Shown here piece after piece: positions 1-64,000 of a stretch of DNA of 64,000 nt (its first letter is position 1; the number at the start of each line of letters is the position of its first letter). The position numbers and the translations under genes were made by a program. The stretch is from Ancylobacter defluvii (GTDB lineage: Bacteria; Pseudomonadota; Alphaproteobacteria; Rhizobiales; Xanthobacteraceae): the NCBI RefSeq assembly GCF_018390605.1, contig NZ_JAHBGD010000026.1:1-64000 (forward strand), in the 5' to 3' direction. The notes beneath the pieces are model-generated. The model was not told the DNA's origin and did no database searches. It was given only the letters and a program-made list of their open reading frames with translations.

Positions 1-1
1 C

Positions 2-103
2 ATCGGCCACGGCGACGAATGTCTGCAGATCCTCGATGTCCAAGTCGGCGTTCCCCGTTTTGCGACACAGCGTGCCGGAATATGGAGCTACCCTATCAGC
101 TGA
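2..103 (+). CDS. Possible C-terminal tail of an unidentified protein
   Basis: A reading frame open from the left edge of the window codes for 33 residues ending PISstop (last residues AGIWSYPIS). It looks protein-like but is too short to assign. The gene would begin outside the window. It could equally be non-coding sequence, because the next 200 bases hold no convincing gene. Confidence 0.25.
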   Translation: MGHGDECLQILDVQVGVPRFATQRAGIWSYPIS

Positions 104-317
104 CGGAACGGCAAGTTGCGCCCGGCAAGCGTCGCCCGCCGGCGCGGACCTCGAAGCGGCTCGATCTGCCCGCCGTAATAGACCGTTCACGTGCGGCGGC
201 GTGAGATTCTACGCGCCGCCTTTTGGATCTCTCGCGGAGACTCCTCAATGCCGCTCAGCCGCCGCGATGCCCTGATCTCGGCCTCGGCGCTCACGATGTT
301 CAAGGAGGAAAGCATCC
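104..317. other. Leader region with no supported gene
   Basis: No convincing gene is seen here. A short stretch from 248 would read MPLSRRDALISASALTMF, which resembles the start of a Tat signal peptide, but it runs without a break into the wrong frame of the following hydrolase. It may be a fragment left by a deletion. The region ends with a strong Shine-Dalgarno sequence (AAGGAGGAAAG) serving the ATG at 318. Confidence 0.35.
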
Positions 318-1153
318 ATGGGCTTTGTCACGACCGACGACGGCGTACAGATTTTCTACAAGGACTGGGGTGCCAGGGATGCCCAGCCGATCGTTTTCAC
401 CATGGCTGGCCGCTCAGCTCCGACGACTGGGACGCGCAGATGCTGTTCTTCCTGTCGAAGGGCTATCGCGTGGTCGCGCATGACCGGCGCGGCCACGGGC
501 GCTCGGAGCAGGTCGCCGACGGTCACGACATCGACCACTACGCGGCCGACGCGTTTGCCGTCGCCAAGGCGCTGGACCTGAAGAACGCGGTTCACATCGG
601 CCATTCCACCGGCGGTGGCGAAGTGGCACGGTACGTGGCGCGACATGGCGAACCCGCGGGCCGGGTGGCCAAGGCCGTCCTCGTCGCTGCCATTCCGCCG
701 CTGATGCTGAAGACCGGCGACAACCCTGAGGGCACAGCGATGGAGGTCTTCGACGGCTTTCGGACGGCGCTGGCCAGCAACCGTGCGCAGCTCTTCCGCG
801 ACGTTCCCTCGGGCCCGTTCTACGGCTTCAACCGCGAGGGCGCGACGGTCCACGAAGGCGTGATCCAGAACTGGTGGCGGCAAGGCATGATGGGGAGCGC
901 CAAGGCACACTGTGATGGCATCAAGGCCTTCTCGGAAACTGACCAGACCGAGGACCTCAAGGCCATCACCGTGCCGACGCTGGTGCTGCACGGCGAGGAC
1001 GACCAGGTCGTTCCGATCGCCGCCTCGGCTTTGAAGGCGGTCAAGCTGCTGCCAAACGCCTCGCTGAAAACCTATCCCGGTTTCTCGCACGGAATGCTGA
1101 CGGTGAATGCTGATGTGCTGAACGCCGACCTTCTGAAGTTCGTTACGAAATGA
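318..1153 (+). pseudogene. Alpha/beta hydrolase (non-heme chloroperoxidase type), frameshifted
   Basis: This is an alpha/beta-hydrolase of the non-heme haloperoxidase/arylesterase type. The natural start is the ATG at 318, behind an excellent ribosome site, reading MGFVTTDDGVQIFYKDWG. After PIVF (codon 27, about position 398) the frame is lost: the expected HHGWPLSSDDWD continues one base out of frame and is then intact to 1153. Restoring one C near 398-399 would rebuild a full protein of about 278 residues. The catalytic parts are all present downstream: the nucleophile elbow GHSTGG, the acid in LHGEDDQV and the histidine in FSHG. This is either a true inactivating single-base deletion or a sequencing error. 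It heads a run of oxidoreductase-type genes on the same strand. Confidence 0.8.
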
Positions 1154-1190
1154 CGTGGCTGCAGGCACGGCTCAACAAGAGGCTGACAAG

Positions 1191-1925
1191 ATGAGCAGAC
1201 TTGAAGGCAGAACGGCGGTCATAACGGGCGGCGCGACCGGCATCGGCTTTGCGTCGGCCAAGCGCTTCGTCGAGGAAGGCGCTTTCGTGTTCCTCTTCAG
1301 CCGCACCCGGTCGAGGCTTGATGAAGCGGCGGCGAAACTCGGGCCGCATGCGCGTGCCGTCGCCGGGTCGATCAACGAGATCGCCGATCTCGATCGGCTC
1401 TTCGAAACCGTCAGGGCCGAGCGTGGCCGCGTCGACATCCTGCTCGCGAACGCCGCCATCTCGGAACCCACGCCGCTTGGGCAGATCGCTCCCGAACAAT
1501 TCGATCGGGTCTTTGGCGCGAACGTGAAAGGATTACTGCTCACCGTCCAGGGCGCCTTGCCACTCATGGGCGAAGGCGGATCCATCATCCTGACCGGCTC
1601 GAGCGCGTCGGTGAAGGCGTTCCCGAATTTCAGCCTCTATGCCGCGACCAAGGCTGCGGTCCGCAGCTTTGCGCGCAGCTGGACACCGGAACTCGCCGAC
1701 AGGGGGATCCGCGTGAACGTGCTGTCGCCGGGCGGCACGCGGACGGAAAAGGCGCTGGAACTCATGGGCGACGAAGGGATCGAGGCGCTCCGGGGGGCGA
1801 CACCGATCGGACGCGTCGCCGATTCGGACGAGATCGGCGCGGTAGCGGCGTTCCTCGCCTCGCGTGACAGCCGCTTCATGGCCGGGAGCGAGGTCTTCGC
1901 CGATGGTGGCATCGCCCAAATATGA
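1191..1925 (+). CDS. SDR family NAD(P)-dependent oxidoreductase
   Basis: This 244-residue classical short-chain dehydrogenase/reductase has the Rossmann cofactor motif TGGATGIG at residues 12-19, the structural LLANAA around residue 87, and the catalytic set with Ser near 138, Tyr150 and Lys154 (YAATK). The ATG at 1191 was chosen over an upstream in-frame start at 1155 because the product then begins directly at the usual MSRLEGRTAVITGG core and an AAGAGG lies before it. The substrate cannot be read from sequence. It follows the broken hydrolase by 37 bases and precedes an MDR gene, so a shared transcript is likely. Confidence 0.9.
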   Translation: MSRLEGRTAVITGGATGIGFASAKRFVEEGAFVFLFSRTRSRLDEAAAKLGPHARAVAGSINEIADLDRLFETVRAERGRVDILLANAAISEPTPLGQIAPEQFDRVFGANVKGLLLTVQGALPLMGEGGSIILTGSSASVKAFPNFSLYAATKAAVRSFARSWTPELADRGIRVNVLSPGGTRTEKALELMGDEGIEALRGATPIGRVADSDEIGAVAAFLASRDSRFMAGSEVFADGGIAQI

Positions 1926-2067
1926 CCATCGCGGGCGCGGCCCGGGACAGGTCGCGTATCGACGAGCAGCACCGGCCCGGGCCATCAGCCGCCGTTCCGC
2001 CGCCTCGCTTGTTTCGGTCCCGCAGACGGGTCCGACCACTCCCGAGCGAGGACGCAGCGAGCGAACC

Positions 2068-3027
2068 ATGAAAGCAGCGATCTATGACCACCCCGGCCCG
2101 CCAGATGTCCTTCGGTACGCGGACGTGCCCGATCCGGTCTGCCTGAGCGATGGCGTGCTAATCCGCGTCGAGGCGGCCGCCATCGAGGGCGGCGACCTGA
2201 TCAATCGCGCGTCCACGCCTCCGCCCCACCCAGCCTTCGTCGTCGGCTATGCGGCCGCTGGCGAAATCATCGCGGTCGGTGAGAACGTGAAGAATCGCCA
2301 GGTGGGCCAGAAGGTGACGAGCTTCGATCTCGCCGGGTCGCACGCGGAGTTGCGCGCCGTTGCCGCCAGCCGGACTTGGCCTGTGCCGGAAGGGCTCGAC
2401 ACGGCCGGCGCCGCAGCTCTGCCGATCGCATTTGGAACAGCTCATCACTGCCTCTTCGCACGGGGTGGTTTGAAGCGTGGCGAAACCGTCCTCATCCAGG
2501 CCGGCGCCGGCGGCGTCGGGCTCGCCGCGATCCAGCTCGCGCATCGGGCAGGCGCGACGGTGCTTGCAACGATCTCCGGGGCCGAGAGGGCCGGACGTCT
2601 GATCGAGCTTGGCCTCGATCACGCGATCGATCATCGCTCGGACGATGTCGTCGATATGGTCATGCGTCTGACGGAAGGCCGTGGCGCGGATCTCGTCGTG
2701 GACCCGGTAGGAGCCACCTTGCAAGCTTCCCTCGCGGCGCTCCGCCCCGAGGGGCGTCTGGTCTTCGTCGGCAACGCCGGTGGTTCGCAACTCGGTATCG
2801 ATCTGTGGCCGGCGCTGCAGGCGAACCAATCGCTTTTCGGCGTCTTCATGGGAACGCAGTTGGAAAAACCGGAGGTTTACCGCACGGTTTCCAGGATGCT
2901 GGAGCTGGCGGTGACCGGGGATCTTGAGGTGATCGTGGACAGGTCGTTTCCACTTGCGGCGGCTGCGGAGGCTCACGCCTATGCCGAAGCCCATTCCATC
3001 CTCGGGCGCGTCGTCATCGCCTCCTGA
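2068..3027 (+). CDS. Zinc-binding-type dehydrogenase / NADPH:quinone oxidoreductase family (MDR)
   Basis: This 319-residue medium-chain dehydrogenase/reductase resembles the quinone oxidoreductase branch. An N-terminal GroES-like domain starts at MKAAIYDHPGPPDVL, followed by a Rossmann domain with AGAGGVGLAAIQLA as the nucleotide loop. The Cys/His ligands of structural and catalytic zinc are not evident, as expected for this zinc-free branch. An in-frame start exists at 1864, but the extra 68 residues would overlap the SDR gene and look non-native, so the ATG at 2068 is used. The protein probably reduces quinones or enones with NADPH; the true substrate is unknown. Confidence 0.88.
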   Translation: MKAAIYDHPGPPDVLRYADVPDPVCLSDGVLIRVEAAAIEGGDLINRASTPPPHPAFVVGYAAAGEIIAVGENVKNRQVGQKVTSFDLAGSHAELRAVAASRTWPVPEGLDTAGAAALPIAFGTAHHCLFARGGLKRGETVLIQAGAGGVGLAAIQLAHRAGATVLATISGAERAGRLIELGLDHAIDHRSDDVVDMVMRLTEGRGADLVVDPVGATLQASLAALRPEGRLVFVGNAGGSQLGIDLWPALQANQSLFGVFMGTQLEKPEVYRTVSRMLELAVTGDLEVIVDRSFPLAAAAEAHAYAEAHSILGRVVIAS

Positions 3028-3064
3028 TGTGCCGTCTTGGTGAACCGCTGAAGAGAAGGACAGA

Positions 3065-3466
3065 ATGGAAAAGCCGGAATTCTTCGTCACCCCGGGCTAT
3101 GGGGAACGTCTGCGCGACCTGCTGCACTACTCACAGGCAGTGAGGATCGGAAACCGCGTGGAGATATCGGGCCAGGGCGGTTGGGATGACGATCTGCGGA
3201 TTCCCGATGTGCTGGAGGAAGAGATCGCTCAGGCGTTCCGCAATGTGGAGCGCACGCTGGCGACGGCCGGCGCGGGCTGGGAACACGTGGTGCACGTCAA
3301 TTCCTACCATGTCGGCGGCTTTCCCCCGGAGGTCAACGAGACGATGGCGCGACTCTATCGCGAGTATATGCCCCATCATGCGCCGATCTGGACGCAGACG
3401 GGCGTCGACGCGTTGGGGCTACCGACGATGCGCATCGAGATCCGCGTGACCGCCATCATCGCCTGA
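3065..3466 (+). CDS. RidA/YjgF/TdcF family protein
   Basis: This 133-residue protein has the RidA fold signature: an N-terminal strand region with YSQAVRIGNRVEISGQGGWD, a central QAFRNVERTLATAGAGWEHV and the C-terminal PTMRIEIRVTAI. RidA proteins form trimers that deaminate reactive enamine/imine intermediates, and many divergent members sit in catabolic operons with other roles. The arginine in the C-terminal MRIEIRVTA motif agrees with an active deaminase-like site. The start is the ATG at 3065, with AGAGAAGGAC before it. It belongs to the SDR-MDR-cupin group. Confidence 0.88.
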   Translation: MEKPEFFVTPGYGERLRDLLHYSQAVRIGNRVEISGQGGWDDDLRIPDVLEEEIAQAFRNVERTLATAGAGWEHVVHVNSYHVGGFPPEVNETMARLYREYMPHHAPIWTQTGVDALGLPTMRIEIRVTAIIA

Positions 3467-3674
3467 GGCGTGCGGAGGCAAGTCGACTCGACCTTGTTTC
3501 CCCGATCAGGTGACTGTGCGATCTGCCCCGAAAGCAGGCGTGTCGACGTCGGCGAGGAGCATTTCGAGACGAAGATCGTCGATCTTTACCGCTGGCTGGA
3601 GGGCGATACTCGCCATTCTTCAGATGCAGCGGTCTGGATGGCGGCCCGAAACGATCTGCGGAAGGAGAAAAGTG

Positions 3675-4025
3675 ATGAAGGTTCGCAAGTTCACCATCGC
3701 CGATGCGGCGCTGGAGCGCTCGCCCGGCCAGGAGGCGGATGTGTTCGTCGGCAATCTGGTCGATGAGCGGCACGGCGGGCCGATCACCATCGGCTATGGA
3801 CGCTACGCGCCCGGCCAGAGCCTCGTCGAGACAATGGCGGTTGACGACGTCATGATCGTTCTGGAGGGAAGGCTTACGGTTTCCACCGATGCCGGTACGG
3901 TCATCGTCGGCCCTGGCGACATCGTCCATATGCCCAAGGGTGAAGCCGTCACCATTCGCACCGATGAGGAGGGGGCGTTGACCGCCTATGTCACCTATCC
4001 GCATTGGCGGCCCGCACACACATAG
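3675..4025 (+). CDS. Cupin-domain protein (EutQ-like)
   Basis: This 116-residue single-domain cupin has the two beta-barrel motifs spread over GYGRYAPGQSLVETMAVDDV and the later GPGDIVHMPKGEAVTI. The layout resembles the EutQ-type cupins, but the metal-binding histidines are mostly missing, so catalysis is uncertain. The ATG at 3675 is preceded by GGAGAAAAGTG; a longer in-frame start at 3510 gives a poor N-terminus. Last gene of the catabolic-looking run. Confidence 0.75.
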   Translation: MKVRKFTIADAALERSPGQEADVFVGNLVDERHGGPITIGYGRYAPGQSLVETMAVDDVMIVLEGRLTVSTDAGTVIVGPGDIVHMPKGEAVTIRTDEEGALTAYVTYPHWRPAHT

Positions 4026-4326
4026 ATTGCGCCGCCTTCATCGATACCGCTCTCGAAGCCGCTGCCGGGAGGATCGGTTCATTCGCCAACCAGTCAGGAA
4101 ATGGTCTTGCAGATGCGAGTGCTGAGCGCCCGGAAGCGGACGCTCCTCGCCTGCGCCCGTCCATAAGGCGGAGGGCATCGACGTGGGTTGAGACTAGAAG
4201 GCCGCGACGTATTGGAGGATCGCGTAAATCAACGCGCAATGGGTAGTGACGCGCGCGCGGAGTGCGTATTAGCTTCCATTTTACCGGCTGGCTTCGCGTA
4301 GCTGTCTAATGTGAGGATTTGCAAGG
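4026..4326. other. Gap without a supported gene
   Basis: I see no convincing gene here. The base composition drops towards 4240-4320 (AT-rich stretches such as ATTAGCTTCCATTTTACC), which marks the switch from the oxidoreductase genes to the lower-GC defence-like segment. It may carry the promoter of the following HNH gene. Confidence 0.5.
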
Positions 4327-5760
4327 ATGAAGCCTTCCAAGAGCGCACCTAAAGCGCCGCGCCTCTCAGAAATCGAGGGTGCCATCCACCTGAGGATGTC
4401 GCCGAGCCTTCTCGCCCATTTCACCAAGCATGCGGTGAAGTATCAAGAGGACGTTAAGCTTCGCTGCGTCGAGGACGAGGGAGGTCGTTGGTACACGACG
4501 AAAGATCTCGATGCGTTCGACAACTACCTCCGAGCTCCCTGGCCAAAGTCACCTAAGGCACAGCGACCCAAACTTCCTGACAAGATTCGAAAAGAGATCA
4601 TGCTCGAAGCTGCAGCGGTTTGCCCGATCTGCGGCTTTGAGTCGGCGGGCGAGGCAGCGCATATTGAGGCGGTGTCGGCGAGCAAGAGCCACCATCCTGA
4701 GAACTTGCTTTGGCTTTGTCCTAACCATCATACAGTGATCGACGACGTGGCTCAAATGAGCAACGTGAAGATACCCGTCGCGCAGGCTGTAAAAGAGCTA
4801 CTGGTGGAAAGAAAGCTTCGCCTGTTGCGGCACGAGTTTGCTCTAGACAAAAGCATCCTCGACCTGATCCGCCTCGTGGAGAAGGCGTCGGACATGCTAG
4901 CTAATGCCGGACTCAAAGACGCGCATGGGGGGATCGAGGCAGTCGCGGCAATTGACCTCAAAGGGCTGAGCAAAGCCGCGAAAGCAGCCAGTCGCGCCAA
5001 AATTTCCAAGACGGATGCGGACGCGGTTTCACTGCAAGCATTTGCCAAGAAGATTTCAACCTCAACCGCGAAGGCATCCGTCAAGAAGCCCTCATCGCTT
5101 GTGAGTTGGAAGGAAGAAGCCGAGCAGGCCAGGAGCGAATATCTAAAGGCAACAGGTAAGGTTGATTGTCCGCTCTGCCACGGCAGCGGTCATCACGACA
5201 GCATAGACTGCCCTGTATGTCAGGGTGAAGGTTCGATCCGCGAAGAAGACGAAGAGAAGGTTGATCTCGCCGATTTCGAGATGGTCGACTGCCCAGTTTG
5301 CGATGGTGCGGGAACCCTCCGCGGAGACCTTTGCCCCGGATGCGGCGGCGACGCGCGGATGGAACGTCGGTTCGCAGGGAGTATCGACGTTAGTGCCTAT
5401 GGCTTGGTCGATTGCCCTGTCTGCGACGGAAGCGGGAGCCGTGATGGGGACCAATGCCCGTTCTGCAGGGGCGAAAGGCAAATAGAATCGCGCCATGCAG
5501 CGGACATCGATCTCGCAGACTACGACGACGTAAAATGCAGGCTATGCAATGGCTCTGGCCAGTATGAGGGCTTCGACTGTCCCGCATGTGCTGGCGAGTG
5601 TCGGATACCCAAGGGAATGTCTGATCGCATTGACTGGAGCGATTTCGATTTGGTCAAATGCCCGGAATGCAAGGGCACTGGCGCCTCTGAATATGGCGGC
5701 GATTGCAGGTTCTGCGGCGGCCACCGAAAAGTGTTCCGGAGGGATGCAGATGCGCGGTAG
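4327..5760 (+). CDS. HNH nuclease-like protein with five tandem DnaJ-type zinc-binding repeats
   Basis: This 477-residue protein has an unusual layout. Residues 1-90 are an unrecognised N-terminal region. Residues 99-138 form an HNH-type zinc-ribbon nuclease module: CPIC at 99-102, His112 in AAHIEAV, Asn126 and C131-PNHH. Residues 150-275 are charged and helical. Residues 281-465 hold five zinc-binding units, each CxxC, a GxG-like turn, then CxxC, with first cysteines at 281, 322, 363, 404 and 445, an exact 41-residue period. Units are joined by a linker of the type IDLADYD. The CxxCxGxG units resemble the cysteine-rich domain of DnaJ, but no J domain is present. I infer a DNA- or protein-binding role for the repeats and nuclease action for the HNH part. 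It is followed by a SIR2-like gene and sits in a mobile region, so a defence role is plausible but unproven. Confidence 0.85.
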   Translation: MKPSKSAPKAPRLSEIEGAIHLRMSPSLLAHFTKHAVKYQEDVKLRCVEDEGGRWYTTKDLDAFDNYLRAPWPKSPKAQRPKLPDKIRKEIMLEAAAVCPICGFESAGEAAHIEAVSASKSHHPENLLWLCPNHHTVIDDVAQMSNVKIPVAQAVKELLVERKLRLLRHEFALDKSILDLIRLVEKASDMLANAGLKDAHGGIEAVAAIDLKGLSKAAKAASRAKISKTDADAVSLQAFAKKISTSTAKASVKKPSSLVSWKEEAEQARSEYLKATGKVDCPLCHGSGHHDSIDCPVCQGEGSIREEDEEKVDLADFEMVDCPVCDGAGTLRGDLCPGCGGDARMERRFAGSIDVSAYGLVDCPVCDGSGSRDGDQCPFCRGERQIESRHAADIDLADYDDVKCRLCNGSGQYEGFDCPACAGECRIPKGMSDRIDWSDFDLVKCPECKGTGASEYGGDCRFCGGHRKVFRRDADAR

Positions 5761-6135
5761 CAAGAGGCTCTGAGGTGCCGTTGTGCTCTGGTAGGTTCCG
5801 CCCCCCCGGCGACAGAACTGCCTGCTTTACGCGAGAGGTTTCATAGCCTTGGCAGTATCCCAACGACCGAGATGGGGTCTAAGCTGTCGTAGAGATCAAC
5901 CCGCTTTCAAAGGAGTCGTTCGATCCTCTTCACCCATGAGCCGACCGTCTGGATACGGCCCAATCCCGACCATTCAAAGGATCGATGGGCGTACCGGCAA
6001 AGCGACCGAACGAGTGTCAAGCCTCGAGGTGACATCCGCCGACTCCACTCGTCGGCAACAGCGCCGCAGTCTTGTGGCCTCGTCTGATAAACCATCGGTA
6101 GCGGCTTGCATCCAGAGAAGAAGAGGGTAGATCTA
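5761..6135. other. Intergenic region between HNH-repeat and DUF4917 genes
   Basis: I see no protein-like frame in these 375 bases. The end (6116-6135) carries the ribosome site AGAAGAGGG for the next gene. The space is large enough to hold a promoter or a small RNA, but I cannot point to either. Confidence 0.5.
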
Positions 6136-7104
6136 ATGGCTGATCTGATTGACTTCCAAGAAGCCCTGACACGCACGGAAGGTGAAGACCGCGCACTCCT
6201 GATCGGGAACGGATTTTCAGCCGAGTACTTCAGCTACAGCAACCTGCTCGACAAGTCGGGACTCGCCGTCGGAACCCCAGTTCGCAATCTGTTTACTGCC
6301 CTTGCTACCGTGGACTTCGAAGCAGTCGTCCGAGCGCTGGAGGGCGCGGCCCTTGTGGAGCGTGCATACGGGAACTCCGCCCACGCCGCCGATATCGAAG
6401 CGGACGCGCAGAAGGTTCGGGAAGCACTCGTCGAAGCTATCAACGCTACGCATCCTGCCCACCGGGAGGATATCCGATTAAATTATACGAGCAGCGCCGC
6501 GTTTCTTGCGCACTTTTCGACGGTCTTTACGCTGAACTACGATTTGCTTTTATACTGGGTAAACTTGGAGAAATCGGCGTTGCGTGATGGTTTCGGCCTC
6601 GGCAAGGCGGTAGGGTCCTTTCATGGTCCGTTCTCTGAACAAGCGTATTGTCATATCTACAATCTGCATGGTGGTCTTCATCTATTCGAGAACGGTACGG
6701 GAGAGATCTTGAAGGCCGTCGATCGCGGAGCAGGCGTGATCGCGACGATCACTGATGCGATCGCAGAGGGTCGTCGCTTTCCGGTGTACGTCGCGGAGGG
6801 CACCAGCGTTCAGAAGATGCACAAGATCAGCTCTGTCGCGTATCTCCGCCATTGCTATGACACGCTCCGTACGAACTCTGCTGCGATGTTCGTTTACGGG
6901 CATAGCGCCGACGAGAATGATGCGCATATTTATCGCGCCATATTCGGCTCTGGAGCGGCCCATCTCTATTTCGGCGTCTATGAGCCAAACGAAGAAACGC
7001 TAAATACATTGGATGGAGCTCTTGCGAAGTATCAGAAGACGTCAGGCTCATCTGCTGACTACACGTTCTTCGATAGTCGAACTGCGAAGGTGTGGAGCGC
7101 GTGA
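6136..7104 (+). CDS. DUF4917 family protein, SIR2-like fold
   Basis: This 322-residue protein matches the DUF4917 pattern, a family related in fold to the SIR2-like NAD-binding domains found in many anti-phage systems. Visible motifs are GNGFS at residues 24-28 (the nucleotide-loop position), the LNYD motif at 133-136, LHGGLH around 177-182 and a late YGHSADENDAHI around 254-265, which corresponds to the usual GxSxxDxH element. The ATG at 6136 is preferred to the in-frame ATG at 6106 because AAGAGGG lies nine bases before it. Known relatives act as NAD-consuming effectors or are uncharacterised; here the function is inferred. It lies 375 bases after the HNH-repeat gene on the same strand. Confidence 0.8.
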   Translation: MADLIDFQEALTRTEGEDRALLIGNGFSAEYFSYSNLLDKSGLAVGTPVRNLFTALATVDFEAVVRALEGAALVERAYGNSAHAADIEADAQKVREALVEAINATHPAHREDIRLNYTSSAAFLAHFSTVFTLNYDLLLYWVNLEKSALRDGFGLGKAVGSFHGPFSEQAYCHIYNLHGGLHLFENGTGEILKAVDRGAGVIATITDAIAEGRRFPVYVAEGTSVQKMHKISSVAYLRHCYDTLRTNSAAMFVYGHSADENDAHIYRAIFGSGAAHLYFGVYEPNEETLNTLDGALAKYQKTSGSSADYTFFDSRTAKVWSA

Positions 7105-7297
7105 CATAGATCGCGATGCCCCCCCCACGAAAGCGCCTGCTATCGCAACTGTCCTCGCCAAAGCAGACAATCTGTATACGGCCAAACTGGCCATACGTTG
7201 CTGCCGCAGCGAACATACTCGTGGCGCGTCTCGGCTCCTGGCGCCCTCGCCCGCGCGGAATAGCGCGGTGAGATCGCGCCATGGGATTCGGCATTCT

Positions 7298-7780
7298 CAT
7301 CCGCCCACGGATACGGATTTGCCTCCGAACGGATTCAGCGAAGAACAGGCTCCCTTTGCGTTCGAGGAGAGCCGGGAGCACGTAAGCTATTTGTCGTCAC
7401 GGATCGTGCGGAACCGCGTCTTCCGACGCATCGTCCTACACGCCTATGATGAGCGCTGCGCCATCAGCGGCTTGAAACTCATCAATGGCGGCGGGCGGGC
7501 CGAGGTCGCGGCGGCGCATATTCAGCCGGTTCAGGCGAACGGTCCGGATATTGTCAGCAATGGATTGGCTCTGTCAGGTACGGCGCACTGGATGTTCGAC
7601 CGGGGGATGATCAGTCTGACGGACGATCTCGATGTGCTGATCTCCCGGCACGCCAACGATCCTGATGGCGTGCGCGCCTTCATCAATCGGAGCGGACGCG
7701 CAATTGCCCCGCAACGGGCGTTCGAGCGTCCGCATCCGCACTTCCTGCGTTGGCATCGGGAGCACTGCTTCAAGCAGTGA
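7298..7780 (+). pseudogene. HNH endonuclease, 5'-truncated
   Basis: The stretch from about 7320 encodes the C-terminal half of a common Rhizobiales HNH endonuclease: GFSEEQAPFAFEE, then YDERCAISGLKLINGG, AAAHIQPV, the asparagine in SNGLALSGTAHWMFD, and the ending LRWHREHCFKQ. The family is normally near 300 residues, with an N-terminal domain beginning AVFxHRxDSIYDD; that domain is absent upstream. The frame is open further back to 7013, but that part overlaps the SIR2-like gene and does not look like the missing domain. I take it as a gene cut at its 5' end by recombination, though the remaining HNH module might still be expressed. It ends 11 bases inside the end of the convergent minus-strand gene. 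Confidence 0.75.
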
Positions 7781-8435
7781 GGCCAACTGCATCGTGACGC
7801 TGCAGCTGCATCAAGCGCGCAACATCCCGGCGGAGGCGCCGCAGTTCGGGCCATGGGAAATGCCGCCCCTCGGCGCCATCCGCACCGATGGCGATCAGTA
7901 CGTCGAGCTTCGCGGCCAGACCGCGCAGAGAGGTGGCGTCTGCCGCAAAGAGCCGCGCGATCAAGCGCTCTTCATCGTCGGAGGCAGCCGCCTCTTCCTG
8001 CCGAGTGGCGGAGTAGCCGGTGGTGCTATCCGCGTTGTCCCAGCGCCGTTGATGTGCGCGCAGGGTGGCAGCGACTTCGGCGCGTCGCGTGCGTAGCGAC
8101 GGCAGATCGGCCGCAAGCTCATCGAATTGCATCATAGAGCTGACCCGCACAGGCGACGGCAGCTCGGTTGCAGCTAGAACCACCTGCGGAAAGCCGATCG
8201 TCCGCGCCAACTCAGACTCGAGACGCTGCTGTTTCCGGCACAGAGCGAGCGTGCGCCGATGTGCGGCGCGCCACGCTTTCCATCCAAGGACAGCCGCGTC
8301 CGTTGCGCCCTGATCCTGCGGTTCGGCCGCAGCCGAACTGTTGAAGGAAGTGCCGCCGATCGTAATCAGGACGGCGGAGAGAACGTCCCTCCGGGATGGC
8401 CGGGACAGACTCATGCTAATCTCAGAATCAGCCAT
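7770..8435 (-). CDS. Hypothetical protein with Tat-type signal peptide
   Basis: This 221-residue protein is not recognised. The N-terminus MADSEISMSLSRPSRRDVLS continues with a hydrophobic stretch and SSAAAEP, which fits a twin-arginine export signal cleaved near residue 37. The mature part is rich in Arg, Ala, Leu and Glu, with long helical stretches (for example ESELARTIGFPQV and LRGLAAKLDVLIAIG), and contains no cysteine cluster or obvious catalytic motif. The start at 8435 could be replaced by the ATG at 8414. Similar short helical Tat proteins are common near mobile-element genes in Rhizobiales, usually without known function. Confidence 0.65.
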   Translation of the reverse strand: MADSEISMSLSRPSRRDVLSAVLITIGGTSFNSSAAAEPQDQGATDAAVLGWKAWRAAHRRTLALCRKQQRLESELARTIGFPQVVLAATELPSPVRVSSMMQFDELAADLPSLRTRRAEVAATLRAHQRRWDNADSTTGYSATRQEEAAASDDEERLIARLFAADATSLRGLAAKLDVLIAIGADGAEGRHFPWPELRRLRRDVARLMQLQRHDAVGLTA

Positions 8436-8567
8436 GATCCGAGCTCCAATCAGCTTGGTTGTGGTCAGGCCGGGTTGGGTGTTCGCGCACTCACCCCGGC
8501 CGATGTACGTGCAATGCACGTGCATGACTCTGCCTCGAACGACGCCGGATCGCAAGCAATTAGGCCG

Positions 8568-8756
8568 ATGACGAAACAGCCCTTCACTACCCGCATTGAT
8601 GCTGACGTACTCGCGCTTGCGCGCCAGCTCGCTGACGCCGAGCGGCGATCCATTACGGCTTTGATTGAAGTTGCCTTGCTCGAATATGCCGAGCGTCGAG
8701 GCATCTCCGTGGCCGAAAAATCGCAAGAGGTTGCCGAGCCTAAACGCGGCAAATGA
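8568..8756 (+). CDS. Small ribbon-helix-helix-like protein (antitoxin/regulator type)
   Basis: This 62-residue protein starts MTKQPFTTRIDADVLALARQ. It has the pattern of a ribbon-helix-helix DNA-binding protein: a short strand (FTTRID), helix one (ADVLALARQLADAER) and helix two (SITALIEVALLEYAER), with a charged tail. Such proteins are often antitoxins or plasmid/ICE regulators. No toxin gene lies next to it. The promoter region may be shared with the divergent Tat-signal gene, 132 bases away. Confidence 0.6.
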   Translation: MTKQPFTTRIDADVLALARQLADAERRSITALIEVALLEYAERRGISVAEKSQEVAEPKRGK

Positions 8757-9411
8757 TACCGAGATTGGTGATCTTTTACGATCAACCGACAGCACATCAA
8801 GCCGCCCTGCATTGCTGCTCATGTGCACAACAATTGCGACCTCTGTGCAGTTCAGCGGCAGTTTCTCTGCAAGGTTTCTGCACGGCGATGGACATCCATT
8901 GGCATCACGAGGGCAGACTCGACGCTGGTTAGGCTGCCGCGTGAGAGGCGTTTGACCGCGAATCCACTGCGTCGCCGATCTCGCGTCCGACAGCGGTCGT
9001 GGTAGCCTCGGCGCCGGCAGCGTGTCAGCGGCTCGCGCTGGCCAGAATGTGGTCTTCTCGGTTGTTGCCTGGTAGTATATTCGGCGGATGTTGTCAGAAT
9101 TAGGTGATAGGCAGTGAAGCAGAGGAATTTGATGGCAAGATAAAGCGCTCTGCCGATCGCAATGTCTGGCGCCATCATCATGTTGTCTGCACATTGTTTT
9201 TGGCAAGTTGATGCACCGTGCCGAGGCTGAGACGCAACCTGCTAATGAGGTGGTTGTCAGTCTTAAAGCTATGATTTGGGCGGTTTTTGGCGGTCGAAAG
9301 CGCAATGTGCGCGCCGCCCTTTGCTCGCTGCGACAGGTCTTTGCGCGCTAACCTGCGATTCCGCATTTTCTACGCTTGATACTCTGAGGCGCTGCCCCTC
9401 ATCGTGCCGGC
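8757..9411. other. 655-base gap before the relaxase gene
   Basis: I see no convincing protein gene. The composition is lower in GC than the core genome. Its place directly upstream of a relaxase gene makes it the natural site for an origin of transfer, but I could not identify a nick site or a convincing inverted repeat by eye. Confidence 0.4.
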
Positions 9412-11472
9412 ATGGCACAGGACGACGGCGACAAATTCCGGGTCCGCCCCGGCCGGATCCGCCAGCGCGGCACGCGGCAGAGCGGCCTTGCGACATTGCC
9501 ATTCCGGCGTCAGGTCGAGATCGCCGTGCGCGAGTCCGGCGGCTGGTCAGGCCGGAAAGGAAACGGGCGCTATAACGTCCGCGGTCGCGGCGTCCGGGCG
9601 GCGGGCGCGCTCTCCGGCATCGATCGCGGCTGGAAGGTCGATGCCGGCGGACGCTTCCGCTCGCGCCGCGTGGTGGTCAAGGCGCGGGTGGTGAAGCTCG
9701 GTGTCGTGCGTGGCCGCGGCGCGCGTAAGACAGTCGGTGCTTCCGCCAAGGCGGCCGATGCGCATCTGCGCTATCTCCAGCGTGACGGGGTGACGCCCGA
9801 CAGGCAGAAGGGACGCTGCTATTCGGCGGTCGAGGATGAGGCCGATGGCAAGGCCTTCCTGGAGCGCGGTCGCGAGGACCGCCACCAGTTCCGCTTCATC
9901 ATCGCGCCGGAAGATGGGCTGGAGCTCGGCGACCTCAAAGGCTTCACGCGTGAGCTGATGGGGCAGATGGAAAGTGATCTCGGTACCAGGCTCGACTGGA
10001 TCGCCGTCGATCACCACAACACCGGTCATTCCCACACTCATGTGCTGGTGCGCGGCGTCACCGATGAGGGACGTACCCTCACCATAGCCGGCGACTACAT
10101 CGCCCATGGGATACGGCACCGCGCCAGCGACATCATCACCCGCGAACTCGGCCCGCAGAGCGAGCTGGAACTGCAGCAAAAGCTCGCCTCCGAGGTCGAG
10201 GCCGAGCGGCTCACCCGGCTGGATCGTCTCTTGATCCAGGAGCAGGAGCGCGAGGGCTTCGTCGATCTCTTCACCAGCGGCAACCGGCTGATCCGGGAGA
10301 ACCAGAACCTCCTTATCGGCCGACTGCGCAGGCTGGAGGGCTATGGCCTCGCCACCGAGGACTTCCCCGGCGAATGGATCGTCGCATCGCGCACCGAAGC
10401 GACCCTCCACGAGATGGAAGCCCGCAATGACGTCATCCGCTCCATGCACCAGGCGATTGAGGACAACGGCCTCGGCGAGGAGCGCGGGACCAGCCAGTAT
10501 GTCCGCCATGCGCAGGAACCGGAGCAGACGTTGACGGGCCGGGTGCTGGGCAAGGGACTGGCCGGCGACGGACTGAGCGAGACCACCTTTCTCGTGGTCG
10601 ATGGCATCGACGCCCGCGTCCACCACGTCGAATTCCCGGACGCGGTTAAGCTCGAGGGCGTCCAGCGCGGCATGATCGTCGAGGTCACGCCGCCGATCAC
10701 CCAGCCGCGCATCGTCGATCTCAACATCCTTGAGAACGCGGATCAGAATGGCACCTACAGCCCGAGTACGCACCTCGCCCGCATCCGCGACCGCTTCGCC
10801 GAACAGGGCAAGGACCCGGAGGCCTATATCCGCTCGCACGTCCGCCGACTGGAGGCGCTCCGGCGCGCAGGTCATGTCGAGCGGGTCCATGCCGAGCGCT
10901 GGACCATCCCGAAGGATCTCGCCGAGCGAGGCCTTGCCTATGACCGCTCGCTTGTCGGCGAAGGTCCCAATATTCGGATCGCGTCAGAGCTCTCGCTCGA
11001 CCGGCAGATTGGCGTCGAGGGTGCGACTTGGCTCGATCGGGAGCTGGTCTCACCGACACCGCGTTCCCCCGACGGCTTCGGTCGGGACGTTACCCTCGCC
11101 CTCGACCAGCGCCGGGACACGCTGGTCGATATGGGGCTCGCCACGCGGCAGCCCGGCGGTCGCATCGAGACGCCCAACCTGCTCAGCCGCCTCCAGCACC
11201 GCGAGGTCGAGCGCGTCACCGCCGACCTCGCCAGGTCCACAGGCTTGACGTCCCGGCCGTCCGGTCGCGGCGAATATGTCTCCGGCACTGTCACCCGCCA
11301 GCTTCAGCTCGTCTCCGGCCGCTTTGCCATGCTGGAGGACGGCCTCGGCTTCCAGCTCGTGCCCTGGCAGCCAATGCTCGATAAGCAGATCGGCAGGCAC
11401 CTTTCCGGCGTCATGCGCGGCGATGGGGGGATCGAATGGGATCTCGGTCGGCAGAGGGGGCTGGGATTGTGA
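9412..11472 (+). CDS. DUF3363-domain relaxase/mobilization nuclease (VirD2-like)
   Basis: This 686-residue relaxase is of the type found on alphaproteobacterial integrative elements and plasmids. A basic Arg/Gly-rich N-terminus (RVRPGRIRQRG) leads to the relaxase domain: AHLRYLQRDGV around 117-126 with the likely nicking Tyr121, then the metal-binding three-histidine motif HHNTGHSHTH at 201-210. The long C-terminal region is the DUF3363 part, ending WDLGRQRGLGL. The protein should nick oriT and lead the strand in conjugation. The genes that normally flank it (traG/virD4, parA, S26 peptidase, DUF2840) are missing, so it looks like the remnant of a larger element or a mobilizable element relying on another system. 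Confidence 0.9.
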   Translation: MAQDDGDKFRVRPGRIRQRGTRQSGLATLPFRRQVEIAVRESGGWSGRKGNGRYNVRGRGVRAAGALSGIDRGWKVDAGGRFRSRRVVVKARVVKLGVVRGRGARKTVGASAKAADAHLRYLQRDGVTPDRQKGRCYSAVEDEADGKAFLERGREDRHQFRFIIAPEDGLELGDLKGFTRELMGQMESDLGTRLDWIAVDHHNTGHSHTHVLVRGVTDEGRTLTIAGDYIAHGIRHRASDIITRELGPQSELELQQKLASEVEAERLTRLDRLLIQEQEREGFVDLFTSGNRLIRENQNLLIGRLRRLEGYGLATEDFPGEWIVASRTEATLHEMEARNDVIRSMHQAIEDNGLGEERGTSQYVRHAQEPEQTLTGRVLGKGLAGDGLSETTFLVVDGIDARVHHVEFPDAVKLEGVQRGMIVEVTPPITQPRIVDLNILENADQNGTYSPSTHLARIRDRFAEQGKDPEAYIRSHVRRLEALRRAGHVERVHAERWTIPKDLAERGLAYDRSLVGEGPNIRIASELSLDRQIGVEGATWLDRELVSPTPRSPDGFGRDVTLALDQRRDTLVDMGLATRQPGGRIETPNLLSRLQHREVERVTADLARSTGLTSRPSGRGEYVSGTVTRQLQLVSGRFAMLEDGLGFQLVPWQPMLDKQIGRHLSGVMRGDGGIEWDLGRQRGLGL

Positions 11473-11998
11473 GCACCGTGTTCCAAGCTGTTGTCGCTCT
11501 CGGATGAAATAGTGCCGATTGGCGTCACCCCGCCCACAGCAGCAGTTCAAGAAAGGATCTTCCGCGAAAAGCAGGGCGCCGGTCAGCCGCCGCTGCCTCA
11601 AGGCTGGCGCTCCGCGCCACCGCTCACGCGGCTGCGGCCTTGACCCAGCCATGGCAGACCGGAAGGGGCTGGCCATCGCGGAAAGCGGCTTCTGAGCTGA
11701 CCATCCAGCTCTTGAGGCGCCGCCAAGAGTGGATGGAGGTCAGGAATAGACCAGGGTCAATCTAAAAAAGGTAATGTAGGTCAGCGCTTAGCTAGCTGAA
11801 TCCATCCGAAATCTCCTCCACGCCTCCAATACGTCAATATCCTACCAGCGGCCTATAGACACTGCGATAGGGTCGGAAAGCTGCTCACGGAGATTTCGGG
11901 GTCGGGTGAGCGTGCTATCCGCAGACGTGCGTCAGCTCGAAAACTTCGCTCGTTGTGCCTGCCTAAGGAGCCTTTCACACCAAATGCGATGCCGCAAT
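11473..11998. other. Gap after relaxase, decayed DNA
   Basis: No intact gene is seen. The centre holds a short minus-strand remnant (reported separately). The composition changes here from the GC-rich relaxase to the clearly lower-GC restriction operon, so this is a probable junction between modules of different origin. Confidence 0.5.
11624..11761 (-). pseudogene. Unidentified C-terminal coding remnant
   Basis: A minus-strand frame without its own start reads IDPGLFLTSIHSWRRLKSW and continues to HGWVKAAAA, 45 residues before a stop. An in-frame stop lies directly upstream. The amino-acid choice (Trp, Ser, His clusters) looks like real protein more than chance. I do not recognise the parent; it may be the tail of an element-borne gene whose body has been lost. 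Confidence 0.3.
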
Positions 11999-13225
11999 TT
12001 ACGCGATGTCGATAAACCGCTGCAGGACCTCGCGTATCGCCGACGGAGGGCAAATACCGATCTGTCCTACACTCAGTTGAGTAAATCCACTGCTGTGCAC
12101 AACTCCTTCCGGTCCGACCGCTATGGCCATAATCTTACCGCCGGTTCGCGATGCGAGTTCGGAGGCGTAGGCAACCGCTTGGTAATAGCCATTGCGAGCA
12201 ACGAAATCCACGTTCCACGAGTATTTGCATTCGATCACCAAGAATGAATGGCCGCGAGGATGAGCGAGAAGCAGATCGGCTCCCAAGCGGCGGTCTTTGA
12301 GCGCGATGCCGGCGGTCGCTTCGGCATAAGGCGAACGGACTCCCAAATCATGCCAGATGCCAGCGGCCTCAAACCAAAGATCGAATGCTAGATCGCCCCG
12401 CGCGGTCAAACGAAATGAGGGTCTGCCACCACCTGGTCTCAAAGGTCCTTGCGATAGGGTCTGAAAGCCGAGTGATCGGGCCGATAGCAGTATTTCCCCC
12501 AGGATGGCTAGATGGAAAAGTCGCCAGCGGATATTTTCATCTGGGATTAGCAGTTCGTTGGCAAGCGCTTCCGGTGAGGCGTCGAGTACGGAAAGCCTAT
12601 TAGCGATCTCGGACACAGTACCCCATGGGCTGCCGGCTCTTCGAATCGCGATAAGATCGTGGCGGCCCGGACGAATTGCCGGAGCCAATGCTAGCGGCGC
12701 TCTCATAATCGCGCGGCGGCCCGCATCTAATTGGGCCCTAATTTCAACATCGGCATCGGCATAGCTGGATACTGCGCTATCTCGGATTGTTCCCAGTCGT
12801 TCAAACGTCCACCTAAGAGCGGTGCTGAGCAAGCTGTCCGCGTGCCGCGCAGTTTGGCGACCAATAAAAGCTGAAGGTGGCCAACCATATCGGATCCGAG
12901 TTTCCGGCCAAGATATCCCTGATGTTGGTGATTGAGTGGTGGTGGTTTCGTGCAGGCGTACCGCTGGCAGCGCATCCATCCATTTGTGTGCGCGAGTGGG
13001 CAATCCAACAACCAACGGCTTAATTTGCTCGAGTAATACACGGTGGGCTCGAGATTCGATGTCTGTCGCGGACCAATCAGACAAGCCGTCATCGCTTGGC
13101 AGTGCGAGGCCCTCATACAATTGGCCACGACCTGTCCACCGACTAAGGACTTCGTGCAGTCCGTCACTCGGAATTGGCGGTGCGCTTAGGCCAGCGATCC
13201 GAGCATGGAACGGATCCACTGCCAC
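11999..13225 (-). CDS. PD-(D/E)XK nuclease, McrC-like subunit of restriction system
   Basis: This 408-residue protein has an all-alpha/unknown N-terminal half and a C-terminal PD-(D/E)XK nuclease domain. The motif is Asp317 in LGADLLLAH, then Glu332 and Lys334 in IECKYSWN, followed by Q349xxxY353 (GYYQAVAYA), as in the RecB-like branch. It starts with GTG at 13225 and overlaps the end of the McrB-like gene by 40 bases, so translation is probably coupled. By position and domain I take it as the cleaving partner of the neighbouring AAA+ protein, as McrC is for McrB or R2 for R1 in LlaJI. The cleavage specificity is unknown. Base and codon use is lower in GC than in core genes. Confidence 0.75.
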   Translation of the reverse strand: MAVDPFHARIAGLSAPPIPSDGLHEVLSRWTGRGQLYEGLALPSDDGLSDWSATDIESRAHRVLLEQIKPLVVGLPTRAHKWMDALPAVRLHETTTTQSPTSGISWPETRIRYGWPPSAFIGRQTARHADSLLSTALRWTFERLGTIRDSAVSSYADADVEIRAQLDAGRRAIMRAPLALAPAIRPGRHDLIAIRRAGSPWGTVSEIANRLSVLDASPEALANELLIPDENIRWRLFHLAILGEILLSARSLGFQTLSQGPLRPGGGRPSFRLTARGDLAFDLWFEAAGIWHDLGVRSPYAEATAGIALKDRRLGADLLLAHPRGHSFLVIECKYSWNVDFVARNGYYQAVAYASELASRTGGKIMAIAVGPEGVVHSSGFTQLSVGQIGICPPSAIREVLQRFIDIA

Positions 13226-14847
13226 TCCTTCTCAGCGAGAGAACGATTGCCGAGGGACCGCTGCTCTAAAGCGTCGAGGTCGGCAGTCTCAAGTTGGGCA
13301 AGCCATGTTCCAACGTGAATGATATACGCTTCCGCCATAAGTTCTTGGGGATCTGTCTCCATATTGCTATCCCGCGCGTCGTCCTCCACTGCGGGATCCG
13401 TCGCGACTCGCAAATAATCGCACATGGCTATGAACAAAGCCGGCCCCAGCAGCGTGGACTCTGAGGCATAGTGAGCTGCGTAGAGTTCAGCGACCTGATG
13501 GCGAGTGGTGAAGGCTAGTTCGCCTCTGCTATCGGCAAGTATTTGACTGAACGTCTCAGGTGTGGCTGCAGGGATTGGCACACGCACAAAACGGCGTCCA
13601 AGTGCTTGACCAAACCGAAATACCCTTTGGGCGTCTAGAGCATTGTAGGTTCCTATCAAGCGCCAATCGGTTCCGGCTGAATAAATTATCCTACCGTCGT
13701 CGGTATCGGATCTGCTGGAGATGCCGGCGCTCCAGTCCAATAGAACTTCTCGGGCATTCCTATCGCTTGTCTCCGTTCCAATAGCCACTCGACCTCCCGA
13801 TAGCCAAGTAAGCAGGCCTCCAAATATTCGGTCCATATCTGCGCGATTGGCTTCATCTAGGATCAGCCATCTACCTTCGCCGATCGATCTCGGCACCCAA
13901 CCAGGTCTGAAAGCGATGTTACCCTCAATTATCGTTTCGCCTCCGACCAGATCTCGCGTCGTCCAGCTCTCGTCGGGCGTAGCCCAGAGGGGCTCCTTCG
14001 TGATGCGCCCAGCTCTTTCAGTCTCTCTCGCAAAATGCGAGATGGCCCGACGGACAAGAGTAGTTTTTCCGGTACCAGGAGGCCCGACCAGAATAACGGC
14101 AGGTGACGAGCGGATTGCGTTAACAATCATCCGCCAGATCCGAGAGTCGAGTTCTATCTTGTGGTCTTCGCCGGCCCCTCCCACAGGAAGAAATGCAGGG
14201 TGCGCGAGTTCGGTCGTCCGCGGCAAGTCACTTACTGGAGCAGCCGCAATCCTGCTCGCGGTCGCGCTAACAATTTGATCTATATTTGCAGCCTGCGATT
14301 CTTCATGGATCTGCCTCAATCCCTTTTTCAGCTCGTCCGGTGTCAACGCTGTGATGTCTCCACAGTACCAGACCGCGTCGTCGGCAAGCGCGGCATACAT
14401 CGTTACTGTCTTGCGGTCGAAACTCGGCGTTAGAGAAAATGTAGCGCTGTCTGCATAAGGAATATCGCGCTTAGCTGCTTCGTTAGCAAATGCACCGAAA
14501 AGTTTAGCGGCCGAAACTGCCATGAACCGACTATCAGAAAAATCGAATACAAGCAGGAACGGGCTATGTACGAATAGCTTGGCGCCGCTCTTCGCGATAG
14601 CTTGGCCTAACGCCTCCGCGCGGGTGGCAGGTCGATTTCTCGCATTGAGAATTGAAGTGAAAGCGATCGCATCAAACGCTTCACCGTCATATTTTATCTC
14701 GAACCTATAGACCGGATTCGAGCTCCCTCCCATCGCGAGACCTAGCTCGTTCTTGGCCTGCGCAGCTGTAAGGCGCTGGACACGGATGTTTTGATCTTGG
14801 CTGGCAATTTCAACCAGCCGATCTCGCAAAGCATCATCTTTGGCCAT
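13186..14847 (-). CDS. McrB-like AAA+ NTPase of restriction system
   Basis: This 553-residue protein has an N-terminal domain of about 220 residues, likely the DNA- or target-recognition part, followed by an AAA+ module of the McrB/MoxR branch. Walker A is GPPGTGKTT, Walker B is WLILDEANRAD, and sensor 1 is LIGTYNALD. Such motors translocate DNA with energy from GTP or ATP and recruit a nuclease subunit. The classic McrB guanine-recognition signature is not obvious, so the nucleotide used is open. The ATG at 14847 is chosen; a TTG at 14853 overlaps the methyltransferase stop and could be used for coupling. It is the middle gene of methyltransferase, ATPase, nuclease. Confidence 0.82.
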   Translation of the reverse strand: MAKDDALRDRLVEIASQDQNIRVQRLTAAQAKNELGLAMGGSSNPVYRFEIKYDGEAFDAIAFTSILNARNRPATRAEALGQAIAKSGAKLFVHSPFLLVFDFSDSRFMAVSAAKLFGAFANEAAKRDIPYADSATFSLTPSFDRKTVTMYAALADDAVWYCGDITALTPDELKKGLRQIHEESQAANIDQIVSATASRIAAAPVSDLPRTTELAHPAFLPVGGAGEDHKIELDSRIWRMIVNAIRSSPAVILVGPPGTGKTTLVRRAISHFARETERAGRITKEPLWATPDESWTTRDLVGGETIIEGNIAFRPGWVPRSIGEGRWLILDEANRADMDRIFGGLLTWLSGGRVAIGTETSDRNAREVLLDWSAGISSRSDTDDGRIIYSAGTDWRLIGTYNALDAQRVFRFGQALGRRFVRVPIPAATPETFSQILADSRGELAFTTRHQVAELYAAHYASESTLLGPALFIAMCDYLRVATDPAVEDDARDSNMETDPQELMAEAYIIHVGTWLAQLETADLDALEQRSLGNRSLAEKEWQWIRSMLGSLA

Positions 14848-14849
14848 AC

Positions 14850-16226
14850 TCAAGCCCGAGCGACAGTAGAAGCGGACGTCGCTGTAAATTCCGCGTCAAC
14901 ACCATAGAATCGATCTAATATTTCTGCGGTCGATTGAGCTATTACATGCGCCATCAAAGGGGGCACAGCGTTTCCGCACAGTTTATATTGATCAACCTGA
15001 CTTCCATAGAAGATGTGCGTGTCTGGAAAAGATTGTAGCCGGGCTGCCTCGCGAACTGAAATTAATCGCTGCTGGCCCTCGTCGTAGTGGATGAACGTCC
15101 CCCAGTGCGGATCGGGCTTGGTGAGCAGGGTGCCAGAAATTTCATGGGACGAAAGACGGCCATAGCGCTTCGTATGGTCCTTTCTAAGAGCTCTCTGCAT
15201 CCCTGGCGGAAGTAGATCTCGGGGTATTGAGCGCCAGTCGCCGCCAGCAGGAATGTATTTTACACGCTCCGTGTTTGGGTAGGTGAGCGCTCGACACCAG
15301 TGATTTGCTAGAACGCCTGCGCCGTCGCGCATCACCTTTTGAAAGTCGCCCTGTGGCTTCCTCGCGCCCGCGTACGAAGCGAAGTCTTCACCATGGCCAT
15401 TTGTTAGGCGGGGAAGGTCTCCAATTGCCTCTCCGACTGATACTGGCGGAAGCAATTTCGGTCCGATTTGTGGAATGGCACTCTGTTCAAACCGCCTTCG
15501 GAAGCCAATGGCGTAATGAAACGTGTGATCGCGGCCACCTTTGAAATGGGCCTGAGCAAGAGAATAATGGCGGGGGCTTGGAAGAATGACCTTGCCGGCA
15601 CGTTCAGTCACGTCGCGGCGCGTGCCGACGACGACGACGCGGAATCTGTCCTGCGGAACGCCATAATGTGCGGCGTTTAAGATTTTGAAGTCGATATCAT
15701 AGCCGGGGCATTTTGCCACCGGTTGGGAGATTCGAGCAATGAGTTCATCAAAAAAGCGTCCCCCCTCGAGGGAGAACATTCCGGGCACGTTCTCCAAAAC
15801 GAAGACCTTAGGCGACAAGCCGTGCAGAAGGCGGACGTAGTGGCGGAAAAGGAAATTGCGCGGATCCTCCGCTGACCGAATGTGCGAATTGAGCGAATAG
15901 CCTTGGCAGGGGGGGCCACCGAGTAGCACGTCTAACGAGCCTGCTTTCAATGCCCTTCCATCGCGATCGGCAACTGCGCCTAAGATGCGACTAGTGTCGA
16001 TGTTTTCCACCGATCCAGGGAGGGCCAACAACTCTCCGTTTTTACCATTCGACATGGCGTAAAGCGGATCGAAGTTCATCAGGAAAGTATGCAGCGCAGT
16101 CGGCCAAAGGTCGTTCGCAAATCGCGTCGCGAACCCGCTACTGTGGAAGCCGCGGGATAGCCCGCCTGCGCCACAGAACAGCTCACCCGCAGTGTATGCG
16201 CGGTGCATAAGCCCCTGCTCCCCCAT
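14850..16226 (-). CDS. DNA (cytosine-5) methyltransferase
   Basis: This 458-residue C5-cytosine methyltransferase is complete by motif: motif I ELFCGAGGLSRGF (residues 15-27), motif IV GGPPCQGYS with catalytic Cys107, motif VI ENVPG at 145-149, motif VIII QDRFRVVVVG, and C-terminal motifs IX and X (EAARLQSFPD and CGNAVPP). It should methylate cytosine at C5 in a short target, protecting host DNA from the two downstream gene products. The target sequence cannot be read. The ATG at 16226 lies behind GCGAAGGG; Met7 is an alternative. It is first in a three-gene minus-strand operon. Confidence 0.92.
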   Translation of the reverse strand: MGEQGLMHRAYTAGELFCGAGGLSRGFHSSGFATRFANDLWPTALHTFLMNFDPLYAMSNGKNGELLALPGSVENIDTSRILGAVADRDGRALKAGSLDVLLGGPPCQGYSLNSHIRSAEDPRNFLFRHYVRLLHGLSPKVFVLENVPGMFSLEGGRFFDELIARISQPVAKCPGYDIDFKILNAAHYGVPQDRFRVVVVGTRRDVTERAGKVILPSPRHYSLAQAHFKGGRDHTFHYAIGFRRRFEQSAIPQIGPKLLPPVSVGEAIGDLPRLTNGHGEDFASYAGARKPQGDFQKVMRDGAGVLANHWCRALTYPNTERVKYIPAGGDWRSIPRDLLPPGMQRALRKDHTKRYGRLSSHEISGTLLTKPDPHWGTFIHYDEGQQRLISVREAARLQSFPDTHIFYGSQVDQYKLCGNAVPPLMAHVIAQSTAEILDRFYGVDAEFTATSASTVARA

Positions 16227-16565
16227 GTTACCCTTCGCTCACAGCCGATCGCGACGGTAGCTTTATGCGATTCTCTCGTAAACGCGATTGTCGAATAGGC
16301 GCGAGGCGATCTTCATCGAGCCGGAACAAAAGGTGAATCACTTTGCGTAGCCCGTCAATCAGTGCTTTTCGACGACAGCAGAAATAGTCCATAGGGCGCA
16401 GCCCGGATCGAGCCAATCTGCGGGCAAGCGGATATTGGCGACTGCGGAGGAAAGGACGCCTTGGGGAGACTGAGCTGCCAACGCTCATTCGCTCGGCGAA
16501 CATCGAAAGCCGCAGCGTGCGTAACGGCTATTCCGTGAGGCCCCTCGGCCTTCCAGACTGGCGAG
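16227..16565. other. Gap between methyltransferase and recombinase modules
   Basis: This interval should hold the promoter of the restriction operon. A minus-strand frame of 91 codons (16503 to 16228) stops two bases before the methyltransferase start, so a small controller-type protein is conceivable, but its sequence (many Arg, Leu and Ser, no helix-turn-helix pattern) does not convince me. No Vsr endonuclease motif was found. Confidence 0.4.
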
Positions 16566-16823
16566 ATGCCGAAATGCCGAATGCTTCGAGGTCGATATTC
16601 CCGCCTGCGTCCGTGCCCTGGCACATTGCCGGCGGACCTTTACGCCTACGCCAGAGAGACGGCTCGGCCTTCTCATAATCCGCGCATCATCGAATCCGAG
16701 CGTGCTAGAATCCGTGTGACCGATGACTGGCCGGAAAGGCTGCCGATAACGGAAGCCGAGCTGCGGGTTATCGAAGCCCACTTCGCAGAGGTGCTCGACG
16801 AGCTGTTCGGCCCTCTTCCGTGA
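16566..16823 (+). CDS. Small conserved-type protein preceding serine recombinase
   Basis: The reading frame gives 85 residues. The last 60 (from PADLYAYARETARP through ERARIRVTDDWPERLP to VLDELFGPLP) are acidic, helical and protein-like, of a kind commonly placed before large serine recombinases in alphaproteobacterial islands. The first 20 residues are less convincing, so the true start may be internal. The stop lies 15 bases before the recombinase GTG. Possible accessory factor for recombination; function unknown. Confidence 0.55.
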   Translation: MPKCRMLRGRYSRLRPCPGTLPADLYAYARETARPSHNPRIIESERARIRVTDDWPERLPITEAELRVIEAHFAEVLDELFGPLP

Positions 16824-16838
16824 GAGGAGACGCCGGAC

Positions 16839-18527
16839 GTGGCCAGACATGCAGCAGAGCGGAATGTAGGAGCTGTGACCGGCGTCGCGGAGCGAGCTGC
16901 CCTCTATCTTCGCGTCTCGACCGGGCGACAGGCTGATAGCGATCTCTCGATTCCCGACCAACGCCGGCAGATCGAGAACTACTGCCAGGCGAAGGGTTGG
17001 GAGCGGGTCGCGGAGTTCATCGAACCGGGCAATACCGCCACCGATGACCGACGCCCCGCCTTTCAGGCGATGATCGACGCCGCCCTGACCAAGCCGGCAC
17101 CCTTCGGCGTCATCATCGTTCACAGCTTCTCGCGCTTCTTCCGCGATCAGTTCCAGTTCGAGTTCTATGTCCGCAAGCTCGCGAAGAACGGCGTGCGGCT
17201 GATCTCCATTACCCAGGACCTAGGCGACGATCCCATGAGCGTCATGATGCGCCAGATCATGATGCTGTTTGACGAGTACCAGTCCAAGGAGAATGCGAAG
17301 CACACCCTGCGGGCGATGAAGGAGAATGCCCGTCAGGGCTATTGGAACGGCTCACGCCCTCCCATCGGCTACCGCATCGTGATTGCCGGCCAGCGCGGCT
17401 CCAAGGTCAAGAAGAAGCTGGAGATCGATCCGATCCATGCCGACACGGTCCGGCTGATCTACAGGCTGGCCCTGACGGGTGATCCGCAGCGCAACAGCAG
17501 CCCGATGGGCATCAAATCGATCACCGCTTACCTCAATGAGCGCAACATCCACACCCGCGATGGCGGGCGCTGGGGGATCGCTTCCGCCCATCAGATCCTG
17601 ACCCGAACCACCTATATCGGGGAGCATCGGTTCAACACGCGGGACCACAAGACCCGCGCCCCCAAACCGGAAGCCGAGCACGCGATCGCCCAGGTTCCTT
17701 CGATCATCACCGAGGCCGAATTCCGCGCCGTCCAGGCGAACCTCAAGGCGCGAAGCCCCCGATGGACGCCGCCGCGCGAGGTGAGCGGCCCGACGCTTCT
17801 GACCGGAATCTGCTTCTGTGCCAGCTGCGGCGGCGCCATGACGCTGCGGACCGGCAAGGGCAGCTCCGGCGGCATGTATCGCTACTATGCCTGCTCGACA
17901 GCAGCGCGCATGGGCAAAACCGGCTGCAAGGGTCTTGCCGTCCGCATGGACCGGCTCGACCGGGCCGTCATTGATCATCTGGAGCGACGCATCCTCGATC
18001 CTGAGCGTCTGTCCATCCTTTTGGAACAGCTTCTCCACCGGCGCGAAGAATGGGTCGAGCGGCGGCGCAGCCACATCACCGAGCTCAACAAGCGGGCGAC
18101 GGAGGCCGAGGCCAAGCTGAAGCGCCTCTATGAGGCGATCGAAAACGGCCTCATCAATATGGCCGATCTCTCATTGAAGGACCGCATTGCCGAACTGACC
18201 GCGATTCGCGACCAGGCCCAGGCCGACGCCGAGCGCGCGCAAGCGGCTGTGGAGAGGACTGGCCCGAAAGTTACCGTCGAGAGCCTGAAGCACTTCTCCG
18301 AGGTCGCCCGCGCCAAGCTGCGCACCGAGACCGGCGAGTATCACCGCGACCATCTTCGCGCGCTCGCGCAGCGCATCGAGGTGGTGAGCAAGTCGGAGAT
18401 TCGGCTCATGGGGAACAAGTCGGACCTTCTGCGCACCCTAGCAGCCGCATCAAGCGTAGGAGCGGCGGCGAACGGCGTTCGCAGTTTTGTACCGAAGTGG
18501 CGCGCCCGAAGAGATTCGAACTCCTGA
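16839..18527 (+). CDS. Large serine recombinase (site-specific integrase)
   Basis: This 562-residue recombinase has an N-terminal resolvase domain (AALYLRVSTGRQ with catalytic Ser27), a central recombinase domain (GYRIVIAG through HQILTRTTYIGEH), a zinc ribbon (CFCASCGG with a later cysteine pair around GCKG) and a coiled-coil segment near residues 400-470. It begins with GTG at 16839 behind GAGAGGAG. It should catalyse insertion and excision of the element. Its last ten codons lie inside the 3' end of the convergent tRNA-Arg gene, so its stop codon is supplied by tRNA sequence. This marks the attachment site and the right end of the island. Confidence 0.92.
   Translation: MARHAAERNVGAVTGVAERAALYLRVSTGRQADSDLSIPDQRRQIENYCQAKGWERVAEFIEPGNTATDDRRPAFQAMIDAALTKPAPFGVIIVHSFSRFFRDQFQFEFYVRKLAKNGVRLISITQDLGDDPMSVMMRQIMMLFDEYQSKENAKHTLRAMKENARQGYWNGSRPPIGYRIVIAGQRGSKVKKKLEIDPIHADTVRLIYRLALTGDPQRNSSPMGIKSITAYLNERNIHTRDGGRWGIASAHQILTRTTYIGEHRFNTRDHKTRAPKPEAEHAIAQVPSIITEAEFRAVQANLKARSPRWTPPREVSGPTLLTGICFCASCGGAMTLRTGKGSSGGMYRYYACSTAARMGKTGCKGLAVRMDRLDRAVIDHLERRILDPERLSILLEQLLHRREEWVERRRSHITELNKRATEAEAKLKRLYEAIENGLINMADLSLKDRIAELTAIRDQAQADAERAQAAVERTGPKVTVESLKHFSEVARAKLRTETGEYHRDHLRALAQRIEVVSKSEIRLMGNKSDLLRTLAAASSVGAAANGVRSFVPKWRARRDSNS
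18498..18527. other. Predicted attachment core at tRNA 3' end
   Basis: The 3' end of tRNA-Arg is shared with the 3' end of the recombinase gene. Elements that insert into tRNA genes leave a copy of this 3' segment at the other end. I did not find a second copy within the window, so the left end is probably to the left of position 1, or the copy has diverged. Confidence 0.5.
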
Positions 18528-18574
18528 CCCCCAGATTCGTAGTCTGGTGCTCTATCCAGCTGAGCTACGGGCGC
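18498..18574 (-). tRNA. tRNA-Arg(ACG)
   Basis: The minus strand folds into a standard 77-base cloverleaf: acceptor GCGCCCG paired with CGGGCGC, a D-arm around AGCTCAGCTGGATAGAGC, an anticodon stem CCAGA/TCTGG with loop CTACGAA giving anticodon ACG, and a T-arm AGGAG-TTCGAAT-CTCTT. A discriminator G and an encoded CCA end the gene. The neighbouring serine recombinase reads 30 bases into its 3' end, so this gene is the probable insertion site of the island to the left. Confidence 0.96.
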
Positions 18575-18751
18575 CCGGCCGAGGTCATGAGATCCACCGG
18601 CCTTCGTCGCGGAGGTGATACCCCTCGCGAGAGGCCCGTCAGCTACCCCGATTCCGACATCAATGCAACAGCCCTGTCGCATCGAATCGCATCAAAGGCC
18701 CTCTCGCTTGTGGATAGCCGGGACTGGCGACAAACGGCGGGGCAGGCCCGA

Positions 18752-20047
18752 TCAGCGCACCTCGAAGGGCAGATTCGCCGTGGCGGCACTGCCCCGCCCG
18801 TCACGTATCTCGACAAAAAGTCGATATTTTCCAATAGATAACGGGCGCACACGCGCGCCCTTCGCCAGCGGCGTGGCGGCACTATCAACCACCCCGGCGT
18901 CCGGCTCGAAATCGCCGGCAACGGTACGGACGCGGGATTCTTCCCGCACGATCCAGCGGATGTCCAGGCGATCACCGTCGGGATCGTTTGCCGCCAGCTC
19001 GACCTCCCAGCCTTCGGAGGTTCCGACGCTGGCATAGGGCTGGGACGGGTTGCCGACGAGGCGCAACGCCGCGATGCGCGGGGCGTGATTGCCGTCCGGC
19101 GTGCGGCCGCCCCAGGCCTCCGCCATTGATTCGGAGGCCTCGGTCCATTCGCCGGACGGCAGGCGCAGGCTGTGCCAGCTTGGCGTCACCTCCTGCTTCC
19201 ACCCCCATAAAAACAGAATGATGCCAACGTCTTGGTCTTCCAGCGCCGCGAGATAGCGCCTGAGTTCGATCGCTTTCTGAGTGGAGGACAACTCGAAGGG
19301 CGCGCCCCACGGAGCGGTGGCGGCCTGCCACTGGCCGCGGGCGCCAAGCTCGGTGATCACGATCGGGCCGGTCCAGCCCTGGTCGCGGGCACGGGCGGCG
19401 ACGGAATAAAGCGCGTCGCCATAGGCGTTTATGCCGAGCACATCGATGCTCGGTGCGGCGGCGCGCAGCTTGCGGATCTTGTCGGCGCCGGTCTCCGCCA
19501 GCACGGCGATGCGCGGATGCGCCGGGTCGACGTCCCCGACCATCGCCGCCACCTGCTCGATCGCCGGCCAGACGGCGGCATCGTCGGCGAGCTCGGATTC
19601 GACCTCATTGCCGATGCCCCACATCAGCAGAGCCGGATGATCCTTATATTTCTCAACGACTTGCCGAAATTCCGCCAGCTGCCTCTCCACAAAGGCACGG
19701 TCGGCATAATCGACACCGCGCCGCGGATGCTCGACCCACAGGCCGACGATCACCTTCAGCCCCGCCTGCTGCGCCGCATCGAGCACCTTCCCCGGATCGC
19801 CGCCATAGGTGCGGATCGTGGTGGCGCCCAGGCCGGCGAGCTCGGCCAATGCCTCCTCCCCCGCCGCGCCACGCACGCGGAACGGTTTTCCGTCCACGAG
19901 AACCTCGGTGCCGGCAACGCTCACGCTCGCCGCCATGGCGGACCCGCTCAGTGCAGTGAGGTGTAGGATGAGGCCGAACAGGCCGATGAGACCGGCAATC
20001 GGACGGGAAAGCCGGGCGCGCGCCAGCCGGCGCCTCGAATCAGCCAT
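18752..20047 (-). CDS. Secreted glycoside hydrolase, TIM-barrel type (GH2-like)
   Basis: This 431-residue protein has an N-terminal export signal (basic RRRLARARLSR, then a hydrophobic run ending GSAMAA). A TIM-barrel glycosidase domain follows: VDGKPFRVRG, then the acid/base region MWGIGNEVESE, then the nucleophile region PIVITELGARGQ, matching the GH2/GH5-like clan. The last 100 residues form an immunoglobulin-like domain (VELAANDPDGDRLDIRWI). The substrate is unknown. Its ATG at 20047 overlaps the end of the upstream histidine-kinase gene by eight bases, implying translational coupling, which is an odd pairing for an exported glycosidase. Confidence 0.8.
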   Translation of the reverse strand: MADSRRRLARARLSRPIAGLIGLFGLILHLTALSGSAMAASVSVAGTEVLVDGKPFRVRGAAGEEALAELAGLGATTIRTYGGDPGKVLDAAQQAGLKVIVGLWVEHPRRGVDYADRAFVERQLAEFRQVVEKYKDHPALLMWGIGNEVESELADDAAVWPAIEQVAAMVGDVDPAHPRIAVLAETGADKIRKLRAAAPSIDVLGINAYGDALYSVAARARDQGWTGPIVITELGARGQWQAATAPWGAPFELSSTQKAIELRRYLAALEDQDVGIILFLWGWKQEVTPSWHSLRLPSGEWTEASESMAEAWGGRTPDGNHAPRIAALRLVGNPSQPYASVGTSEGWEVELAANDPDGDRLDIRWIVREESRVRTVAGDFEPDAGVVDSAATPLAKGARVRPLSIGKYRLFVEIRDGRGSAATANLPFEVR

Positions 20048-21587
20048 GCGACCGCAGGGCCCGATGGGCGTCGAGGTCGACCGGACGATCCGGGATGCGC
20101 AGCTGGAAGGTGGCACCGATGGTGCCGGGCACCAGGCGGATCTCGCCGCCATGCGCCTGCATCAGCTCGGCGGCGATGGCGAGGCCGAGGCCGGTGCCGC
20201 CGCGCCGCGCCGACCCCTGAAACGCCTCGAACAGATGCGCCCGCGCCGTCTCCGGCACGCCGGGGCCGGTATCGGCGACCTCGACCACCACGGTGGAGCC
20301 TTCACGGCGGCCGGTGACGCGGATCTGGTCGCGCAGCGGGTCGTTGGGGGCGCGGGCGGCCAGCGCCTCCATGGCATTGCGGCAAAGGTTCAGCAGCACG
20401 CGGAACAGCTGGTCGGCATCGGCATCGACCTTGAGCCCGCGCTCCACCGCCTCCACCCAGCCGATGGCGGGACCATCCTCGGCGCCGAGGCCCAGCGTGT
20501 CCTGCACATCGGCGATCAGCGGCGCCAGCGCCACCATGCGGCGCTCCGGCGGCGGCTCCTGCGCCTTGCCATAGGCCAGCGTGTGCTCGCAATAGGCGAT
20601 GGCGCGGTCGAGCGCCGCCTCGAGCTTGGGGGCGAAGCGCTGCACCGCCGGGTCCTCGATCATGGCGAGGCGATCGGAGAGCAGCTGCACCGAGGCGAGC
20701 AGGTTGCGCAGGTCGTGGTTGATCTTGGAGACCGCGAGCCCCAGCGCCGCCAGCCGGCTCTTCTGCTGCAGCGTCTCGCGGATCTGCCGCTGCATCTCCA
20801 TGAATTCCCGCTCCGCCTGACCGATCTCGTCCATGCGGGTGGTGGGATCGAGCGCGGCGGGCGGCGCGCCGGGCGCCAGGCGGAAGGCGACCATGCGCTC
20901 GGTGAGCCGGCGCATCGGCCGCACGAACATCCAGGCGAGGCCGAGATAGATGAGCCCGCCGGTGAGCGCGGCGATGATCAGCGACACCAGCACCAGATTG
21001 CGGGTGAAGCGCAGCATCGCCTTGCGCAGCGGCGTCTCGTCGATGACGATCTCGACGAAGCCGCCGAGCCGCGGCGGGGTACCGACCACGCGGACGATGC
21101 GCCCGTCCGGCGCGAACAGCGTGTCCACCGCCTCGGTCACCGCCTGCCACGGCGCCACGTCGCGCAGATCGACATGCAGGTCGACTTCGGGAGGGATGTC
21201 GGAGGAGGCGAGCAGGCGGCGGGTGTCGTTTCGCTTCAGGGCGACGGTGATGGCGCCGACGCTGCTCAGCAGTTCGCGGGTGAGCTCGGGCGGCACCATC
21301 TCCTGCGGCGCCGCGTCCAGCACCAGCGCAGCGGTACGGGCGCCGGCGAGCCGATCCGACAGCCAGTTGACCCGATAGGCGGCGATGGAGGGCACGATGA
21401 TCAGCAGTTCCGCCAGCACCACGAAGGCGACGGTGAAGGCCAGCAGCTTGCCCGACAGGCCGAGATGGCGCGGCAGCCGATACGCGGCTGGCGCCGGCAC
21501 GACGGCCTCCTCCGCCGCCGGGACAGGCGGCAGGGTGCGCTCGGCAAACACGGCCGGGGTCGATGCGGCGTCGAGAGGCGTGGTCAT
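20040..21587 (-). CDS. Sensor histidine kinase (orphan)
   Basis: This 515-residue membrane kinase has a first membrane segment near residues 47-70 (LLAFTVAFVVLAELLIIV), a periplasmic domain of about 150 residues, a second membrane segment near 215-240, a HAMP-like linker, the phosphorylation box KINHDLRNLLASV, and an ATPase domain with N-box LCRNAMEA, G1 DTGPGVP and G2 GTGLGLAI. The HDLRN variant of the H-box is common in alphaproteobacterial kinases. ATG 21587 gives a normal N-terminus. No response regulator gene lies nearby; the downstream partner is a secreted glycosidase, so it may sense an envelope polysaccharide signal (inference). Confidence 0.9.
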   Translation of the reverse strand: MTTPLDAASTPAVFAERTLPPVPAAEEAVVPAPAAYRLPRHLGLSGKLLAFTVAFVVLAELLIIVPSIAAYRVNWLSDRLAGARTAALVLDAAPQEMVPPELTRELLSSVGAITVALKRNDTRRLLASSDIPPEVDLHVDLRDVAPWQAVTEAVDTLFAPDGRIVRVVGTPPRLGGFVEIVIDETPLRKAMLRFTRNLVLVSLIIAALTGGLIYLGLAWMFVRPMRRLTERMVAFRLAPGAPPAALDPTTRMDEIGQAEREFMEMQRQIRETLQQKSRLAALGLAVSKINHDLRNLLASVQLLSDRLAMIEDPAVQRFAPKLEAALDRAIAYCEHTLAYGKAQEPPPERRMVALAPLIADVQDTLGLGAEDGPAIGWVEAVERGLKVDADADQLFRVLLNLCRNAMEALAARAPNDPLRDQIRVTGRREGSTVVVEVADTGPGVPETARAHLFEAFQGSARRGGTGLGLAIAAELMQAHGGEIRLVPGTIGATFQLRIPDRPVDLDAHRALRSHG

Positions 21588-22469
21588 CGCAGCCTTATCT
21601 AATCGCGACCCGTCGCTCGGCCAGAGGTGCGCGGCGGCGCGTCGCACGGAAACGTGAAAACATATAGGGTCGAATACGGCCATGGCGAGGCCGCGCCCGT
21701 GTCGAGAACTGCAAACGGCCCGTTGTGAGGCGCGTTGAGCGACGGCGCATCGGCACCCGATACCCGCTGCCGCCGGCCCTGCATCCGCTGACAGCGGTAT
21801 CAGGCCACCGTTTTTGCTCCCGACCAGGCGATGATGGCGGGAAACGGCGGAAACGGCCCATACACGCGATGTCCTGAACCGATCGGCCGACGGGTGCGCC
21901 CTGCCCCGCCGATCGTTCATCATGGCCGCGTCGCGCCGCGGCCGACCCGTTTCGCATGGCAAAAAACACCCGGACAGCACGAGCGGCACTTATCCTCCCT
22001 GCGGTGCACCACCCGCGCCGAGAGCCGGCCGACCCCGCGTCGATCCGGGCGGATGGGCGACCGCGAACGACGCCAAGCCGCGCCCAGATCGATGCGGACG
22101 GCCGTTTCTCAGCAACAAGGCGGGAATCACGTTCACCGTTGCGGTGGCCGCCGACCATATTTCCGGGCATGCGCACCCCGGGCCTGCACGCTCGCGAGCG
22201 TGGTCGATCCAATGGGGTGACGGCTGTCGGACAGCGGCGGTTCCACAATGTGCGCCCGCCTGCCAAGCGATCACAGGGGGGCCGGGCGATCAGGCTGCCG
22301 GGGTCGCCGATCGTCGCCCGCGCCTGTCCCGGCCGGGCCTGGGCCGAGCATGGTCGCGCCGACCGCCATTCCGGTCTATGCTCGTGGCGCGCCGGCCATC
22401 GACGCCGTGCGGATCAAACCGAGATGCCCCGATGCGGCGGAACTCTGTGCCGAAGGCGGCGTTCCCGCG
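21588..22469. other. 880-base gap with no supported gene
   Basis: Many long frames are open here in all directions, as expected for GC-rich DNA, but none has recognisable protein features or a good ribosome site. It should contain the promoter of the histidine-kinase/glycosidase pair. I see no tRNA-like fold or clear repeat. Confidence 0.5.
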
Positions 22470-22498
22470 TTGACTTGTCTGCCCCACCCCCCTATAAG
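22470..22498 (+). promoter_or_regulatory. Promoter of rpmH-rnpA-yidC
   Basis: A near-consensus housekeeping promoter: TTGACT at 22470-22475, a 17-base spacer, and TATAAG at 22493-22498. It lies about 135 bases before the rpmH start, leaving an untranslated leader of roughly 130 bases. It is one of the clearest promoters in the window, as expected for a ribosomal-protein gene. Confidence 0.75.
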
Positions 22499-22635
22499 CC
22501 GCCTCCGAACCTCGGCTGCTCCGGCGACCGGGCTGCCTCCAATATTGACGCAAGAGTGCCGCACCAGTGTCGCGGCCGGCGAGCAAGGGAGGCAATCCGG
22601 TCCGGGCGGCTCAACCTGAATGCGGAGAGACACCC

Positions 22636-22770
22636 GTGAAGCGCACTTATCAACCGAGCAAGCTCGTGCGCGCCCGCCGGCACGGCTTTCGTGCGCGCAT
22701 GGCGACCCGTAATGGCCGCAAGATCATTGCCGCCCGTCGCGCGCATGGTCGCAAGCGCCTGTCGGCCTGA
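22636..22770 (+). CDS. rpmH: 50S ribosomal protein L34
   Basis: The product is 44 residues, beginning at a GTG and reading [20 protein letters not shown], with the invariant [21 protein letters not shown]. This is the complete basic L34 protein of the large ribosomal subunit. GGAGAGA before 22636 serves the GTG; the ATG at 22567 in the same frame would add a poor 23-residue extension. It is followed by rnpA, as in most bacteria. Confidence 0.97.
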
Positions 22771-22887
22771 TCCGATCCCTGACATGACCGCGACGGTCGC
22801 CGCCGCGGCCATCCCGTCTCTGGTCGAAAGGGCTGGGATCGCAAGGGCTGAGGCCAGCCTCGCCCTCGCCTGAGGAACGGCGCCCTT

Positions 22888-23313
22888 ATGGACCGGCTCG
22901 TCAAGCGCAAGGACTTCCTCGCCGCCGCCGGCGGGCTCCGGGCCAATTCCGGCCCCCTGCTGCTGCAGGCCCATGACCGCGCCGATGACGGCGCCGCGCG
23001 CATCGGCCTCACCGTTACCAAGAAGCACGGCAATGCCGTGGAGCGGAACCGTATCCGGCGCCGCCTGCGTGAAGCCGTGCGCGCCGCCCTGCCCCGTGTG
23101 GCACGGCCGGGTTTCGACTATGTGATCGTCGCCCGACGCGCCGCCCTTTCCACGCGCTTCACCGATCTCGTAAACGACATCGAGCGGGGCATCGCCCGCC
23201 TTCATTCTGGGAACCGGCGCCGGCATCCGCCAGCGCGGCCCCAACCTGCCGCGGCTTCAGCCGCCGTGCAGGCGACCGCGCACGCCGACGGAGAGACTGC
23301 GCATGACGACTGA
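22888..23313 (+). CDS. rnpA: Ribonuclease P protein component
   Basis: This 141-residue basic protein is the cofactor of RNase P, which matures tRNA 5' ends. The hallmark RNA-binding motif is NAVERNRIRRRLREA, preceded by RIGLTVTKKHGN. The first strand LVKRKDFLAAAGG is typical. The C-terminal tail (HPPARPQPAAASAA) is an Ala/Pro-rich extension. It overlaps the start of yidC by 11 bases. The small yidD gene often found between rnpA and yidC is absent. Confidence 0.95.
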   Translation: MDRLVKRKDFLAAAGGLRANSGPLLLQAHDRADDGAARIGLTVTKKHGNAVERNRIRRRLREAVRAALPRVARPGFDYVIVARRAALSTRFTDLVNDIERGIARLHSGNRRRHPPARPQPAAASAAVQATAHADGETAHDD

Positions 23314-25117
23314 AAACCGCAACATGATCGTCGCCATCGTGTTGTCGATGGTGGTGCTGATCGCCTGGCAGTACTTCTCCGGCATCCCGCAGATGGAGGC
23401 CCAGCGTCAGACGCAGCAGCAGGCGGCGCAGCAGGCCGCCGAGTCCGGCGCTCCCGCCGCGCCGGGGGCTCCCGGCACCACCGCTCCGGGGCCGGCCACC
23501 TCGCTGGCCAAGGCAATGACCCGCGAAGAAGCGCTGGCGCGCACCCCGCGCGTGGCCATCGACACGCCGAGCGTCACCGGCTCGGTGTCGCTGCGCGGCG
23601 GCCGCATCGACGACCTGTCGCTGAAGGGCTACCGCGAGACGGTGCAGCCGAACTCGCCGATCATCGTGCTGCTGTCGCCTTCCGGCGGGCCGAACCCGTT
23701 CTATGCCGAATTCGGCTGGGTCGCCGCCTCCGGCTCCAATGTGAAGCTGCCGGCGCCCGACGCGCTGTGGACCGCCCCCGAAGGCGCAAAGCTGACCGCC
23801 GACACCCCGCTCGTCCTCAGCTATGACAATGGCGAGGGGCAGGTGTTCCGCCGCACCCTCTCCATCGACGCCAACTACATGTTCCATGTGGTGGACGAGG
23901 TGGAGAATAATGGCGGCGCGGCGATCTCGCTGCATCCCTTCGCGCTGGTCTCGCGCCACGGCACCCCGCACACGCTCGGCTACTACATCCTCCATGAGGG
24001 CCTGATCGGCGTGACCTCGGAGGGCGGCCTGCACGAGATCAAGTACAGCGCCATCGCCGAGAAGAAGACCGAGACGTTCACCTCGACGGGCGGCTGGCTC
24101 GGCATCACCGACAAATACTGGGCGGCCACCGTCATCCCGGATTCGCAGGAGAAGGTGCAGGCGCGCTTCTCCGCCGCGCAGAACGGCAACGACCTCACCT
24201 ACCAGACCGACTTCCTCGGCGACGCCGTCACCGTCGAGCCGGGCGCCAAGGCGACCCGCGACGGCCGGCTGTTCGCCGGCGCCAAGGTGGTGCGCCTCGT
24301 CGACGGCTACCAGACGCAGTACAACATCGACCGCTTCGACCGGCTGATCGACTGGGGCTGGTTCTATTTCATCACCAAACCGCTCTTCGTCGTCATCGAC
24401 TGGATCTATCACCTGGTCGGCAATTTCGGCATCGCCATCCTCGCCGTCACCGTGCTGATCAAGGGCGTCTTCTTCCCGCTCGCCAATAAGAGCTACGCCT
24501 CGATGGCGAAGATGAAGGCGGTGCAGCCGGAGATCCAGTCGCTGCGCGAGCGCTATGGCGACGACCGGGTCAAGCTCCAGCAGGAGATGATGGAGATCTA
24601 CAAGAAGGAAAAGATCAACCCGATCGCCGGGTGTCTTCCGATCCTGATCCAGATCCCGGTCTTCTTCGCCCTCTACAAGGTGCTGTTCGTCACCATCGAA
24701 ATGCGGCACGCGCCGTTCTTCGGCTGGATCAAGGACCTGTCGGCGCCCGACCCGACCACGCTGTTCAACCTGTTCGGCGTCATCCCGTGGGATCCCTCGC
24801 AGGTGCCGGTGATCGGCCACTTCCTGATGCTCGGCGTGTGGCCGATCATCATGGGCTGCACCATGTGGGCGCAGATGAAGCTGAACCCGGCCCCGCCGGA
24901 TCCAACCCAGAAGATGATCTTCGACTGGATGCCGCTGGTGTTCACCTTCATGCTGGCCTCGTTCGCCTCCGGCCTCGTGATCTACTGGGCCTGGAACAAC
25001 ACCCTCTCGGTGCTGCAGCAATCGGTGATCATGCGCCGCAACGGCGTGAAGGTGGAGCTCTGGGACAATCTCAAGAGCACCCTCCGCCTCGGCCGGAAGA
25101 AGGCCAAGGCCGGCTAG
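23303..25117 (+). CDS. yidC: Membrane protein insertase YidC
   Basis: This 604-residue inner-membrane insertase helps fold and insert membrane proteins with or without SecYEG. It has a first membrane helix right at the N-terminus (NMIVAIVLSMVVLIAWQYF), a large periplasmic domain of about 320 residues, then the conserved five-helix core starting near FYFITKPLFVVIDWIYHLVG, with the cytoplasmic hairpin KMKAVQPEIQSLRERYGDD and GCLPILIQIPVFFALYKVL. The Ala/Gln/Pro-rich linker after the first helix is typical of alphaproteobacterial YidC. A good terminator follows. Confidence 0.97.
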   Translation: MTTENRNMIVAIVLSMVVLIAWQYFSGIPQMEAQRQTQQQAAQQAAESGAPAAPGAPGTTAPGPATSLAKAMTREEALARTPRVAIDTPSVTGSVSLRGGRIDDLSLKGYRETVQPNSPIIVLLSPSGGPNPFYAEFGWVAASGSNVKLPAPDALWTAPEGAKLTADTPLVLSYDNGEGQVFRRTLSIDANYMFHVVDEVENNGGAAISLHPFALVSRHGTPHTLGYYILHEGLIGVTSEGGLHEIKYSAIAEKKTETFTSTGGWLGITDKYWAATVIPDSQEKVQARFSAAQNGNDLTYQTDFLGDAVTVEPGAKATRDGRLFAGAKVVRLVDGYQTQYNIDRFDRLIDWGWFYFITKPLFVVIDWIYHLVGNFGIAILAVTVLIKGVFFPLANKSYASMAKMKAVQPEIQSLRERYGDDRVKLQQEMMEIYKKEKINPIAGCLPILIQIPVFFALYKVLFVTIEMRHAPFFGWIKDLSAPDPTTLFNLFGVIPWDPSQVPVIGHFLMLGVWPIIMGCTMWAQMKLNPAPPDPTQKMIFDWMPLVFTFMLASFASGLVIYWAWNNTLSVLQQSVIMRRNGVKVELWDNLKSTLRLGRKKAKAG

Positions 25118-25150
25118 CGACACCGCGCCGGCAGGGGGCAGTGAAGACAG

Positions 25151-25188
25151 ACAGCGGGAACGGCCAGGCGGCGGTTCCCGCTGTTTTC
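25151..25188 (+). terminator. Rho-independent terminator after yidC
   Basis: An 11-base perfect stem, ACAGCGGGAAC (25151-25161) with GTTCCCGCTGT (25174-25184), is followed by a short T run. It sits 34 bases after the yidC stop and should end the rpmH-rnpA-yidC transcript. Confidence 0.75.
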
Positions 25189-25316
25189 GTTGGCAGGGGC
25201 CGGTTTATCGCCTTTGCCGCGCCGCCGGCGGCACACGAACATGTGCGACCAACACCGCGCGGCCGAGGTATAGGCTGCGCCGCCAAGCTGGCTGTCCAGG
25301 CTGGCTGCCTTCGCCA

Positions 25317-25344
25317 AGGTGATCCCATTATGAGGTGATCCCAT
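25317..25344 (+). repeat. Duplicated 12-base motif at yceI start
   Basis: AGGTGATCCCAT occurs at 25317-25328 and again at 25333-25344, sixteen bases apart. The second copy supplies the ribosome site and the first bases of the yceI ATG. A decoy ATG-AGG-TGA lies between the copies. Probably a recent small duplication. Confidence 0.6.
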
Positions 25345-25906
25345 GCGGCAGATCACTGTGCGAGCCTTCGCCGTCGCCGCCGGGCTGCTCATCGCGGCGG
25401 TCTCGCCCGTGCAGGCGCAATCCTACAAGGTCGATCCGGCGCAGACCCGGATCGCCTTCGAGATCGGCGCCAAGGGCTATCCGCTCACCCAAGGGGTGTT
25501 CCGCCGCTTCACCTCCCGGCTGGCCATCGATCTCGACCGGCCGCAGCGCTCCTCGGTGCGCTTCGCCGTCGTCTCCGCCTCGCTCGACACAAAATCGCCG
25601 ACGCTCGACACCTATGTGCGCGGCCCCGCCTTTCTCGATTCCGACCGCTATCCCGACATCCGCTTCACCTCGACCGCGGTGGAGAAGCTCGACGACCACA
25701 CGGTACGGGTGAGCGGCGACATGACGCTGCTCGGCACCACCCGGCCCGAGAGCTTCACCGTCCAGGTCGAACGCGGCCCCGGTCGCCATTTCAGCTTCCA
25801 CGCCGAATTCGGTGTGCGGCGCTCGCGCTACGGCATGACCGCCGGCCTGCCGCTGGTCTCCGACGATGTGCGCATCATCGTCGTCGCGCGTGCGGGCGGG
25901 ACATGA
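25343..25906 (+). CDS. YceI family protein, periplasmic
   Basis: This 187-residue protein has a clear Sec signal peptide (FAVAAGLLIAAVSPVQAQS, cleavage after AQA) and a lipocalin-like YceI domain: SYKVDPAQTRIAFEI, YPDIRFTSTAVEKL and the late DDVRIIVVARA. YceI proteins bind polyisoprenoid or amide ligands and are often paired with cytochrome b561. Here the next gene, overlapping by four bases (ATGA), is such a cytochrome, so the pair is one functional unit, perhaps in quinone-linked redox chemistry (inference). Confidence 0.92.
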   Translation: MRQITVRAFAVAAGLLIAAVSPVQAQSYKVDPAQTRIAFEIGAKGYPLTQGVFRRFTSRLAIDLDRPQRSSVRFAVVSASLDTKSPTLDTYVRGPAFLDSDRYPDIRFTSTAVEKLDDHTVRVSGDMTLLGTTRPESFTVQVERGPGRHFSFHAEFGVRRSRYGMTAGLPLVSDDVRIIVVARAGGT

Positions 25907-26439
25907 AGGCGCAGGTGCCGAGCTGGAGCCTGCCGCTGCGCCTCCTCCACTGGTTGATGGCGGCTCTGCTGGTGGCGCTGCTGGCGGTCGGCTGGTGGAT
26001 GACGCATGTCCACCGCGATCTCGGCACCACCTTCGCGCTGTATCAGTGGCACAAATCCTACGGGCTGCTGGTGCTGGCGCTATTGGTGCTCCGCCTGCTG
26101 GCACGGCTCGCCCCGCATCCGCCGCCGCTCGAGCATTCGCGCCTCGAACGTGGCGCGGCGCGGACGGCGCATCTCGGCTTCTATGCGCTGATGCTCGCCC
26201 TGCCGGCCAGCGGCTGGCTGATGGCCGCCGCCTCGCCGCTGGCACTGCCGACCCGGCCGTTCGAGCTGTTCACCCTGCCGGCGCCGGTGGCGCCCGACGC
26301 GGCGCTGTTCGAGCGCCTGCAGCTGCTGCATGAGGTGCTCGCCTATGCGTTGCTGGGGCTGATCGTCCTGCACGTGCTGGCCACGCTGAAGCACCAGCTG
26401 GTCGATCATGACGGCATTCTGCGGCGGATCGGCTTCTGA
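25903..26439 (+). CDS. Cytochrome b561 family protein
   Basis: This 178-residue membrane protein has four predicted helices. Likely haem-ligand histidines are seen in [33 protein letters not shown] and [15 protein letters not shown]. The family moves electrons from the quinone pool to periplasmic acceptors. The start is the ATG overlapping the yceI stop. It ends [11 protein letters not shown], usual for the group. Confidence 0.92.
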
Positions 26440-26500
26440 TACCGCGTCCCCGGCGCCCGGACGGCTTGCGGAATGGCGCCGGGCGGCGGATAAGCGGCGG

Positions 26501-27187
26501 ATGAACGCTGACAACACCCCCTCCGAGGCCGAAGCGCGCGCCGCGGCCGAGCATGCCGCGCTGATCGAGGCCGGCCGCAAGCTTTTCGCCGGCGAGTGGA
26601 ACTTCCTCACCGCCGCCCCGACCATCGAGACGCTGCCGGCGATGCGCGGCATCGAGATCGCCTTCGCCGGCCGCTCGAATGTCGGCAAATCGAGCCTCGT
26701 CAACGCCCTCACCGGCCGCAAGGCGCTGGCCCGCACCTCGGTGACGCCGGGCCGCACGCAGGAGCTGATCTTCTTCGGGCTCGGACCGGACCTCACCTTG
26801 GTCGACATGCCCGGCTACGGCTTCGCCCAGGCGCCGAAGGAGAAGGTCGATGCCTGGACCGAGACCATCCACGCCTATCTGCGCGGGCGAACCAATCTCG
26901 TGCGGGTGTTCGTGCTGATCGATTCCCGCCACGGGCTGAAGCCGATCGACCTCGGCGTGCTCGACGGGCTCGACAAGGCGGCGGTGTCCTACGCCATCGT
27001 GTTGACCAAGGCCGACCAGCTCAAGAAGGGCGAACTGGAAAAGCGCCTTGAGGAGACGCAGACGGCGCTGGCCCGCCGGCCGGCGGCGTTCCCGGTGGTG
27101 TTCCCCACCTCCTCCCGCGAGGGCACCGGCATGCCGGAGCTGCGCGCCGCGGTGGTGACGCTGATGCGCGAGCGCGGCATCTCCTGA
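26501..27187 (+). CDS. engB: Ribosome biogenesis GTPase YihA/YsxC/EngB
   Basis: This 228-residue GTPase is needed for 50S subunit assembly. G1 is GRSNVGKS at residues 57-64, G3 is DMPGYGFA, and G4 is TKAD; the [10 protein letters not shown] stretch holds the G2 threonine. The N-terminal extension of about 45 residues ([20 protein letters not shown]) is normal in alphaproteobacteria. ATG 26501 was chosen over an in-frame ATG at 26408, which lies within the cytochrome gene. In related genomes engB follows yidC directly; here two genes lie between. Confidence 0.95.
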
Positions 27188-27301
27188 GCGGGGGTCTCCT
27201 GAGCGGGGTCTTGCCGCCGATGTGAAGTCGGCAATTGACCCGTGTCATGGTCTCCTCGGCGCAGGTGCCCATAGTGGCCCCGTCAATGAGAGGAGAACGC
27301 C

Positions 27302-28375
27302 ATGGCCAGGATGAAAGCCGCCATCTTCGTCGAGAAGGGACGCATCGTCCTCGATGAGAAGCCGATCCCGGAAATCGGCCCGCTCGACGCGCTGATCCGC
27401 GTCACCACCACCACCATTTGCGGCACCGACGTCCACATCCTCAAGGGCGAATACCCGGTGGAGCGCGGCCTCACCATCGGCCACGAGCCGGTCGGCGTGA
27501 TCGAGAAGCTCGGCTCGGCGGTGACCGGCTATCGCGAGGGCCAGCGGGTGATCACCGGCGCCATCACCCCCAGCGGGCATTCCTATGCCTGCCTGTGCGG
27601 TTGCGGCTCGCAGGACGGGCCGGGCACCCGCCACGGCTTCAAGGCGATGGGCGGCTGGAAGTTCGGCAACACCATCGACGGCGCGCAGGCGGAATATGTA
27701 CGAGTGCCGGACGCGCTGGCCAATCTCGCCCCGGTGCCGGACGGGCTTTCCGACGAGCAGGTGCTGATGTGCCCCGACATCATGTCGACCGGCTTCTCCG
27801 GCGCCGAGAGCGGCGCGGTGCAGATCGGCGACCATGTCGCGGTGTTCGCGCTCGGCCCGATCGGGCTGTGCGCGGTGGCCGGCGCCAAGCTGAAGGGAGC
27901 AACGCGCATCATCGGCGTCGACACCGTGCCGGAGCGGCTCGCCATCGCCAGGCAGCTCGGCTGCTCGGACGTGGTCGACTTCAAGGCCGGCGACGTGGTG
28001 GAACAGATCCTGGCGCTCACCGACGGGCGCGGCGTCGACGTCGCCATCGAGGCGCTGGGTACGCAAGGCACCTTCGAATCCGCGCTCAAGGTGCTGCGGC
28101 CGGGCGGCACGCTGTCCTCGCTCGGCGTCTATTCGACCGACCTGACGATCCCGCTCGGCGCCTTCTCCGCCGGGCTCGGCGACAACAAGATCGTCACCAC
28201 CCTGTGCCCCGGCGGCAAGGAGCGCATGCGCCGGCTGATGGACGTGATCGGCTCCGGCCGCGTCGACCTGAAGCCGCTGGTGACCCACCGCTTCAAGCTC
28301 GACGACATCGAGGCTGCCTATGAGCTGTTCGCCAACCAGCGCGACGGCGTGCTGAAGGTGGCGATCACGCCGTAG
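27302..28375 (+). CDS. NAD(P)-dependent secondary-alcohol dehydrogenase (zinc MDR)
   Basis: This 357-residue medium-chain alcohol dehydrogenase is closest in pattern to the isopropanol/secondary-alcohol type: TTICGTDVHILKGEYPV with the catalytic-zinc cysteine, GLTIGHEPVGV with the zinc histidine and glutamate, and CPDIMSTGF with the zinc aspartate. The nucleotide fold is VFALGPIGLCAVAGA. The four cysteines of a structural zinc site are not in the usual spacing, again as in secondary ADHs. The ATG has AGGAGAACGCC before it. It stands alone, followed by a palindromic repeat. Confidence 0.9.
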   Translation: MARMKAAIFVEKGRIVLDEKPIPEIGPLDALIRVTTTTICGTDVHILKGEYPVERGLTIGHEPVGVIEKLGSAVTGYREGQRVITGAITPSGHSYACLCGCGSQDGPGTRHGFKAMGGWKFGNTIDGAQAEYVRVPDALANLAPVPDGLSDEQVLMCPDIMSTGFSGAESGAVQIGDHVAVFALGPIGLCAVAGAKLKGATRIIGVDTVPERLAIARQLGCSDVVDFKAGDVVEQILALTDGRGVDVAIEALGTQGTFESALKVLRPGGTLSSLGVYSTDLTIPLGAFSAGLGDNKIVTTLCPGGKERMRRLMDVIGSGRVDLKPLVTHRFKLDDIEAAYELFANQRDGVLKVAITP

Positions 28376-28391
28376 GGGTGGGGGCCTGTTT

Positions 28392-28498
28392 CCCCCTCTC
28401 CCCGTCGGGGAGAGGGGGGTGAGGGTCTTCGGCGCCTCCAGGTGTCGTCCCCCTCACCGACCCGCTGCGCGGGCCACCTCTCCCCAACGGGGAGAGGA
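28392..28498. repeat. Bi-palindromic intergenic repeat, copy A
   Basis: Two long hairpins flank a centre: CCCTCTCCCCG/TCGGGGAGAGGG at about 28394-28417 and CCTCTCCCC-AA-CGGGGAGAGG at 28477-28497. It lies between convergent genes. The right part matches copy B at 45.2 kb in inverted orientation almost base for base. Confidence 0.85.
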
Positions 28499-28517
28499 TA
28501 AGCAAGCAAGGTGCCCC

Positions 28518-29555
28518 TCACCCTGCCAAAGGCGGATCGAGGCGGGCGAAGCCAGCCTGCCGGCGATAGGGGAAATAGGGATAGGGCGCGGTGACCGCGC
28601 TGGCAGCATCGAGGCGGGCGATCTGCCCGGCATCGAGCGCCCAGCCCACCGCGCCGAGATTGTCGACCAGCTGCGCCTCGTTGCGGGCGCCGAGGATCAC
28701 CGAGGCCACGGTCGGCCGCCGCAGCAGCCAGTTGATGGCGATCTGCGGGACGGTCCTGCCGGTCTCTCCAGCCAGTTCGTCCAGCACCTCGACGATGCGG
28801 TAAAGCCGCTCCTCATCGACCGGCGGGCCGAAATCCGCGGTCTCGTTGAGGCGGCTGCCGGCGGGCAGCGGCGCGCCGCGACGGATCCTGCCGGTGAGCC
28901 GGCCCCAGCCGAGCGGGCTCCACACCAGCGCCCCGAGGCCCTGATCGGCGCCGAGCGGCATCAGCTCCCACTCATAATCGCGGCCAACCAGCGAGTAATA
29001 TACCTGGTTGGCGACATAGCGGGGCCAGCCATGGCGCTCGCTCGCCGCCAGCGACTTCATGATCTGCCAGCCGGCGAAGTTCGACACCCCGACATAGCGC
29101 AGCTTGCCGGCGCGGATGAGCGTATCCAGCGTCGCCAGCACCTCCTCGACCGGCGTCGCCGCGTCGAAGGCGTGCAGTTGCAGCAGGTCGATATAGTCGG
29201 TGCCGAGGCGGGCCAGCGCCGCCTCCACCGCGCCCACCAGCCGCAGGCGCGAGGTGCCGGCCTGGTTCGGCCCCTCGCCCATCGGCAGCCCGGTCTTGGT
29301 GGAGATCAGCACCTGGTCGCGCCGGCCCCGGATCGCCTCGCCGAGCACCCGCTCCGAGGCGCCGTCGGAATAGACGTCGGCGGTGTCGAACAGCGTCACC
29401 CCGGCATCGAGGCAGATATCGAGCAGGCGGCGCGCCTCCGCCGCATCGGTGGTGCCCCAATTGCCGAAGAGCGGGCCGGTGCCGCCGAAGGTGCCGGCAC
29501 CGAAGGACAGCGCCGGCACCTTCAGGCCCGAGCGTCCGAGCTGGCGATATTCCAT
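28518..29555 (-). CDS. Aldo/keto reductase
   Basis: This 345-residue aldo/keto reductase is of the YajO/YghZ-like type. It begins MEYRQLGRSGLKVPALSFGAG. Catalytic residues are visible: Asp and Tyr in DTADVYSDGASE, Lys in ISTKTGL, and LLQLHAFD with the histidine. The NADPH site is near VILGARNEAQL. ATG 29555 was chosen over upstream starts because the barrel begins there. Divergent from a LysR gene, which probably regulates it; paired direct repeats lie between them. Confidence 0.92.
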   Translation of the reverse strand: MEYRQLGRSGLKVPALSFGAGTFGGTGPLFGNWGTTDAAEARRLLDICLDAGVTLFDTADVYSDGASERVLGEAIRGRRDQVLISTKTGLPMGEGPNQAGTSRLRLVGAVEAALARLGTDYIDLLQLHAFDAATPVEEVLATLDTLIRAGKLRYVGVSNFAGWQIMKSLAASERHGWPRYVANQVYYSLVGRDYEWELMPLGADQGLGALVWSPLGWGRLTGRIRRGAPLPAGSRLNETADFGPPVDEERLYRIVEVLDELAGETGRTVPQIAINWLLRRPTVASVILGARNEAQLVDNLGAVGWALDAGQIARLDAASAVTAPYPYFPYRRQAGFARLDPPLAG

Positions 29556-29602
29556 GATGTGCTCCCGTGATCCATCTGCGTGCCGGGAAGATGGAACCGC
29601 CG

Positions 29603-29646
29603 GCATCTGTGAGATAGACTGCCGATAGGACCAGCATCTGTGAGAT
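29603..29646. promoter_or_regulatory. Paired direct repeats, candidate LysR operator
   Basis: GCATCTGTGAGAT occurs exactly twice, at 29603-29615 and 29634-29646, 31 bases (three helical turns) apart, in the space between the divergent aldo/keto reductase and LysR genes. The second copy overlaps the first possible LysR start. It fits a protein-binding site pair, or a small duplication. Confidence 0.5.
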
Positions 29647-30562
29647 GAAAGACCGAATGGCGCGCGGCGAGATCAACCGCTCCGGCGAGATGGAAGTGTT
29701 CGTGCGGGTGGTGGAGCAGGGCGGCTTCTCCGCCGCCGCCCGGCAGAGCCGGATGACCCCCTCGGCGGTGAGCAAGCTGATCGCCCGGCTGGAGGCGCGG
29801 CTCGGCTCGCGCCTCGTCACCCGCTCGACCCGCCGGCTGGAGCTGACCCCGGAGGGCTGCGCCTTCTACGAGCGGGCGGCGCGCATCCTCGCCGACATCG
29901 AGGAGGCCGAACGCAGCGCCGGCGCCGGCGAGCGCCCGGCAGGACGGGTGAGGGTCAGCACCTCCGCCTCCTATGGCGCGCATGTGCTGGCGCCGATCCT
30001 GCCGGAATTCCTGATCCGCCATCCCGGCGTCAGCCTCGACATCGTCGAGACTGACCTGGTGGTCGACCTGCTGGCCGAGCGTACCGACGTCGCCATCCGC
30101 GCCGGACCGCTGCGGACCTCCAGCCTGCTCGCCCGCAAGCTCGGCGACACCGGCAAGCTGATCGTCGCCGCCCCCGCCTATCTGGCGCGCGCCGGGATAC
30201 CGCACAGCGCCGCCGATCTCGACGCGCATGTGCGCATCGGCTTCAGCTATGCGCGGGCGGTAGAGGGCTGGCCGCTGCGGGAGAACGGGAGGGAAATAAT
30301 GCTGCCGGTGCCGGCCCGGGTGCAGGCGAGCGACGGCGAGGGCATCCGCCGGCTGGCGCGGGCCGGGGTCGGGCTGGCGCGGCTCGCCGCCTTCACCGTG
30401 CGCGCCGACCTCGCGGCCGGGCGGCTGGTGCCGGTGCTGGAGGCGCTGAACCCCGGCGACCGCGAGAGCTTCCACGCCGTGCATCCCGGCAGCGGCGGAC
30501 CGCTGCCGGCGCGGGTGCGGGCGCTGATCGACTTCCTCGCCGAGCATGGAAGGGTGACGTGA
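29645..30562 (+). CDS. LysR family transcriptional regulator
   Basis: This protein of up to 305 residues has an N-terminal winged helix-turn-helix (VRVVEQGGFSAAARQSRMTP, AVSKLIARLEARLG, RLVTRSTRRLELTPEG) and a type-2 periplasmic-binding effector domain to the C-terminus. Three in-frame starts are possible (29645, 29657, 29690); the last would begin MEVFVRVVEQGGF, the commonest family start. Divergent from the aldo/keto reductase, its most likely target. Confidence 0.9.
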   Translation: MKDRMARGEINRSGEMEVFVRVVEQGGFSAAARQSRMTPSAVSKLIARLEARLGSRLVTRSTRRLELTPEGCAFYERAARILADIEEAERSAGAGERPAGRVRVSTSASYGAHVLAPILPEFLIRHPGVSLDIVETDLVVDLLAERTDVAIRAGPLRTSSLLARKLGDTGKLIVAAPAYLARAGIPHSAADLDAHVRIGFSYARAVEGWPLRENGREIMLPVPARVQASDGEGIRRLARAGVGLARLAAFTVRADLAAGRLVPVLEALNPGDRESFHAVHPGSGGPLPARVRALIDFLAEHGRVT

Positions 30563-30598
30563 GAGGACGTCACGCCAACTCAGGCGCGGGCCACGCCC

Positions 30599-30925
30599 TC
30601 ACACATCGTTGGCGGAGGACAGGTTCTCCGGCTGGATGTAGGACGGCGTCGAGCGCAGCCGCAGGCCCGGACCGCCGCCGGCGCTCGGCAGGCCGGCATC
30701 GATGAACTCGATCCCGGCATGCTCCAGCGCCCGGCGCATGCGCACGCTCTCATTGGGATCGTTGCCATCGCCGGGCTCGCGGCCCTGCTCGAAGGCCTCG
30801 ACATAGCCGCCGGTGACGCCGGCATGGCCGGCGAGATCGCCCACCGACCAGCCCAGCATGGCGCGGGCGGCGCGGCATTGTTCGGCGCCGAGCGCCGGGA
30901 CGCCGGAATCGAGCGGATCGGCCAT
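30599..30925 (-). CDS. Helix-turn-helix (XRE-like) protein
   Basis: This 108-residue protein has an XRE-type fold: EQCRAARAMLGWSVGDLAGHAGVTGGYVEAFEQG, where the third helix would contact DNA. A stretch around ALEHAGIEFIDAG matches the C-terminal part of small alphaproteobacterial XRE regulators. It follows ptsN on the same strand with a short gap, so it may share the transcript. Target unknown. Confidence 0.8.
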   Translation of the reverse strand: MADPLDSGVPALGAEQCRAARAMLGWSVGDLAGHAGVTGGYVEAFEQGREPGDGNDPNESVRMRRALEHAGIEFIDAGLPSAGGGPGLRLRSTPSYIQPENLSSANDV

Positions 30926-30977
30926 GGAGCTCTCCTGCTGAAGCGAGGCGAGGCGTCCGCCGCTTTGACGGCGCCGC

Positions 30978-31442
30978 TCAGGCGGCGTTGGAAGCGGCGG
31001 TGCCGTTGAGGATGGCGTAGAGGGTGGAAGCGTCGTGCGAGGCCCGCAGCTTCTTGGCCGCCTCCGGGTCGCGCAGCAGCCGCGCCACCCGGGCCAGCGC
31101 CTTCAGATGATCGGCCCCCGCCGCCTCCGGCGCCAGCAGCAGGAACACCAGATCGACAGGCTCGCCGTCCAGCGCCTCGAAGTCGATCGGCCTGTCGAGC
31201 CGGGCGAACAGGCCGAACAGCTTGTCCATCTTGGCAAGCTTGCCGTGCGGAATGGCGATGCCATTGCCGACTCCGGTCGAGCCGAGCCGCTCGCGCGAAT
31301 TGAGCGTCTCGAAGATCTCGCGCTCGTCGCGGTTGAGAAGGGCGGCCGCCTTGGCCGAGAGTTCCTGCAACGCCTGCTTCTTGCTGCCGACCCGCAGGGC
31401 GGGGAACACGGCAGGCAGGGAAAGAATATCGTTCAGGGCCAT
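30978..31442 (-). CDS. ptsN: PTS IIA-like nitrogen regulatory protein PtsN
   Basis: This 154-residue EIIA-Ntr protein carries the phosphorylated histidine at His66 in GIAIPHGKL, after the conserved RERLGSTGVGNG. It ends the phosphorelay from EI-Ntr and NPr and controls potassium transport and nitrogen/carbon balance through protein contacts. It lies downstream of hpf and rpoN, the classic order. ATG 31442 (MALNDILSLPAV) is the family start. Confidence 0.95.
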   Translation of the reverse strand: MALNDILSLPAVFPALRVGSKKQALQELSAKAAALLNRDEREIFETLNSRERLGSTGVGNGIAIPHGKLAKMDKLFGLFARLDRPIDFEALDGEPVDLVFLLLAPEAAGADHLKALARVARLLRDPEAAKKLRASHDASTLYAILNGTAASNAA

Positions 31443-31527
31443 AGCGCGATCCGGATGGAGGGCGTGGGCATAGGGGAGACGCGGAACGGGACGTTCCGCC
31501 CCGCGCTCCGAGGGTGACAACGGGAGT

Positions 31528-32121
31528 TCAATGCACGTCTTCCACGGCGGCGAGCGGCGGGTCGATCCAGCCGACATGGCCGTCGGCCCGGCGATAGACC
31601 ACGTTGACCCGGCCATGATTGGCATGGCGGAACACCAGCACCGCGGCGCCGGTGAAGTCCAGTTCCAGCACCGCATCGCTGACCGCGAGGCGCGGCATGT
31701 CGGCGGTGGCCTCGGCGACCACGGTCGGGCTCCAGCCGTCCAGCGCCTCGCCGTCCTCGTGGTCGGGCGCCTCGAAGACGGTGAGCGGCACCGATTCCGG
31801 CGTGGCGGCAATCCCCTCGCCGTTCGGTACGTGACGTTTCACCCGGCTCTTGTAGCGGCGCAGGCGCGTCTCGATGCGCTCCACTGCCGCGTCGGCGCTG
31901 GAATAGGGATCCTGGGCACCGCCATGCGCCTGCAGGATGGCGCCGCTGTCGAGATGCAGCGCGCAGTCCGAGCGATAGCCGGACCCTTCCCGCGCGACGG
32001 TGACGTGGCCAGACCAGCCGCCATCGAAATACTTGTCCATGACATCGGCCAGCCGGTCGGAAACCCGCTGGCGCAATGCCTCTCCAACGTCGAGATTTTT
32101 GCCAGAAACCCGCAGCGGCAT
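31528..32121 (-). CDS. hpf: Ribosome hibernation promoting factor, long form
   Basis: This 197-residue long-type HPF has an N-terminal S30AE domain (MPLRVSGKNLDVGEALRQRV, DKYFDGG, RSDCALHLDSG) and a C-terminal dimerisation domain ending RADGHVGWIDPPLAA. Long HPF joins two 70S ribosomes into inactive 100S dimers in stationary phase. Located between rpoN and ptsN. Starting at ATG 32121 gives the normal N-terminus. Confidence 0.95.
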   Translation of the reverse strand: MPLRVSGKNLDVGEALRQRVSDRLADVMDKYFDGGWSGHVTVAREGSGYRSDCALHLDSGAILQAHGGAQDPYSSADAAVERIETRLRRYKSRVKRHVPNGEGIAATPESVPLTVFEAPDHEDGEALDGWSPTVVAEATADMPRLAVSDAVLELDFTGAAVLVFRHANHGRVNVVYRRADGHVGWIDPPLAAVEDVH

Positions 32122-32223
32122 CGTGACTAGTCCCTCTGCTGGGGCATGGACGGGAGAGCGACGTGCACAACGCCCCGCCCGCCGATTGCCCGAACCCCTT
32201 ACTTGCCCGGCCGGTGCCTTTAA

Positions 32224-32252
32224 GAGGTAGGAGCCGTGAGGGAAAGTGTCAA
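32224..32252 (-). promoter_or_regulatory. Candidate promoter of hpf
   Basis: On the minus strand TTGACA (32252-32247) is followed after 17 bases by TACCTC (32229-32224). The -35 box is perfect, the -10 weak. It lies about 100 bases before hpf, in the 212-base rpoN-hpf space, and would let hpf-ptsN be expressed apart from rpoN. Confidence 0.45.
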
Positions 32253-32333
32253 CGTAAACCAAGATGTACCGCCCGACGGCGCACAGCTTCGCGGATTTCC
32301 GCCCGGCCGGAAAGCGCCGCGAAGGCCCGTGCG

Positions 32334-33923
32334 TCAACTGCCCGCGGCGGCCGCCTGCTTCTCCCGACGCCGCTGCACGGAGGAGGGAATGCGCATGGCT
32401 TCACGGTACTTCGCCACCGTGCGGCGGGCAATGTCGATGCCGGATTCACGCAGGCGTTGTACCAGCGTGTCGTCGGAAAGCACGTCGTCGGGGGTCTCGG
32501 AGTCGATCATCTGCTTGATGCGAAAACGCACGGATTCGGCCGAATGTGCTTCGCCGCCATCGGAAGAGGAGATAGAGGACGAGAAGAAATACTTCATCTC
32601 GAAGATGCCGCGCGGCGTCGCCATGTATTTGTTCGACGTCACCCGCGAAACCGTCGATTCGTGCATGCCGATGGCGTCCGCCACCATGCGCAGGTTCAGC
32701 GGCCGCAGATGCTGGACGCCCAGCGTCAGGAAGGCGTCCTGCTGCCGCACGATCTCGATGGCCACTTTCAGGATGGTGCGGGCGCGCTGGTCGAGCGAGC
32801 GGGTAAGCCAGGTCGCGGTCTGGATGCAGTCGGTGAGGAAGGCCTTCTCGCGGTCGTTGCGGGTGGTCTTCGAGACCTTCGAGTAATAGGCCTGGTTCAC
32901 CAGCACCCGCGGCAGCGTGTCGGAATTGAGCTCGACATGCCAGGAGCCGTCGGCGGCCGGGCGGACGAACACGTCCGGCACCACCGGCTGGATGACGCCG
33001 GAGCCGAAGGCCAGGCCAGGCTTGGGATTGAGCCGGCGCACCTCGGCGACCATCTCGGCGAGGTCCTCCTCGTCGACGCCGCACAGGCGGCGCAGCGTGT
33101 TGAACTCGCGCCGTGCCAGCAGATCGAGATGCGACAGCAGCGACGCCATGGCCGGATCGAAGCGGTTGCGCTCCTTGAGCTGCAGCGCCAGGCATTCGGC
33201 GAGCGAGCGGGCGCCGATGCCCGGCGGATCGAAGGCATGAATGGTGGCGAGCACCGCCTCGACACGGGCCAGCGGGGCGCCGAGCTTGTCGGCGACGCTG
33301 GCAAGATCGGCGGTGAGGTAGCCGGCCTCGTCGATGAGATCGATGAGGTGATGGCCGATCAGCCGATCGACCGGATCGGTGAGCGCCAGGGTAAGCTGGC
33401 CGGCGAGATGGTCGCCGAGCGAGGTCTCGGCGGGAACGAAGGATTCGAGGTTGTAGCCCTCCTCGTCGCGCCCGCCGCCGCCGACGCCGGCCCATTCCGA
33501 ATAGGCCGGGGCCTCGGCGCCCTGGGCCGGGCCTGCCGGCTCGCGGCCGACATCGTCCGGGAACACGTTTTCGAGACCGGTGTCGAGCCGGTCCTCAATG
33601 GCGCTGCGCGAGGAATCCAGCCGGTCCTCCAGCCAATCGGCGGCGCGGGCCTCACGGTCCTCCCCGTGCGCCTCGTGCGCGGCGTCGTGCACCTCGTGGA
33701 CCGCGACCTCCAGCACCCCCTCGCCGGCGCGCTCGGCGCCCGCCCCGCCCTCGCCTTCCGGCTCGGACTGGCGCTCCAGCAGCGGGTTGCGCTCCAGCTC
33801 CGCCTCGACATAGGCGACGAGATCGAGATTGGACAGCTGAAGCAGCTTGATGGCCTGCATCAGCTGCGGCGTCATCACCAGCGACTGGGTCTGGCGGAAT
33901 TCGAGACGCGGGCTCAGCGACAT
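32334..33923 (-). CDS. rpoN: RNA polymerase sigma-54 factor
   Basis: This 529-residue sigma-54 has all three regions: the Gln/Leu-rich activator-interacting N-terminus (QTQSLVMTPQLMQAIKLLQL), an acidic region 2 (REARAADWLEDRLDSSRS) and a C-terminal core-binding and DNA-binding part with the helix-turn-helix and the RpoN box (RRTVAKYREAMRIPSS, contacting -24). It directs transcription of nitrogen and other genes with enhancer-binding activators. Immediately downstream of lptB, as in rhizobia. Starts at ATG 33923. Confidence 0.97.
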   Translation of the reverse strand: MSLSPRLEFRQTQSLVMTPQLMQAIKLLQLSNLDLVAYVEAELERNPLLERQSEPEGEGGAGAERAGEGVLEVAVHEVHDAAHEAHGEDREARAADWLEDRLDSSRSAIEDRLDTGLENVFPDDVGREPAGPAQGAEAPAYSEWAGVGGGGRDEEGYNLESFVPAETSLGDHLAGQLTLALTDPVDRLIGHHLIDLIDEAGYLTADLASVADKLGAPLARVEAVLATIHAFDPPGIGARSLAECLALQLKERNRFDPAMASLLSHLDLLARREFNTLRRLCGVDEEDLAEMVAEVRRLNPKPGLAFGSGVIQPVVPDVFVRPAADGSWHVELNSDTLPRVLVNQAYYSKVSKTTRNDREKAFLTDCIQTATWLTRSLDQRARTILKVAIEIVRQQDAFLTLGVQHLRPLNLRMVADAIGMHESTVSRVTSNKYMATPRGIFEMKYFFSSSISSSDGGEAHSAESVRFRIKQMIDSETPDDVLSDDTLVQRLRESGIDIARRTVAKYREAMRIPSSVQRRREKQAAAAGS

Positions 33924-33980
33924 GGAAGCAGGCCTCCATGCCGGATGCAGCGAGGGCGTGAGCGCGACGCGTGCCCCATC

Positions 33981-34805
33981 TTACAGCCGGAACTCCTCGC
34001 CGAGATAAAGCCGGCGCACCTCGGGATTCGCCACGATCTCGGCGGGCGAGCCCTCCATCAGCACGGTGCCGGAATGGATGATGTAGGCGCGGTCGATGAG
34101 CCCGAGCGTCTCGCGCACATTGTGATCGGTGATCAGCACGCCGATGCCGCGATGGGTGAGATGGCGCACCAGCGCCTGGATGTCGCCCACCGCGATCGGA
34201 TCGATGCCGGCGAACGGCTCGTCCAGCAGCATGAAGGTCGGCCGCGTCGCCAGCGCGCGGGCGATCTCGACGCGGCGGCGCTCGCCGCCGGACAGCGCGA
34301 TGGAGGGCGACTTGCGCACATGGGTGATGCGGAACTCTTCCAGCAGCGCGTCGAGCTCCATTTCGCGGCGCTTGCGGTCCGGCTCGACCATCTCCAGCAC
34401 CGCGCGCAGATTGTCCTCGACCGACAGGCCGCGGAAGATCGAGGCTTCCTGCGGCAGATAGCCGACCCCGAGGCGGGCGCGGCGATACATCGGCAGATGG
34501 GTGACGTCGTGGCCGTCGAGCTCGATGCGGCCGGCATCGGCCTTCACCAGGCCGGTGATCATGTAGAAAATCGTGGTCTTGCCGGCGCCGTTCGGCCCGA
34601 GCAGGCCGACCGCCTCGCCGCGCCGCACGCCGAGGCTGGCCTCGCGCACCACCCGGCGGCCGCCATACTGCTTGACGAGGCCGGTGGCCCGCAGCAGCCC
34701 TGCCGCTTGCGGCGCCTCGGCGACACGGCGGCGGGAGCCCGCCCCGTTCTGCGGATGGACGCCACCATTTCCGGAACCGAAGTCCGCCGCAGCCGGCGGA
34801 ACCAT
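33981..34805 (-). CDS. lptB: LPS export ABC transporter ATP-binding protein LptB
   Basis: The ATG at 34805 gives 274 residues; earlier in-frame starts would add a hydrophobic stretch foreign to the family. Walker A is GPNGAGKTT near residue 70, the signature is ALSGGERRR, Walker B is MLLDEPFAGID, and the H-loop is TDHNVRETL. LptB powers extraction of lipopolysaccharide from the inner membrane with LptF/LptG. The first 40 residues are a Gly/Ala-rich extension before LLRATGLVKQYGGRR. It lies between lptA and rpoN. Confidence 0.95.
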   Translation of the reverse strand: MVPPAAADFGSGNGGVHPQNGAGSRRRVAEAPQAAGLLRATGLVKQYGGRRVVREASLGVRRGEAVGLLGPNGAGKTTIFYMITGLVKADAGRIELDGHDVTHLPMYRRARLGVGYLPQEASIFRGLSVEDNLRAVLEMVEPDRKRREMELDALLEEFRITHVRKSPSIALSGGERRRVEIARALATRPTFMLLDEPFAGIDPIAVGDIQALVRHLTHRGIGVLITDHNVRETLGLIDRAYIIHSGTVLMEGSPAEIVANPEVRRLYLGEEFRL

Positions 34806-35120
34806 CTGGCGTTCACGGCTTCCTGCCGGAAACAATCTCACGCGCACCCTCCGTGGTGAAAGCACCACTAGAAGGGTGATAAACAATCCCGCGCCCGCTG
34901 GCAAACGCAGCAAGCAAAAACCGGGCCGAAATCATCTCGGGTATCGGGTGGGGGGCTGTCGGATCGCCGGAGGCGGGGAACGCGGACGCTGACAGCGTGG
35001 CGCGGGATCCCCCAGCGCCGGCCTTCAAGCCCCGGCCTGGAAGCCACCGGGGAGGGCTCTCGTCGGCGTGCTCACCTCAGAAGGCCCTCGGACTTGGCCC
35101 CTCGGCGGTTGGCTCGACGC
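34806..35120. other. Gap between lptA and lptB
   Basis: No gene is supported. The region is GC-rich and contains partial inverted repeats around 35015-35060 (CCGGCCTTCAAG and CCGGCCTGGAAG). It is longer than the space usual between these genes. Confidence 0.4.
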
Positions 35121-35807
35121 TCAGGGCTTCGGCTTGGCCGGGGCGCCGGGCTTGGGCGCGGCGCCGTCCAGCTGTTTCATGGCGCCGGGCACGATCAGGC
35201 TCTCCACCCGGCCGCCCTCGATGCGCGAGGTGCCGGTGGTGAGATCGACCACCAGCCGCCGGCCGCGGATCACATTCTGGCCGGAGGTGAGCACCACCGG
35301 ATTGCCGGTCAACGTGATGCTGTTGGACTTGGTCTCGAACACGCCCTGGTCGCCGGTGGCCTGCTGTTCCTTGGTGGTGACGATCACCCCGCCATTGATC
35401 TCCAGCCGGCGGATGGAGGAGGAGCTGATCGGGCTGCCCGCCGCAGGAGCCGCCGCCGGATCGGCGCTGGCCGCGCCCGTGGCATCGGCCGCGCCCTTGG
35501 CGTCAGCCGCCGCCTTGGCGTCGCCGGCGCTCTTGCCGTCGTAGAACACCACCAGTTCGCGGGCGCGCATATTGGTGTCGCCCTGCTGCACCACGACATT
35601 GCCGGAGAAGATCGCCTTCTTCTCCTGGTCGCGCACTTCGAGGCTGTTGGCGTCGATCTTGATCGGCTGATCGCGATTGGCCGCGAAGCCCTGCAGGGCG
35701 TTGGGCACGTTCTGCACCTGCGCCACGGCCGGGCGGACGAGCAGCGCGACCGCGAAGGCGGGGGCAAGGGCGAGCAGGACGGCGGCGGAGCGGGACAAAG
35801 CGTGCAT
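35121..35807 (-). CDS. lptA: LPS transport periplasmic protein LptA
   Basis: This 228-residue protein has a signal peptide (LLALAPAFAVALLVRPAVAQ) and the OstA-like beta-jellyroll: QPIKIDANSLEVRDQEKKAIFSG, NVVVQQGDTNMRA, then GGVIVTTKEQQATGD and NVIRGRRLVVDL. LptA bridges the periplasm in LPS export. A low-complexity Ala/Asp-rich insert of about 35 residues (DAKAAADAKGAADATG) interrupts the domain after the YDGK strand, and a Pro/Lys tail closes it. Confidence 0.93.
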   Translation of the reverse strand: MHALSRSAAVLLALAPAFAVALLVRPAVAQVQNVPNALQGFAANRDQPIKIDANSLEVRDQEKKAIFSGNVVVQQGDTNMRARELVVFYDGKSAGDAKAAADAKGAADATGAASADPAAAPAAGSPISSSSIRRLEINGGVIVTTKEQQATGDQGVFETKSNSITLTGNPVVLTSGQNVIRGRRLVVDLTTGTSRIEGGRVESLIVPGAMKQLDGAAPKPGAPAKPKP

Positions 35808-35959
35808 GATCTATGTTTATCCGGCTGCGTGCAGGCATTCAATGGGCAGCGGACCGGATCGGACCGCCGATCCGACCGGCGCGACGGCATTGCCACCGCC
35901 GAAGGCACCGAGGATCGCCGGATCGCGGGTCACGGCATCCTGCGTCACGGCATCCCGTA

Positions 35960-36730
35960 TCACGGTATCGCCTGCGTCGCGCGCGGGACGGAGGCGGGAT
36001 CCAGCGCCACCGCGGTGGACGCCGGCCGGGCTTCGGCCTTGTCCTGCGGTAGCTTGAACACCAGCGAGACATTGCCGGTGAACAGCGCCCGCGCATCCTT
36101 CTGCGTCACTTCCATGCGGTCGGCGGTCAGCCGCGCATCGGTGGAGGTGAGCTCGACCGGGTTATCGCTGACCAGCCGCCCCTCGCGCATGCTGATCGCC
36201 GCGTCCTGCAGCTTGCCGGCATAGCCGGCATTGGTGGCGAAGGTGATGCCCTCGCCGAGATGAATGTCCTGGGTCTTGGTGTCGTAGCTGCCGATCCTGG
36301 CGGTCAGCTTGGCCCAGCCCTGCTCGGCGAGCTCGATGCGCGCATTGATCATGTCGAGATCGATGCGGTTCGGTGTGGTCAGGTCCTGCGACGCCGATTC
36401 GGCGGTGAGGTTGTAGCCGCGATTATCGTCGGTGAACCCGTTGAGCTTGGGGAACTCCATCTTGATGCGGCTGCCGGACAGCGAGGCCCGGCCGAGTTCC
36501 ACCGGCAGGTTCACCGGCAGACGGAACGGATCCAGCCAGGCAAGACCGCCGATGATCGCCGCGCACAGCAGCACCAGCACCGGCATGCCGCGCCGGAACA
36601 GGCGCACCCAGCGGCTATGGCTGGCGGCCTCGCGGAAGCGCTGGCTCGCAACGACGGCGCGACGCGGCTGCGGCGCCATGTTTGCCGACCCCGACGCGCT
36701 CCGCTCGGCGGATGTGATCTGACGATTCAT
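35960..36730 (-). CDS. lptC: LPS export protein LptC
   Basis: This protein of about 256 residues has an N-terminal cytoplasmic tail, one membrane helix (GMPVLVLLCAAIIGGLAWL) and a periplasmic LptC/OstA-like domain (FPKLNGFTDDNRGYNLTAESA, NARIELAEQGW, GEGITFATNAGYAG). It docks to LptBFG and hands LPS to LptA. A GTG at 36742 is an alternative start. It ends 152 bases before lptA. Confidence 0.92.
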   Translation of the reverse strand: MNRQITSAERSASGSANMAPQPRRAVVASQRFREAASHSRWVRLFRRGMPVLVLLCAAIIGGLAWLDPFRLPVNLPVELGRASLSGSRIKMEFPKLNGFTDDNRGYNLTAESASQDLTTPNRIDLDMINARIELAEQGWAKLTARIGSYDTKTQDIHLGEGITFATNAGYAGKLQDAAISMREGRLVSDNPVELTSTDARLTADRMEVTQKDARALFTGNVSLVFKLPQDKAEARPASTAVALDPASVPRATQAIP

Positions 36731-36853
36731 GAGTTGAGGCACGTCCCCGGTCGCCGGCCCCTCCAGCGGCGCCTAAAATGGCAACTCAACCCCCACCATG
36801 CAAGCCGCGCCGGCCGCCGGGGCGGGCACAAAGACGCAAGCCCTTGATCGCGT

Positions 36854-37486
36854 TCAGCTATGCGCGAAAATATCCTCTTCCGGCCAACCGGCGAGATCGA
36901 GCGCCGCCCGAGTGGGCAGGAAACGGAAGCAGGATTCGGCGAGCGCGGTGCGCCCCTCGCGCGCCAGCATGGCGGCAAGCTTGTCGCGGATGGCGTGCAG
37001 GTACAGCACGTCGGAAGCGGCGTATTGCAGCTGGGCATCGGTGAGGTCGGCCGCCGCCCAGTCAGAGCTCTGCTGCTGCTTCGACAGATCGATGCCGAGC
37101 AGTTCGCGGGCGAGTTCCTTGAGCCCGTGGCGATCCGTATAGGTGCGGACCAGCTTGGAGGCGATCTTGGTGCACCAGATCGGCTCGACCGCGACGCCGA
37201 AGGCCTTGCCGAGCACCGCGACATCGAAGCGGGCGAAGTGGAACAGCTTGGAGATGCCGGGATCGGCGAGCAGGGCCTCGAGGTTGGGCGCGCTGCCGGG
37301 CCCGGCGCCGGCCGGGATCTGCACCACGTCAGCCGAGCCGTCGCCCGGCGAGAGCTGCACCACGCACAGCCGGTCGCGATGCGGATTGAGGCCGAGCGTC
37401 TCGGTGTCGATCGCCACGAAGGGCGACTTTTCCGGCGAATAGCGCGACAGATCGACGAGGTCGCCGCGATGCAGGCGGATGGTCAT
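36854..37486 (-). CDS. rnd: Ribonuclease D (short, DEDDy 3'-5' exonuclease)
   Basis: This 210-residue protein carries the DEDD signature: Exo I FVAIDTETLG, Exo II KLFHFARFDVAVLG, and Exo III QLQYAASDVLYLHAI with the tyrosine of the DEDDy group. It is the short alphaproteobacterial ribonuclease D that lacks HRDC domains, acting in RNA 3' trimming. It lies upstream of lptC on the same strand, the usual rhizobial order. Confidence 0.94.
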   Translation of the reverse strand: MTIRLHRGDLVDLSRYSPEKSPFVAIDTETLGLNPHRDRLCVVQLSPGDGSADVVQIPAGAGPGSAPNLEALLADPGISKLFHFARFDVAVLGKAFGVAVEPIWCTKIASKLVRTYTDRHGLKELARELLGIDLSKQQQSSDWAAADLTDAQLQYAASDVLYLHAIRDKLAAMLAREGRTALAESCFRFLPTRAALDLAGWPEEDIFAHS

Positions 37487-37553
37487 GAGCTCGGCCCTTT
37501 ATGCGATGGCGGGTGATTATCACCGGCCACCGGCGCGAACAACCTCGCCCTGC

Positions 37554-38501
37554 TCAACCGACGAGCGCCTGCAGGACGAAGCCGGCGAACAGCACCAGGC
37601 CGGCGTCGCGGTTGGAACGGAACAGCTTGAGGCACAGCGCCGGGTCGTCGATGTCGAGCCGCGCCACCTGCCAGGCGAGATGGGCGGCGAACAGCGCCGC
37701 CCCGGCATAGGCGAAGATGCCGCCGCCGGCCGCCGCCACCGCCGCCGCGATCAGCAGCGCCGCGCCGGCATAGAAGCCGGCCAGCCAGGGCCGTGTCGCC
37801 TGCGCGAACAGCCGGGCGGAGGACTTCACCCCGACGACCTCGTCGTCGGCGCGGTCCTGATGCGCGTAGATGGTGTCGTAGCCGATCACCCACAGGATGC
37901 TGCCGGCATAGAGCAGCAGCGCCGCCGGCGGCAGCGCCTGCATCAAGGCCGCGAACCCCATCAGCGCGCCCCAGGAGAAGCACAGCCCCAGCACCGCCTG
38001 CGGGATCCAGATCACCCGCTTCATCAACGGATAGACGGCGACGATGCCGAGCGAGGACAGCGCGGTGACCTGGGCGAAACGCGGCAGGCAGAGCAGGACC
38101 AGAAGCCCCACCAGCGCCTGCATCGCCAGGAAGGCGAAAGCGGCGATCAGGCTTACCTGCCCCGAGGGCAGCGGCCGCGAGCGGGTGCGCTCGACCTTGC
38201 CGTCAATGTCGCGGTCGAGAATGTCGTTCCAGGTGCAGCCGGCGCCGCGCATGGCCACCGCGCCCAGCGCGAACAGCACGATATAGGCCAGCGCCGCCGG
38301 GAAATCGGGCGACAGGCCGTCGGCCCGCAAGGTGCGGGCGGCGAGCGCCACCGACCACCAGCAGGGGATCAGCAGCAGCCAGGAGCCGATCGGCCGGTCA
38401 AGCCGGGCGAGCCGCAGATAAGGACGCGCAAAGGCGGGAGCGACGCGCTCCACCCAATTGCCGGCGGCATCGGCGGGAGCGGCAGCGGCGGGAGCCGTCA
38501 T
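37554..38501 (-). CDS. ubiA: 4-hydroxybenzoate polyprenyltransferase
   Basis: This 315-residue integral membrane enzyme of ubiquinone synthesis joins a polyprenyl chain to 4-hydroxybenzoate. The first Asp-rich motif is NDILDRDIDGKVERTRSRPL, the second is DTIYAHQDRADD, both binding the diphosphate through magnesium. Seven to nine membrane helices can be seen. It begins MTAPAAAAPADAAGNWVERV and is the upstream end of the minus-strand run. Confidence 0.95.
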   Translation of the reverse strand: MTAPAAAAPADAAGNWVERVAPAFARPYLRLARLDRPIGSWLLLIPCWWSVALAARTLRADGLSPDFPAALAYIVLFALGAVAMRGAGCTWNDILDRDIDGKVERTRSRPLPSGQVSLIAAFAFLAMQALVGLLVLLCLPRFAQVTALSSLGIVAVYPLMKRVIWIPQAVLGLCFSWGALMGFAALMQALPPAALLLYAGSILWVIGYDTIYAHQDRADDEVVGVKSSARLFAQATRPWLAGFYAGAALLIAAAVAAAGGGIFAYAGAALFAAHLAWQVARLDIDDPALCLKLFRSNRDAGLVLFAGFVLQALVG

Positions 38502-38521
38502 GCTGTGCGACGCGGAGACGG

Positions 38522-39304
38522 TCAGCGCAGCGCGCTGCCGCCGAGCGTGTCAAACACGCCACCGGGCTTGTTGGCGCTGACGCCGGGCAATCCGCTCGAC
38601 AGGCCGAGGCCGGCGGCGACCGCACCCTGCTGCGGCGGGCCGGAGGGACCGCTGCCCCCGCCGGACTGCATGTCCGCCGCCACCTTGCAGACCTTGTCGC
38701 GCACGCCGGAAATGCTGGTGGTGTTCTCGCGCAGCTTGGTCAGCACCTCATCGGGCACGCCGCATTTGGTCTTGTTGGTGCGCAGATAGGTAAGGAACTT
38801 CTGCTGCGAACTGGCGAAGTTGCGGAACAGCGGGCAGAGCTCGGAGGGCGGCAGCTTCTTCTTGGTCGCGGCCTGAAGGGCGCCGCCGCGCGCCTCGATA
38901 TCCGTGCGCAGCTTGCCCACATTGGTCTGGCAATCCGCCATGTCGGCGCTGGGCTGCTGCACCATGCCGCCGGGCATCGTCATGCTCGGCGCCGCGGACG
39001 GCGCGGCAAGCGACGGCGATGACAGCGAGGGAGAGGCCAGGCCGGCACTGCCGAGATCCGGGTCCACCCCCCCCAGCGATGGCGCCGGGGCCGGCGTCGC
39101 CGCCGGAGCGGCGGTCGCTGCCGGGGCGGGGGTGGCGCTGACGGCCGGAGGCGAAGACTCGGTGCTGCCACCCGGCGTGCCGATCCATTGCGCACCGGCC
39201 GAGCTCACCGCCAGCGCCACGCCGGTCGCGGCTGCGAGGCCGATGAAGGCGACACGCGCCGCGCGAAGGCTGGCCCGATGGCCGTCGCAAATCTGAGGTG
39301 TCAT
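38522..39304 (-). CDS. Hypothetical exported Ala/Pro-rich protein
   Basis: This 260-residue protein has a signal-like hydrophobic segment (AARVAFIGLAAATGVALAVSSAGAQ) and a low-complexity linker of Ala, Pro, Thr and Ser (TPAPAATAAPAATPAPAPS). A conserved-looking C-terminal domain of about 90 residues has four cysteines in MADCQTNVGKLRTDIEARGG, LCPLFRNFASSQQKFL, NKTKCGVPDE and DKVCKVAADMQ. Such proteins occur widely in Rhizobiales without known function; the cysteines probably form disulfides in the periplasm. Divergent from rsmE. Confidence 0.8.
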   Translation of the reverse strand: MTPQICDGHRASLRAARVAFIGLAAATGVALAVSSAGAQWIGTPGGSTESSPPAVSATPAPAATAAPAATPAPAPSLGGVDPDLGSAGLASPSLSSPSLAAPSAAPSMTMPGGMVQQPSADMADCQTNVGKLRTDIEARGGALQAATKKKLPPSELCPLFRNFASSQQKFLTYLRTNKTKCGVPDEVLTKLRENTTSISGVRDKVCKVAADMQSGGGSGPSGPPQQGAVAAGLGLSSGLPGVSANKPGGVFDTLGGSALR

Positions 39305-39433
39305 TCCGTCTTCCGCTGAAGGGACGTCGCTTACCAAGCGTGATACAGAGGCCTGAAAGATAGGGCAATATCACGGCAGAATGGTTAATTCCGACTGCTG
39401 TCGCCACTCACATAGCCAGATGCAGGCAGACTT

Positions 39434-40198
39434 ATGGCGCGCATGCGCGGCGAATCCGCCGAAGCCGAGACCTACGACTTCCGCGCCCAGCGACTCTTCG
39501 TGCCCGACGCGCTTGGCGAAGGCGCCGAGATCCGCCTCGACCGCGACCGGGCGCATTACGTCGCCGACGTCATCCGGCTGGAGCCGGGCGCGGCGCTGCA
39601 CCTGTTCAACGGCCGCGACGGCGAGTGGCGGGCGGTGCGCCAGAGTGCGGGAAAACGCGACGTCGTCTTACGTTGCGAGAGCCGGCTGCGGGCGCAGACG
39701 CCGCTTGCCGCCCTCGACTACGTCTTCGCGCCGCTGAAACATGCCCGGCTCGACTACATGGTGCAGAAGGCGGTGGAGATGGGCGCCGGACGACTGGTGC
39801 CGGTGATCACCCGCCACACCCAGGCGACCCGCGTGAACACCGATCGCATGCGGGCGAACGTGGTCGAGGCCGCCGAGCAGTGCGGCATTCTCGCCGTGCC
39901 GGAGGTCGCCGAGCCGCTCGCCTTCGAGCGCTGGCTGGCCGGGATCGAACACGAAAAAGTGATTCTATTTTGTGACGAAGCCGCCGGGCCGGGAGACCCG
40001 GTAGCGAAGATCCGCGATGCCGGCGCCGCGCCGCTGGCGGTGCTGGTCGGACCCGAGGGCGGCTTTGCCGAAATCGAGCGCCGGATGCTTGTCGCGCACG
40101 ATAGAACCATCAGTCTTTCGCTCGGGGCCCGCATCCTGCGCGCCGATACCGCGGCGGTGGCGGCGCTCGCTTTGGTCGGCGCTGCGCGGCCTGAATGA
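39434..40198 (+). CDS. rsmE: 16S rRNA (uracil(1498)-N(3))-methyltransferase
   Basis: This 254-residue SPOUT-class methyltransferase methylates U1498 of 16S rRNA. It has a PUA-like N-terminal domain (RLFVPDALGEGAEI, HYVADVIRLEPGAALHLFNG) and a knotted C-terminal domain with VLVGPEGGFAEIE and LSLGARILRADTA, the cofactor loops. The start could also be Met4. It precedes gshA by 120 bases. Confidence 0.95.
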   Translation: MARMRGESAEAETYDFRAQRLFVPDALGEGAEIRLDRDRAHYVADVIRLEPGAALHLFNGRDGEWRAVRQSAGKRDVVLRCESRLRAQTPLAALDYVFAPLKHARLDYMVQKAVEMGAGRLVPVITRHTQATRVNTDRMRANVVEAAEQCGILAVPEVAEPLAFERWLAGIEHEKVILFCDEAAGPGDPVAKIRDAGAAPLAVLVGPEGGFAEIERRMLVAHDRTISLSLGARILRADTAAVAALALVGAARPE

Positions 40199-40318
40199 CG
40201 CTGCGTAAGGCTGCGAATAACACGGCGGAATGACGGTATTTCACCGATTTGCGTTGCCTCTCGGCCTGTGTATGTTCTCGCGCCCCAATTGGCGCTGCCC
40301 GAGCCCGCCGGAGTTCCC

Positions 40319-41689
40319 ATGGCGCGAGACCAGATCGATACCCAGCCCATCGAAAGCCGCGACGAACTGGTCGCCTGGCTGGAGGCGGGCTGCAAGGCGC
40401 CGCAGCGATTCCGCATCGGCACCGAGCACGAGAAATTTCCCTTCACCCTGAAGGGCCACGATCCGGTTCCCTATGAGGGCGCGAACGGCATACGCGCCCT
40501 GCTCGACGGCATGCAGGCGCTGAACGGCTGGGAGCCGATCATGGAGGGCGAGGCGATCATCGGCCTCGCCGACACCATCGGCGGCGGCGCGATCTCGCTG
40601 GAGCCGGGCGGGCAGTTCGAGCTTTCCGGTGCGCCGCTGGCCTCGATCCACGAGACCTGCGCCGAGGTGAACGGGCATCTCGAGCAGGTGCGGGAAGTGG
40701 CGACGCCGCTCGGCTTCGGCTTTCTCGGCCTCGGCATGAGCCCGAAATGGACGCTGAAACAGACGCCGGTAATGCCCAAGGGGCGCTATCGCATCATGGC
40801 AGACTACATGCCGAAGGTCGGCACGCACGGCCTCGACATGATGTTCCGCACCTGCACCGTGCAGGTGAATCTCGATTTCGCCTCCGAAGCCGACATGGTG
40901 AAGAAGCTGCGCGTCGGCGTCGCCTTGCAGCCGGTCGCCACCGCGCTGTTCGCCAACTCGCCCTTCACCGAAGGCAAGCCGAACGGCTTCCTCTCCTTCC
41001 GCTCGGAGATCTGGCGCGATACCGACAATGCCCGCGCCGGCATGCTGCCCTTCGCCTTCGAGGACGGCATGAGCTTCGAGCGCTATGTCGACTATGCGCT
41101 CGACGTGCCGATGTACTTCATCAAGCGCGGCGACAGCTATATCGACGTCGCCGGCTCGTCCTTCCGCGACCTGATGGCCCGCAAGCATCCGGCGCTGCCC
41201 GGCGAGGGGCCGACGGTGTCGGACTGGGCCAACCATCTCTCGACGATCTTCCCCGAGGTGCGGCTGAAGCGCTATCTCGAAATGCGCGGCGCCGATGCCG
41301 GTTCCTGGAAGAACCTCTGCGCGCTGCCGGCCTTGTGGACCGGGCTCTATTACGACACCACCAGCCTCGACGCCGCCTGGGATCTGGCGAAGGGTTGGAG
41401 CGCCGAGCAGCGGCAGCAGCTGCGCGACGACGTGCCGAGGCTCGGCTTCGACGCCGAGATCGCCGGCCGGCCGATGCTGGAACTGGCACGCGAGGTGGTC
41501 GCCATCTCCCGCGCCGGGCTCGAGCGCCGCGACATGCGCGACAGCCAGGGTCGAGACGAGACCCGCTTCCTGAAGCCGCTGGAGGAGAGCCTGGCGCTCG
41601 GCACCACCCCGGCCGAGCGGCTGCTGGAGCGCTATCGCGGCCCATGGGGCGGCTCGGTGGATCCGGTGTTCGTCGAGGATGCCTACTGA
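40319..41689 (+). CDS. gshA: Glutamate-cysteine ligase, plant/alphaproteobacterial type
   Basis: This 456-residue ligase makes gamma-glutamylcysteine, the first step of glutathione synthesis. It belongs to the plant-like type: FRIGTEHEKFPF at the N-terminus, SLEPGGQFELSGAPL, HFxFxGxMxPKW-like GLGMSPKWTLKQTPVMPKGRY and MFRTCTVQVNLDF. Two cysteines of the redox switch in plant enzymes are not both evident. The ATG at 40319 is chosen over 40268 because residues before MARDQIDTQ look non-native. Confidence 0.95.
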   Translation: MARDQIDTQPIESRDELVAWLEAGCKAPQRFRIGTEHEKFPFTLKGHDPVPYEGANGIRALLDGMQALNGWEPIMEGEAIIGLADTIGGGAISLEPGGQFELSGAPLASIHETCAEVNGHLEQVREVATPLGFGFLGLGMSPKWTLKQTPVMPKGRYRIMADYMPKVGTHGLDMMFRTCTVQVNLDFASEADMVKKLRVGVALQPVATALFANSPFTEGKPNGFLSFRSEIWRDTDNARAGMLPFAFEDGMSFERYVDYALDVPMYFIKRGDSYIDVAGSSFRDLMARKHPALPGEGPTVSDWANHLSTIFPEVRLKRYLEMRGADAGSWKNLCALPALWTGLYYDTTSLDAAWDLAKGWSAEQRQQLRDDVPRLGFDAEIAGRPMLELAREVVAISRAGLERRDMRDSQGRDETRFLKPLEESLALGTTPAERLLERYRGPWGGSVDPVFVEDAY

Positions 41690-41735
41690 GGGCGCCCGAG
41701 GCGCCGGCCTTCCCGGCTCTCAGCCTTCCAGTTCC

Positions 41736-42155
41736 TCAGCCTTCCCACGAGCCGGCGCGGTAGGTGCCGACGCTCCACAGATGGCCTTCCGGGTCGCGCA
41801 CGGTGAATTCGCGCGAACCATAGGGGGTGTCGTAGAGGTTGATGACCACCTTGGCGCCGGCGGTCCGCGCCCGTACCCACAGCGCATCGGTATCCGGCGC
41901 CACCAGATAGACGCCCTGGGTGACGCCGCCGGCGGCAGCCGGGCTCACCATGCCCAGCGTATCCTCCTTGGCGCCGCCCAGCATGATGGCCGAGCTGCCG
42001 AGCCGCAGCTCGGCATGGGCGACGCCGCCCTCGCCATCGTCGACCACCAGGATCGGCGCGAAGCCGAAGGCCCGGCCGAGCCAGTCGATCGCCGCGCGCG
42101 GATCGGCATAACGCAGGAACGGCACGATATCGCCGGGTACGGGACTGGTTGCCAT
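41736..42155 (-). CDS. VOC family protein (glyoxalase/bleomycin-resistance fold)
   Basis: This 139-residue protein has two beta-alpha-beta-beta-beta units: VPFLRYADPRAAIDWLGRAFGF, then AHAELRLGSSAIML, and the second unit with TPYGSREFTVRDPEGHLWSVG. The closing DPEGHLWSVGTY is typical of the VOC superfamily members annotated as bleomycin-resistance or lactoylglutathione-lyase-like. The ligand is unknown. Convergent with gshA. Confidence 0.88.
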   Translation of the reverse strand: MATSPVPGDIVPFLRYADPRAAIDWLGRAFGFAPILVVDDGEGGVAHAELRLGSSAIMLGGAKEDTLGMVSPAAAGGVTQGVYLVAPDTDALWVRARTAGAKVVINLYDTPYGSREFTVRDPEGHLWSVGTYRAGSWEG

Positions 42156-42227
42156 CGCGGCCTCCCTGAAGCCTTCGCCTGTGACGCTTGCTTCGCCACA
42201 ACGGATGCCGCGAGGCGAGGTTCCGCC

Positions 42228-43112
42228 TTACTCCGCCGCGATGGCCGCTTCCGAGATGTTGTCGAGCCCCTGCACGATGTGATCGGCGAGCGCGTCGGCG
42301 AGCACCGAAGGCTCATGCCGGTTGCGCACCAGGCCGATGCGGCAGGGCGCCAGCGCCGGAAAGCCGTCGGCCGGGCCGAGCACCCGCATGCCGGGGCGCA
42401 GGCCGGATTCCGGCAGCACCGAGATGGCGAGCCCGGCCAGCACCGCCGCCGAGACCGCGGTCGAGTTGGAGGAGGTGTAGAGGATGCGGAACGGCCTGCC
42501 CAGCGCCTGCAGCTGGGCGATCGATTCCCGCCGCCAGTTGCAGCTCTGCCGGCCGAGCGCCAGCGGCAGCGGCTCTTCCAGATGGGTCGAATGCCGGCTC
42601 GAGCCGATCCACAGCAGTTGCTCGCGGCGGATGATCTCGGTCTCGCGGGCGATCATCTCGCAATCTGTGATGATGGCGAGGTCGAGATCGCCGGTGTCGA
42701 TGCGATCGATCAGATCTGTTGATGGATCGCACACCACGGTCAGCTCGACATTGGGGTGGGTACGCGAGAACCGCGCCATGATTTCCGGCAGATAGCGGTC
42801 GGCGTAATCGTCCGGCACGCCCAGCCGCACGCGGCCGGAAAGCTCGGCATTGCTGAGGCTCGCCACCGCTTCCATGTTCAGCTTGACGATGCGGCGGGCG
42901 TAATCCAGCAAACGCTCGCCCTCGTCGGTGAGACGCGAGGCGCGCCCGTCGCGGGCGAAGATCGGCTTGCCGACCCGCTCCTCCAGCCGCTTCATCTGCA
43001 TCGAGACCGCCGACTGGGTCTTGTGCACCACGTCGGAAGCCTTGGTGAAGCTGCCGGTCTCGGCGATAGTTATGAATGTTCTTAATTGATCAATGTCGAG
43101 CAGGGCGGTCAT
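42228..43112 (-). CDS. LysR family transcriptional regulator
   Basis: This 294-residue regulator has a winged helix-turn-helix (DIDQLRTFITIAETGSFTKA, SAVSMQMKRLEERVG, ARDGRASRLTDEGERLL) and an effector domain (RVRLGVPDDYADRYLPEIM). The ATG at 43112 has GAGG six bases before it; an ATG twelve bases earlier lacks a ribosome site. Divergent from the DUF1127 gene, a pairing seen in many Rhizobiales, so that gene is a likely target. Confidence 0.92.
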   Translation of the reverse strand: MTALLDIDQLRTFITIAETGSFTKASDVVHKTQSAVSMQMKRLEERVGKPIFARDGRASRLTDEGERLLDYARRIVKLNMEAVASLSNAELSGRVRLGVPDDYADRYLPEIMARFSRTHPNVELTVVCDPSTDLIDRIDTGDLDLAIITDCEMIARETEIIRREQLLWIGSSRHSTHLEEPLPLALGRQSCNWRRESIAQLQALGRPFRILYTSSNSTAVSAAVLAGLAISVLPESGLRPGMRVLGPADGFPALAPCRIGLVRNRHEPSVLADALADHIVQGLDNISEAAIAAE

Positions 43113-43303
43113 GCCGGGCCTCATCGCGCGCTATCATCAAGATCAATGATAACTCGGATCATAAACATTCGCTAGTGTGATCATTCGATCTCCCGCATAA
43201 CCATCCCGTCGCGAACGGGTGACGGCGAATTCGGGTGGGCGCGGGACGCGCCATCAGCGAAAAAGCCCACACCGCCGCGCGACCGACGCAGATGGAGGAA
43301 TCG

Positions 43304-43678
43304 ATGTCGTACATGGGCGAAGTCCGCAGAACCGCGTTCTCATCCTTCGGTACCGCCGCCAGCGGACTGCTGGCCGGCGCCTTTGTCAACCTCGTGCGTA
43401 TTGCCAAGGCGGTGCACCGCCGCAGCCTGCTCAACCAGCTCGGCGATTTCGACGACCGCATGCTGAAGGATATCGGACTCACGCGCGCCGACCTTCGCGA
43501 TGCCGCCTCGGGCCCGGTCTGGCAGGACCCGACCAGCATGCTCGTCGTCCGCGCCGTCGAGCGCCGTGCCGGCCATCGGCAGGCGATGCGTGCGAGCCTG
43601 GACGCGACACGTCCGCATTCCGGCCCCCGCGCCACCGAACCCAATACCGCCCCCCGCGAAGCCGCCGGGTGCCATTGA
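43304..43678 (+). CDS. DUF1127 domain protein
   Basis: This 124-residue protein has the DUF1127 core (LLNQLGDFDDRMLKDIGLTRADLRDA), an arginine-rich motif known in short rhizobial proteins that bind RNA and affect phosphate, carbon or stress responses. An N-terminal hydrophobic patch and a disordered Pro/Arg-rich tail surround it. The ATG at 43304 follows GGAGGAATCG directly; Met at 43292 is less likely. Divergent from a LysR gene. Confidence 0.88.
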   Translation: MSYMGEVRRTAFSSFGTAASGLLAGAFVNLVRIAKAVHRRSLLNQLGDFDDRMLKDIGLTRADLRDAASGPVWQDPTSMLVVRAVERRAGHRQAMRASLDATRPHSGPRATEPNTAPREAAGCH

Positions 43679-43680
43679 TC

Positions 43681-43743
43681 ATGCCGGGCCGAAAACCCGC
43701 AGCCAGCTTCGGCGGTTCCTATCCCCTTATGCCGCCTAACTGA
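43681..43743 (+). CDS. Possible 20-residue small protein
   Basis: Two bases after the DUF1127 stop, an ATG opens a frame of 20 codons: MPGRKPAASFGGSYPLMPPN, which ends at the foot of a strong terminator hairpin. There is no separate ribosome site, so it would depend on reinitiation. It may be chance. Confidence 0.3.
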   Translation: MPGRKPAASFGGSYPLMPPN

Positions 43744-43772
43744 GCCCGCCGGTCCGCCCGGCGGGCTTTTTT
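43743..43772 (+). terminator. Rho-independent terminator
   Basis: AGCCCGCC pairs with GGCGGGCT around a short loop, followed by six T residues. It should end the DUF1127 transcript. Confidence 0.85.
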
Positions 43773-43928
43773 CATGCCCGCGACCTGCCTGCGTGGGCCG
43801 GCATGAGCTTGCAGACGCGAAATCCTCGCATTGCAGCCCACGCAATGGAGATGACGGCGGAAACGGCCATATGAGGGCGGCCGGCGGCAAGCCGGTCCGT
43901 TACCTCACGCATTCAGGGCATCCGCGTC

Positions 43929-44993
43929 ATGGCAAAGCATCTCGATCTCGGGCTCGACACCTTCGGCGACGTGATGGCCGATGGTGAGGGCCGTCCGCTC
44001 ACCCATGCGCAGGTGCTGCGCAATGTGGTGGAGCAAGGCGTGCTCGCCGACGAGCTCGGCGTCGATTTCTTCGCCGTCGGCGAGCATCACCGCGAGGACT
44101 TCGCCGTCTCCGCCCCCGAAGTGGTGCTCGCCGCCATCGCCGCGCGCACGACGCGCGTGCGGCTCGGCTCGGCGGTCACCGTGCTGAGCTCGGACGATCC
44201 AATCCGCGTCTATCAGCGCTTCGCCACCGTCGACGCGCTCTCCAACGGGCGCGCCGAGATCATCCTCGGCCGCGGCTCGTTCACCGAATCCTTCCCGCTG
44301 TTCGGCTACGACCTCAAGGACTATGAGGAGCTGTTCTCGCAGAAGCTCGATTTGCTCGCCGCCCTGCTGCGCGACAATGCCCGGCCGGGCGGGCAAGCCT
44401 CACCGGAAGGCGTGAGCTGGCAGGGCAAGCTGCGCCCGCCGCTCGCCGGCCAGCACGTCTATCCCCTGCCCGAAAGCGGCACGATGAAGACCTGGATCGG
44501 GGTCGGCGGCTCACCGGAATCGGTGGTGCGCGCCGCGAGCTACGGCCTGCCGCTGATGCTCGCCATCATCGGCGGCAGTGCCGCGCGCTTCAAACCCTAT
44601 GTCGAGCTCTACCACAAGGCGGCCGCGCAGCTCGGCACCACGCCGCAGGCGGTGGGGGTGCATTCGCCGGGCTACATCGCCGACACCGACGAGCAGGCCC
44701 GGGAGGAGTTCTTCCCGGCCTTCAAGGCCAATCGCGACCGCATCGGCGCCGAGCGCGGCTGGCCGCCGATGGGCCGCGACGAGTTCGAGCGCGAGGTGAC
44801 GCATGGCTCGCTATATCTCGGCTCGCCGGAGACGGTGGCGGCGAAGATCGTCCGCACCGCGCAGGCGCTCGACCTCGACCATTTCGACCTGAAATACAGC
44901 GCCGGGCCGCTGGCACACGACAAGTGCCTGCGCTGCATCGAGCTCTACGGCACCAAGGTGATCCCGCTGGTGCGCGAGATGCTGGAGGGGTGA
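43929..44993 (+). CDS. LLM-class flavin-dependent oxidoreductase
   Basis: This 354-residue luciferase-like monooxygenase has a TIM barrel: LDLGLDTFGDV at strand 1, FFAVGEHHREDFAVSAPEV, RTTRVRLGSAVTVLSSDDP, ATVDALSNGRAEIILGRGSF and the late KTWIGVGGSPESVVRAA, which matches the FMN-binding region. The substrate is not predictable; relatives act on alkanes, sulfonates or are uncharacterised. Starts at ATG 43929. Confidence 0.9.
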   Translation: MAKHLDLGLDTFGDVMADGEGRPLTHAQVLRNVVEQGVLADELGVDFFAVGEHHREDFAVSAPEVVLAAIAARTTRVRLGSAVTVLSSDDPIRVYQRFATVDALSNGRAEIILGRGSFTESFPLFGYDLKDYEELFSQKLDLLAALLRDNARPGGQASPEGVSWQGKLRPPLAGQHVYPLPESGTMKTWIGVGGSPESVVRAASYGLPLMLAIIGGSAARFKPYVELYHKAAAQLGTTPQAVGVHSPGYIADTDEQAREEFFPAFKANRDRIGAERGWPPMGRDEFEREVTHGSLYLGSPETVAAKIVRTAQALDLDHFDLKYSAGPLAHDKCLRCIELYGTKVIPLVREMLEG

Positions 44994-45473
44994 GACTGGC
45001 GGGGTGAGGCGGGCGGGAACGTAGCGGGTCGGGACGGCGCCGCGCTCCTTCATTCCGCACGGCCACGCCACCTCGTCATTCCCGCCCCCCTCGTCATCCT
45101 GGCCGCAGCGAAGCTTCGATCTGGAATCGCGCTGCGATGGTTGCGCGATCCCGGATCGGCCTGCCGGCCGTCGGGATGACGGAGGAGAACGCTGCTGCCG
45201 GGATGACGAGGCCAGGGGATTCTTTTCGCTTCCTCTCCCTGTTGGGGAGAGGTGGCCCGCGCAGCGGGTCGGTGAGGGGGTACGCAATTGCGAAGCCTGA
45301 GAAGACCCCCTCATCCCACCCCTCTCCCCACGGGGAGAGGGAGCCACTGAACCTTGAGCGCCCTCATACACCCGCAGCGCGAGGGGAGAGCTGAGATCGC
45401 GCCCTTGCCCCCTCACCCCTTTTCTCACCGGGAAGGGGCAGATCGGCACTTCCCTCGCGATGAAGCCCCTTCC
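44994..45473. other. Intergenic region with repeats between convergent genes
   Basis: No gene is supported. From about 45074 to 45180 it holds a dispersed-repeat-like segment (GTCATCCTGGCCGCAGCG facing GTCGGGATGAC). Copy B of the bi-palindromic repeat follows at 45232-45341. The flanking genes converge on this region. Confidence 0.6.
45232..45341. repeat. Bi-palindromic intergenic repeat, copy B
   Basis: Hairpins CCTCTCCCTGTTGGGGAGAGG (45232 on) and CCTCTCCCC-A-CGGGGAGAGG (45321-45340) flank a centre. The left half, TGGCCCGCGCAGCGGGTCGG, equals the reverse complement of the same part of copy A at 28.45 kb. It lies at the meeting point of two convergent genes. Confidence 0.85.
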
Positions 45474-46874
45474 TCACACGTTCAGCAGCAGATATTCGCG
45501 CTCCCAGGGCGAGATCACCCGCATGAAGGTATCGAACTCCTGCTGCTTCACCGCCGTGTAGGTCTTCACGAAGGACGGGCCAAGCACGGTGGCGATCTCG
45601 TCGGAATACTGCATCGCCGCCACCGCTTCCAGAAGGCCGCGCGGCAGCTCGAAATCGAGGCCCTTGGCGTCGGATTCAAGGGGCTCGGTCGGGCGCAGCC
45701 CCTCGACGAGGCCGAGATAGCCGCAGGCCAGCGACGCCGCGATGACCAGATAGGGGTTGGCATCCGAGGACGGCACCCGGTTCTCCACCCGCCGCGCCGC
45801 CGGCGAGGACGGCGGCACGCGCAGGCCGGCGGTGCGGTTGTCATAGCCCCACTGCACGTTGATCGGCGCCATCGAGTCGCGCGTCAGCCGGCGATAGGAA
45901 TTCACATAGGGTGCCAGGATCGACATCACCGCCGGCAGATAGCGCTGCTGGCCGGCGATGAAGGAGAAGAATTCCGGCGTCGGGTCGCCGTCCTTGTCGG
46001 AGAAGATGTTCTTCCCCGTCTCGGCGTCGACGATCGACTGGTGGATGTGCATCGCCGAGCCCGGCTCGTCGGCGATCGGCTTGGCCATGAAGGTGGCATA
46101 GATCTTGTGCTCCAGCGCCGCCTCGCGGATGGTGCGCTTGAACAGGAACACCTGGTCGGCGAGCATGATCGGGTCACCGTGCAGCAGGTTGATCTCCATC
46201 TGCGCCGCGCCGTCCTCGTGGATCAGCGTGTCGATCTCCAGGCCCTGCGCCTCGGAGTAGTCGTACATGTCCTCGAACAGCTGGTCGAACTCGTTCACCG
46301 CCTGGATCGAATAGGACTGGCGGCCGATCTCCGGCCGGCCGGAGCGGCCGATCGGCGGCTTGAGCGGGTAGTCGGCATCGGTGTTGGGCTCGACGAGATA
46401 GAACTCGATCTCCGGCGCCACCACCGCCTTCCAGCCCTTCTTGGCGTAGAGATCGACGACGTTCTTCAGCACCTGCCGCGGCGCGAGTTCCACCGGCCGC
46501 CCGTCGCGGTGATAGGCGTCGTGGATGATCTGCGCGGTGGGGTCCTGCGCCCACGGCACCACGGCCAGCGTCGAGAAGTCCGGCTCCATCACCAGATCGC
46601 TGTCGACCACCACGGAATCGACGAGGTTGTCATAGGGCGGGTAGTCGCCGGAAATGGTCTGGAAGAACACGCTGAGCGGCAGGTTCATCACCGGGCCGTT
46701 GAGGAATTTCGACACCGGCATGATCTTGCCGCGTCCCACCCCGGCAAGGTCGGGCACCGCGCATTCGATCTCGGTGATGCCCCGCGCCGCCATCCACGCT
46801 TTTGCTTCCGCCAGATTGGCGACGCCGCGCGGAGAACCGACCGCGTCCTGCTCGGAACGCTTCTTCTTAGCCAT
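45474..46874 (-). CDS. puuA: Glutamine synthetase family protein, probable gamma-glutamylputrescine synthetase
   Basis: This 466-residue protein has the GS beta-grasp and catalytic domains: VPDLAGVGRGKIMP early, EIEFYLVEP for the metal-binding Glu-x-Glu, HEDGAAQMEINLLHGD, MHIHQSI for the catalytic loop and NRTAGLRVPPSSPAARRVENRVPSSDANPYL for the C-terminal active site. It is not the housekeeping GlnA: the adenylylation tyrosine loop is absent. Its divergent position from potG-potH-potI supports a putrescine role, as PuuA of the gamma-glutamyl pathway. ATG 46874 begins MAKKKRSEQDA. Confidence 0.85.
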   Translation of the reverse strand: MAKKKRSEQDAVGSPRGVANLAEAKAWMAARGITEIECAVPDLAGVGRGKIMPVSKFLNGPVMNLPLSVFFQTISGDYPPYDNLVDSVVVDSDLVMEPDFSTLAVVPWAQDPTAQIIHDAYHRDGRPVELAPRQVLKNVVDLYAKKGWKAVVAPEIEFYLVEPNTDADYPLKPPIGRSGRPEIGRQSYSIQAVNEFDQLFEDMYDYSEAQGLEIDTLIHEDGAAQMEINLLHGDPIMLADQVFLFKRTIREAALEHKIYATFMAKPIADEPGSAMHIHQSIVDAETGKNIFSDKDGDPTPEFFSFIAGQQRYLPAVMSILAPYVNSYRRLTRDSMAPINVQWGYDNRTAGLRVPPSSPAARRVENRVPSSDANPYLVIAASLACGYLGLVEGLRPTEPLESDAKGLDFELPRGLLEAVAAMQYSDEIATVLGPSFVKTYTAVKQQEFDTFMRVISPWEREYLLLNV

Positions 46875-47078
46875 ATCAACCTTCCACTGCGCGTCTGCCG
46901 CGCCCTTGCGAGGCAATCACGCCCTCAATCAGGCCGTCAAGGGGGCTGGCCCTGCGTTAGCGGCTGCCCGATTCGGTGCATGGCAAAATTGTTTGCAATC
47001 TTTCATTGAGCCGCCGCCGGAAGGCGGATAGCGTTCGCCGCTGGGGCCGGTCCGCCGGCGGGCATGACGGGGTAGCAG
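46875..47078. promoter_or_regulatory. Divergent promoter region of puuA-like and potG
   Basis: These 204 bases must hold promoters for both directions. A region of lower GC (CAAAATTGTTTGCAATCTTTCATTG at 46983-47007) contains the short inverted repeat TTGCAA-like TTGTTTGCAA and could be an operator. No single site stands out. Confidence 0.4.
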
Positions 47079-48254
47079 ATGAGCACGGGCGTCACCGAGA
47101 AGACGCAGACCACCATTGGCGGCATCCGTCGCAAATTCGCTCCCTGGACCGACCCCGCCGCCGTACCGCTCATCCGCTACGAGAACGTTTCCAAGCGCTT
47201 CGGCGAGTTCGTCGCCGTCGACAATCTGTCCCTCGACATTTACGAGCGCGAGTTCTTCGCGCTGCTCGGCCCGTCCGGCTGCGGCAAGACCACGCTGATG
47301 CGCATGCTCGCCGGCTTCGAGGATCCGACCGAAGGGCGCATCACCCTTGCCGGGCAGGACCTGGTCGGCATGCCGCCCTACAAGCGGCAGACCAACATGA
47401 TGTTCCAGTCCTATGCGCTGTTCCCGCATATGAGCGTGTGGGAAAACATCGCCTTCGGCCTGAAGCAGGACCGCATGGAGAAGGGCGCCATCGACGCCCG
47501 CGTCGACGAGATGCTGAAGCTCGTCAAGCTGGAGAAATTCGCCAAGCGCAAGCCGCACCAGCTCTCCGGCGGCCAGCGCCAGCGCGTGGCGCTGGCCCGC
47601 TCGCTCGCCAAGGCGCCCAAGGTGCTGCTGCTCGACGAGCCGCTCGGCGCGCTCGACAAGAAGCTGCGCGAGGAAACCCAGTTCGAGCTCATGGACCTGC
47701 AGATGAAGCTCGGCATGACCTTCCTGATCGTGACCCACGACCAGGAGGAGGCGATGACGGTGGCCGACCGCATCGCGGTGATGAACCACGGCAAGCTGGT
47801 GCAGGTGGCGCCGCCGGCGGTGATCTACGAGCAGCCCAATTCGCGCTACGTGGCGGACTTCGTCGGCGACGTGAACATCCTCGAGGCCAAGATCGAGGCG
47901 GTCGCGCCCGGCAATGTGAGCCTCTACACCAGCGTCGGCGGCGGCGCCAAGCTCTCCATCGCCCAGAATGTCGAGGCGAAGGTCGGCGACAGCGCCTTCG
48001 TCGCCATCCGCCCGGAAAAGGTGCGCGTCGACCTTGAGCCGCCGGCCTGGCAGGAAGCCAACTGCCTGCGCGGCGAAGTCTGGGACATCGGCTATCTCGG
48101 CGACCTCTCGATCTACCATGTCGAGCTGGAAGGCGGGGTGCGCATCAAGGCCGCCAAGCCCAACCTGACCCGCATGGTGGAACGCCCCATCACCTGGGAG
48201 GACAAGGTGTGGGTCTCCTGGTTGCCGGATTCCGGCGTCGTGCTGACGAGCTGA
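47079..48254 (+). CDS. potG: Polyamine ABC transporter ATP-binding protein
   Basis: This 391-residue ATPase has Walker A GPSGCGKTT at 64-72, the Q-loop in MMFQSYALFPHM, the signature LSGGQRQRV at 162-170, Walker B VLLLDEPLGALD, and a C-terminal TOBE domain (VGDSAFVAIRPEKVRV). The layout MIRYENVSKRFGEFVAVDN and the downstream permeases match PotG/PotA of putrescine or spermidine uptake. First gene of a three-gene operon; the periplasmic binding protein gene (potF) is not present here. Confidence 0.93.
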   Translation: MSTGVTEKTQTTIGGIRRKFAPWTDPAAVPLIRYENVSKRFGEFVAVDNLSLDIYEREFFALLGPSGCGKTTLMRMLAGFEDPTEGRITLAGQDLVGMPPYKRQTNMMFQSYALFPHMSVWENIAFGLKQDRMEKGAIDARVDEMLKLVKLEKFAKRKPHQLSGGQRQRVALARSLAKAPKVLLLDEPLGALDKKLREETQFELMDLQMKLGMTFLIVTHDQEEAMTVADRIAVMNHGKLVQVAPPAVIYEQPNSRYVADFVGDVNILEAKIEAVAPGNVSLYTSVGGGAKLSIAQNVEAKVGDSAFVAIRPEKVRVDLEPPAWQEANCLRGEVWDIGYLGDLSIYHVELEGGVRIKAAKPNLTRMVERPITWEDKVWVSWLPDSGVVLTS

Positions 48255-48264
48255 GGAGGCGGAC

Positions 48265-49170
48265 ATGGCCGCGAAAGCCCCAGGACGCTGGATGGTCGTC
48301 GCCGTCCCCTATCTCTGGCTGCTGGTTCTCTTCCTCGTCCCGTTCCTGATCGTCTTCAAGATCAGCCTGTCGCAGGACGCCATCGCCCAGCCGCCCTATG
48401 AGCCGGTGTTCGACCTCGCCGCCGGCTGGGATGCCTTCAAGGAGGCGTTCAGCCAGCTCAGCTTCGAAAATTACTCCTATGTGCTGTCCTGGGACAACGA
48501 GTTCATCGAGGCCTATGGCTCCAGCCTCTGGATCGCCGGCATCTCGACGCTGCTGCTGCTGATCGTCGGCTACCCGATCGCCTATGGCATGGCGCGGGCG
48601 CCGAAATCGATCCGCCCGACGCTGCTGATGCTGGTGATCCTGCCGTTCTGGACCTCGTTCCTGATCCGCGTCTATGCCTGGATCGGCATCCTGTCGCCGG
48701 AGGGACTGCTCAACCAGCTGCTGTTCGCGCTGGGGCTGATCGACGAGCCGCTGCAGATCCTCGCCACCGATACCGCGGTCTATATCGGCATCGTCTATTC
48801 CTACCTGCCCTTCATGATCCTGCCGCTCTATTCGGCGCTGGAGAAGATGGACGAGACGCTGCTGGAAGCCGCCGCCGACCTCGGCTGCCCGCCGATCGCC
48901 GCCTTCTGGAAGATCACCTGGCCGCTGTCGCTGCCCGGCGTGCTCGCCGGTTGCCTGCTGTGCTTCATCCCGGCGGTGGGCGAGTTCGTCATCCCCGACC
49001 TGCTCGGGGGCTCCGACACGCTGATGATCGGCAAGGTGCTGTGGACCGAGTTCTCGGTGAACCGCTCCTGGACCGTCTCCTCGGCGGTGGCGGTGCTGCT
49101 GCTGCTGGTGCTGGTGGTGCCGATCGTCTTCTACCAGAACGTCCAGGCCAAAGAGATGGAGGGCCGCTAG
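48265..49170 (+). CDS. potH: Polyamine ABC transporter permease (PotH type)
   Basis: This 301-residue permease has six membrane helices, beginning VPYLWLLVLFLVPFLIVFKISL. The coupling motif for the ATPase is EKMDETLLEAAADLGCPPIAAFWKITWPLSLPG, the EAA loop. It belongs to the PotB/PotH branch. It lies ten bases after potG and abuts potI with no gap. Confidence 0.93.
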   Translation: MAAKAPGRWMVVAVPYLWLLVLFLVPFLIVFKISLSQDAIAQPPYEPVFDLAAGWDAFKEAFSQLSFENYSYVLSWDNEFIEAYGSSLWIAGISTLLLLIVGYPIAYGMARAPKSIRPTLLMLVILPFWTSFLIRVYAWIGILSPEGLLNQLLFALGLIDEPLQILATDTAVYIGIVYSYLPFMILPLYSALEKMDETLLEAAADLGCPPIAAFWKITWPLSLPGVLAGCLLCFIPAVGEFVIPDLLGGSDTLMIGKVLWTEFSVNRSWTVSSAVAVLLLLVLVVPIVFYQNVQAKEMEGR

Positions 49171-49989
49171 ATGCGCAAGGGGCTCTCCTGGTTCAACACC
49201 ACCTCGATCGTGCTCGGCTTCACCTTCCTCTATCTGCCGATCGTGCTGCTGGTGATCTATTCCTTCAATGCCTCGCGGCTGGTCACCGTGTGGGCGGGCT
49301 TCTCGGTCGAGTGGTACTGGAAGCTGTTCCAGAACCAGCAGCTGCTCGATGCCGCCTGGGTGACGCTGCGGGTCGCCTTCCTCTCGGCAAGCGTCGCCAC
49401 CGTGCTCGGCACCCTGGCGGCGATCGCGCTGACCCGCTACGGCCGCTTCGGCGGCCGCATGCTGTTCTCCGGCATGGTCTACGCCCCCCTCGTGATGCCG
49501 GAGGTGATCACCGGCCTGTCGCTGCTGCTGCTGTTCGTGGCGGTGAACTTCGACCGCGGCTTCTGGACCATCACGCTGGCCCACATCACCTTCACCATGT
49601 GCTTCGTCTCGGTGGTGGTGCAGTCGCGCCTCGTCACCTTCGACCGGTCGCTGGAGGAGGCGGCGCTCGATCTCGGCTGCCGGCCGATGAAGACCTTCTT
49701 CGTGGTGACGCTGCCGATCATCCTGCCGGCGGTAGTCTCCGGCTGGATGCTGGCCTTCACCCTGTCGCTCGACGACCTCGTCATCGCCAGCTTCACCACC
49801 GGCCCCGGCGCCACCACCCTGCCGATGCGCATCTACAGCCAGGTCCGCCTCGGGGTGACGCCGGAGATCAACGCCGCCTGCACCATCCTCATCGCCATCG
49901 TCACCGTGGTGGTGGTGGTGGCCTCGATCATCACCAAGCGGCAGGAAGTCGAGCGGCAGAAGGCGGAACGGCTGGCGGCGGCGGGCTGA
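49171..49989 (+). CDS. potI: Polyamine ABC transporter permease (PotI type)
   Basis: This 272-residue permease has about six helices (LGFTFLYLPIVLLVIYSFNA first). Its EAA loop is EEAALDLGCRPMKTFFVVTLPIILP. It is the second membrane subunit with PotH. The ATG directly follows the potH stop (TAG-ATG). The C-terminus ends in a charged tail (ITKRQEVERQKAERL). Confidence 0.93.
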   Translation: MRKGLSWFNTTSIVLGFTFLYLPIVLLVIYSFNASRLVTVWAGFSVEWYWKLFQNQQLLDAAWVTLRVAFLSASVATVLGTLAAIALTRYGRFGGRMLFSGMVYAPLVMPEVITGLSLLLLFVAVNFDRGFWTITLAHITFTMCFVSVVVQSRLVTFDRSLEEAALDLGCRPMKTFFVVTLPIILPAVVSGWMLAFTLSLDDLVIASFTTGPGATTLPMRIYSQVRLGVTPEINAACTILIAIVTVVVVVASIITKRQEVERQKAERLAAAG

Positions 49990-50071
49990 ATTCCGACACG
50001 ATTGCGCGGAAGGAATGGTCGCCATTGCGACCGTTCCTTGCCGTCGAGTTCCCACCACCCGAGCCTCCACC

Positions 50072-50710
50072 ATGAGCCAGACCGACCTCCTGAATGCCGC
50101 CGGCGAGAGCGCGGCGGACGGCACGGCCGTACCCCGCCGCGCGAGCCGCCCGCGCCGCGTGCTGCGTCGCTCCGTCCAGACCCTGGGCGTGGTGGTGCTG
50201 CTGATCGGCGTCTATCTCGGCATCGAGCAGCTCATCGGCAATTTCCACGCCGTGGTGCCGGGCCAGCTCTACCGCTCCGCCCAGATCGACGCCAACCAGC
50301 TCGCCGGCGTCCAGAAGGACTACGGCATCAAGACGGTGATCAACCTGCGCGGCGAATCCAAGGCCGGCTGGTACCAGGACGAACTCGCCGAAAGCGCGCG
50401 GCTCGGCCTCACCCATATCGATTTCGGCCTCTCCGCCGGGCGCGAGCTGACGCAGAAGCAGGTGGAGCAGCTGATCGCCCTCATGCGCGAGGCGCCCAAG
50501 CCGATCCTCGTGCATTGCAAGGGCGGCGCCGACCGCTCCGGCATCGCCTCGGCGCTGTACATCGCCGCCATCTCCAAGGGCGGCGAGGAAGCGGCGGAAT
50601 GGCAGCTGTCGCTGTTCTACGGCCACTTCCCCATCCCCTTCTTCCCGGCCTGGGCGATGGACGAAACCTTCGAGCGCATCGAGCCCTGGCTCGGCTTTCC
50701 CAATTCGTGA
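50072..50710 (+). CDS. Tyrosine/dual-specificity phosphatase family protein
   Basis: This 212-residue protein has one N-terminal membrane helix (TLGVVVLLIGVYLGIEQLI) and a phosphatase domain with the P-loop VHCKGGADRSG (HCxxGxxRS), the catalytic cysteine in a shallow-pocket context. The substrate may be protein, phosphoinositide or a cell-wall-related sugar phosphate; this type is found near membranes. Starts at ATG 50072, the last gene before mutL on the strand. Confidence 0.85.
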   Translation: MSQTDLLNAAGESAADGTAVPRRASRPRRVLRRSVQTLGVVVLLIGVYLGIEQLIGNFHAVVPGQLYRSAQIDANQLAGVQKDYGIKTVINLRGESKAGWYQDELAESARLGLTHIDFGLSAGRELTQKQVEQLIALMREAPKPILVHCKGGADRSGIASALYIAAISKGGEEAAEWQLSLFYGHFPIPFFPAWAMDETFERIEPWLGFPNS

Positions 50711-50847
50711 ACCGCCGCCCACAGCCCGGTGGCGGCGGGCGGGGCGCGCGGGCCGGCGCGAGGGTGTAGGCTGAGGCGGCTCGAATCGGCCGTTCCGCCC
50801 CAACCAAGTCATCTGCAACCAAGTCGTCTCTTTAACCAAGTCGTCCC

Positions 50848-52770
50848 ATGCCGCTGCGCCTGCTCCCCTCCACGCTGGTCGACCGCATCGCCGCCGGCGA
50901 GGTGGTGGAGCGTCCGGCCGCGGCGCTGAAGGAGATCGTCGAGAACGCCCTCGACGCCGGGGCGACGCGCATCGAAATCGTCATCGACGGCGGCGGGCGG
51001 CGGCTGATGCGGGTGACCGACGATGGCGGCGGCATGAGCGCGGCGGATCTGGCGCTGTGCGTCGAGCGCCACGCCACCTCCAAGCTCGACGCCGAGGACC
51101 TGATGTCCATCGCCACGCTCGGCTTTCGCGGCGAGGCGCTGCCCTCGATCGGCGCGGTGGCGCGGCTCGCCATCCTCTCGCGGCCGAAGACGGCGTCCGG
51201 CGCCCATGAGATCCGCGTCGAGGCCGGCGTGAAGAGCGAGGTGCGGCCGGCCGCGCTCGGCCCCGGCACGCGGGTGGAAGTGCGCGACCTGTTCTTCGCC
51301 ACCCCGGCGCGGCTGAAATTCCTGAAATCCGAGCGCGCCGAGACCGCCGCCGCCATCGATGCAGTGCGGCGCCTCGCGCTGGCCCGCCCCGAGGTCGCCT
51401 TCACCGTGGTGGCGGACGAGCGCGCGCCGGTCACCTGGCCGGCGCGCAGCGCCGATGCGGCGGGCCGGCGGGCCCGCATCGCCGACGTGCTCGGCCATGA
51501 GGTGGCGAGGAACGCCCTCGACATCGAGGGAATGCGGGAGGGGGCGCGGCTGTTCGGCCTCGCCGGCCTGCCGACCTATTCCAAGGCCAACTCGCTGTCG
51601 CAATACCTGTTCGTCAATGGCCGCCCGGTGCGCGACAAGGTGCTGATCGGCGCCATCCGCGCCGCCTATTCCGACCTGCTGCCTTCCGACCGCCATCCGG
51701 TGACGGTGCTGTTCCTCGAGGTCGACCCGCAGGATGTCGACGTCAACGTCCACCCGGCCAAGATCGAGGTGCGCTTCCGCGACGCCGGCAACATCCGCGC
51801 TTTGATGGTGCGCACCCTCACCGAGGCGCTCACCGCCGGAGTGCCGCGTACCGCCACCACCGCCGCCGACCGGCTTGCCGAGCTGGTGCGGCCGGGAATG
51901 GAGCGCGCCGGAGCGGCGGCACCCTTCCGCGCGCCGATGGGCGGCCTCGACTGGCGGCAATCCGCGCCGCCCTCGGACTGGCGGCAATCCTGGGCACGGC
52001 CGGAAGGCTGGGAGGCGCCGGCGACGCCGGATGGCTTTGCCGCGGCGGACCAAGGGGACCCCTTCGCAGCGCCCCCGCGAGCAAGCGAATTTGGGCTAGG
52101 GCTAGGGCTAGGGCTAGGGCTTGGCCTCGATCTCGCTCCCGCCGCCGATGCCCGCGCCCATCAGGCTCCGGCGCAAGCCGACGCCATCGACCGCCCGCTC
52201 GGCGCCGCCCGTGCGCAGCTGCACGAGACCTATATCGTCGCGCAGACGCAGGACGGCGTGGTCATCGTCGACCAGCACGCCGCGCATGAGCGCATCGTTT
52301 ACGAGAAGCTCAAGGCGGCGATCGAGCGCGACGGCCTCGCCCGGCAGATGCTGCTGGTGCCGCTGGTGATCGATCTCGACCCTTCCGAGGCGGTGCGGCT
52401 CGCCGAGCGCACCGAGGCGCTGGCGCGCTTCGGCCTGGTGGTCGAGCCGTTCGGGCCGGGGGCGCTGCTGGTGCGCGAAGTGCCGGCGCTGATCGGCGAG
52501 GCCGATGTTCCCGCCCTCATCCGCGAACTTGCCGAGCATGCGGCGGAGTGGGACGATGATCTGCCGCTGGAGCGGCGGCTGCTTCATGTCGCTGCCACCA
52601 TGGCCTGCCATGGTTCGGTGCGCGCCGGCCGTCGGCTGCGGCCCGAGGAGATGAACGCCCTGCTGCGCGAGATGGAACGCACCCCCAATGCCGGCCAGTG
52701 CAATCACGGGCGGCCCACCTTCGTGACGCTGTCGCTGGCCGATGTCGAAAAACTGTTCGCGCGACGGTGA
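50848..52770 (+). CDS. mutL: DNA mismatch repair protein MutL
   Basis: This 640-residue MutL has the GHKL ATPase motifs ENALDAGAT, TDDGGGM and GFRGEAL at the N-terminus, the transducer domain ending VHPAKIEVRFRD, a long variable linker, and a C-terminal dimerisation domain. The C-terminal motif DQHAAHERIVYE fits the DQHAx2Ex4E endonuclease motif, so this MutL should nick DNA itself, as in bacteria lacking MutH. The linker contains a repeated Gly-Leu run at residues 416-427 coded by a hexanucleotide repeat. Confidence 0.96.
   Translation: MPLRLLPSTLVDRIAAGEVVERPAAALKEIVENALDAGATRIEIVIDGGGRRLMRVTDDGGGMSAADLALCVERHATSKLDAEDLMSIATLGFRGEALPSIGAVARLAILSRPKTASGAHEIRVEAGVKSEVRPAALGPGTRVEVRDLFFATPARLKFLKSERAETAAAIDAVRRLALARPEVAFTVVADERAPVTWPARSADAAGRRARIADVLGHEVARNALDIEGMREGARLFGLAGLPTYSKANSLSQYLFVNGRPVRDKVLIGAIRAAYSDLLPSDRHPVTVLFLEVDPQDVDVNVHPAKIEVRFRDAGNIRALMVRTLTEALTAGVPRTATTAADRLAELVRPGMERAGAAAPFRAPMGGLDWRQSAPPSDWRQSWARPEGWEAPATPDGFAAADQGDPFAAPPRASEFGLGLGLGLGLGLDLAPAADARAHQAPAQADAIDRPLGAARAQLHETYIVAQTQDGVVIVDQHAAHERIVYEKLKAAIERDGLARQMLLVPLVIDLDPSEAVRLAERTEALARFGLVVEPFGPGALLVREVPALIGEADVPALIRELAEHAAEWDDDLPLERRLLHVAATMACHGSVRAGRRLRPEEMNALLREMERTPNAGQCNHGRPTFVTLSLADVEKLFARR
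52093..52122 (+). repeat. Hexanucleotide repeat GGGCTA in mutL
   Basis: Four exact copies of GGGCTA (52093-52116) are followed by GGGCTT, all in the mutL frame, coding for Gly-Leu pairs. A slip by one unit changes the linker by two residues and keeps the frame. Confidence 0.9.
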
Positions 52771-52776
52771 TGGATC

Positions 52777-54066
52777 TTGAGTGACGCCCTGACCGAAAAC
52801 GGTCATCCCAACAGCTGGTACGCCGCGACCGCGACGCCCTTCCCCGACTTTCCACCGCTCAAGGGCACGGTGCGCGCCGATGTCTGCGTGATCGGCGGCG
52901 GCTATACCGGCCTTTCCGCCGCGCTGCACCTCGCCGAAGCCGGGCTCGACGTGGTGGTGCTGGAAGCGGCAAAGATCGGCTCCGGCGCCTCCGGCCGCAA
53001 TGGCGGCCAGATCCACACCGGCCAGCGCCGCGACCAGGATTGGCTGGAGGACAAGGTCGGGCTCGACATGGCGAAGGCGCTGTGGCGCCTCGCCGAGGAC
53101 GCCAAGGCCGATCTCCATGCGCTGATCGCCCGCCACGCCATCGATTGCGCCCCGCGCCAGGGGCTGATCATGGCCGACCACAAGCCGGGCTATGTCGCGC
53201 ATTCGCACGCCTATGCCCGTAAGCTCGCCGACGTCTACGGCTATCCGCATGTCGACCCGCTGTCGCGCGAGGAAGTGCGGGAACTGGTCGGCACCGACGC
53301 CTATTATGGCGGGGTGATCGACCGTGACGGCGGGCACCTGCACCCGCTCAACCTCGCCCTCGGCATCGCCCGGGCCGCGGTGACGGCCGGCGCCCGGCTC
53401 TACGAGCACTCGCGGGCCCGGCGGATCGAGGAAAACGGGCGGGTGAAGGTGGCGACGCGCGACGGCCTGGTCGAGGCGGAGTGGGTGCTCGAATGCGGCG
53501 ACGGGCTGCAGGACGGGCTCGACGCCCGCGTCGACCGGCATGTGATGCCGATCGCCAACTACATCGCCGCCACCGAGCCGCTCGGCGCGCGGGCGAAGAG
53601 CGTGATCGCCAATGACGCGGCGGTGGCCGACAGCCGCTTCGTCATCAATTATTACCGCCTGAGCGAGGATGGGCGGCTGCTGTTCGGCGGCGGCGAGAGC
53701 TATACGCGCCGGCTGCGCGCCGATCCCGGCGCCTTCGTGCGGCCCTACATGCTGAAGATCTTCCCGCAGCTCGCCGATGTGCGCATCGACTATGGCTGGG
53801 GCGGCATTCTCGGCATCACCATGACCCGCATGCCCTTCGTGCGGCGGCTGGGGCCGAAGGTGCTGACCGCCGCCGGCTATTCCGGCCAGGGGGTGATGCT
53901 GGCGCCCTATTTCGGCAGGATCCTCGCCGAGGCGGTGGCCGGCCAGCTCGGACGCTTCGATTTGCTGGAAAAACTGCCGGTGCCCGCCTTTCCCGGCGGC
54001 CCGCTGATGCGCTGGCCGCTGCTGGCGGCGGGGCTGAGCTACTACGCCCTGCGCGACAGGCTGTGA
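52777..54066 (+). CDS. puuB: FAD-dependent amine oxidoreductase, probable gamma-glutamylputrescine oxidase
   Basis: This 429-residue flavoprotein of the DAO family has an N-terminal FAD-binding Rossmann motif VCVIGGGYTGLSAALHLAEAG, then GSGASGRNGGQI, a GGVIDRDGGHLHPLN substrate region and the C-terminal GYSGQGVMLAPYFGRILAEAV. The layout matches PuuB/ordL, which oxidises gamma-glutamylputrescine. This agrees with the PuuA-like gene 6 kb away. It starts with TTG at 52777, the only in-frame option after the mutL stop seven bases before. Confidence 0.82.
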   Translation: MSDALTENGHPNSWYAATATPFPDFPPLKGTVRADVCVIGGGYTGLSAALHLAEAGLDVVVLEAAKIGSGASGRNGGQIHTGQRRDQDWLEDKVGLDMAKALWRLAEDAKADLHALIARHAIDCAPRQGLIMADHKPGYVAHSHAYARKLADVYGYPHVDPLSREEVRELVGTDAYYGGVIDRDGGHLHPLNLALGIARAAVTAGARLYEHSRARRIEENGRVKVATRDGLVEAEWVLECGDGLQDGLDARVDRHVMPIANYIAATEPLGARAKSVIANDAAVADSRFVINYYRLSEDGRLLFGGGESYTRRLRADPGAFVRPYMLKIFPQLADVRIDYGWGGILGITMTRMPFVRRLGPKVLTAAGYSGQGVMLAPYFGRILAEAVAGQLGRFDLLEKLPVPAFPGGPLMRWPLLAAGLSYYALRDRL

Positions 54067-54075
54067 GGATATCGG

Positions 54076-54603
54076 TTGCTGAATTTCGAAAGCTGGGCGC
54101 GCGACGCGCTCGCCTTTGTCGAGGCGCATGCGCATCTCGCGCCCTACATCGTCTTCGCCCTCGCCTTCGGTGAATCGCTGGCGGTGATCTCGCTGCTGGT
54201 ACCGGCGACCTTCATCCTCATCGGGATCGGCGCCCTCATCGAGGCGGGCGGCATCGCGCTATTGCCGGTCTGGGCGGCAGCGGCGGCGGGGGCGGCGCTC
54301 GGCGACGCGGTGTCCTACTGGGTCGGCTCCCATTTGAAGGAGCATACCCGCCGGCTATGGCCGTTCACCCGGCACCCGCAAATGCTGGAGCGGGGCGAGC
54401 GCTTCTTCCACCGCTATGGCTCATGGAGCGTGTTCATCGGCCGCTTCTTCGGGCCGATCCGGGCGGTGATCCCGCTGGTGGCCGGCATGTTCGCCATGCC
54501 GCAGCTCATCTTCCAGATGGCCAACATCGCCTCGGCGATGCTGTGGGCCTTCGTGCTGCTGGCACCCGGCGCGGCGGTGATGAAGTTCTGGACGGGGGGG
54601 TGA
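54076..54603 (+). CDS. DedA family membrane protein
   Basis: This 175-residue protein has the DedA/SNARE-associated pattern: FALAFGESLAVISLLVPATFIL, then AALGDAVSYWVGSHL, and FFHRYGSWSVFIGRFFGPIRAVIPLVAGM with the conserved arginine loop. DedA proteins are membrane transporters linked to lipid-carrier recycling. It starts with TTG at 54076, nine bases after the preceding stop. Confidence 0.9.
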   Translation: MLNFESWARDALAFVEAHAHLAPYIVFALAFGESLAVISLLVPATFILIGIGALIEAGGIALLPVWAAAAAGAALGDAVSYWVGSHLKEHTRRLWPFTRHPQMLERGERFFHRYGSWSVFIGRFFGPIRAVIPLVAGMFAMPQLIFQMANIASAMLWAFVLLAPGAAVMKFWTGG

Positions 54604-54621
54604 TGCCCCGCCCGGCGTTCC

Positions 54622-55131
54622 TCAGCGTGGGGAAGCGGCCCGCGGACCCGGCTCCGGCAGGCTGACGAAGATCACCACCGCCAGCATCGTCATGTAGAAG
54701 CGGAAAGCCGATTCCTGCCCGTTCCAGGTGCTGGACTGCCACATCTGGAAATACTCGCCGCCGACGACCATGAAGCCGAAGAACCACAGCGCGAAGCCGA
54801 GACCGACGCCGGCCACCACTCCGATCTTGGCGCGTGCAAAGCGATCCTCGTCGCGCAGGGCTAGCAGCATGCGGAGTGCCGCACTGCCCAGCACGACGCC
54901 AACGCCGGCCTCGGCGGCGATGATCGCGACATAGGCGGCGCGCCACAGTGCCGGATCGGTGACCGCGCGGCCAGTCAGCGGGTTGCCGGGAAAGGTGGTG
55001 TCCATGCTGAGGACGTGCTGGACGAAGGCGTAGTTCGCTCCCCAGTCCGCCACGTTGTTATAGGCGACCAGCAGCGCGAAGGCCGCCAGCGCCGCCACCA
55101 TGAAGCTCTTGGTCAACCGAACAACGATCAT
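54622..55131 (-). CDS. DUF2165 family membrane protein
   Basis: This 169-residue protein has four predicted membrane helices (MVAALAAFALLVAYNNVADW, WRAAYVAIIAAEAGVGVVLG, IGVVAGVGLGFALWFFGFMV and MTMLAVVIFVSLPEP). The VAYNNVADWGANYAFVQHVLSMDTTF pattern is that of DUF2165, which is uncharacterised. Starts at ATG 55131. Confidence 0.85.
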   Translation of the reverse strand: MIVVRLTKSFMVAALAAFALLVAYNNVADWGANYAFVQHVLSMDTTFPGNPLTGRAVTDPALWRAAYVAIIAAEAGVGVVLGSAALRMLLALRDEDRFARAKIGVVAGVGLGFALWFFGFMVVGGEYFQMWQSSTWNGQESAFRFYMTMLAVVIFVSLPEPGPRAASPR

Positions 55132-55308
55132 GTGCCCCTCCGGCGGCGCCGACGGACGCGATGCCCGCAGGCATCGCCGATGAAGGCATGCCCATAGCAT
55201 GACCGTCCCGTCATTCCAGCCGCAACCGCAGGGAGGAGGATCGGCCCGAAAAGCAAAGTGCCGCCGCCCGAGGGCGACGGCACCGAAGGATCGCGCGTGC
55301 GAAAAGGC

Positions 55309-57005
<1,697 letters not shown>

Positions 57006-57019
57006 GGCTCTGGGAATGT

Positions 57020-57037
57020 CCGTACCGTACGTTACGG
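57020..57037. promoter_or_regulatory. Palindromic operator of the TetR gene
   Basis: CCGTACCGTACGTTACGG reads the same on both strands at 16 of 18 positions and lies 15 bases before the TetR ATG. Position and symmetry are typical of a TetR-type operator. Confidence 0.7.
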
Positions 57038-57166
57038 TTCTCCTACACGACACCCCATTCAACCGCAAGCGGTACCGAGGCGCAGCACGGGCCGGTGGTG
57101 CGGCCCGTTGGTGGTGCGGCCGCTGGAAAACGCCGGGCGCGATATAACGCCGCCCGGCGCTTAGTG

Positions 57167-57685
57167 TCACATGGCGTCCGGGCCGCGGCCGATTGCGGCG
57201 ACGCCGGTGCGCGAAACCTCGACCAGGCCGAGCGGCTCAAGCAGCGAGACGAACTGGTCGATCTTCTCCGGCTTGCCGGTGATCTCGAACACGAAGCTCT
57301 CCAGCGTGGTGTCGACCGTCCGCGCCCGGAAGCTGTCGGCGATCAGCAGCGCTTCCTGGCGGATCTCGCCCTTGCCGCGCACCTTGATGAGGGCGAGCTC
57401 GCGCTCCACCGCCTTGCCGGTGACGGTGAGGTCGACGACGCGGTGCACCGGCACCAGCCGGTCGAGCTGGCTCTTGATCTGCTCGATGATCATCGGCGCG
57501 CCGGTGGTCACCACGGTGATGCGCGAGCGGCGGGAATCGTGGCTCACCTCGGAGACGGTGAGGCTGTCGATGTTGTAGCCGCGGCCGGAGAACAGGCCGA
57601 CGATGCGGGCGAGAACGCCCGGCTCGTTATCGACCAGGAGCGAGAGCGTGTGACGTTCGGGAGCTTCGTGATTGACGGGGGGCAT
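57167..57685 (-). CDS. ilvN: Acetolactate synthase small subunit
   Basis: This 172-residue regulatory subunit has an ACT domain at the N-terminus (TLSLLVDNEPGVLARIVGLFSGRGYNID) and a C-terminal dimerisation part. It gives valine feedback inhibition to the large subunit IlvB. It follows ilvB but is separated from it by a 253-base repeat-rich space. Confidence 0.96.
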   Translation of the reverse strand: MPPVNHEAPERHTLSLLVDNEPGVLARIVGLFSGRGYNIDSLTVSEVSHDSRRSRITVVTTGAPMIIEQIKSQLDRLVPVHRVVDLTVTGKAVERELALIKVRGKGEIRQEALLIADSFRARTVDTTLESFVFEITGKPEKIDQFVSLLEPLGLVEVSRTGVAAIGRGPDAM

Positions 57686-57722
57686 GGGGCGCTCGAAGGG
57701 CTGGGATGTGTGTCACGGCAAG

Positions 57723-57896
57723 CTCCCTCTCCCCGTCAAAGTCGGATGATTCCGACTTTGACCCCTATGGGAACCGAACCCGGCAACAGCCGGGGTCGGC
57801 GGGAGAGGGCTGAGGCGAGGGGTCTTCGATGGCTCCGCAAGCGTGCGCCCCATCACCCGGCCGCTACGCGGTCGACCTCTCCCCCACGGGGAGAGG
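57723..57896. repeat. Bi-palindromic intergenic repeat, copy C
   Basis: This space holds three hairpins: TCAAAGTCGG with CCGACTTTGA (57736-57761, perfect 10-base stem, loop ATGATT), a middle one around GAACCCGGCAACAGCCGGGGTC, and CCTCTCCCCC-A-CGGGGAGAGG at the end (57876-57896). The ends resemble copies A and B, but the centre differs. Confidence 0.8.
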
Positions 57897-57938
57897 TAAG
57901 ATTAAGGAGCCGATTGCGCGACGGAGCGACCGTCGTCG

Positions 57939-59699
57939 TCACACCAGCATCTTGCCTTCCTCGGAAATCGCGTCGTCCAGCCCTTCGGGATGATCGGGCA
58001 TGATCATCTCGTTATGCGGCTTGCCCGACGGGATCATCGGCAGCACGTTTTCCATCTTGTCGACGAGGCAGTCGAACAGCACCGGCCGGTCGACATTGAT
58101 CATCTCCTGGATGGCACCGTCGAGGTCGCCCGGCCTTGAGCAGCGAATGCCGACGCCGCCATAGGCCTCGGCCAGCTTGACGAAATCGGGCAGCGATTCC
58201 GAGTAGCTGTGCGAATAGCGCCCGCCATGGAGCAGGTCCTGCCACTGGCGCACCATGCCCATATATTCGTTGTTCAGCACGAAGATCTTCACCGGCAGGT
58301 TGAACTGCAGCGCGGTGGAGAGCTCCTGCAGGCACATCTGGATCGAGGCCTCGCCGGCAATGTCGATGACGAGGCTGTTCGGATGCGCCACCTGCGCGCC
58401 GATGGCGGCGGGCAGGCCATAGCCCATGGTGCCGAGGCCGCCGGAGGTCATCCAGCGGTTCGGCTCCTCGAAGGGGAAGTGCTGGGCGGCCCACATCTGG
58501 TGCTGGCCGACCTCGGTGGTGATGTAGACGTCCTTATCCTTCACCGCCTCATAGAGCCGCTGGATGGCGAATTGCGGCTTGATGATCTGGTCGGAGTTCT
58601 GGAACGACAGCGACTTGCGGGCGCGCCAGCGGTCGATCTGTCCCCACCAGGAGGCGAGCGCGCGGCGGTCCGGCTCGGCCTTCATCGCCCGCCAGACGGT
58701 GAGCATGTCGTCGAGCACGTGCTTGACGTCGCCGATGATGGGTATGTCGACCTTGACGTTCTTGTTGATCGAGGACGGGTCGATGTCGATGTGGATCTTC
58801 TTCGAGCCCGGCGAGAAGGCGTCGAGGCGGCCGGTGATGCGGTCGTCGAAGCGCGCGCCGACGCAGACCATGACGTCGCAATCATGCATCGCCATGTTGG
58901 CCTCGTAGGTGCCGTGCATGCCGAGCATGCCGAGCCACTGCTTGTCCGAGGCCGGAAAAGCCCCCAGACCCATCAGCGTCGAGGTGACCGGATAGCCGGA
59001 CAGGCGGGCGAACTCGCGCAGCAGGCGCGACGCCTCCGGCCCGGAATTGATCACGCCGCCGCCGGTATAGAACACCGGCCGCTTGGCCTTGGCCAGCAGC
59101 TCGACGGCGGCGCGGATGCGGTCACCATCGCCCTTCAGGCGCGGCTGGTAGGTCTTGTGCTGGATGTTCTCCGGGCCGACATAGATGCCCTTGGCGAACT
59201 GCACGTCCTTCGGGATGTCGACGACCACCGGGCCGGGACGGCCGTTCTGCGCGACATAGAACGCCTCGTGCAGCACGCGGGCGAGATCGTTGACGTCGCG
59301 GACCAGGTAGTTGTGCTTGGTGCACGGACGGGTGATGCCGACCGTGTCGCACTCCTGGAAGGCATCCGAGCCGATCAGATGCGTCGGCACCTGGCCGGTG
59401 ATGCAGACCACCGGAATCGAATCCAGCAGCGCGTCGGTGAGCCCGGTCACCGCGTTCGTCGCACCGGGGCCGGAGGTGACGAGCACCACGCCGACCTTGC
59501 CGGAGGAGCGGGCATAGCCCTCCGCCATGTGGACCGCGCCCTGCTCGTGGCGGACCAGCACATGGCGGACCTGGTTCTGGTGGAACATGGCGTCGTAGAT
59601 CGGCAGCACCGCGCCGCCGGGATAGCCGAACATGTGTTCGACGCCCTGATCGATCAGGGCCTGCATCACCATTTCGGCGCCGGTCATCTCGCGCATCAT
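57939..59699 (-). CDS. ilvB: Acetolactate synthase large subunit
   Basis: This 586-residue ThDP enzyme makes acetolactate and acetohydroxybutyrate. N-terminal motif [21 protein letters not shown] holds the catalytic glutamate; the FAD region is in the middle; the ThDP-binding part is GEASIQM through FVLNN, where the usual GDG is GEA. ATG 59699 or the next ATG at 59696 both follow GAGGTGAC. Controlled by an upstream leader peptide and terminator. Confidence 0.95.
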
Positions 59700-59764
59700 G
59701 GTCGTCACCTCGTTGCTGCGTCTTGCTTTGCGTCTGGTTTTGCCCGGTCCCACCCCGGAAAATC

Positions 59765-59784
59765 AAAAGGCCCCGTCAGGGGCC
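59765..59784 (-). terminator. Attenuator terminator before ilvB
   Basis: On the minus strand GGCCCC-TGAC-GGGGCC forms a six-base GC stem followed by TTTTGATTTT. It lies between the leader peptide stop and the ilvB start, where an attenuation terminator belongs. Confidence 0.85.
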
Positions 59785-59818
59785 TGTTTACGCGCGTCAC
59801 CGTTGGGCGAAGGTGCCG

Positions 59819-59875
59819 TCAGGCTCCCTTCGCGGCGACGCGCCGTCCTACGATAAGGATAATATTGTTGCGCAT
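59819..59875 (-). CDS. ilvB leader peptide
   Basis: An 18-residue peptide, [18 protein letters not shown], starts at ATG 59875 behind GGAGTGG. It is rich in the regulated amino acids (a run of Ile-Ile-Leu-Ile-Val). Stalling of ribosomes at these codons when branched-chain amino acids are short should prevent the terminator at 59765-59784 from forming, raising ilvB expression. This matches the known logic of ilv attenuators. Confidence 0.85.
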
Positions 59876-59906
59876 GCCGGCGCCACTCCTTCGTAAAGTT
59901 GCGCGA

Positions 59907-59935
59907 CCTCTACAGCCGTGCAGCGTCCGCGTCAA
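59907..59935 (-). promoter_or_regulatory. Promoter of the ilvB leader
   Basis: On the minus strand TTGACG (59935-59930) and TAGAGG (59912-59907) are 17 bases apart. Transcription would begin about 25 bases before the leader peptide ATG. Confidence 0.6.
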
Positions 59936-60035
59936 GCGACAACGCCATTTGGCGCAGAATGACGTGCGAACAAGCACTTTTCGTGGCGATGTCCGGCAGC
60001 TATACCGCAGGGCACAATGTGAAGGAGTGGCTCAT

Positions 60036-60851
60036 ATGTCGCAGATGCGGCTGGTCATCGTCGGCGCCGGCGGGCGCATGGGCCGCGCGCTGATCAAGGC
60101 GGTGAGCGAGGCTCCCGATCTGGTGCTCGCCGGGGCGATCGAGCCGCCGGGCAGCGACAATCTCGGCCGCGACGCCGGTGAGCTCGCCGGCCTGGGCAAG
60201 CTCGGCATCGAAGTGACTGACGACGCGCTGGAACTGTTCGCCAGGGCGGAAGGGGTGATCGATTTCACCGTGCCGGCGGCCAGCGTCGCCTTCGCGGCAC
60301 TGGCGGCGCAGGCCCGCATCGTCCATGTCATCGGCACCACCGGCTGCTCGGCGCAGGACGAGGCAAAGATCGAGGCCGCCGCCCGGCACGCCACCATCGT
60401 CAAGTCCGGCAATATGAGCCTCGGCGTCAATCTGCTGGCGGCGCTGGTCAAGCGCACCGCGCGCACGTTGAACGAGGATTTCGACATCGAGATCGTCGAA
60501 ATGCACCACAACCGCAAGATCGACGCCCCCTCCGGCACCGCCTTGCTGCTCGGCAACGCCGCCGCCGAAGGGCGGGGCGTCGCGCTCGAGACCGAGGGCG
60601 TGTTCACGCGTCACGGCCACACCGGCGCACGCCGGGCCGGCGACATCGGCTTCGCGACGCTGCGCGGCGGCACCGTGGTCGGCGATCACAATGTCATCTT
60701 CGCCGGGCCGGGCGAGCGCATCGAGCTCGCCCACAAGGCGGAGGATCGCATGATCTTCGCCCGCGGCGCGCTGACGGCAGCGCGCTGGGCCCGCGGTCGC
60801 AAGCCCGGCCTCTATTCCATGCGCGACGTACTCGACCTCACGGATTTCTAG
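60036..60851 (+). CDS. dapB: 4-hydroxy-tetrahydrodipicolinate reductase
   Basis: This 271-residue enzyme of lysine and cell-wall diaminopimelate synthesis reduces the DapA product with NAD(P)H. It has the Rossmann motif [16 protein letters not shown] at residues 5-20 and the substrate motif [18 protein letters not shown] with catalytic His and Lys. The C-terminus is [11 protein letters not shown]. The ATG at 60036 follows GAAGGAGTGG. Divergent from the ilvB leader. Confidence 0.96.
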
Positions 60852-60920
60852 GACATTCCACCCGCCGCACCGCCGCGGGATCAGCCCGCTCAAGCCGTCC
60901 CCCACCCGGAGAAACGCCCG

Positions 60921-61544
60921 ATGTCCGAACGCCTTCTCGTGCTTGTCCGCCACGGCCAGAGCGAATGGAACCTGAAGAACCTGTTCACCGGCTGGCGCGA
61001 CCCGGACCTCACGCCCCTCGGCGTCGAGGAGGCGAAGCAGGCCGGGCAGCGGCTGAAGACGGAAGGCTACCAGTTCGACATCGCCTTCACCTCCGTGCTC
61101 TCGCGCGCGCAGAAGACTCTCGACCTCGCTTTGGCCGAGCTCGGGCAGACAGATCTGCCGATCACCCGCGACATCGCGCTGAACGAGCGCGACTATGGCG
61201 ACCTCTCGGGCCTCAACAAGGACGATGCCCGCGCCAAATGGGGCGAGGAGCAGGTGCATGTCTGGCGCCGTTCCTATGACGTGCCGCCGCCGGGCGGCGA
61301 GAGCCTGAAGGACACCGTGGCGCGCACCCTGCCCTATTACGTGACGCAGATCCTGCCCAAGGTGCTGCAGGGCAACCGGGTGCTGGTGGCCGCCCACGGC
61401 AATTCGCTGCGGGCGCTGATCATGGTGCTCGAGAACCATACGCCGGAGAGCATCATGAAGCGCGAGCTCGCCACCGGCGCCCCGGTGATCTATCGGCTGA
61501 AGGCGGATTCGACCGTCGAGAGCAAGATCGACCTCGCCGGCTGA
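60921..61544 (+). CDS. gpmA: 2,3-bisphosphoglycerate-dependent phosphoglycerate mutase
   Basis: This 207-residue glycolytic mutase has the RHG motif VRHGQSEWN with phosphorylated His11, and the later [11 protein letters not shown] with the second histidine. [15 protein letters not shown] is the other active-site loop. Somewhat shorter than the E. coli enzyme, as usual for alphaproteobacteria. Follows dapB by 69 bases. Confidence 0.96.
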
Positions 61545-61568
61545 ACACCCGGCCTCCGCTGGAGAAAC

Positions 61569-61597
61569 GAGCCGGACGGGTCGCCCCGTCCGGCTTT
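61569..61597 (+). terminator. Rho-independent terminator after gpmA
   Basis: GCCGGACGGG and CCCGTCCGGC form a ten-base stem with a short loop, followed by five T residues. It ends the dapB-gpmA transcript. Confidence 0.85.
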
Positions 61598-61649
61598 TTG
61601 CTGTCGGGCGCTCGCCGGCGCGACGCTCGCCGGCACCCGGAGGCACCCC

Positions 61650-61684
61650 AAAAGAAAACCCCGGAGCGGCGGGCCGCTCCGGGG
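61650..61684 (-). terminator. Rho-independent terminator after trxA
   Basis: On the minus strand CCCCGGAGCGG pairs with CCGCTCCGGGG, followed by TTTTCTTTT. It serves the addA-trxA direction and faces the gpmA terminator. Confidence 0.85.
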
Positions 61685-61711
61685 CGTGTTCGGCGGGAAA
61701 TACCGGCGCGA

Positions 61712-62032
61712 TCAGATCGCGCTGTTGATCCACTGCACCAGCTTCGCCTTGGGGGCGGCGCCGACCTGGCGGGCGGCGAGCTGGCCGTCCTTGAACAGCA
61801 GCAGCGTCGGGATCGACATGATGCCGTATTTGGACGCGACGGCCGGGTTCTCGTCGACGTTGAGCTTCACGATCTTCAGCTTGCCGCCCATCTCGCCGGC
61901 GACCTCGTCGAGCACCGGGGCGACCATGCGGCAGGGACCGCACCACTCGGCCCAGAAATCGACCAGAACCGGCTCGGAGGACTTGATCACGTCGGACTCA
62001 AAGGACTGGTCCGACACTTTTTCGACGCCCAT
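61712..62032 (-). CDS. trxA: Thioredoxin
   Basis: This 106-residue thioredoxin has the active site WCGPC at residues 30-34, the cis-proline loop SIPTLLLF, and the typical [22 protein letters not shown]. It reduces protein disulfides using thioredoxin reductase. The ATG at 62032 starts [11 protein letters not shown]; a longer in-frame start at 62080 adds a non-native stretch. It follows addA, the common order in rhizobia. Confidence 0.97.
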
Positions 62033-62116
62033 GGCGCTACCTTTCGCGAATCCCCGGGAGGGGGAATGAAGTTGAAGCAAAGGTAGGTACCGCCCCCCAC
62101 CCGCGTCAAGGCGCCG

Positions 62117-64000
62117 TCACTCCGACGTGACGTCCTCCCGCCGCGTCCACAGCCGCTCTCCGGCCAGCGTCAGCACGCGCGGAGCGGCGGTGTAGACGAT
62201 CAGCGGCTCGATCCGGCGGCCGGGATAGAGCCGCGCCAGCAGCCGGGCATAAAGCGCGATCTGCTCCACATGCGCGCGCGGGGCCGCCGCGAGGTTCGCC
62301 GGCACCCGGCGGTCGGTCTTGAAATCGGCGACGATCACCCGTTCCGGCAGCACCACCAGCCGGTCGATGCGCCCGCTCACCAGCGTGCCGTCGGCGAGGG
62401 CGCCGGCAATGTCCACCTCGGCGCGCCCCTCCGGCGCGAACAGCGCCGCCAGTTCCGGCAAGACCAGCGTCGCCAGCGCCTCGTCGAGTAGGGCGTCGCC
62501 GTCGGTCGCGCCGGCGAGAGCCAGCACGCGCCCGCCGGCGGCCCGGCGCTGCACCTCCGGCAATGCTGCCAGCGCAGCGAACAGCCGGTGCAGCAGCGCG
62601 CCGCGTCTGACGGTCTCCGCCTGTTCGGGCGTGGCGATGGGGGAGGAGTGCGACGCTCGCATCCGGGCACGCGCCTCTCCCAAAGCCGGCGGCAACGCCA
62701 GGCGGCGGGCGAGCGCGGCGTCCACCATCGCATCGCCCGGCGGCGCCACGGCAACCCGCGCCGCCGCCCGCTCCGGCTCCGGCGTCGCGCGCCAGCGCAG
62801 CACCGTGCCCGGGAAGCCGACCGCCGGCACCGGGGTGGCCTGCGCCTCCAGCGCCGAGCGCACCACGTCGTACCAGCAATCGGCCGGACGCCGGCGCTTG
62901 CCATCGGCACCGCACAGCACCAGCGCGCATTCGGCGCGGGTGAGCGCGACATAGAGCAGCCGCCGGTACTCGTCCATCAGCGCCGCCTCGGCCCCAAGCC
63001 GCAACAGGCCCATGGCCGGCGTGTCCTCCGCCTTGCGCGGCGCCGCCAGGAAGGCGCGGCCGCCATCCGCCCGCCGGCCGACCAGCAGGCCGCCGCGCGT
63101 GCCCTTTTGCGGCCCGGAAGTGGTATCGGCGAGCAGGACATAGGGCGCCTCCAGCCCCTTGGCGCCATGCACGGTCATGACGCGGACCTGATCGCGGCCG
63201 GCCTCCATGTCGCGCTTGGCCTGCGCCTGCCCGCCGCGCAGAAAGGCGAGGAAGCCGGCGAGCGAAGGCGCCTCGGTGCTTTCATAGGCGCGGGCGATGG
63301 CCAGCATCTCGTCAAGCGCATCCGCCGCCTCCGGCCCGAGCCGCGCCAGCATCAGCGCCCGGCCGCGCTCGCGCCCGAGCACACGGGCATAGAAGTCGAA
63401 CGGGCGCAGGCTCGCCGCCTCCGGGCGCAACCGATCCAGCCGCTCCACCGCCGCCCGCCAGTGCGGCCGCTCGCCGGCGCGGCGGATGAGCTCGTCGATC
63501 AGCCGCGCCTCGCGTTTCGGCAGCAGCGCGATGAGGTCGTCGTCGTCGAAGCCGAACAGCGGGCTCTTCAGCGCGCTCGCCAGCGACAATTCGTCGTCCG
63601 GCGACAGCAGCGCCTCGCCGAGCGCGGCGAGGTCCATCACCGCGATATGCTCGGCGACGACCAGCCGGTCGGCACCCGCCACGGCGACACCGACCTGCTT
63701 CAGCGCCCGGATCACCGCCTCGAACAGGGCGCTGCGCCGGCGCACCAGCACCAGGAAATCGCCGGCGCGGGCGGCACGGGGCCCGCCGCGATCCTCCACC
63801 GGCGCGCCAGCATCGATCAGCGCCTTGATGTGGCTGGCGATCTTGTCGGCAAGCCGGCTCACCGGATCGTCATGGCGCGGCGCGTCGAGCGGGCGCTGCC
63901 AGGCATCCGGCTCCACCTGCTCGATGGGGATCTCCGGCTCCCAGATCTCGACGCGGGCCGGCAGCTGCGCGTGGATCGGCATATGCACGGTGCGCTCGGC
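62117..64000 (-). CDS. addA: Double-strand break repair helicase-nuclease AddA, 3' part
   Basis: The frame is open to the right edge and beyond, giving the last 627 codons of a protein normally over 1,100 residues. Visible are UvrD-like helicase motifs (VMTVHGAKGLEAPYVLLAD and YRRLLYVALTRAECALVL) and the RecB-type nuclease domain with GRIDRLVVL, VIVADFKTDR and QIALYARLL. With AddB it resects DNA ends for recombination. The start and N-terminal motor lie outside the window. Confidence 0.94.
   Translation of the reverse strand, partial: AERTVHMPIHAQLPARVEIWEPEIPIEQVEPDAWQRPLDAPRHDDPVSRLADKIASHIKALIDAGAPVEDRGGPRAARAGDFLVLVRRRSALFEAVIRALKQVGVAVAGADRLVVAEHIAVMDLAALGEALLSPDDELSLASALKSPLFGFDDDDLIALLPKREARLIDELIRRAGERPHWRAAVERLDRLRPEAASLRPFDFYARVLGRERGRALMLARLGPEAADALDEMLAIARAYESTEAPSLAGFLAFLRGGQAQAKRDMEAGRDQVRVMTVHGAKGLEAPYVLLADTTSGPQKGTRGGLLVGRRADGGRAFLAAPRKAEDTPAMGLLRLGAEAALMDEYRRLLYVALTRAECALVLCGADGKRRRPADCWYDVVRSALEAQATPVPAVGFPGTVLRWRATPEPERAAARVAVAPPGDAMVDAALARRLALPPALGEARARMRASHSSPIATPEQAETVRRGALLHRLFAALAALPEVQRRAAGGRVLALAGATDGDALLDEALATLVLPELAALFAPEGRAEVDIAGALADGTLVSGRIDRLVVLPERVIVADFKTDRRVPANLAAAPRAHVEQIALYARLLARLYPGRRIEPLIVYTAAPRVLTLAGERLWTRREDVTSE

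Follow-up and report, generated by a model that had tools for sequence, protein, structure and literature searches.

A rare, widely scattered bacterial family of HNH proteins with an acidic array of predicted anti-TRAP-like zinc units

A single gene in the DNA of Ancylobacter defluvii that we analysed (64,000 nucleotides, here called the window) encodes an HNH protein with a C-terminal array of five zinc units, and the proteins that carry such an array constitute a rare, unnamed and widely scattered bacterial family. On balance we lean towards reading its members as single-gene, probably anti-phage HNH nucleases in which the acidic zinc array docks proteins and does not wrap DNA. HNH defence nucleases are a known kind; what we judge to be new is the unusual, sensor-like array.

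Domain architecture

The open reading frame at 4327-5760 on the forward strand is intact and encodes 477 residues. It is the only match to itself in its own genome, and its G+C content is 0.569, against 0.662 for the window as a whole. All parts of the protein are read from the forward strand. A winged, MerR/excisionase-like helix-turn-helix (HTH) fold is predicted at residues 11-69 (4357-4533) from the structure model and Foldseek. The HNH module follows at residues 94-140 (4606-4746), recognised by Pfam HNH_2 and by residues that are kept throughout the family, and then comes a region at residues 149-275 (4771-5151) that the model predicts to be helical and that is net positive. Four zinc units, placed from their CxxC positions and the model, occupy residues 279-319 (5161-5283), 320-360 (5284-5406), 361-401 (5407-5529) and 402-442 (5530-5652); the terminal fifth, placed from its CxxC positions, occupies residues 443-477 (5653-5757) and has a loop of 15 residues instead of 14.

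In Pfam the protein matches DnaJ_CXXCXGXG (2.3e-16) and HNH_2 (1.1e-4; 22.4 bits, cut-off 21), and it falls just below the cut-off for Anti-TRAP (31.9 bits, cut-off 32). The NCBIfam RtpA model scores 56.3 bits, below its cut-off of 65. The original prediction had noted that the CxxC pattern recalls DnaJ in a protein that lacks a J domain, and no J-domain model is present among the Pfam matches up to an E-value of 0.1. It had also recognised no named family with this architecture; Pfam, NCBIfam, PADLOC and PHROGs indeed name only its parts, and profile searches with the full protein assigned those parts, never the whole, to families. In a literature search made mostly without subscription papers we recognised no paper on an HNH protein with a DnaJ-like or anti-TRAP-like array. 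HNH and anti-TRAP/DnaJ-type terms both occur in the accessible part of PMC1524935, where they belong to different phage ORFs, while the accessible part of PMC13092281, figure legends included, names a zinc-finger system that it leaves unspecified, so that it could not be compared with the family.

Spacing of the zinc units

CxxC motifs begin at residues 99, 281, 295, 322, 336, 363, 377, 404, 418, 445 and 460. The total of 11, which includes the one in the HNH module, compares with at most three in every other member of a set of 291 stop-free segments of at least 100 residues in the window. The first cysteines of the five units stand where they had been predicted (281, 322, 363, 404 and 445), 41 residues apart on four occasions; in the last unit the register of the second cysteines slips by one, with 15 residues from 445 to 460 as against 14 in the other units. 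When residues 271-477 were shuffled 20,000 times with their composition preserved, no run of CxxC motifs in a 41-residue register exceeded three, a length reached in four shuffles, compared with the five observed.

The exact period of 41 residues to which the original prediction drew attention is a property of the window protein but not of the family, in which periods of 42 and 43 occur as well. We compared 78 units, and the 63 links between them, in the 15 non-redundant proteins. The loop from CxxC to CxxC within a unit measures 14 residues in 37 units, 15 in 11, 16 in 28, and 12 and 19 in one each, whereas the step that leads from the second CxxC of one unit to the first CxxC of its successor measures 27 residues in 62 of the 63 links and 25 in the other. 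The conserved quantity is thus the 27-residue step between units and not the period, which is mostly 41, 42 or 43 because the loop varies in length while the step stays fixed. That each unit has four cysteines is a matter of construction, the units having been located through their CxxC motifs; the unbroken 27-residue step indicates that no degenerate unit lies between those counted. A count of units in homologues, as had been proposed, gave three (L025, from Azospirillum) to seven (L021) per array. The fixed step, set against loops of variable length, offers a direct structural hypothesis.

Family membership and distribution

With the window protein included, we found 21 array-bearing proteins, and all 21 have the same order of parts: an N-terminal region (a winged HTH in the models of the window protein and L025), the HNH module, a stretch modelled as helical, and the zinc array. 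Scanning genome contigs with the single sequence found nothing; scanning them with a profile gave 20 loci, 16 of them with the array. To these were added two phage contigs (L030 and L052), a plasmid (L006), a further genome (G990, locus L067) and the window. L030 and L052 were the only loci taken from two other scans (17 and 16 loci), their matches extending well beyond the HNH module. The 21 leave out L026, L027 and L028 (interrupted or limited to the N-terminal part), L029 (an unrelated HNH protein) and a broken copy in genome G236; L007/L002 and L023 are the same protein and were counted once. Removal of six near-copies of L006 (L012-L017) leaves the 15 non-redundant proteins. The broken copy in G236 lies at about 9080-10640 of L008 and retains six units in pieces, separated by stops and frame changes.

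The hosts belong to the Pseudomonadota, Bacillota (Neobacillus), Myxococcota (Corallococcus), Spirochaetota, Ignavibacteriota and Candidatus Sumerlaeota, in addition to the two phage contigs. The gene is rare everywhere we looked. It was present in three of 297 genomes of the order, the window's own included; among 385 genomes of the class only the window's own had it, and among 398 of the phylum three did. A second sample of the phylum, 249 genomes chosen around G990, had it in G990 alone. These samples overlap. When the sequence ahead of the array was used for a maximum-likelihood tree (16 rows), the window protein grouped with Sphingomonas L010 (98/97) and next with Methylobacterium (100/99). 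All six proteins with a period of 43 fall into one group (100/99) that mixes Bacillota, Spirochaetota, Sumerlaeota, Pseudomonadota and a phage contig, and this mixture suggests transfer between phyla. Copies in different species of Methylobacterium and Methylorubrum are near-identical (L006 and L012-L017) or closely related (L011); the near-identity, in what seems to be a common metal-resistance setting, suggests recent spread.

Gain and loss of units

The idea that the array arose by duplication of one unit gained support from the DNA of relatives. Unit repeats were sought in four of them (L019, L022, L024 and L030), and in all four the array contains tandemly repeated units of 126 or 129 bp that match one another at 85-94%. 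Tandem Repeats Finder reported no repeat within the window gene, where one unit is 123 bp, and its units have therefore diverged. Comparison of 77 units, from which unit 6 of L010 was left out as it is cut by the contig end (an earlier comparison had kept it, and its short length inflated some nearest-unit matches), showed that 20 of 48 internal units and seven of 15 first units, and only two of 14 last units, have their closest counterpart within their own protein; ten of the 14 last units are nearest to the last unit of another protein. In Methylobacterium, units 4 and 5 of L011 (five units) are nearest to units 5 and 6 of L006 (six units), from which it follows that these two arrays differ by an internal unit. 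From these sequence comparisons we infer that internal units have been gained and lost by in-frame duplication, with the terminal unit conserved.

The HNH module and the N-terminal region

Pfam HNH_2 matched all 14 members tested, and the HNH core pattern is present in all 21 proteins, with the zinc and catalytic residues that characterise the superfamily. C99, C102, H112, C131, N133, H134, H135 and D139 are invariant in the 14 proteins aligned, and N133, H134 and H135 are kept in all 21. The six residues first proposed as the module (C99, C102, H112, N126, C131 and H135) are positioned as stated, but N126 does not hold as a motif residue: this middle asparagine is glycine in nine of the 21, among them the nearest relatives of the window protein. 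C99, C102, C131 and H134 would form a C3H structural zinc site and H112 and H135 would lie at the active site, on the assumption that residue roles carry over from other HNH enzymes.

Likeness to nucleases of known systems is weak on every measure. HNH profiles resemble TagI (E 0.016) and a SAVED-domain protein (E 0.077); PADLOC models for 'Effector, Endonuclease' and SAVED-HNH match the HNH part at 7.9e-5 at best; and the best PDB match of the L025 model in a fold search is the modification-dependent nuclease EcoKMcrA (E 0.016). These weak matches suggest that the family has in common with McrA, TagI and the SAVED-HNH proteins (the Cap5 type of CBASS) an HNH core with a cysteine zinc site. 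The SRA, SBD and SAVED domains of those proteins are unmatched in the family, and the zinc array occupies the place of the sensor.

AlphaFold2 was used to model the window protein with 14 family sequences, and a second model was made of L025. In the window protein the HNH part (residues 91-150) has a pLDDT below 60, while in L025 it shows the beta-beta-alpha pattern, with strands at 100-103 and 118-121 and a helix at 123-130. The N-terminus of the window model has helices at 15-22 and 26-34, strands at 48-50 and 53-57 and a helix at 58-69, with pLDDT values of 78-90, and the L025 model has the same HTH pattern at 75-94. MerR-like or HTH viral proteins were among the Foldseek matches (E 0.44 and 1.1, probabilities 0.96 and 0.94), the search giving no aligned range in the window protein.

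An HTH-like fold in two models, the glycine at position 126 in nine of 21 proteins and the fact that anti-TRAP, which the zinc units resemble, is itself a regulator would each be expected if these proteins regulated or assembled neighbouring mobile or defence genes, their HNH module being structural or residual. Invariance of H112, N133, H135, D139 and the zinc ligands in 14 of 14 proteins argues against a residual module, and the neighbours differ from locus to locus, so there is no common target; we regard a regulator or assembly factor as decidedly unlikely.

Structure and charge of the zinc units

The model of the window protein has a mean pLDDT of 75.8 and a pTM of 0.53. Within the array pLDDT is 76-91 in every block except residues 291-300 (68), and the units, as modelled, are anti-TRAP-like ribbons. 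In a modelled unit strands occupy offsets 0-2, 11-12, 15-16 and 25-27 and are followed by a helix; the last unit is partly resolved. According to the accessible part of PMC11255114, anti-TRAP has strands at 9-11, 20-21, 24-25 and 34-36 and a helix at 38-50, so that the strand offsets of the predicted units are those of anti-TRAP. Two anti-TRAP structures rank first and second among Foldseek matches in the PDB at a probability of 0.99, with E-values (0.63 and 0.79) that are not significant alone. Pfam Anti-TRAP matched ten of 14 members. Other sequence searches also find anti-TRAP, although DnaJ zinc domains score better there. The array of the L025 model is weaker, its units 1 and 2 being only partly formed.

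Anti-TRAP (RtpA/AT, PF15777) thus has the same predicted order of strand, CxxC knuckle, hairpin, CxxC knuckle, strand and helix as the units, and in the aligned chain 14 residues separate its two CxxC motifs, as in four of the five units of the window protein. It differs in being a single module of 53 residues that trimerises, whereas the family has three to seven modules concatenated behind the HTH and HNH parts. Membership of the anti-TRAP protein family itself was ruled out, the window protein being a multi-domain protein of 477 residues with an RtpA score under the cut-off. With the DnaJ cysteine-rich domain (PF00684), the best Pfam match, the array has CxxCxGxG motifs in common. DnaJ has four such motifs in one domain, unequally spaced and cross-paired, in contrast to the five regularly spaced units of the window array. 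A DnaJ chaperone (Hsp40 type I) was rejected: the J domain is unmatched and NCBIfam DnaJ models match only the zinc part, far below their cut-offs.

The array carries a net negative charge in all 21 proteins (-4 to -35; -18 in the window protein), corresponding to -3.0 to -12.7 per 100 residues. For the stretch that joins the HNH module to the array the net charge ranges from -2 to +10 (+9 in the window protein, from residue 146 to the array). The original prediction had envisaged a regular rod able to wrap or measure a target. With an acidic array in 21 of 21 proteins and units that resemble a protein-binding module, a rod that wraps or measures DNA is not supported; the net charge speaks against DNA wrapping and for contact with protein. 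The anti-TRAP comparison points the same way: in the accessible parts of the papers concerned, anti-TRAP needs zinc for its oligomers and its function (PMC2896485) and uses its zinc-binding and helical domains to dock on the TRAP protein (PMC11255114).

One can still ask whether the array binds nucleic acid and holds the HNH module at a set distance along DNA or RNA, the protein then being a restriction enzyme with a zinc reader. CxxC units are common among nucleic-acid binders, three of 14 members weakly match a model for a putative DNA-binding phage zinc finger, the units match Q-antiterminator-like PHROGs, and their spacing is regular. We hold this to be rather unlikely, given the negative charge throughout the family, a closest solved fold that is a protein-protein module, and a variation from three to seven units that would alter any length being measured. 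Stretches 374-411 of P0001 and 408-486 of L052 are the zinc units that match phrog_6060 and phrog_127, a hint at the sequence level that the module recurs in phage regulators. By analogy with anti-TRAP, the array is most likely a protein-docking surface.

Genomic neighbourhoods

Several relatives lie in or beside defence loci (system names are PADLOC labels). In L019 (Ignavibacteriales) a SIR2-like gene, TIR-APAZ and pAgo precede the family gene, with one base between; that SIR2 gene matches PDC-S21 at 1.8e-4 only. In L007/L023 (Hyphomicrobiaceae) the order is SIR2-APAZ, pAgo, an XRE-HTH protein and, five bases on, the family gene, after which come a weakly PD-T7-like protein and a strong PD-T7-1 match (1.3e-83). 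The XRE-HTH protein directly upstream (L007, 8731-10959) has 742 residues and matched no other Pfam domain. For the short-Argonaute pairs TIR-APAZ and SIR2-APAZ we use the names SPARTA and SPARSA, respectively. In L024 (Spirochaetes) HsdM, the family gene, HsdS and HsdR follow one another on one strand. L022 (Neobacillus) has Wadjet JetC and JetD upstream and a DrmC-like protein downstream, its two other neighbours being without a match, and L025 has Lamassu LmuA/LmuB and SIR2 downstream. A strong match to a named defence system is thus found near five of the 15 non-redundant loci (L019, L022, L023, L024 and L025); the PADLOC scan of neighbours behind this count covered all loci but L006, L010, L011, L030 and L052. 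L020 gave a weaker one, a PRTase_III-A-like protein about 5 kb off (3e-15), with three other neighbours without a PADLOC match. In a set of 299 genomes PADLOC's pAgo model matches 16 times, in 14 of them, from which the chance that two of 15 loci lie within 3 kb of a pAgo gene is about 6e-7, a guide only, as genomes of 4.2 Mb were assumed, pAgo was picked post hoc and one host lies outside the sampled phylum.

The link to defence that had been suspected therefore shows in the position of the gene in several relatives but not in all. L006 (Methylobacterium) is near RND-type ACR_tran and DUF411 genes, of metal-resistance type, and a TnpB-like transposase, and the other Methylobacterium loci resemble it in their ORFs; a scan of three neighbours of L018 and one of L021 gave no match to a defence system. 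Signs of mobility are frequent. An IS-type integrase is near L018. In L067 TnsA, a Mu/Tn7-type transposase, TniB and TniQ accompany the family gene, whose fellow cargo is a RES-domain protein without a PADLOC match and a metallo-beta-lactamase-fold protein. A VirB8 (TrbF-like) gene is about 2.6 kb from L010, and the interrupted L028 comes just after a TrbI gene. Phage contig L052 has an origin-nicking replication gene (phrog_91), with the family gene adjoining a repressor-like protein, and L030 carries a minor tail protein.

The window gene also lies in a mobile region, as had been proposed. Downstream are a relaxase (NCBIfam RlxS, 608 bits, below the cut-off of 850) and a large serine integrase (16839-18574; phrog_95, 8.9e-107) whose end overlaps a tRNA-Arg on the other strand. 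A second copy of the tRNA-Arg 3' end, as an attachment-site repeat, was not found in the window; the only 14-mer match in that search, at 36461, starts from 18441, outside the tRNA. The SIR2-like neighbour is the DUF4917 gene at 6106-7104 on the forward strand (Pfam 5.4e-51), which matches the PADLOC candidate PDC-S21 (3.8e-91), the only defence name near the window gene and itself a candidate, and PADLOC SIR2 models at 0.0016 or worse. It is present as described, but it does not look like a conserved partner: no strong DUF4917 or PDC-S21 match occurs among the scanned neighbours of relatives, it was found adjoining the family gene in the window alone, and an obligate partnership was rejected. 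Overlapping its end, a forward-strand ORF at 7013-7780 resembles the C-terminal half of an HNH phosphorothioate-DNA restriction enzyme (NF045808, 97.8 bits, cut-off 180, model positions 157-284 only) and is probably a remnant. On the reverse strand at 11999-16226, one gene without a family match, an AAA_5 ATPase and a C5 DNA methyltransferase (PADLOC MTase_II, 4.4e-94) may form a restriction-like operon. As a whole the setting resembles a mobilisable island that may carry defence genes.

Three stretches of the window protein match another PADLOC candidate, PDC-M01B, best at residues 313-394 against model positions 289-363. The PDC-M01B member in the same genome has, by eye, an HNH-like motif, as the window protein does, and follows an ATP-binding protein (by eye an AAA ATPase; L068, 53-2415, contig C20). 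The best match of the window protein is confined to its zinc part, those found in four genomes stop at model positions 275-290, and no such ATPase adjoins the window gene. Identity with PDC-M01, which would call for a whole-model match and an adjacent ATPase, was set aside, and PDC-M01 looks like a different HNH family (41 and 299 genomes). The same genome also carries a pAgo gene on contig C25.

HNH proteins are frequent among homing enzymes, the family gene is sporadic and its copies in G236, L027 and L028 are interrupted, all of which would suit a free-standing homing endonuclease or selfish HNH gene without a defence role. We consider this very improbable. The insertion sites are unrelated between loci, the Methylobacterium group excepted; the gene in L024 lies on the same strand as HsdM, HsdS and HsdR and between them; and an expandable acidic array would be superfluous for a homing enzyme. 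The only Rfam match in positions 1-20000 of the window is the tRNA, hence there is no group I intron there, and an intron-borne endonuclease was rejected with no intron family in that interval.

Discussion

What the sequences establish is the architecture, its conservation, the spacing rule, the expansion of the repeats and the gene neighbourhoods; nuclease activity, zinc binding, protein docking and a defence role are inferences. Our findings are consistent with a docking nuclease in which each part of the conserved order has its own task. The predicted N-terminal winged HTH would contact DNA, and the beta-beta-alpha metal site of the HNH module would cut it, a role suggested by the invariant residues and the likeness to McrA, TagI and the SAVED-HNH proteins. 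The array, as modelled, would be a covalent chain of zinc ribbons of the anti-TRAP kind, each with its own zinc, held at the near-constant step of 27 residues. This acidic chain most likely provides a multivalent surface for docking proteins, through which cutting would be gated, either by recognition of a protein from phage or host or by assembly of the nuclease. Unit number would shift by in-frame tandem duplication of one unit, and the array could adapt in this way.

A bolder reading, which we put forward tentatively as a possibility, is that the family is a class of one-protein immune nucleases with an expandable anti-TRAP-like chain as the sensor, in which each unit is a protein-binding arm on the fixed 27-residue step and duplication of a unit (123-129 bp) retunes valency or target, and that it is a portable module embedded time and again in defence operons of other kinds, SPARTA, SPARSA and type I restriction among them. 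If this is true, the number of units and the sequence of the protein-binding arms would track phage proteins. To our knowledge the anti-TRAP fold is known only from one regulator of tryptophan genes; if the array is a sensor, the fold gains a second use as a concatenated docking array, and the bacteria that carry the gene would possess a simple immune nuclease, encoded by one gene, in which the part responsible for recognition evolves through duplication of its units.
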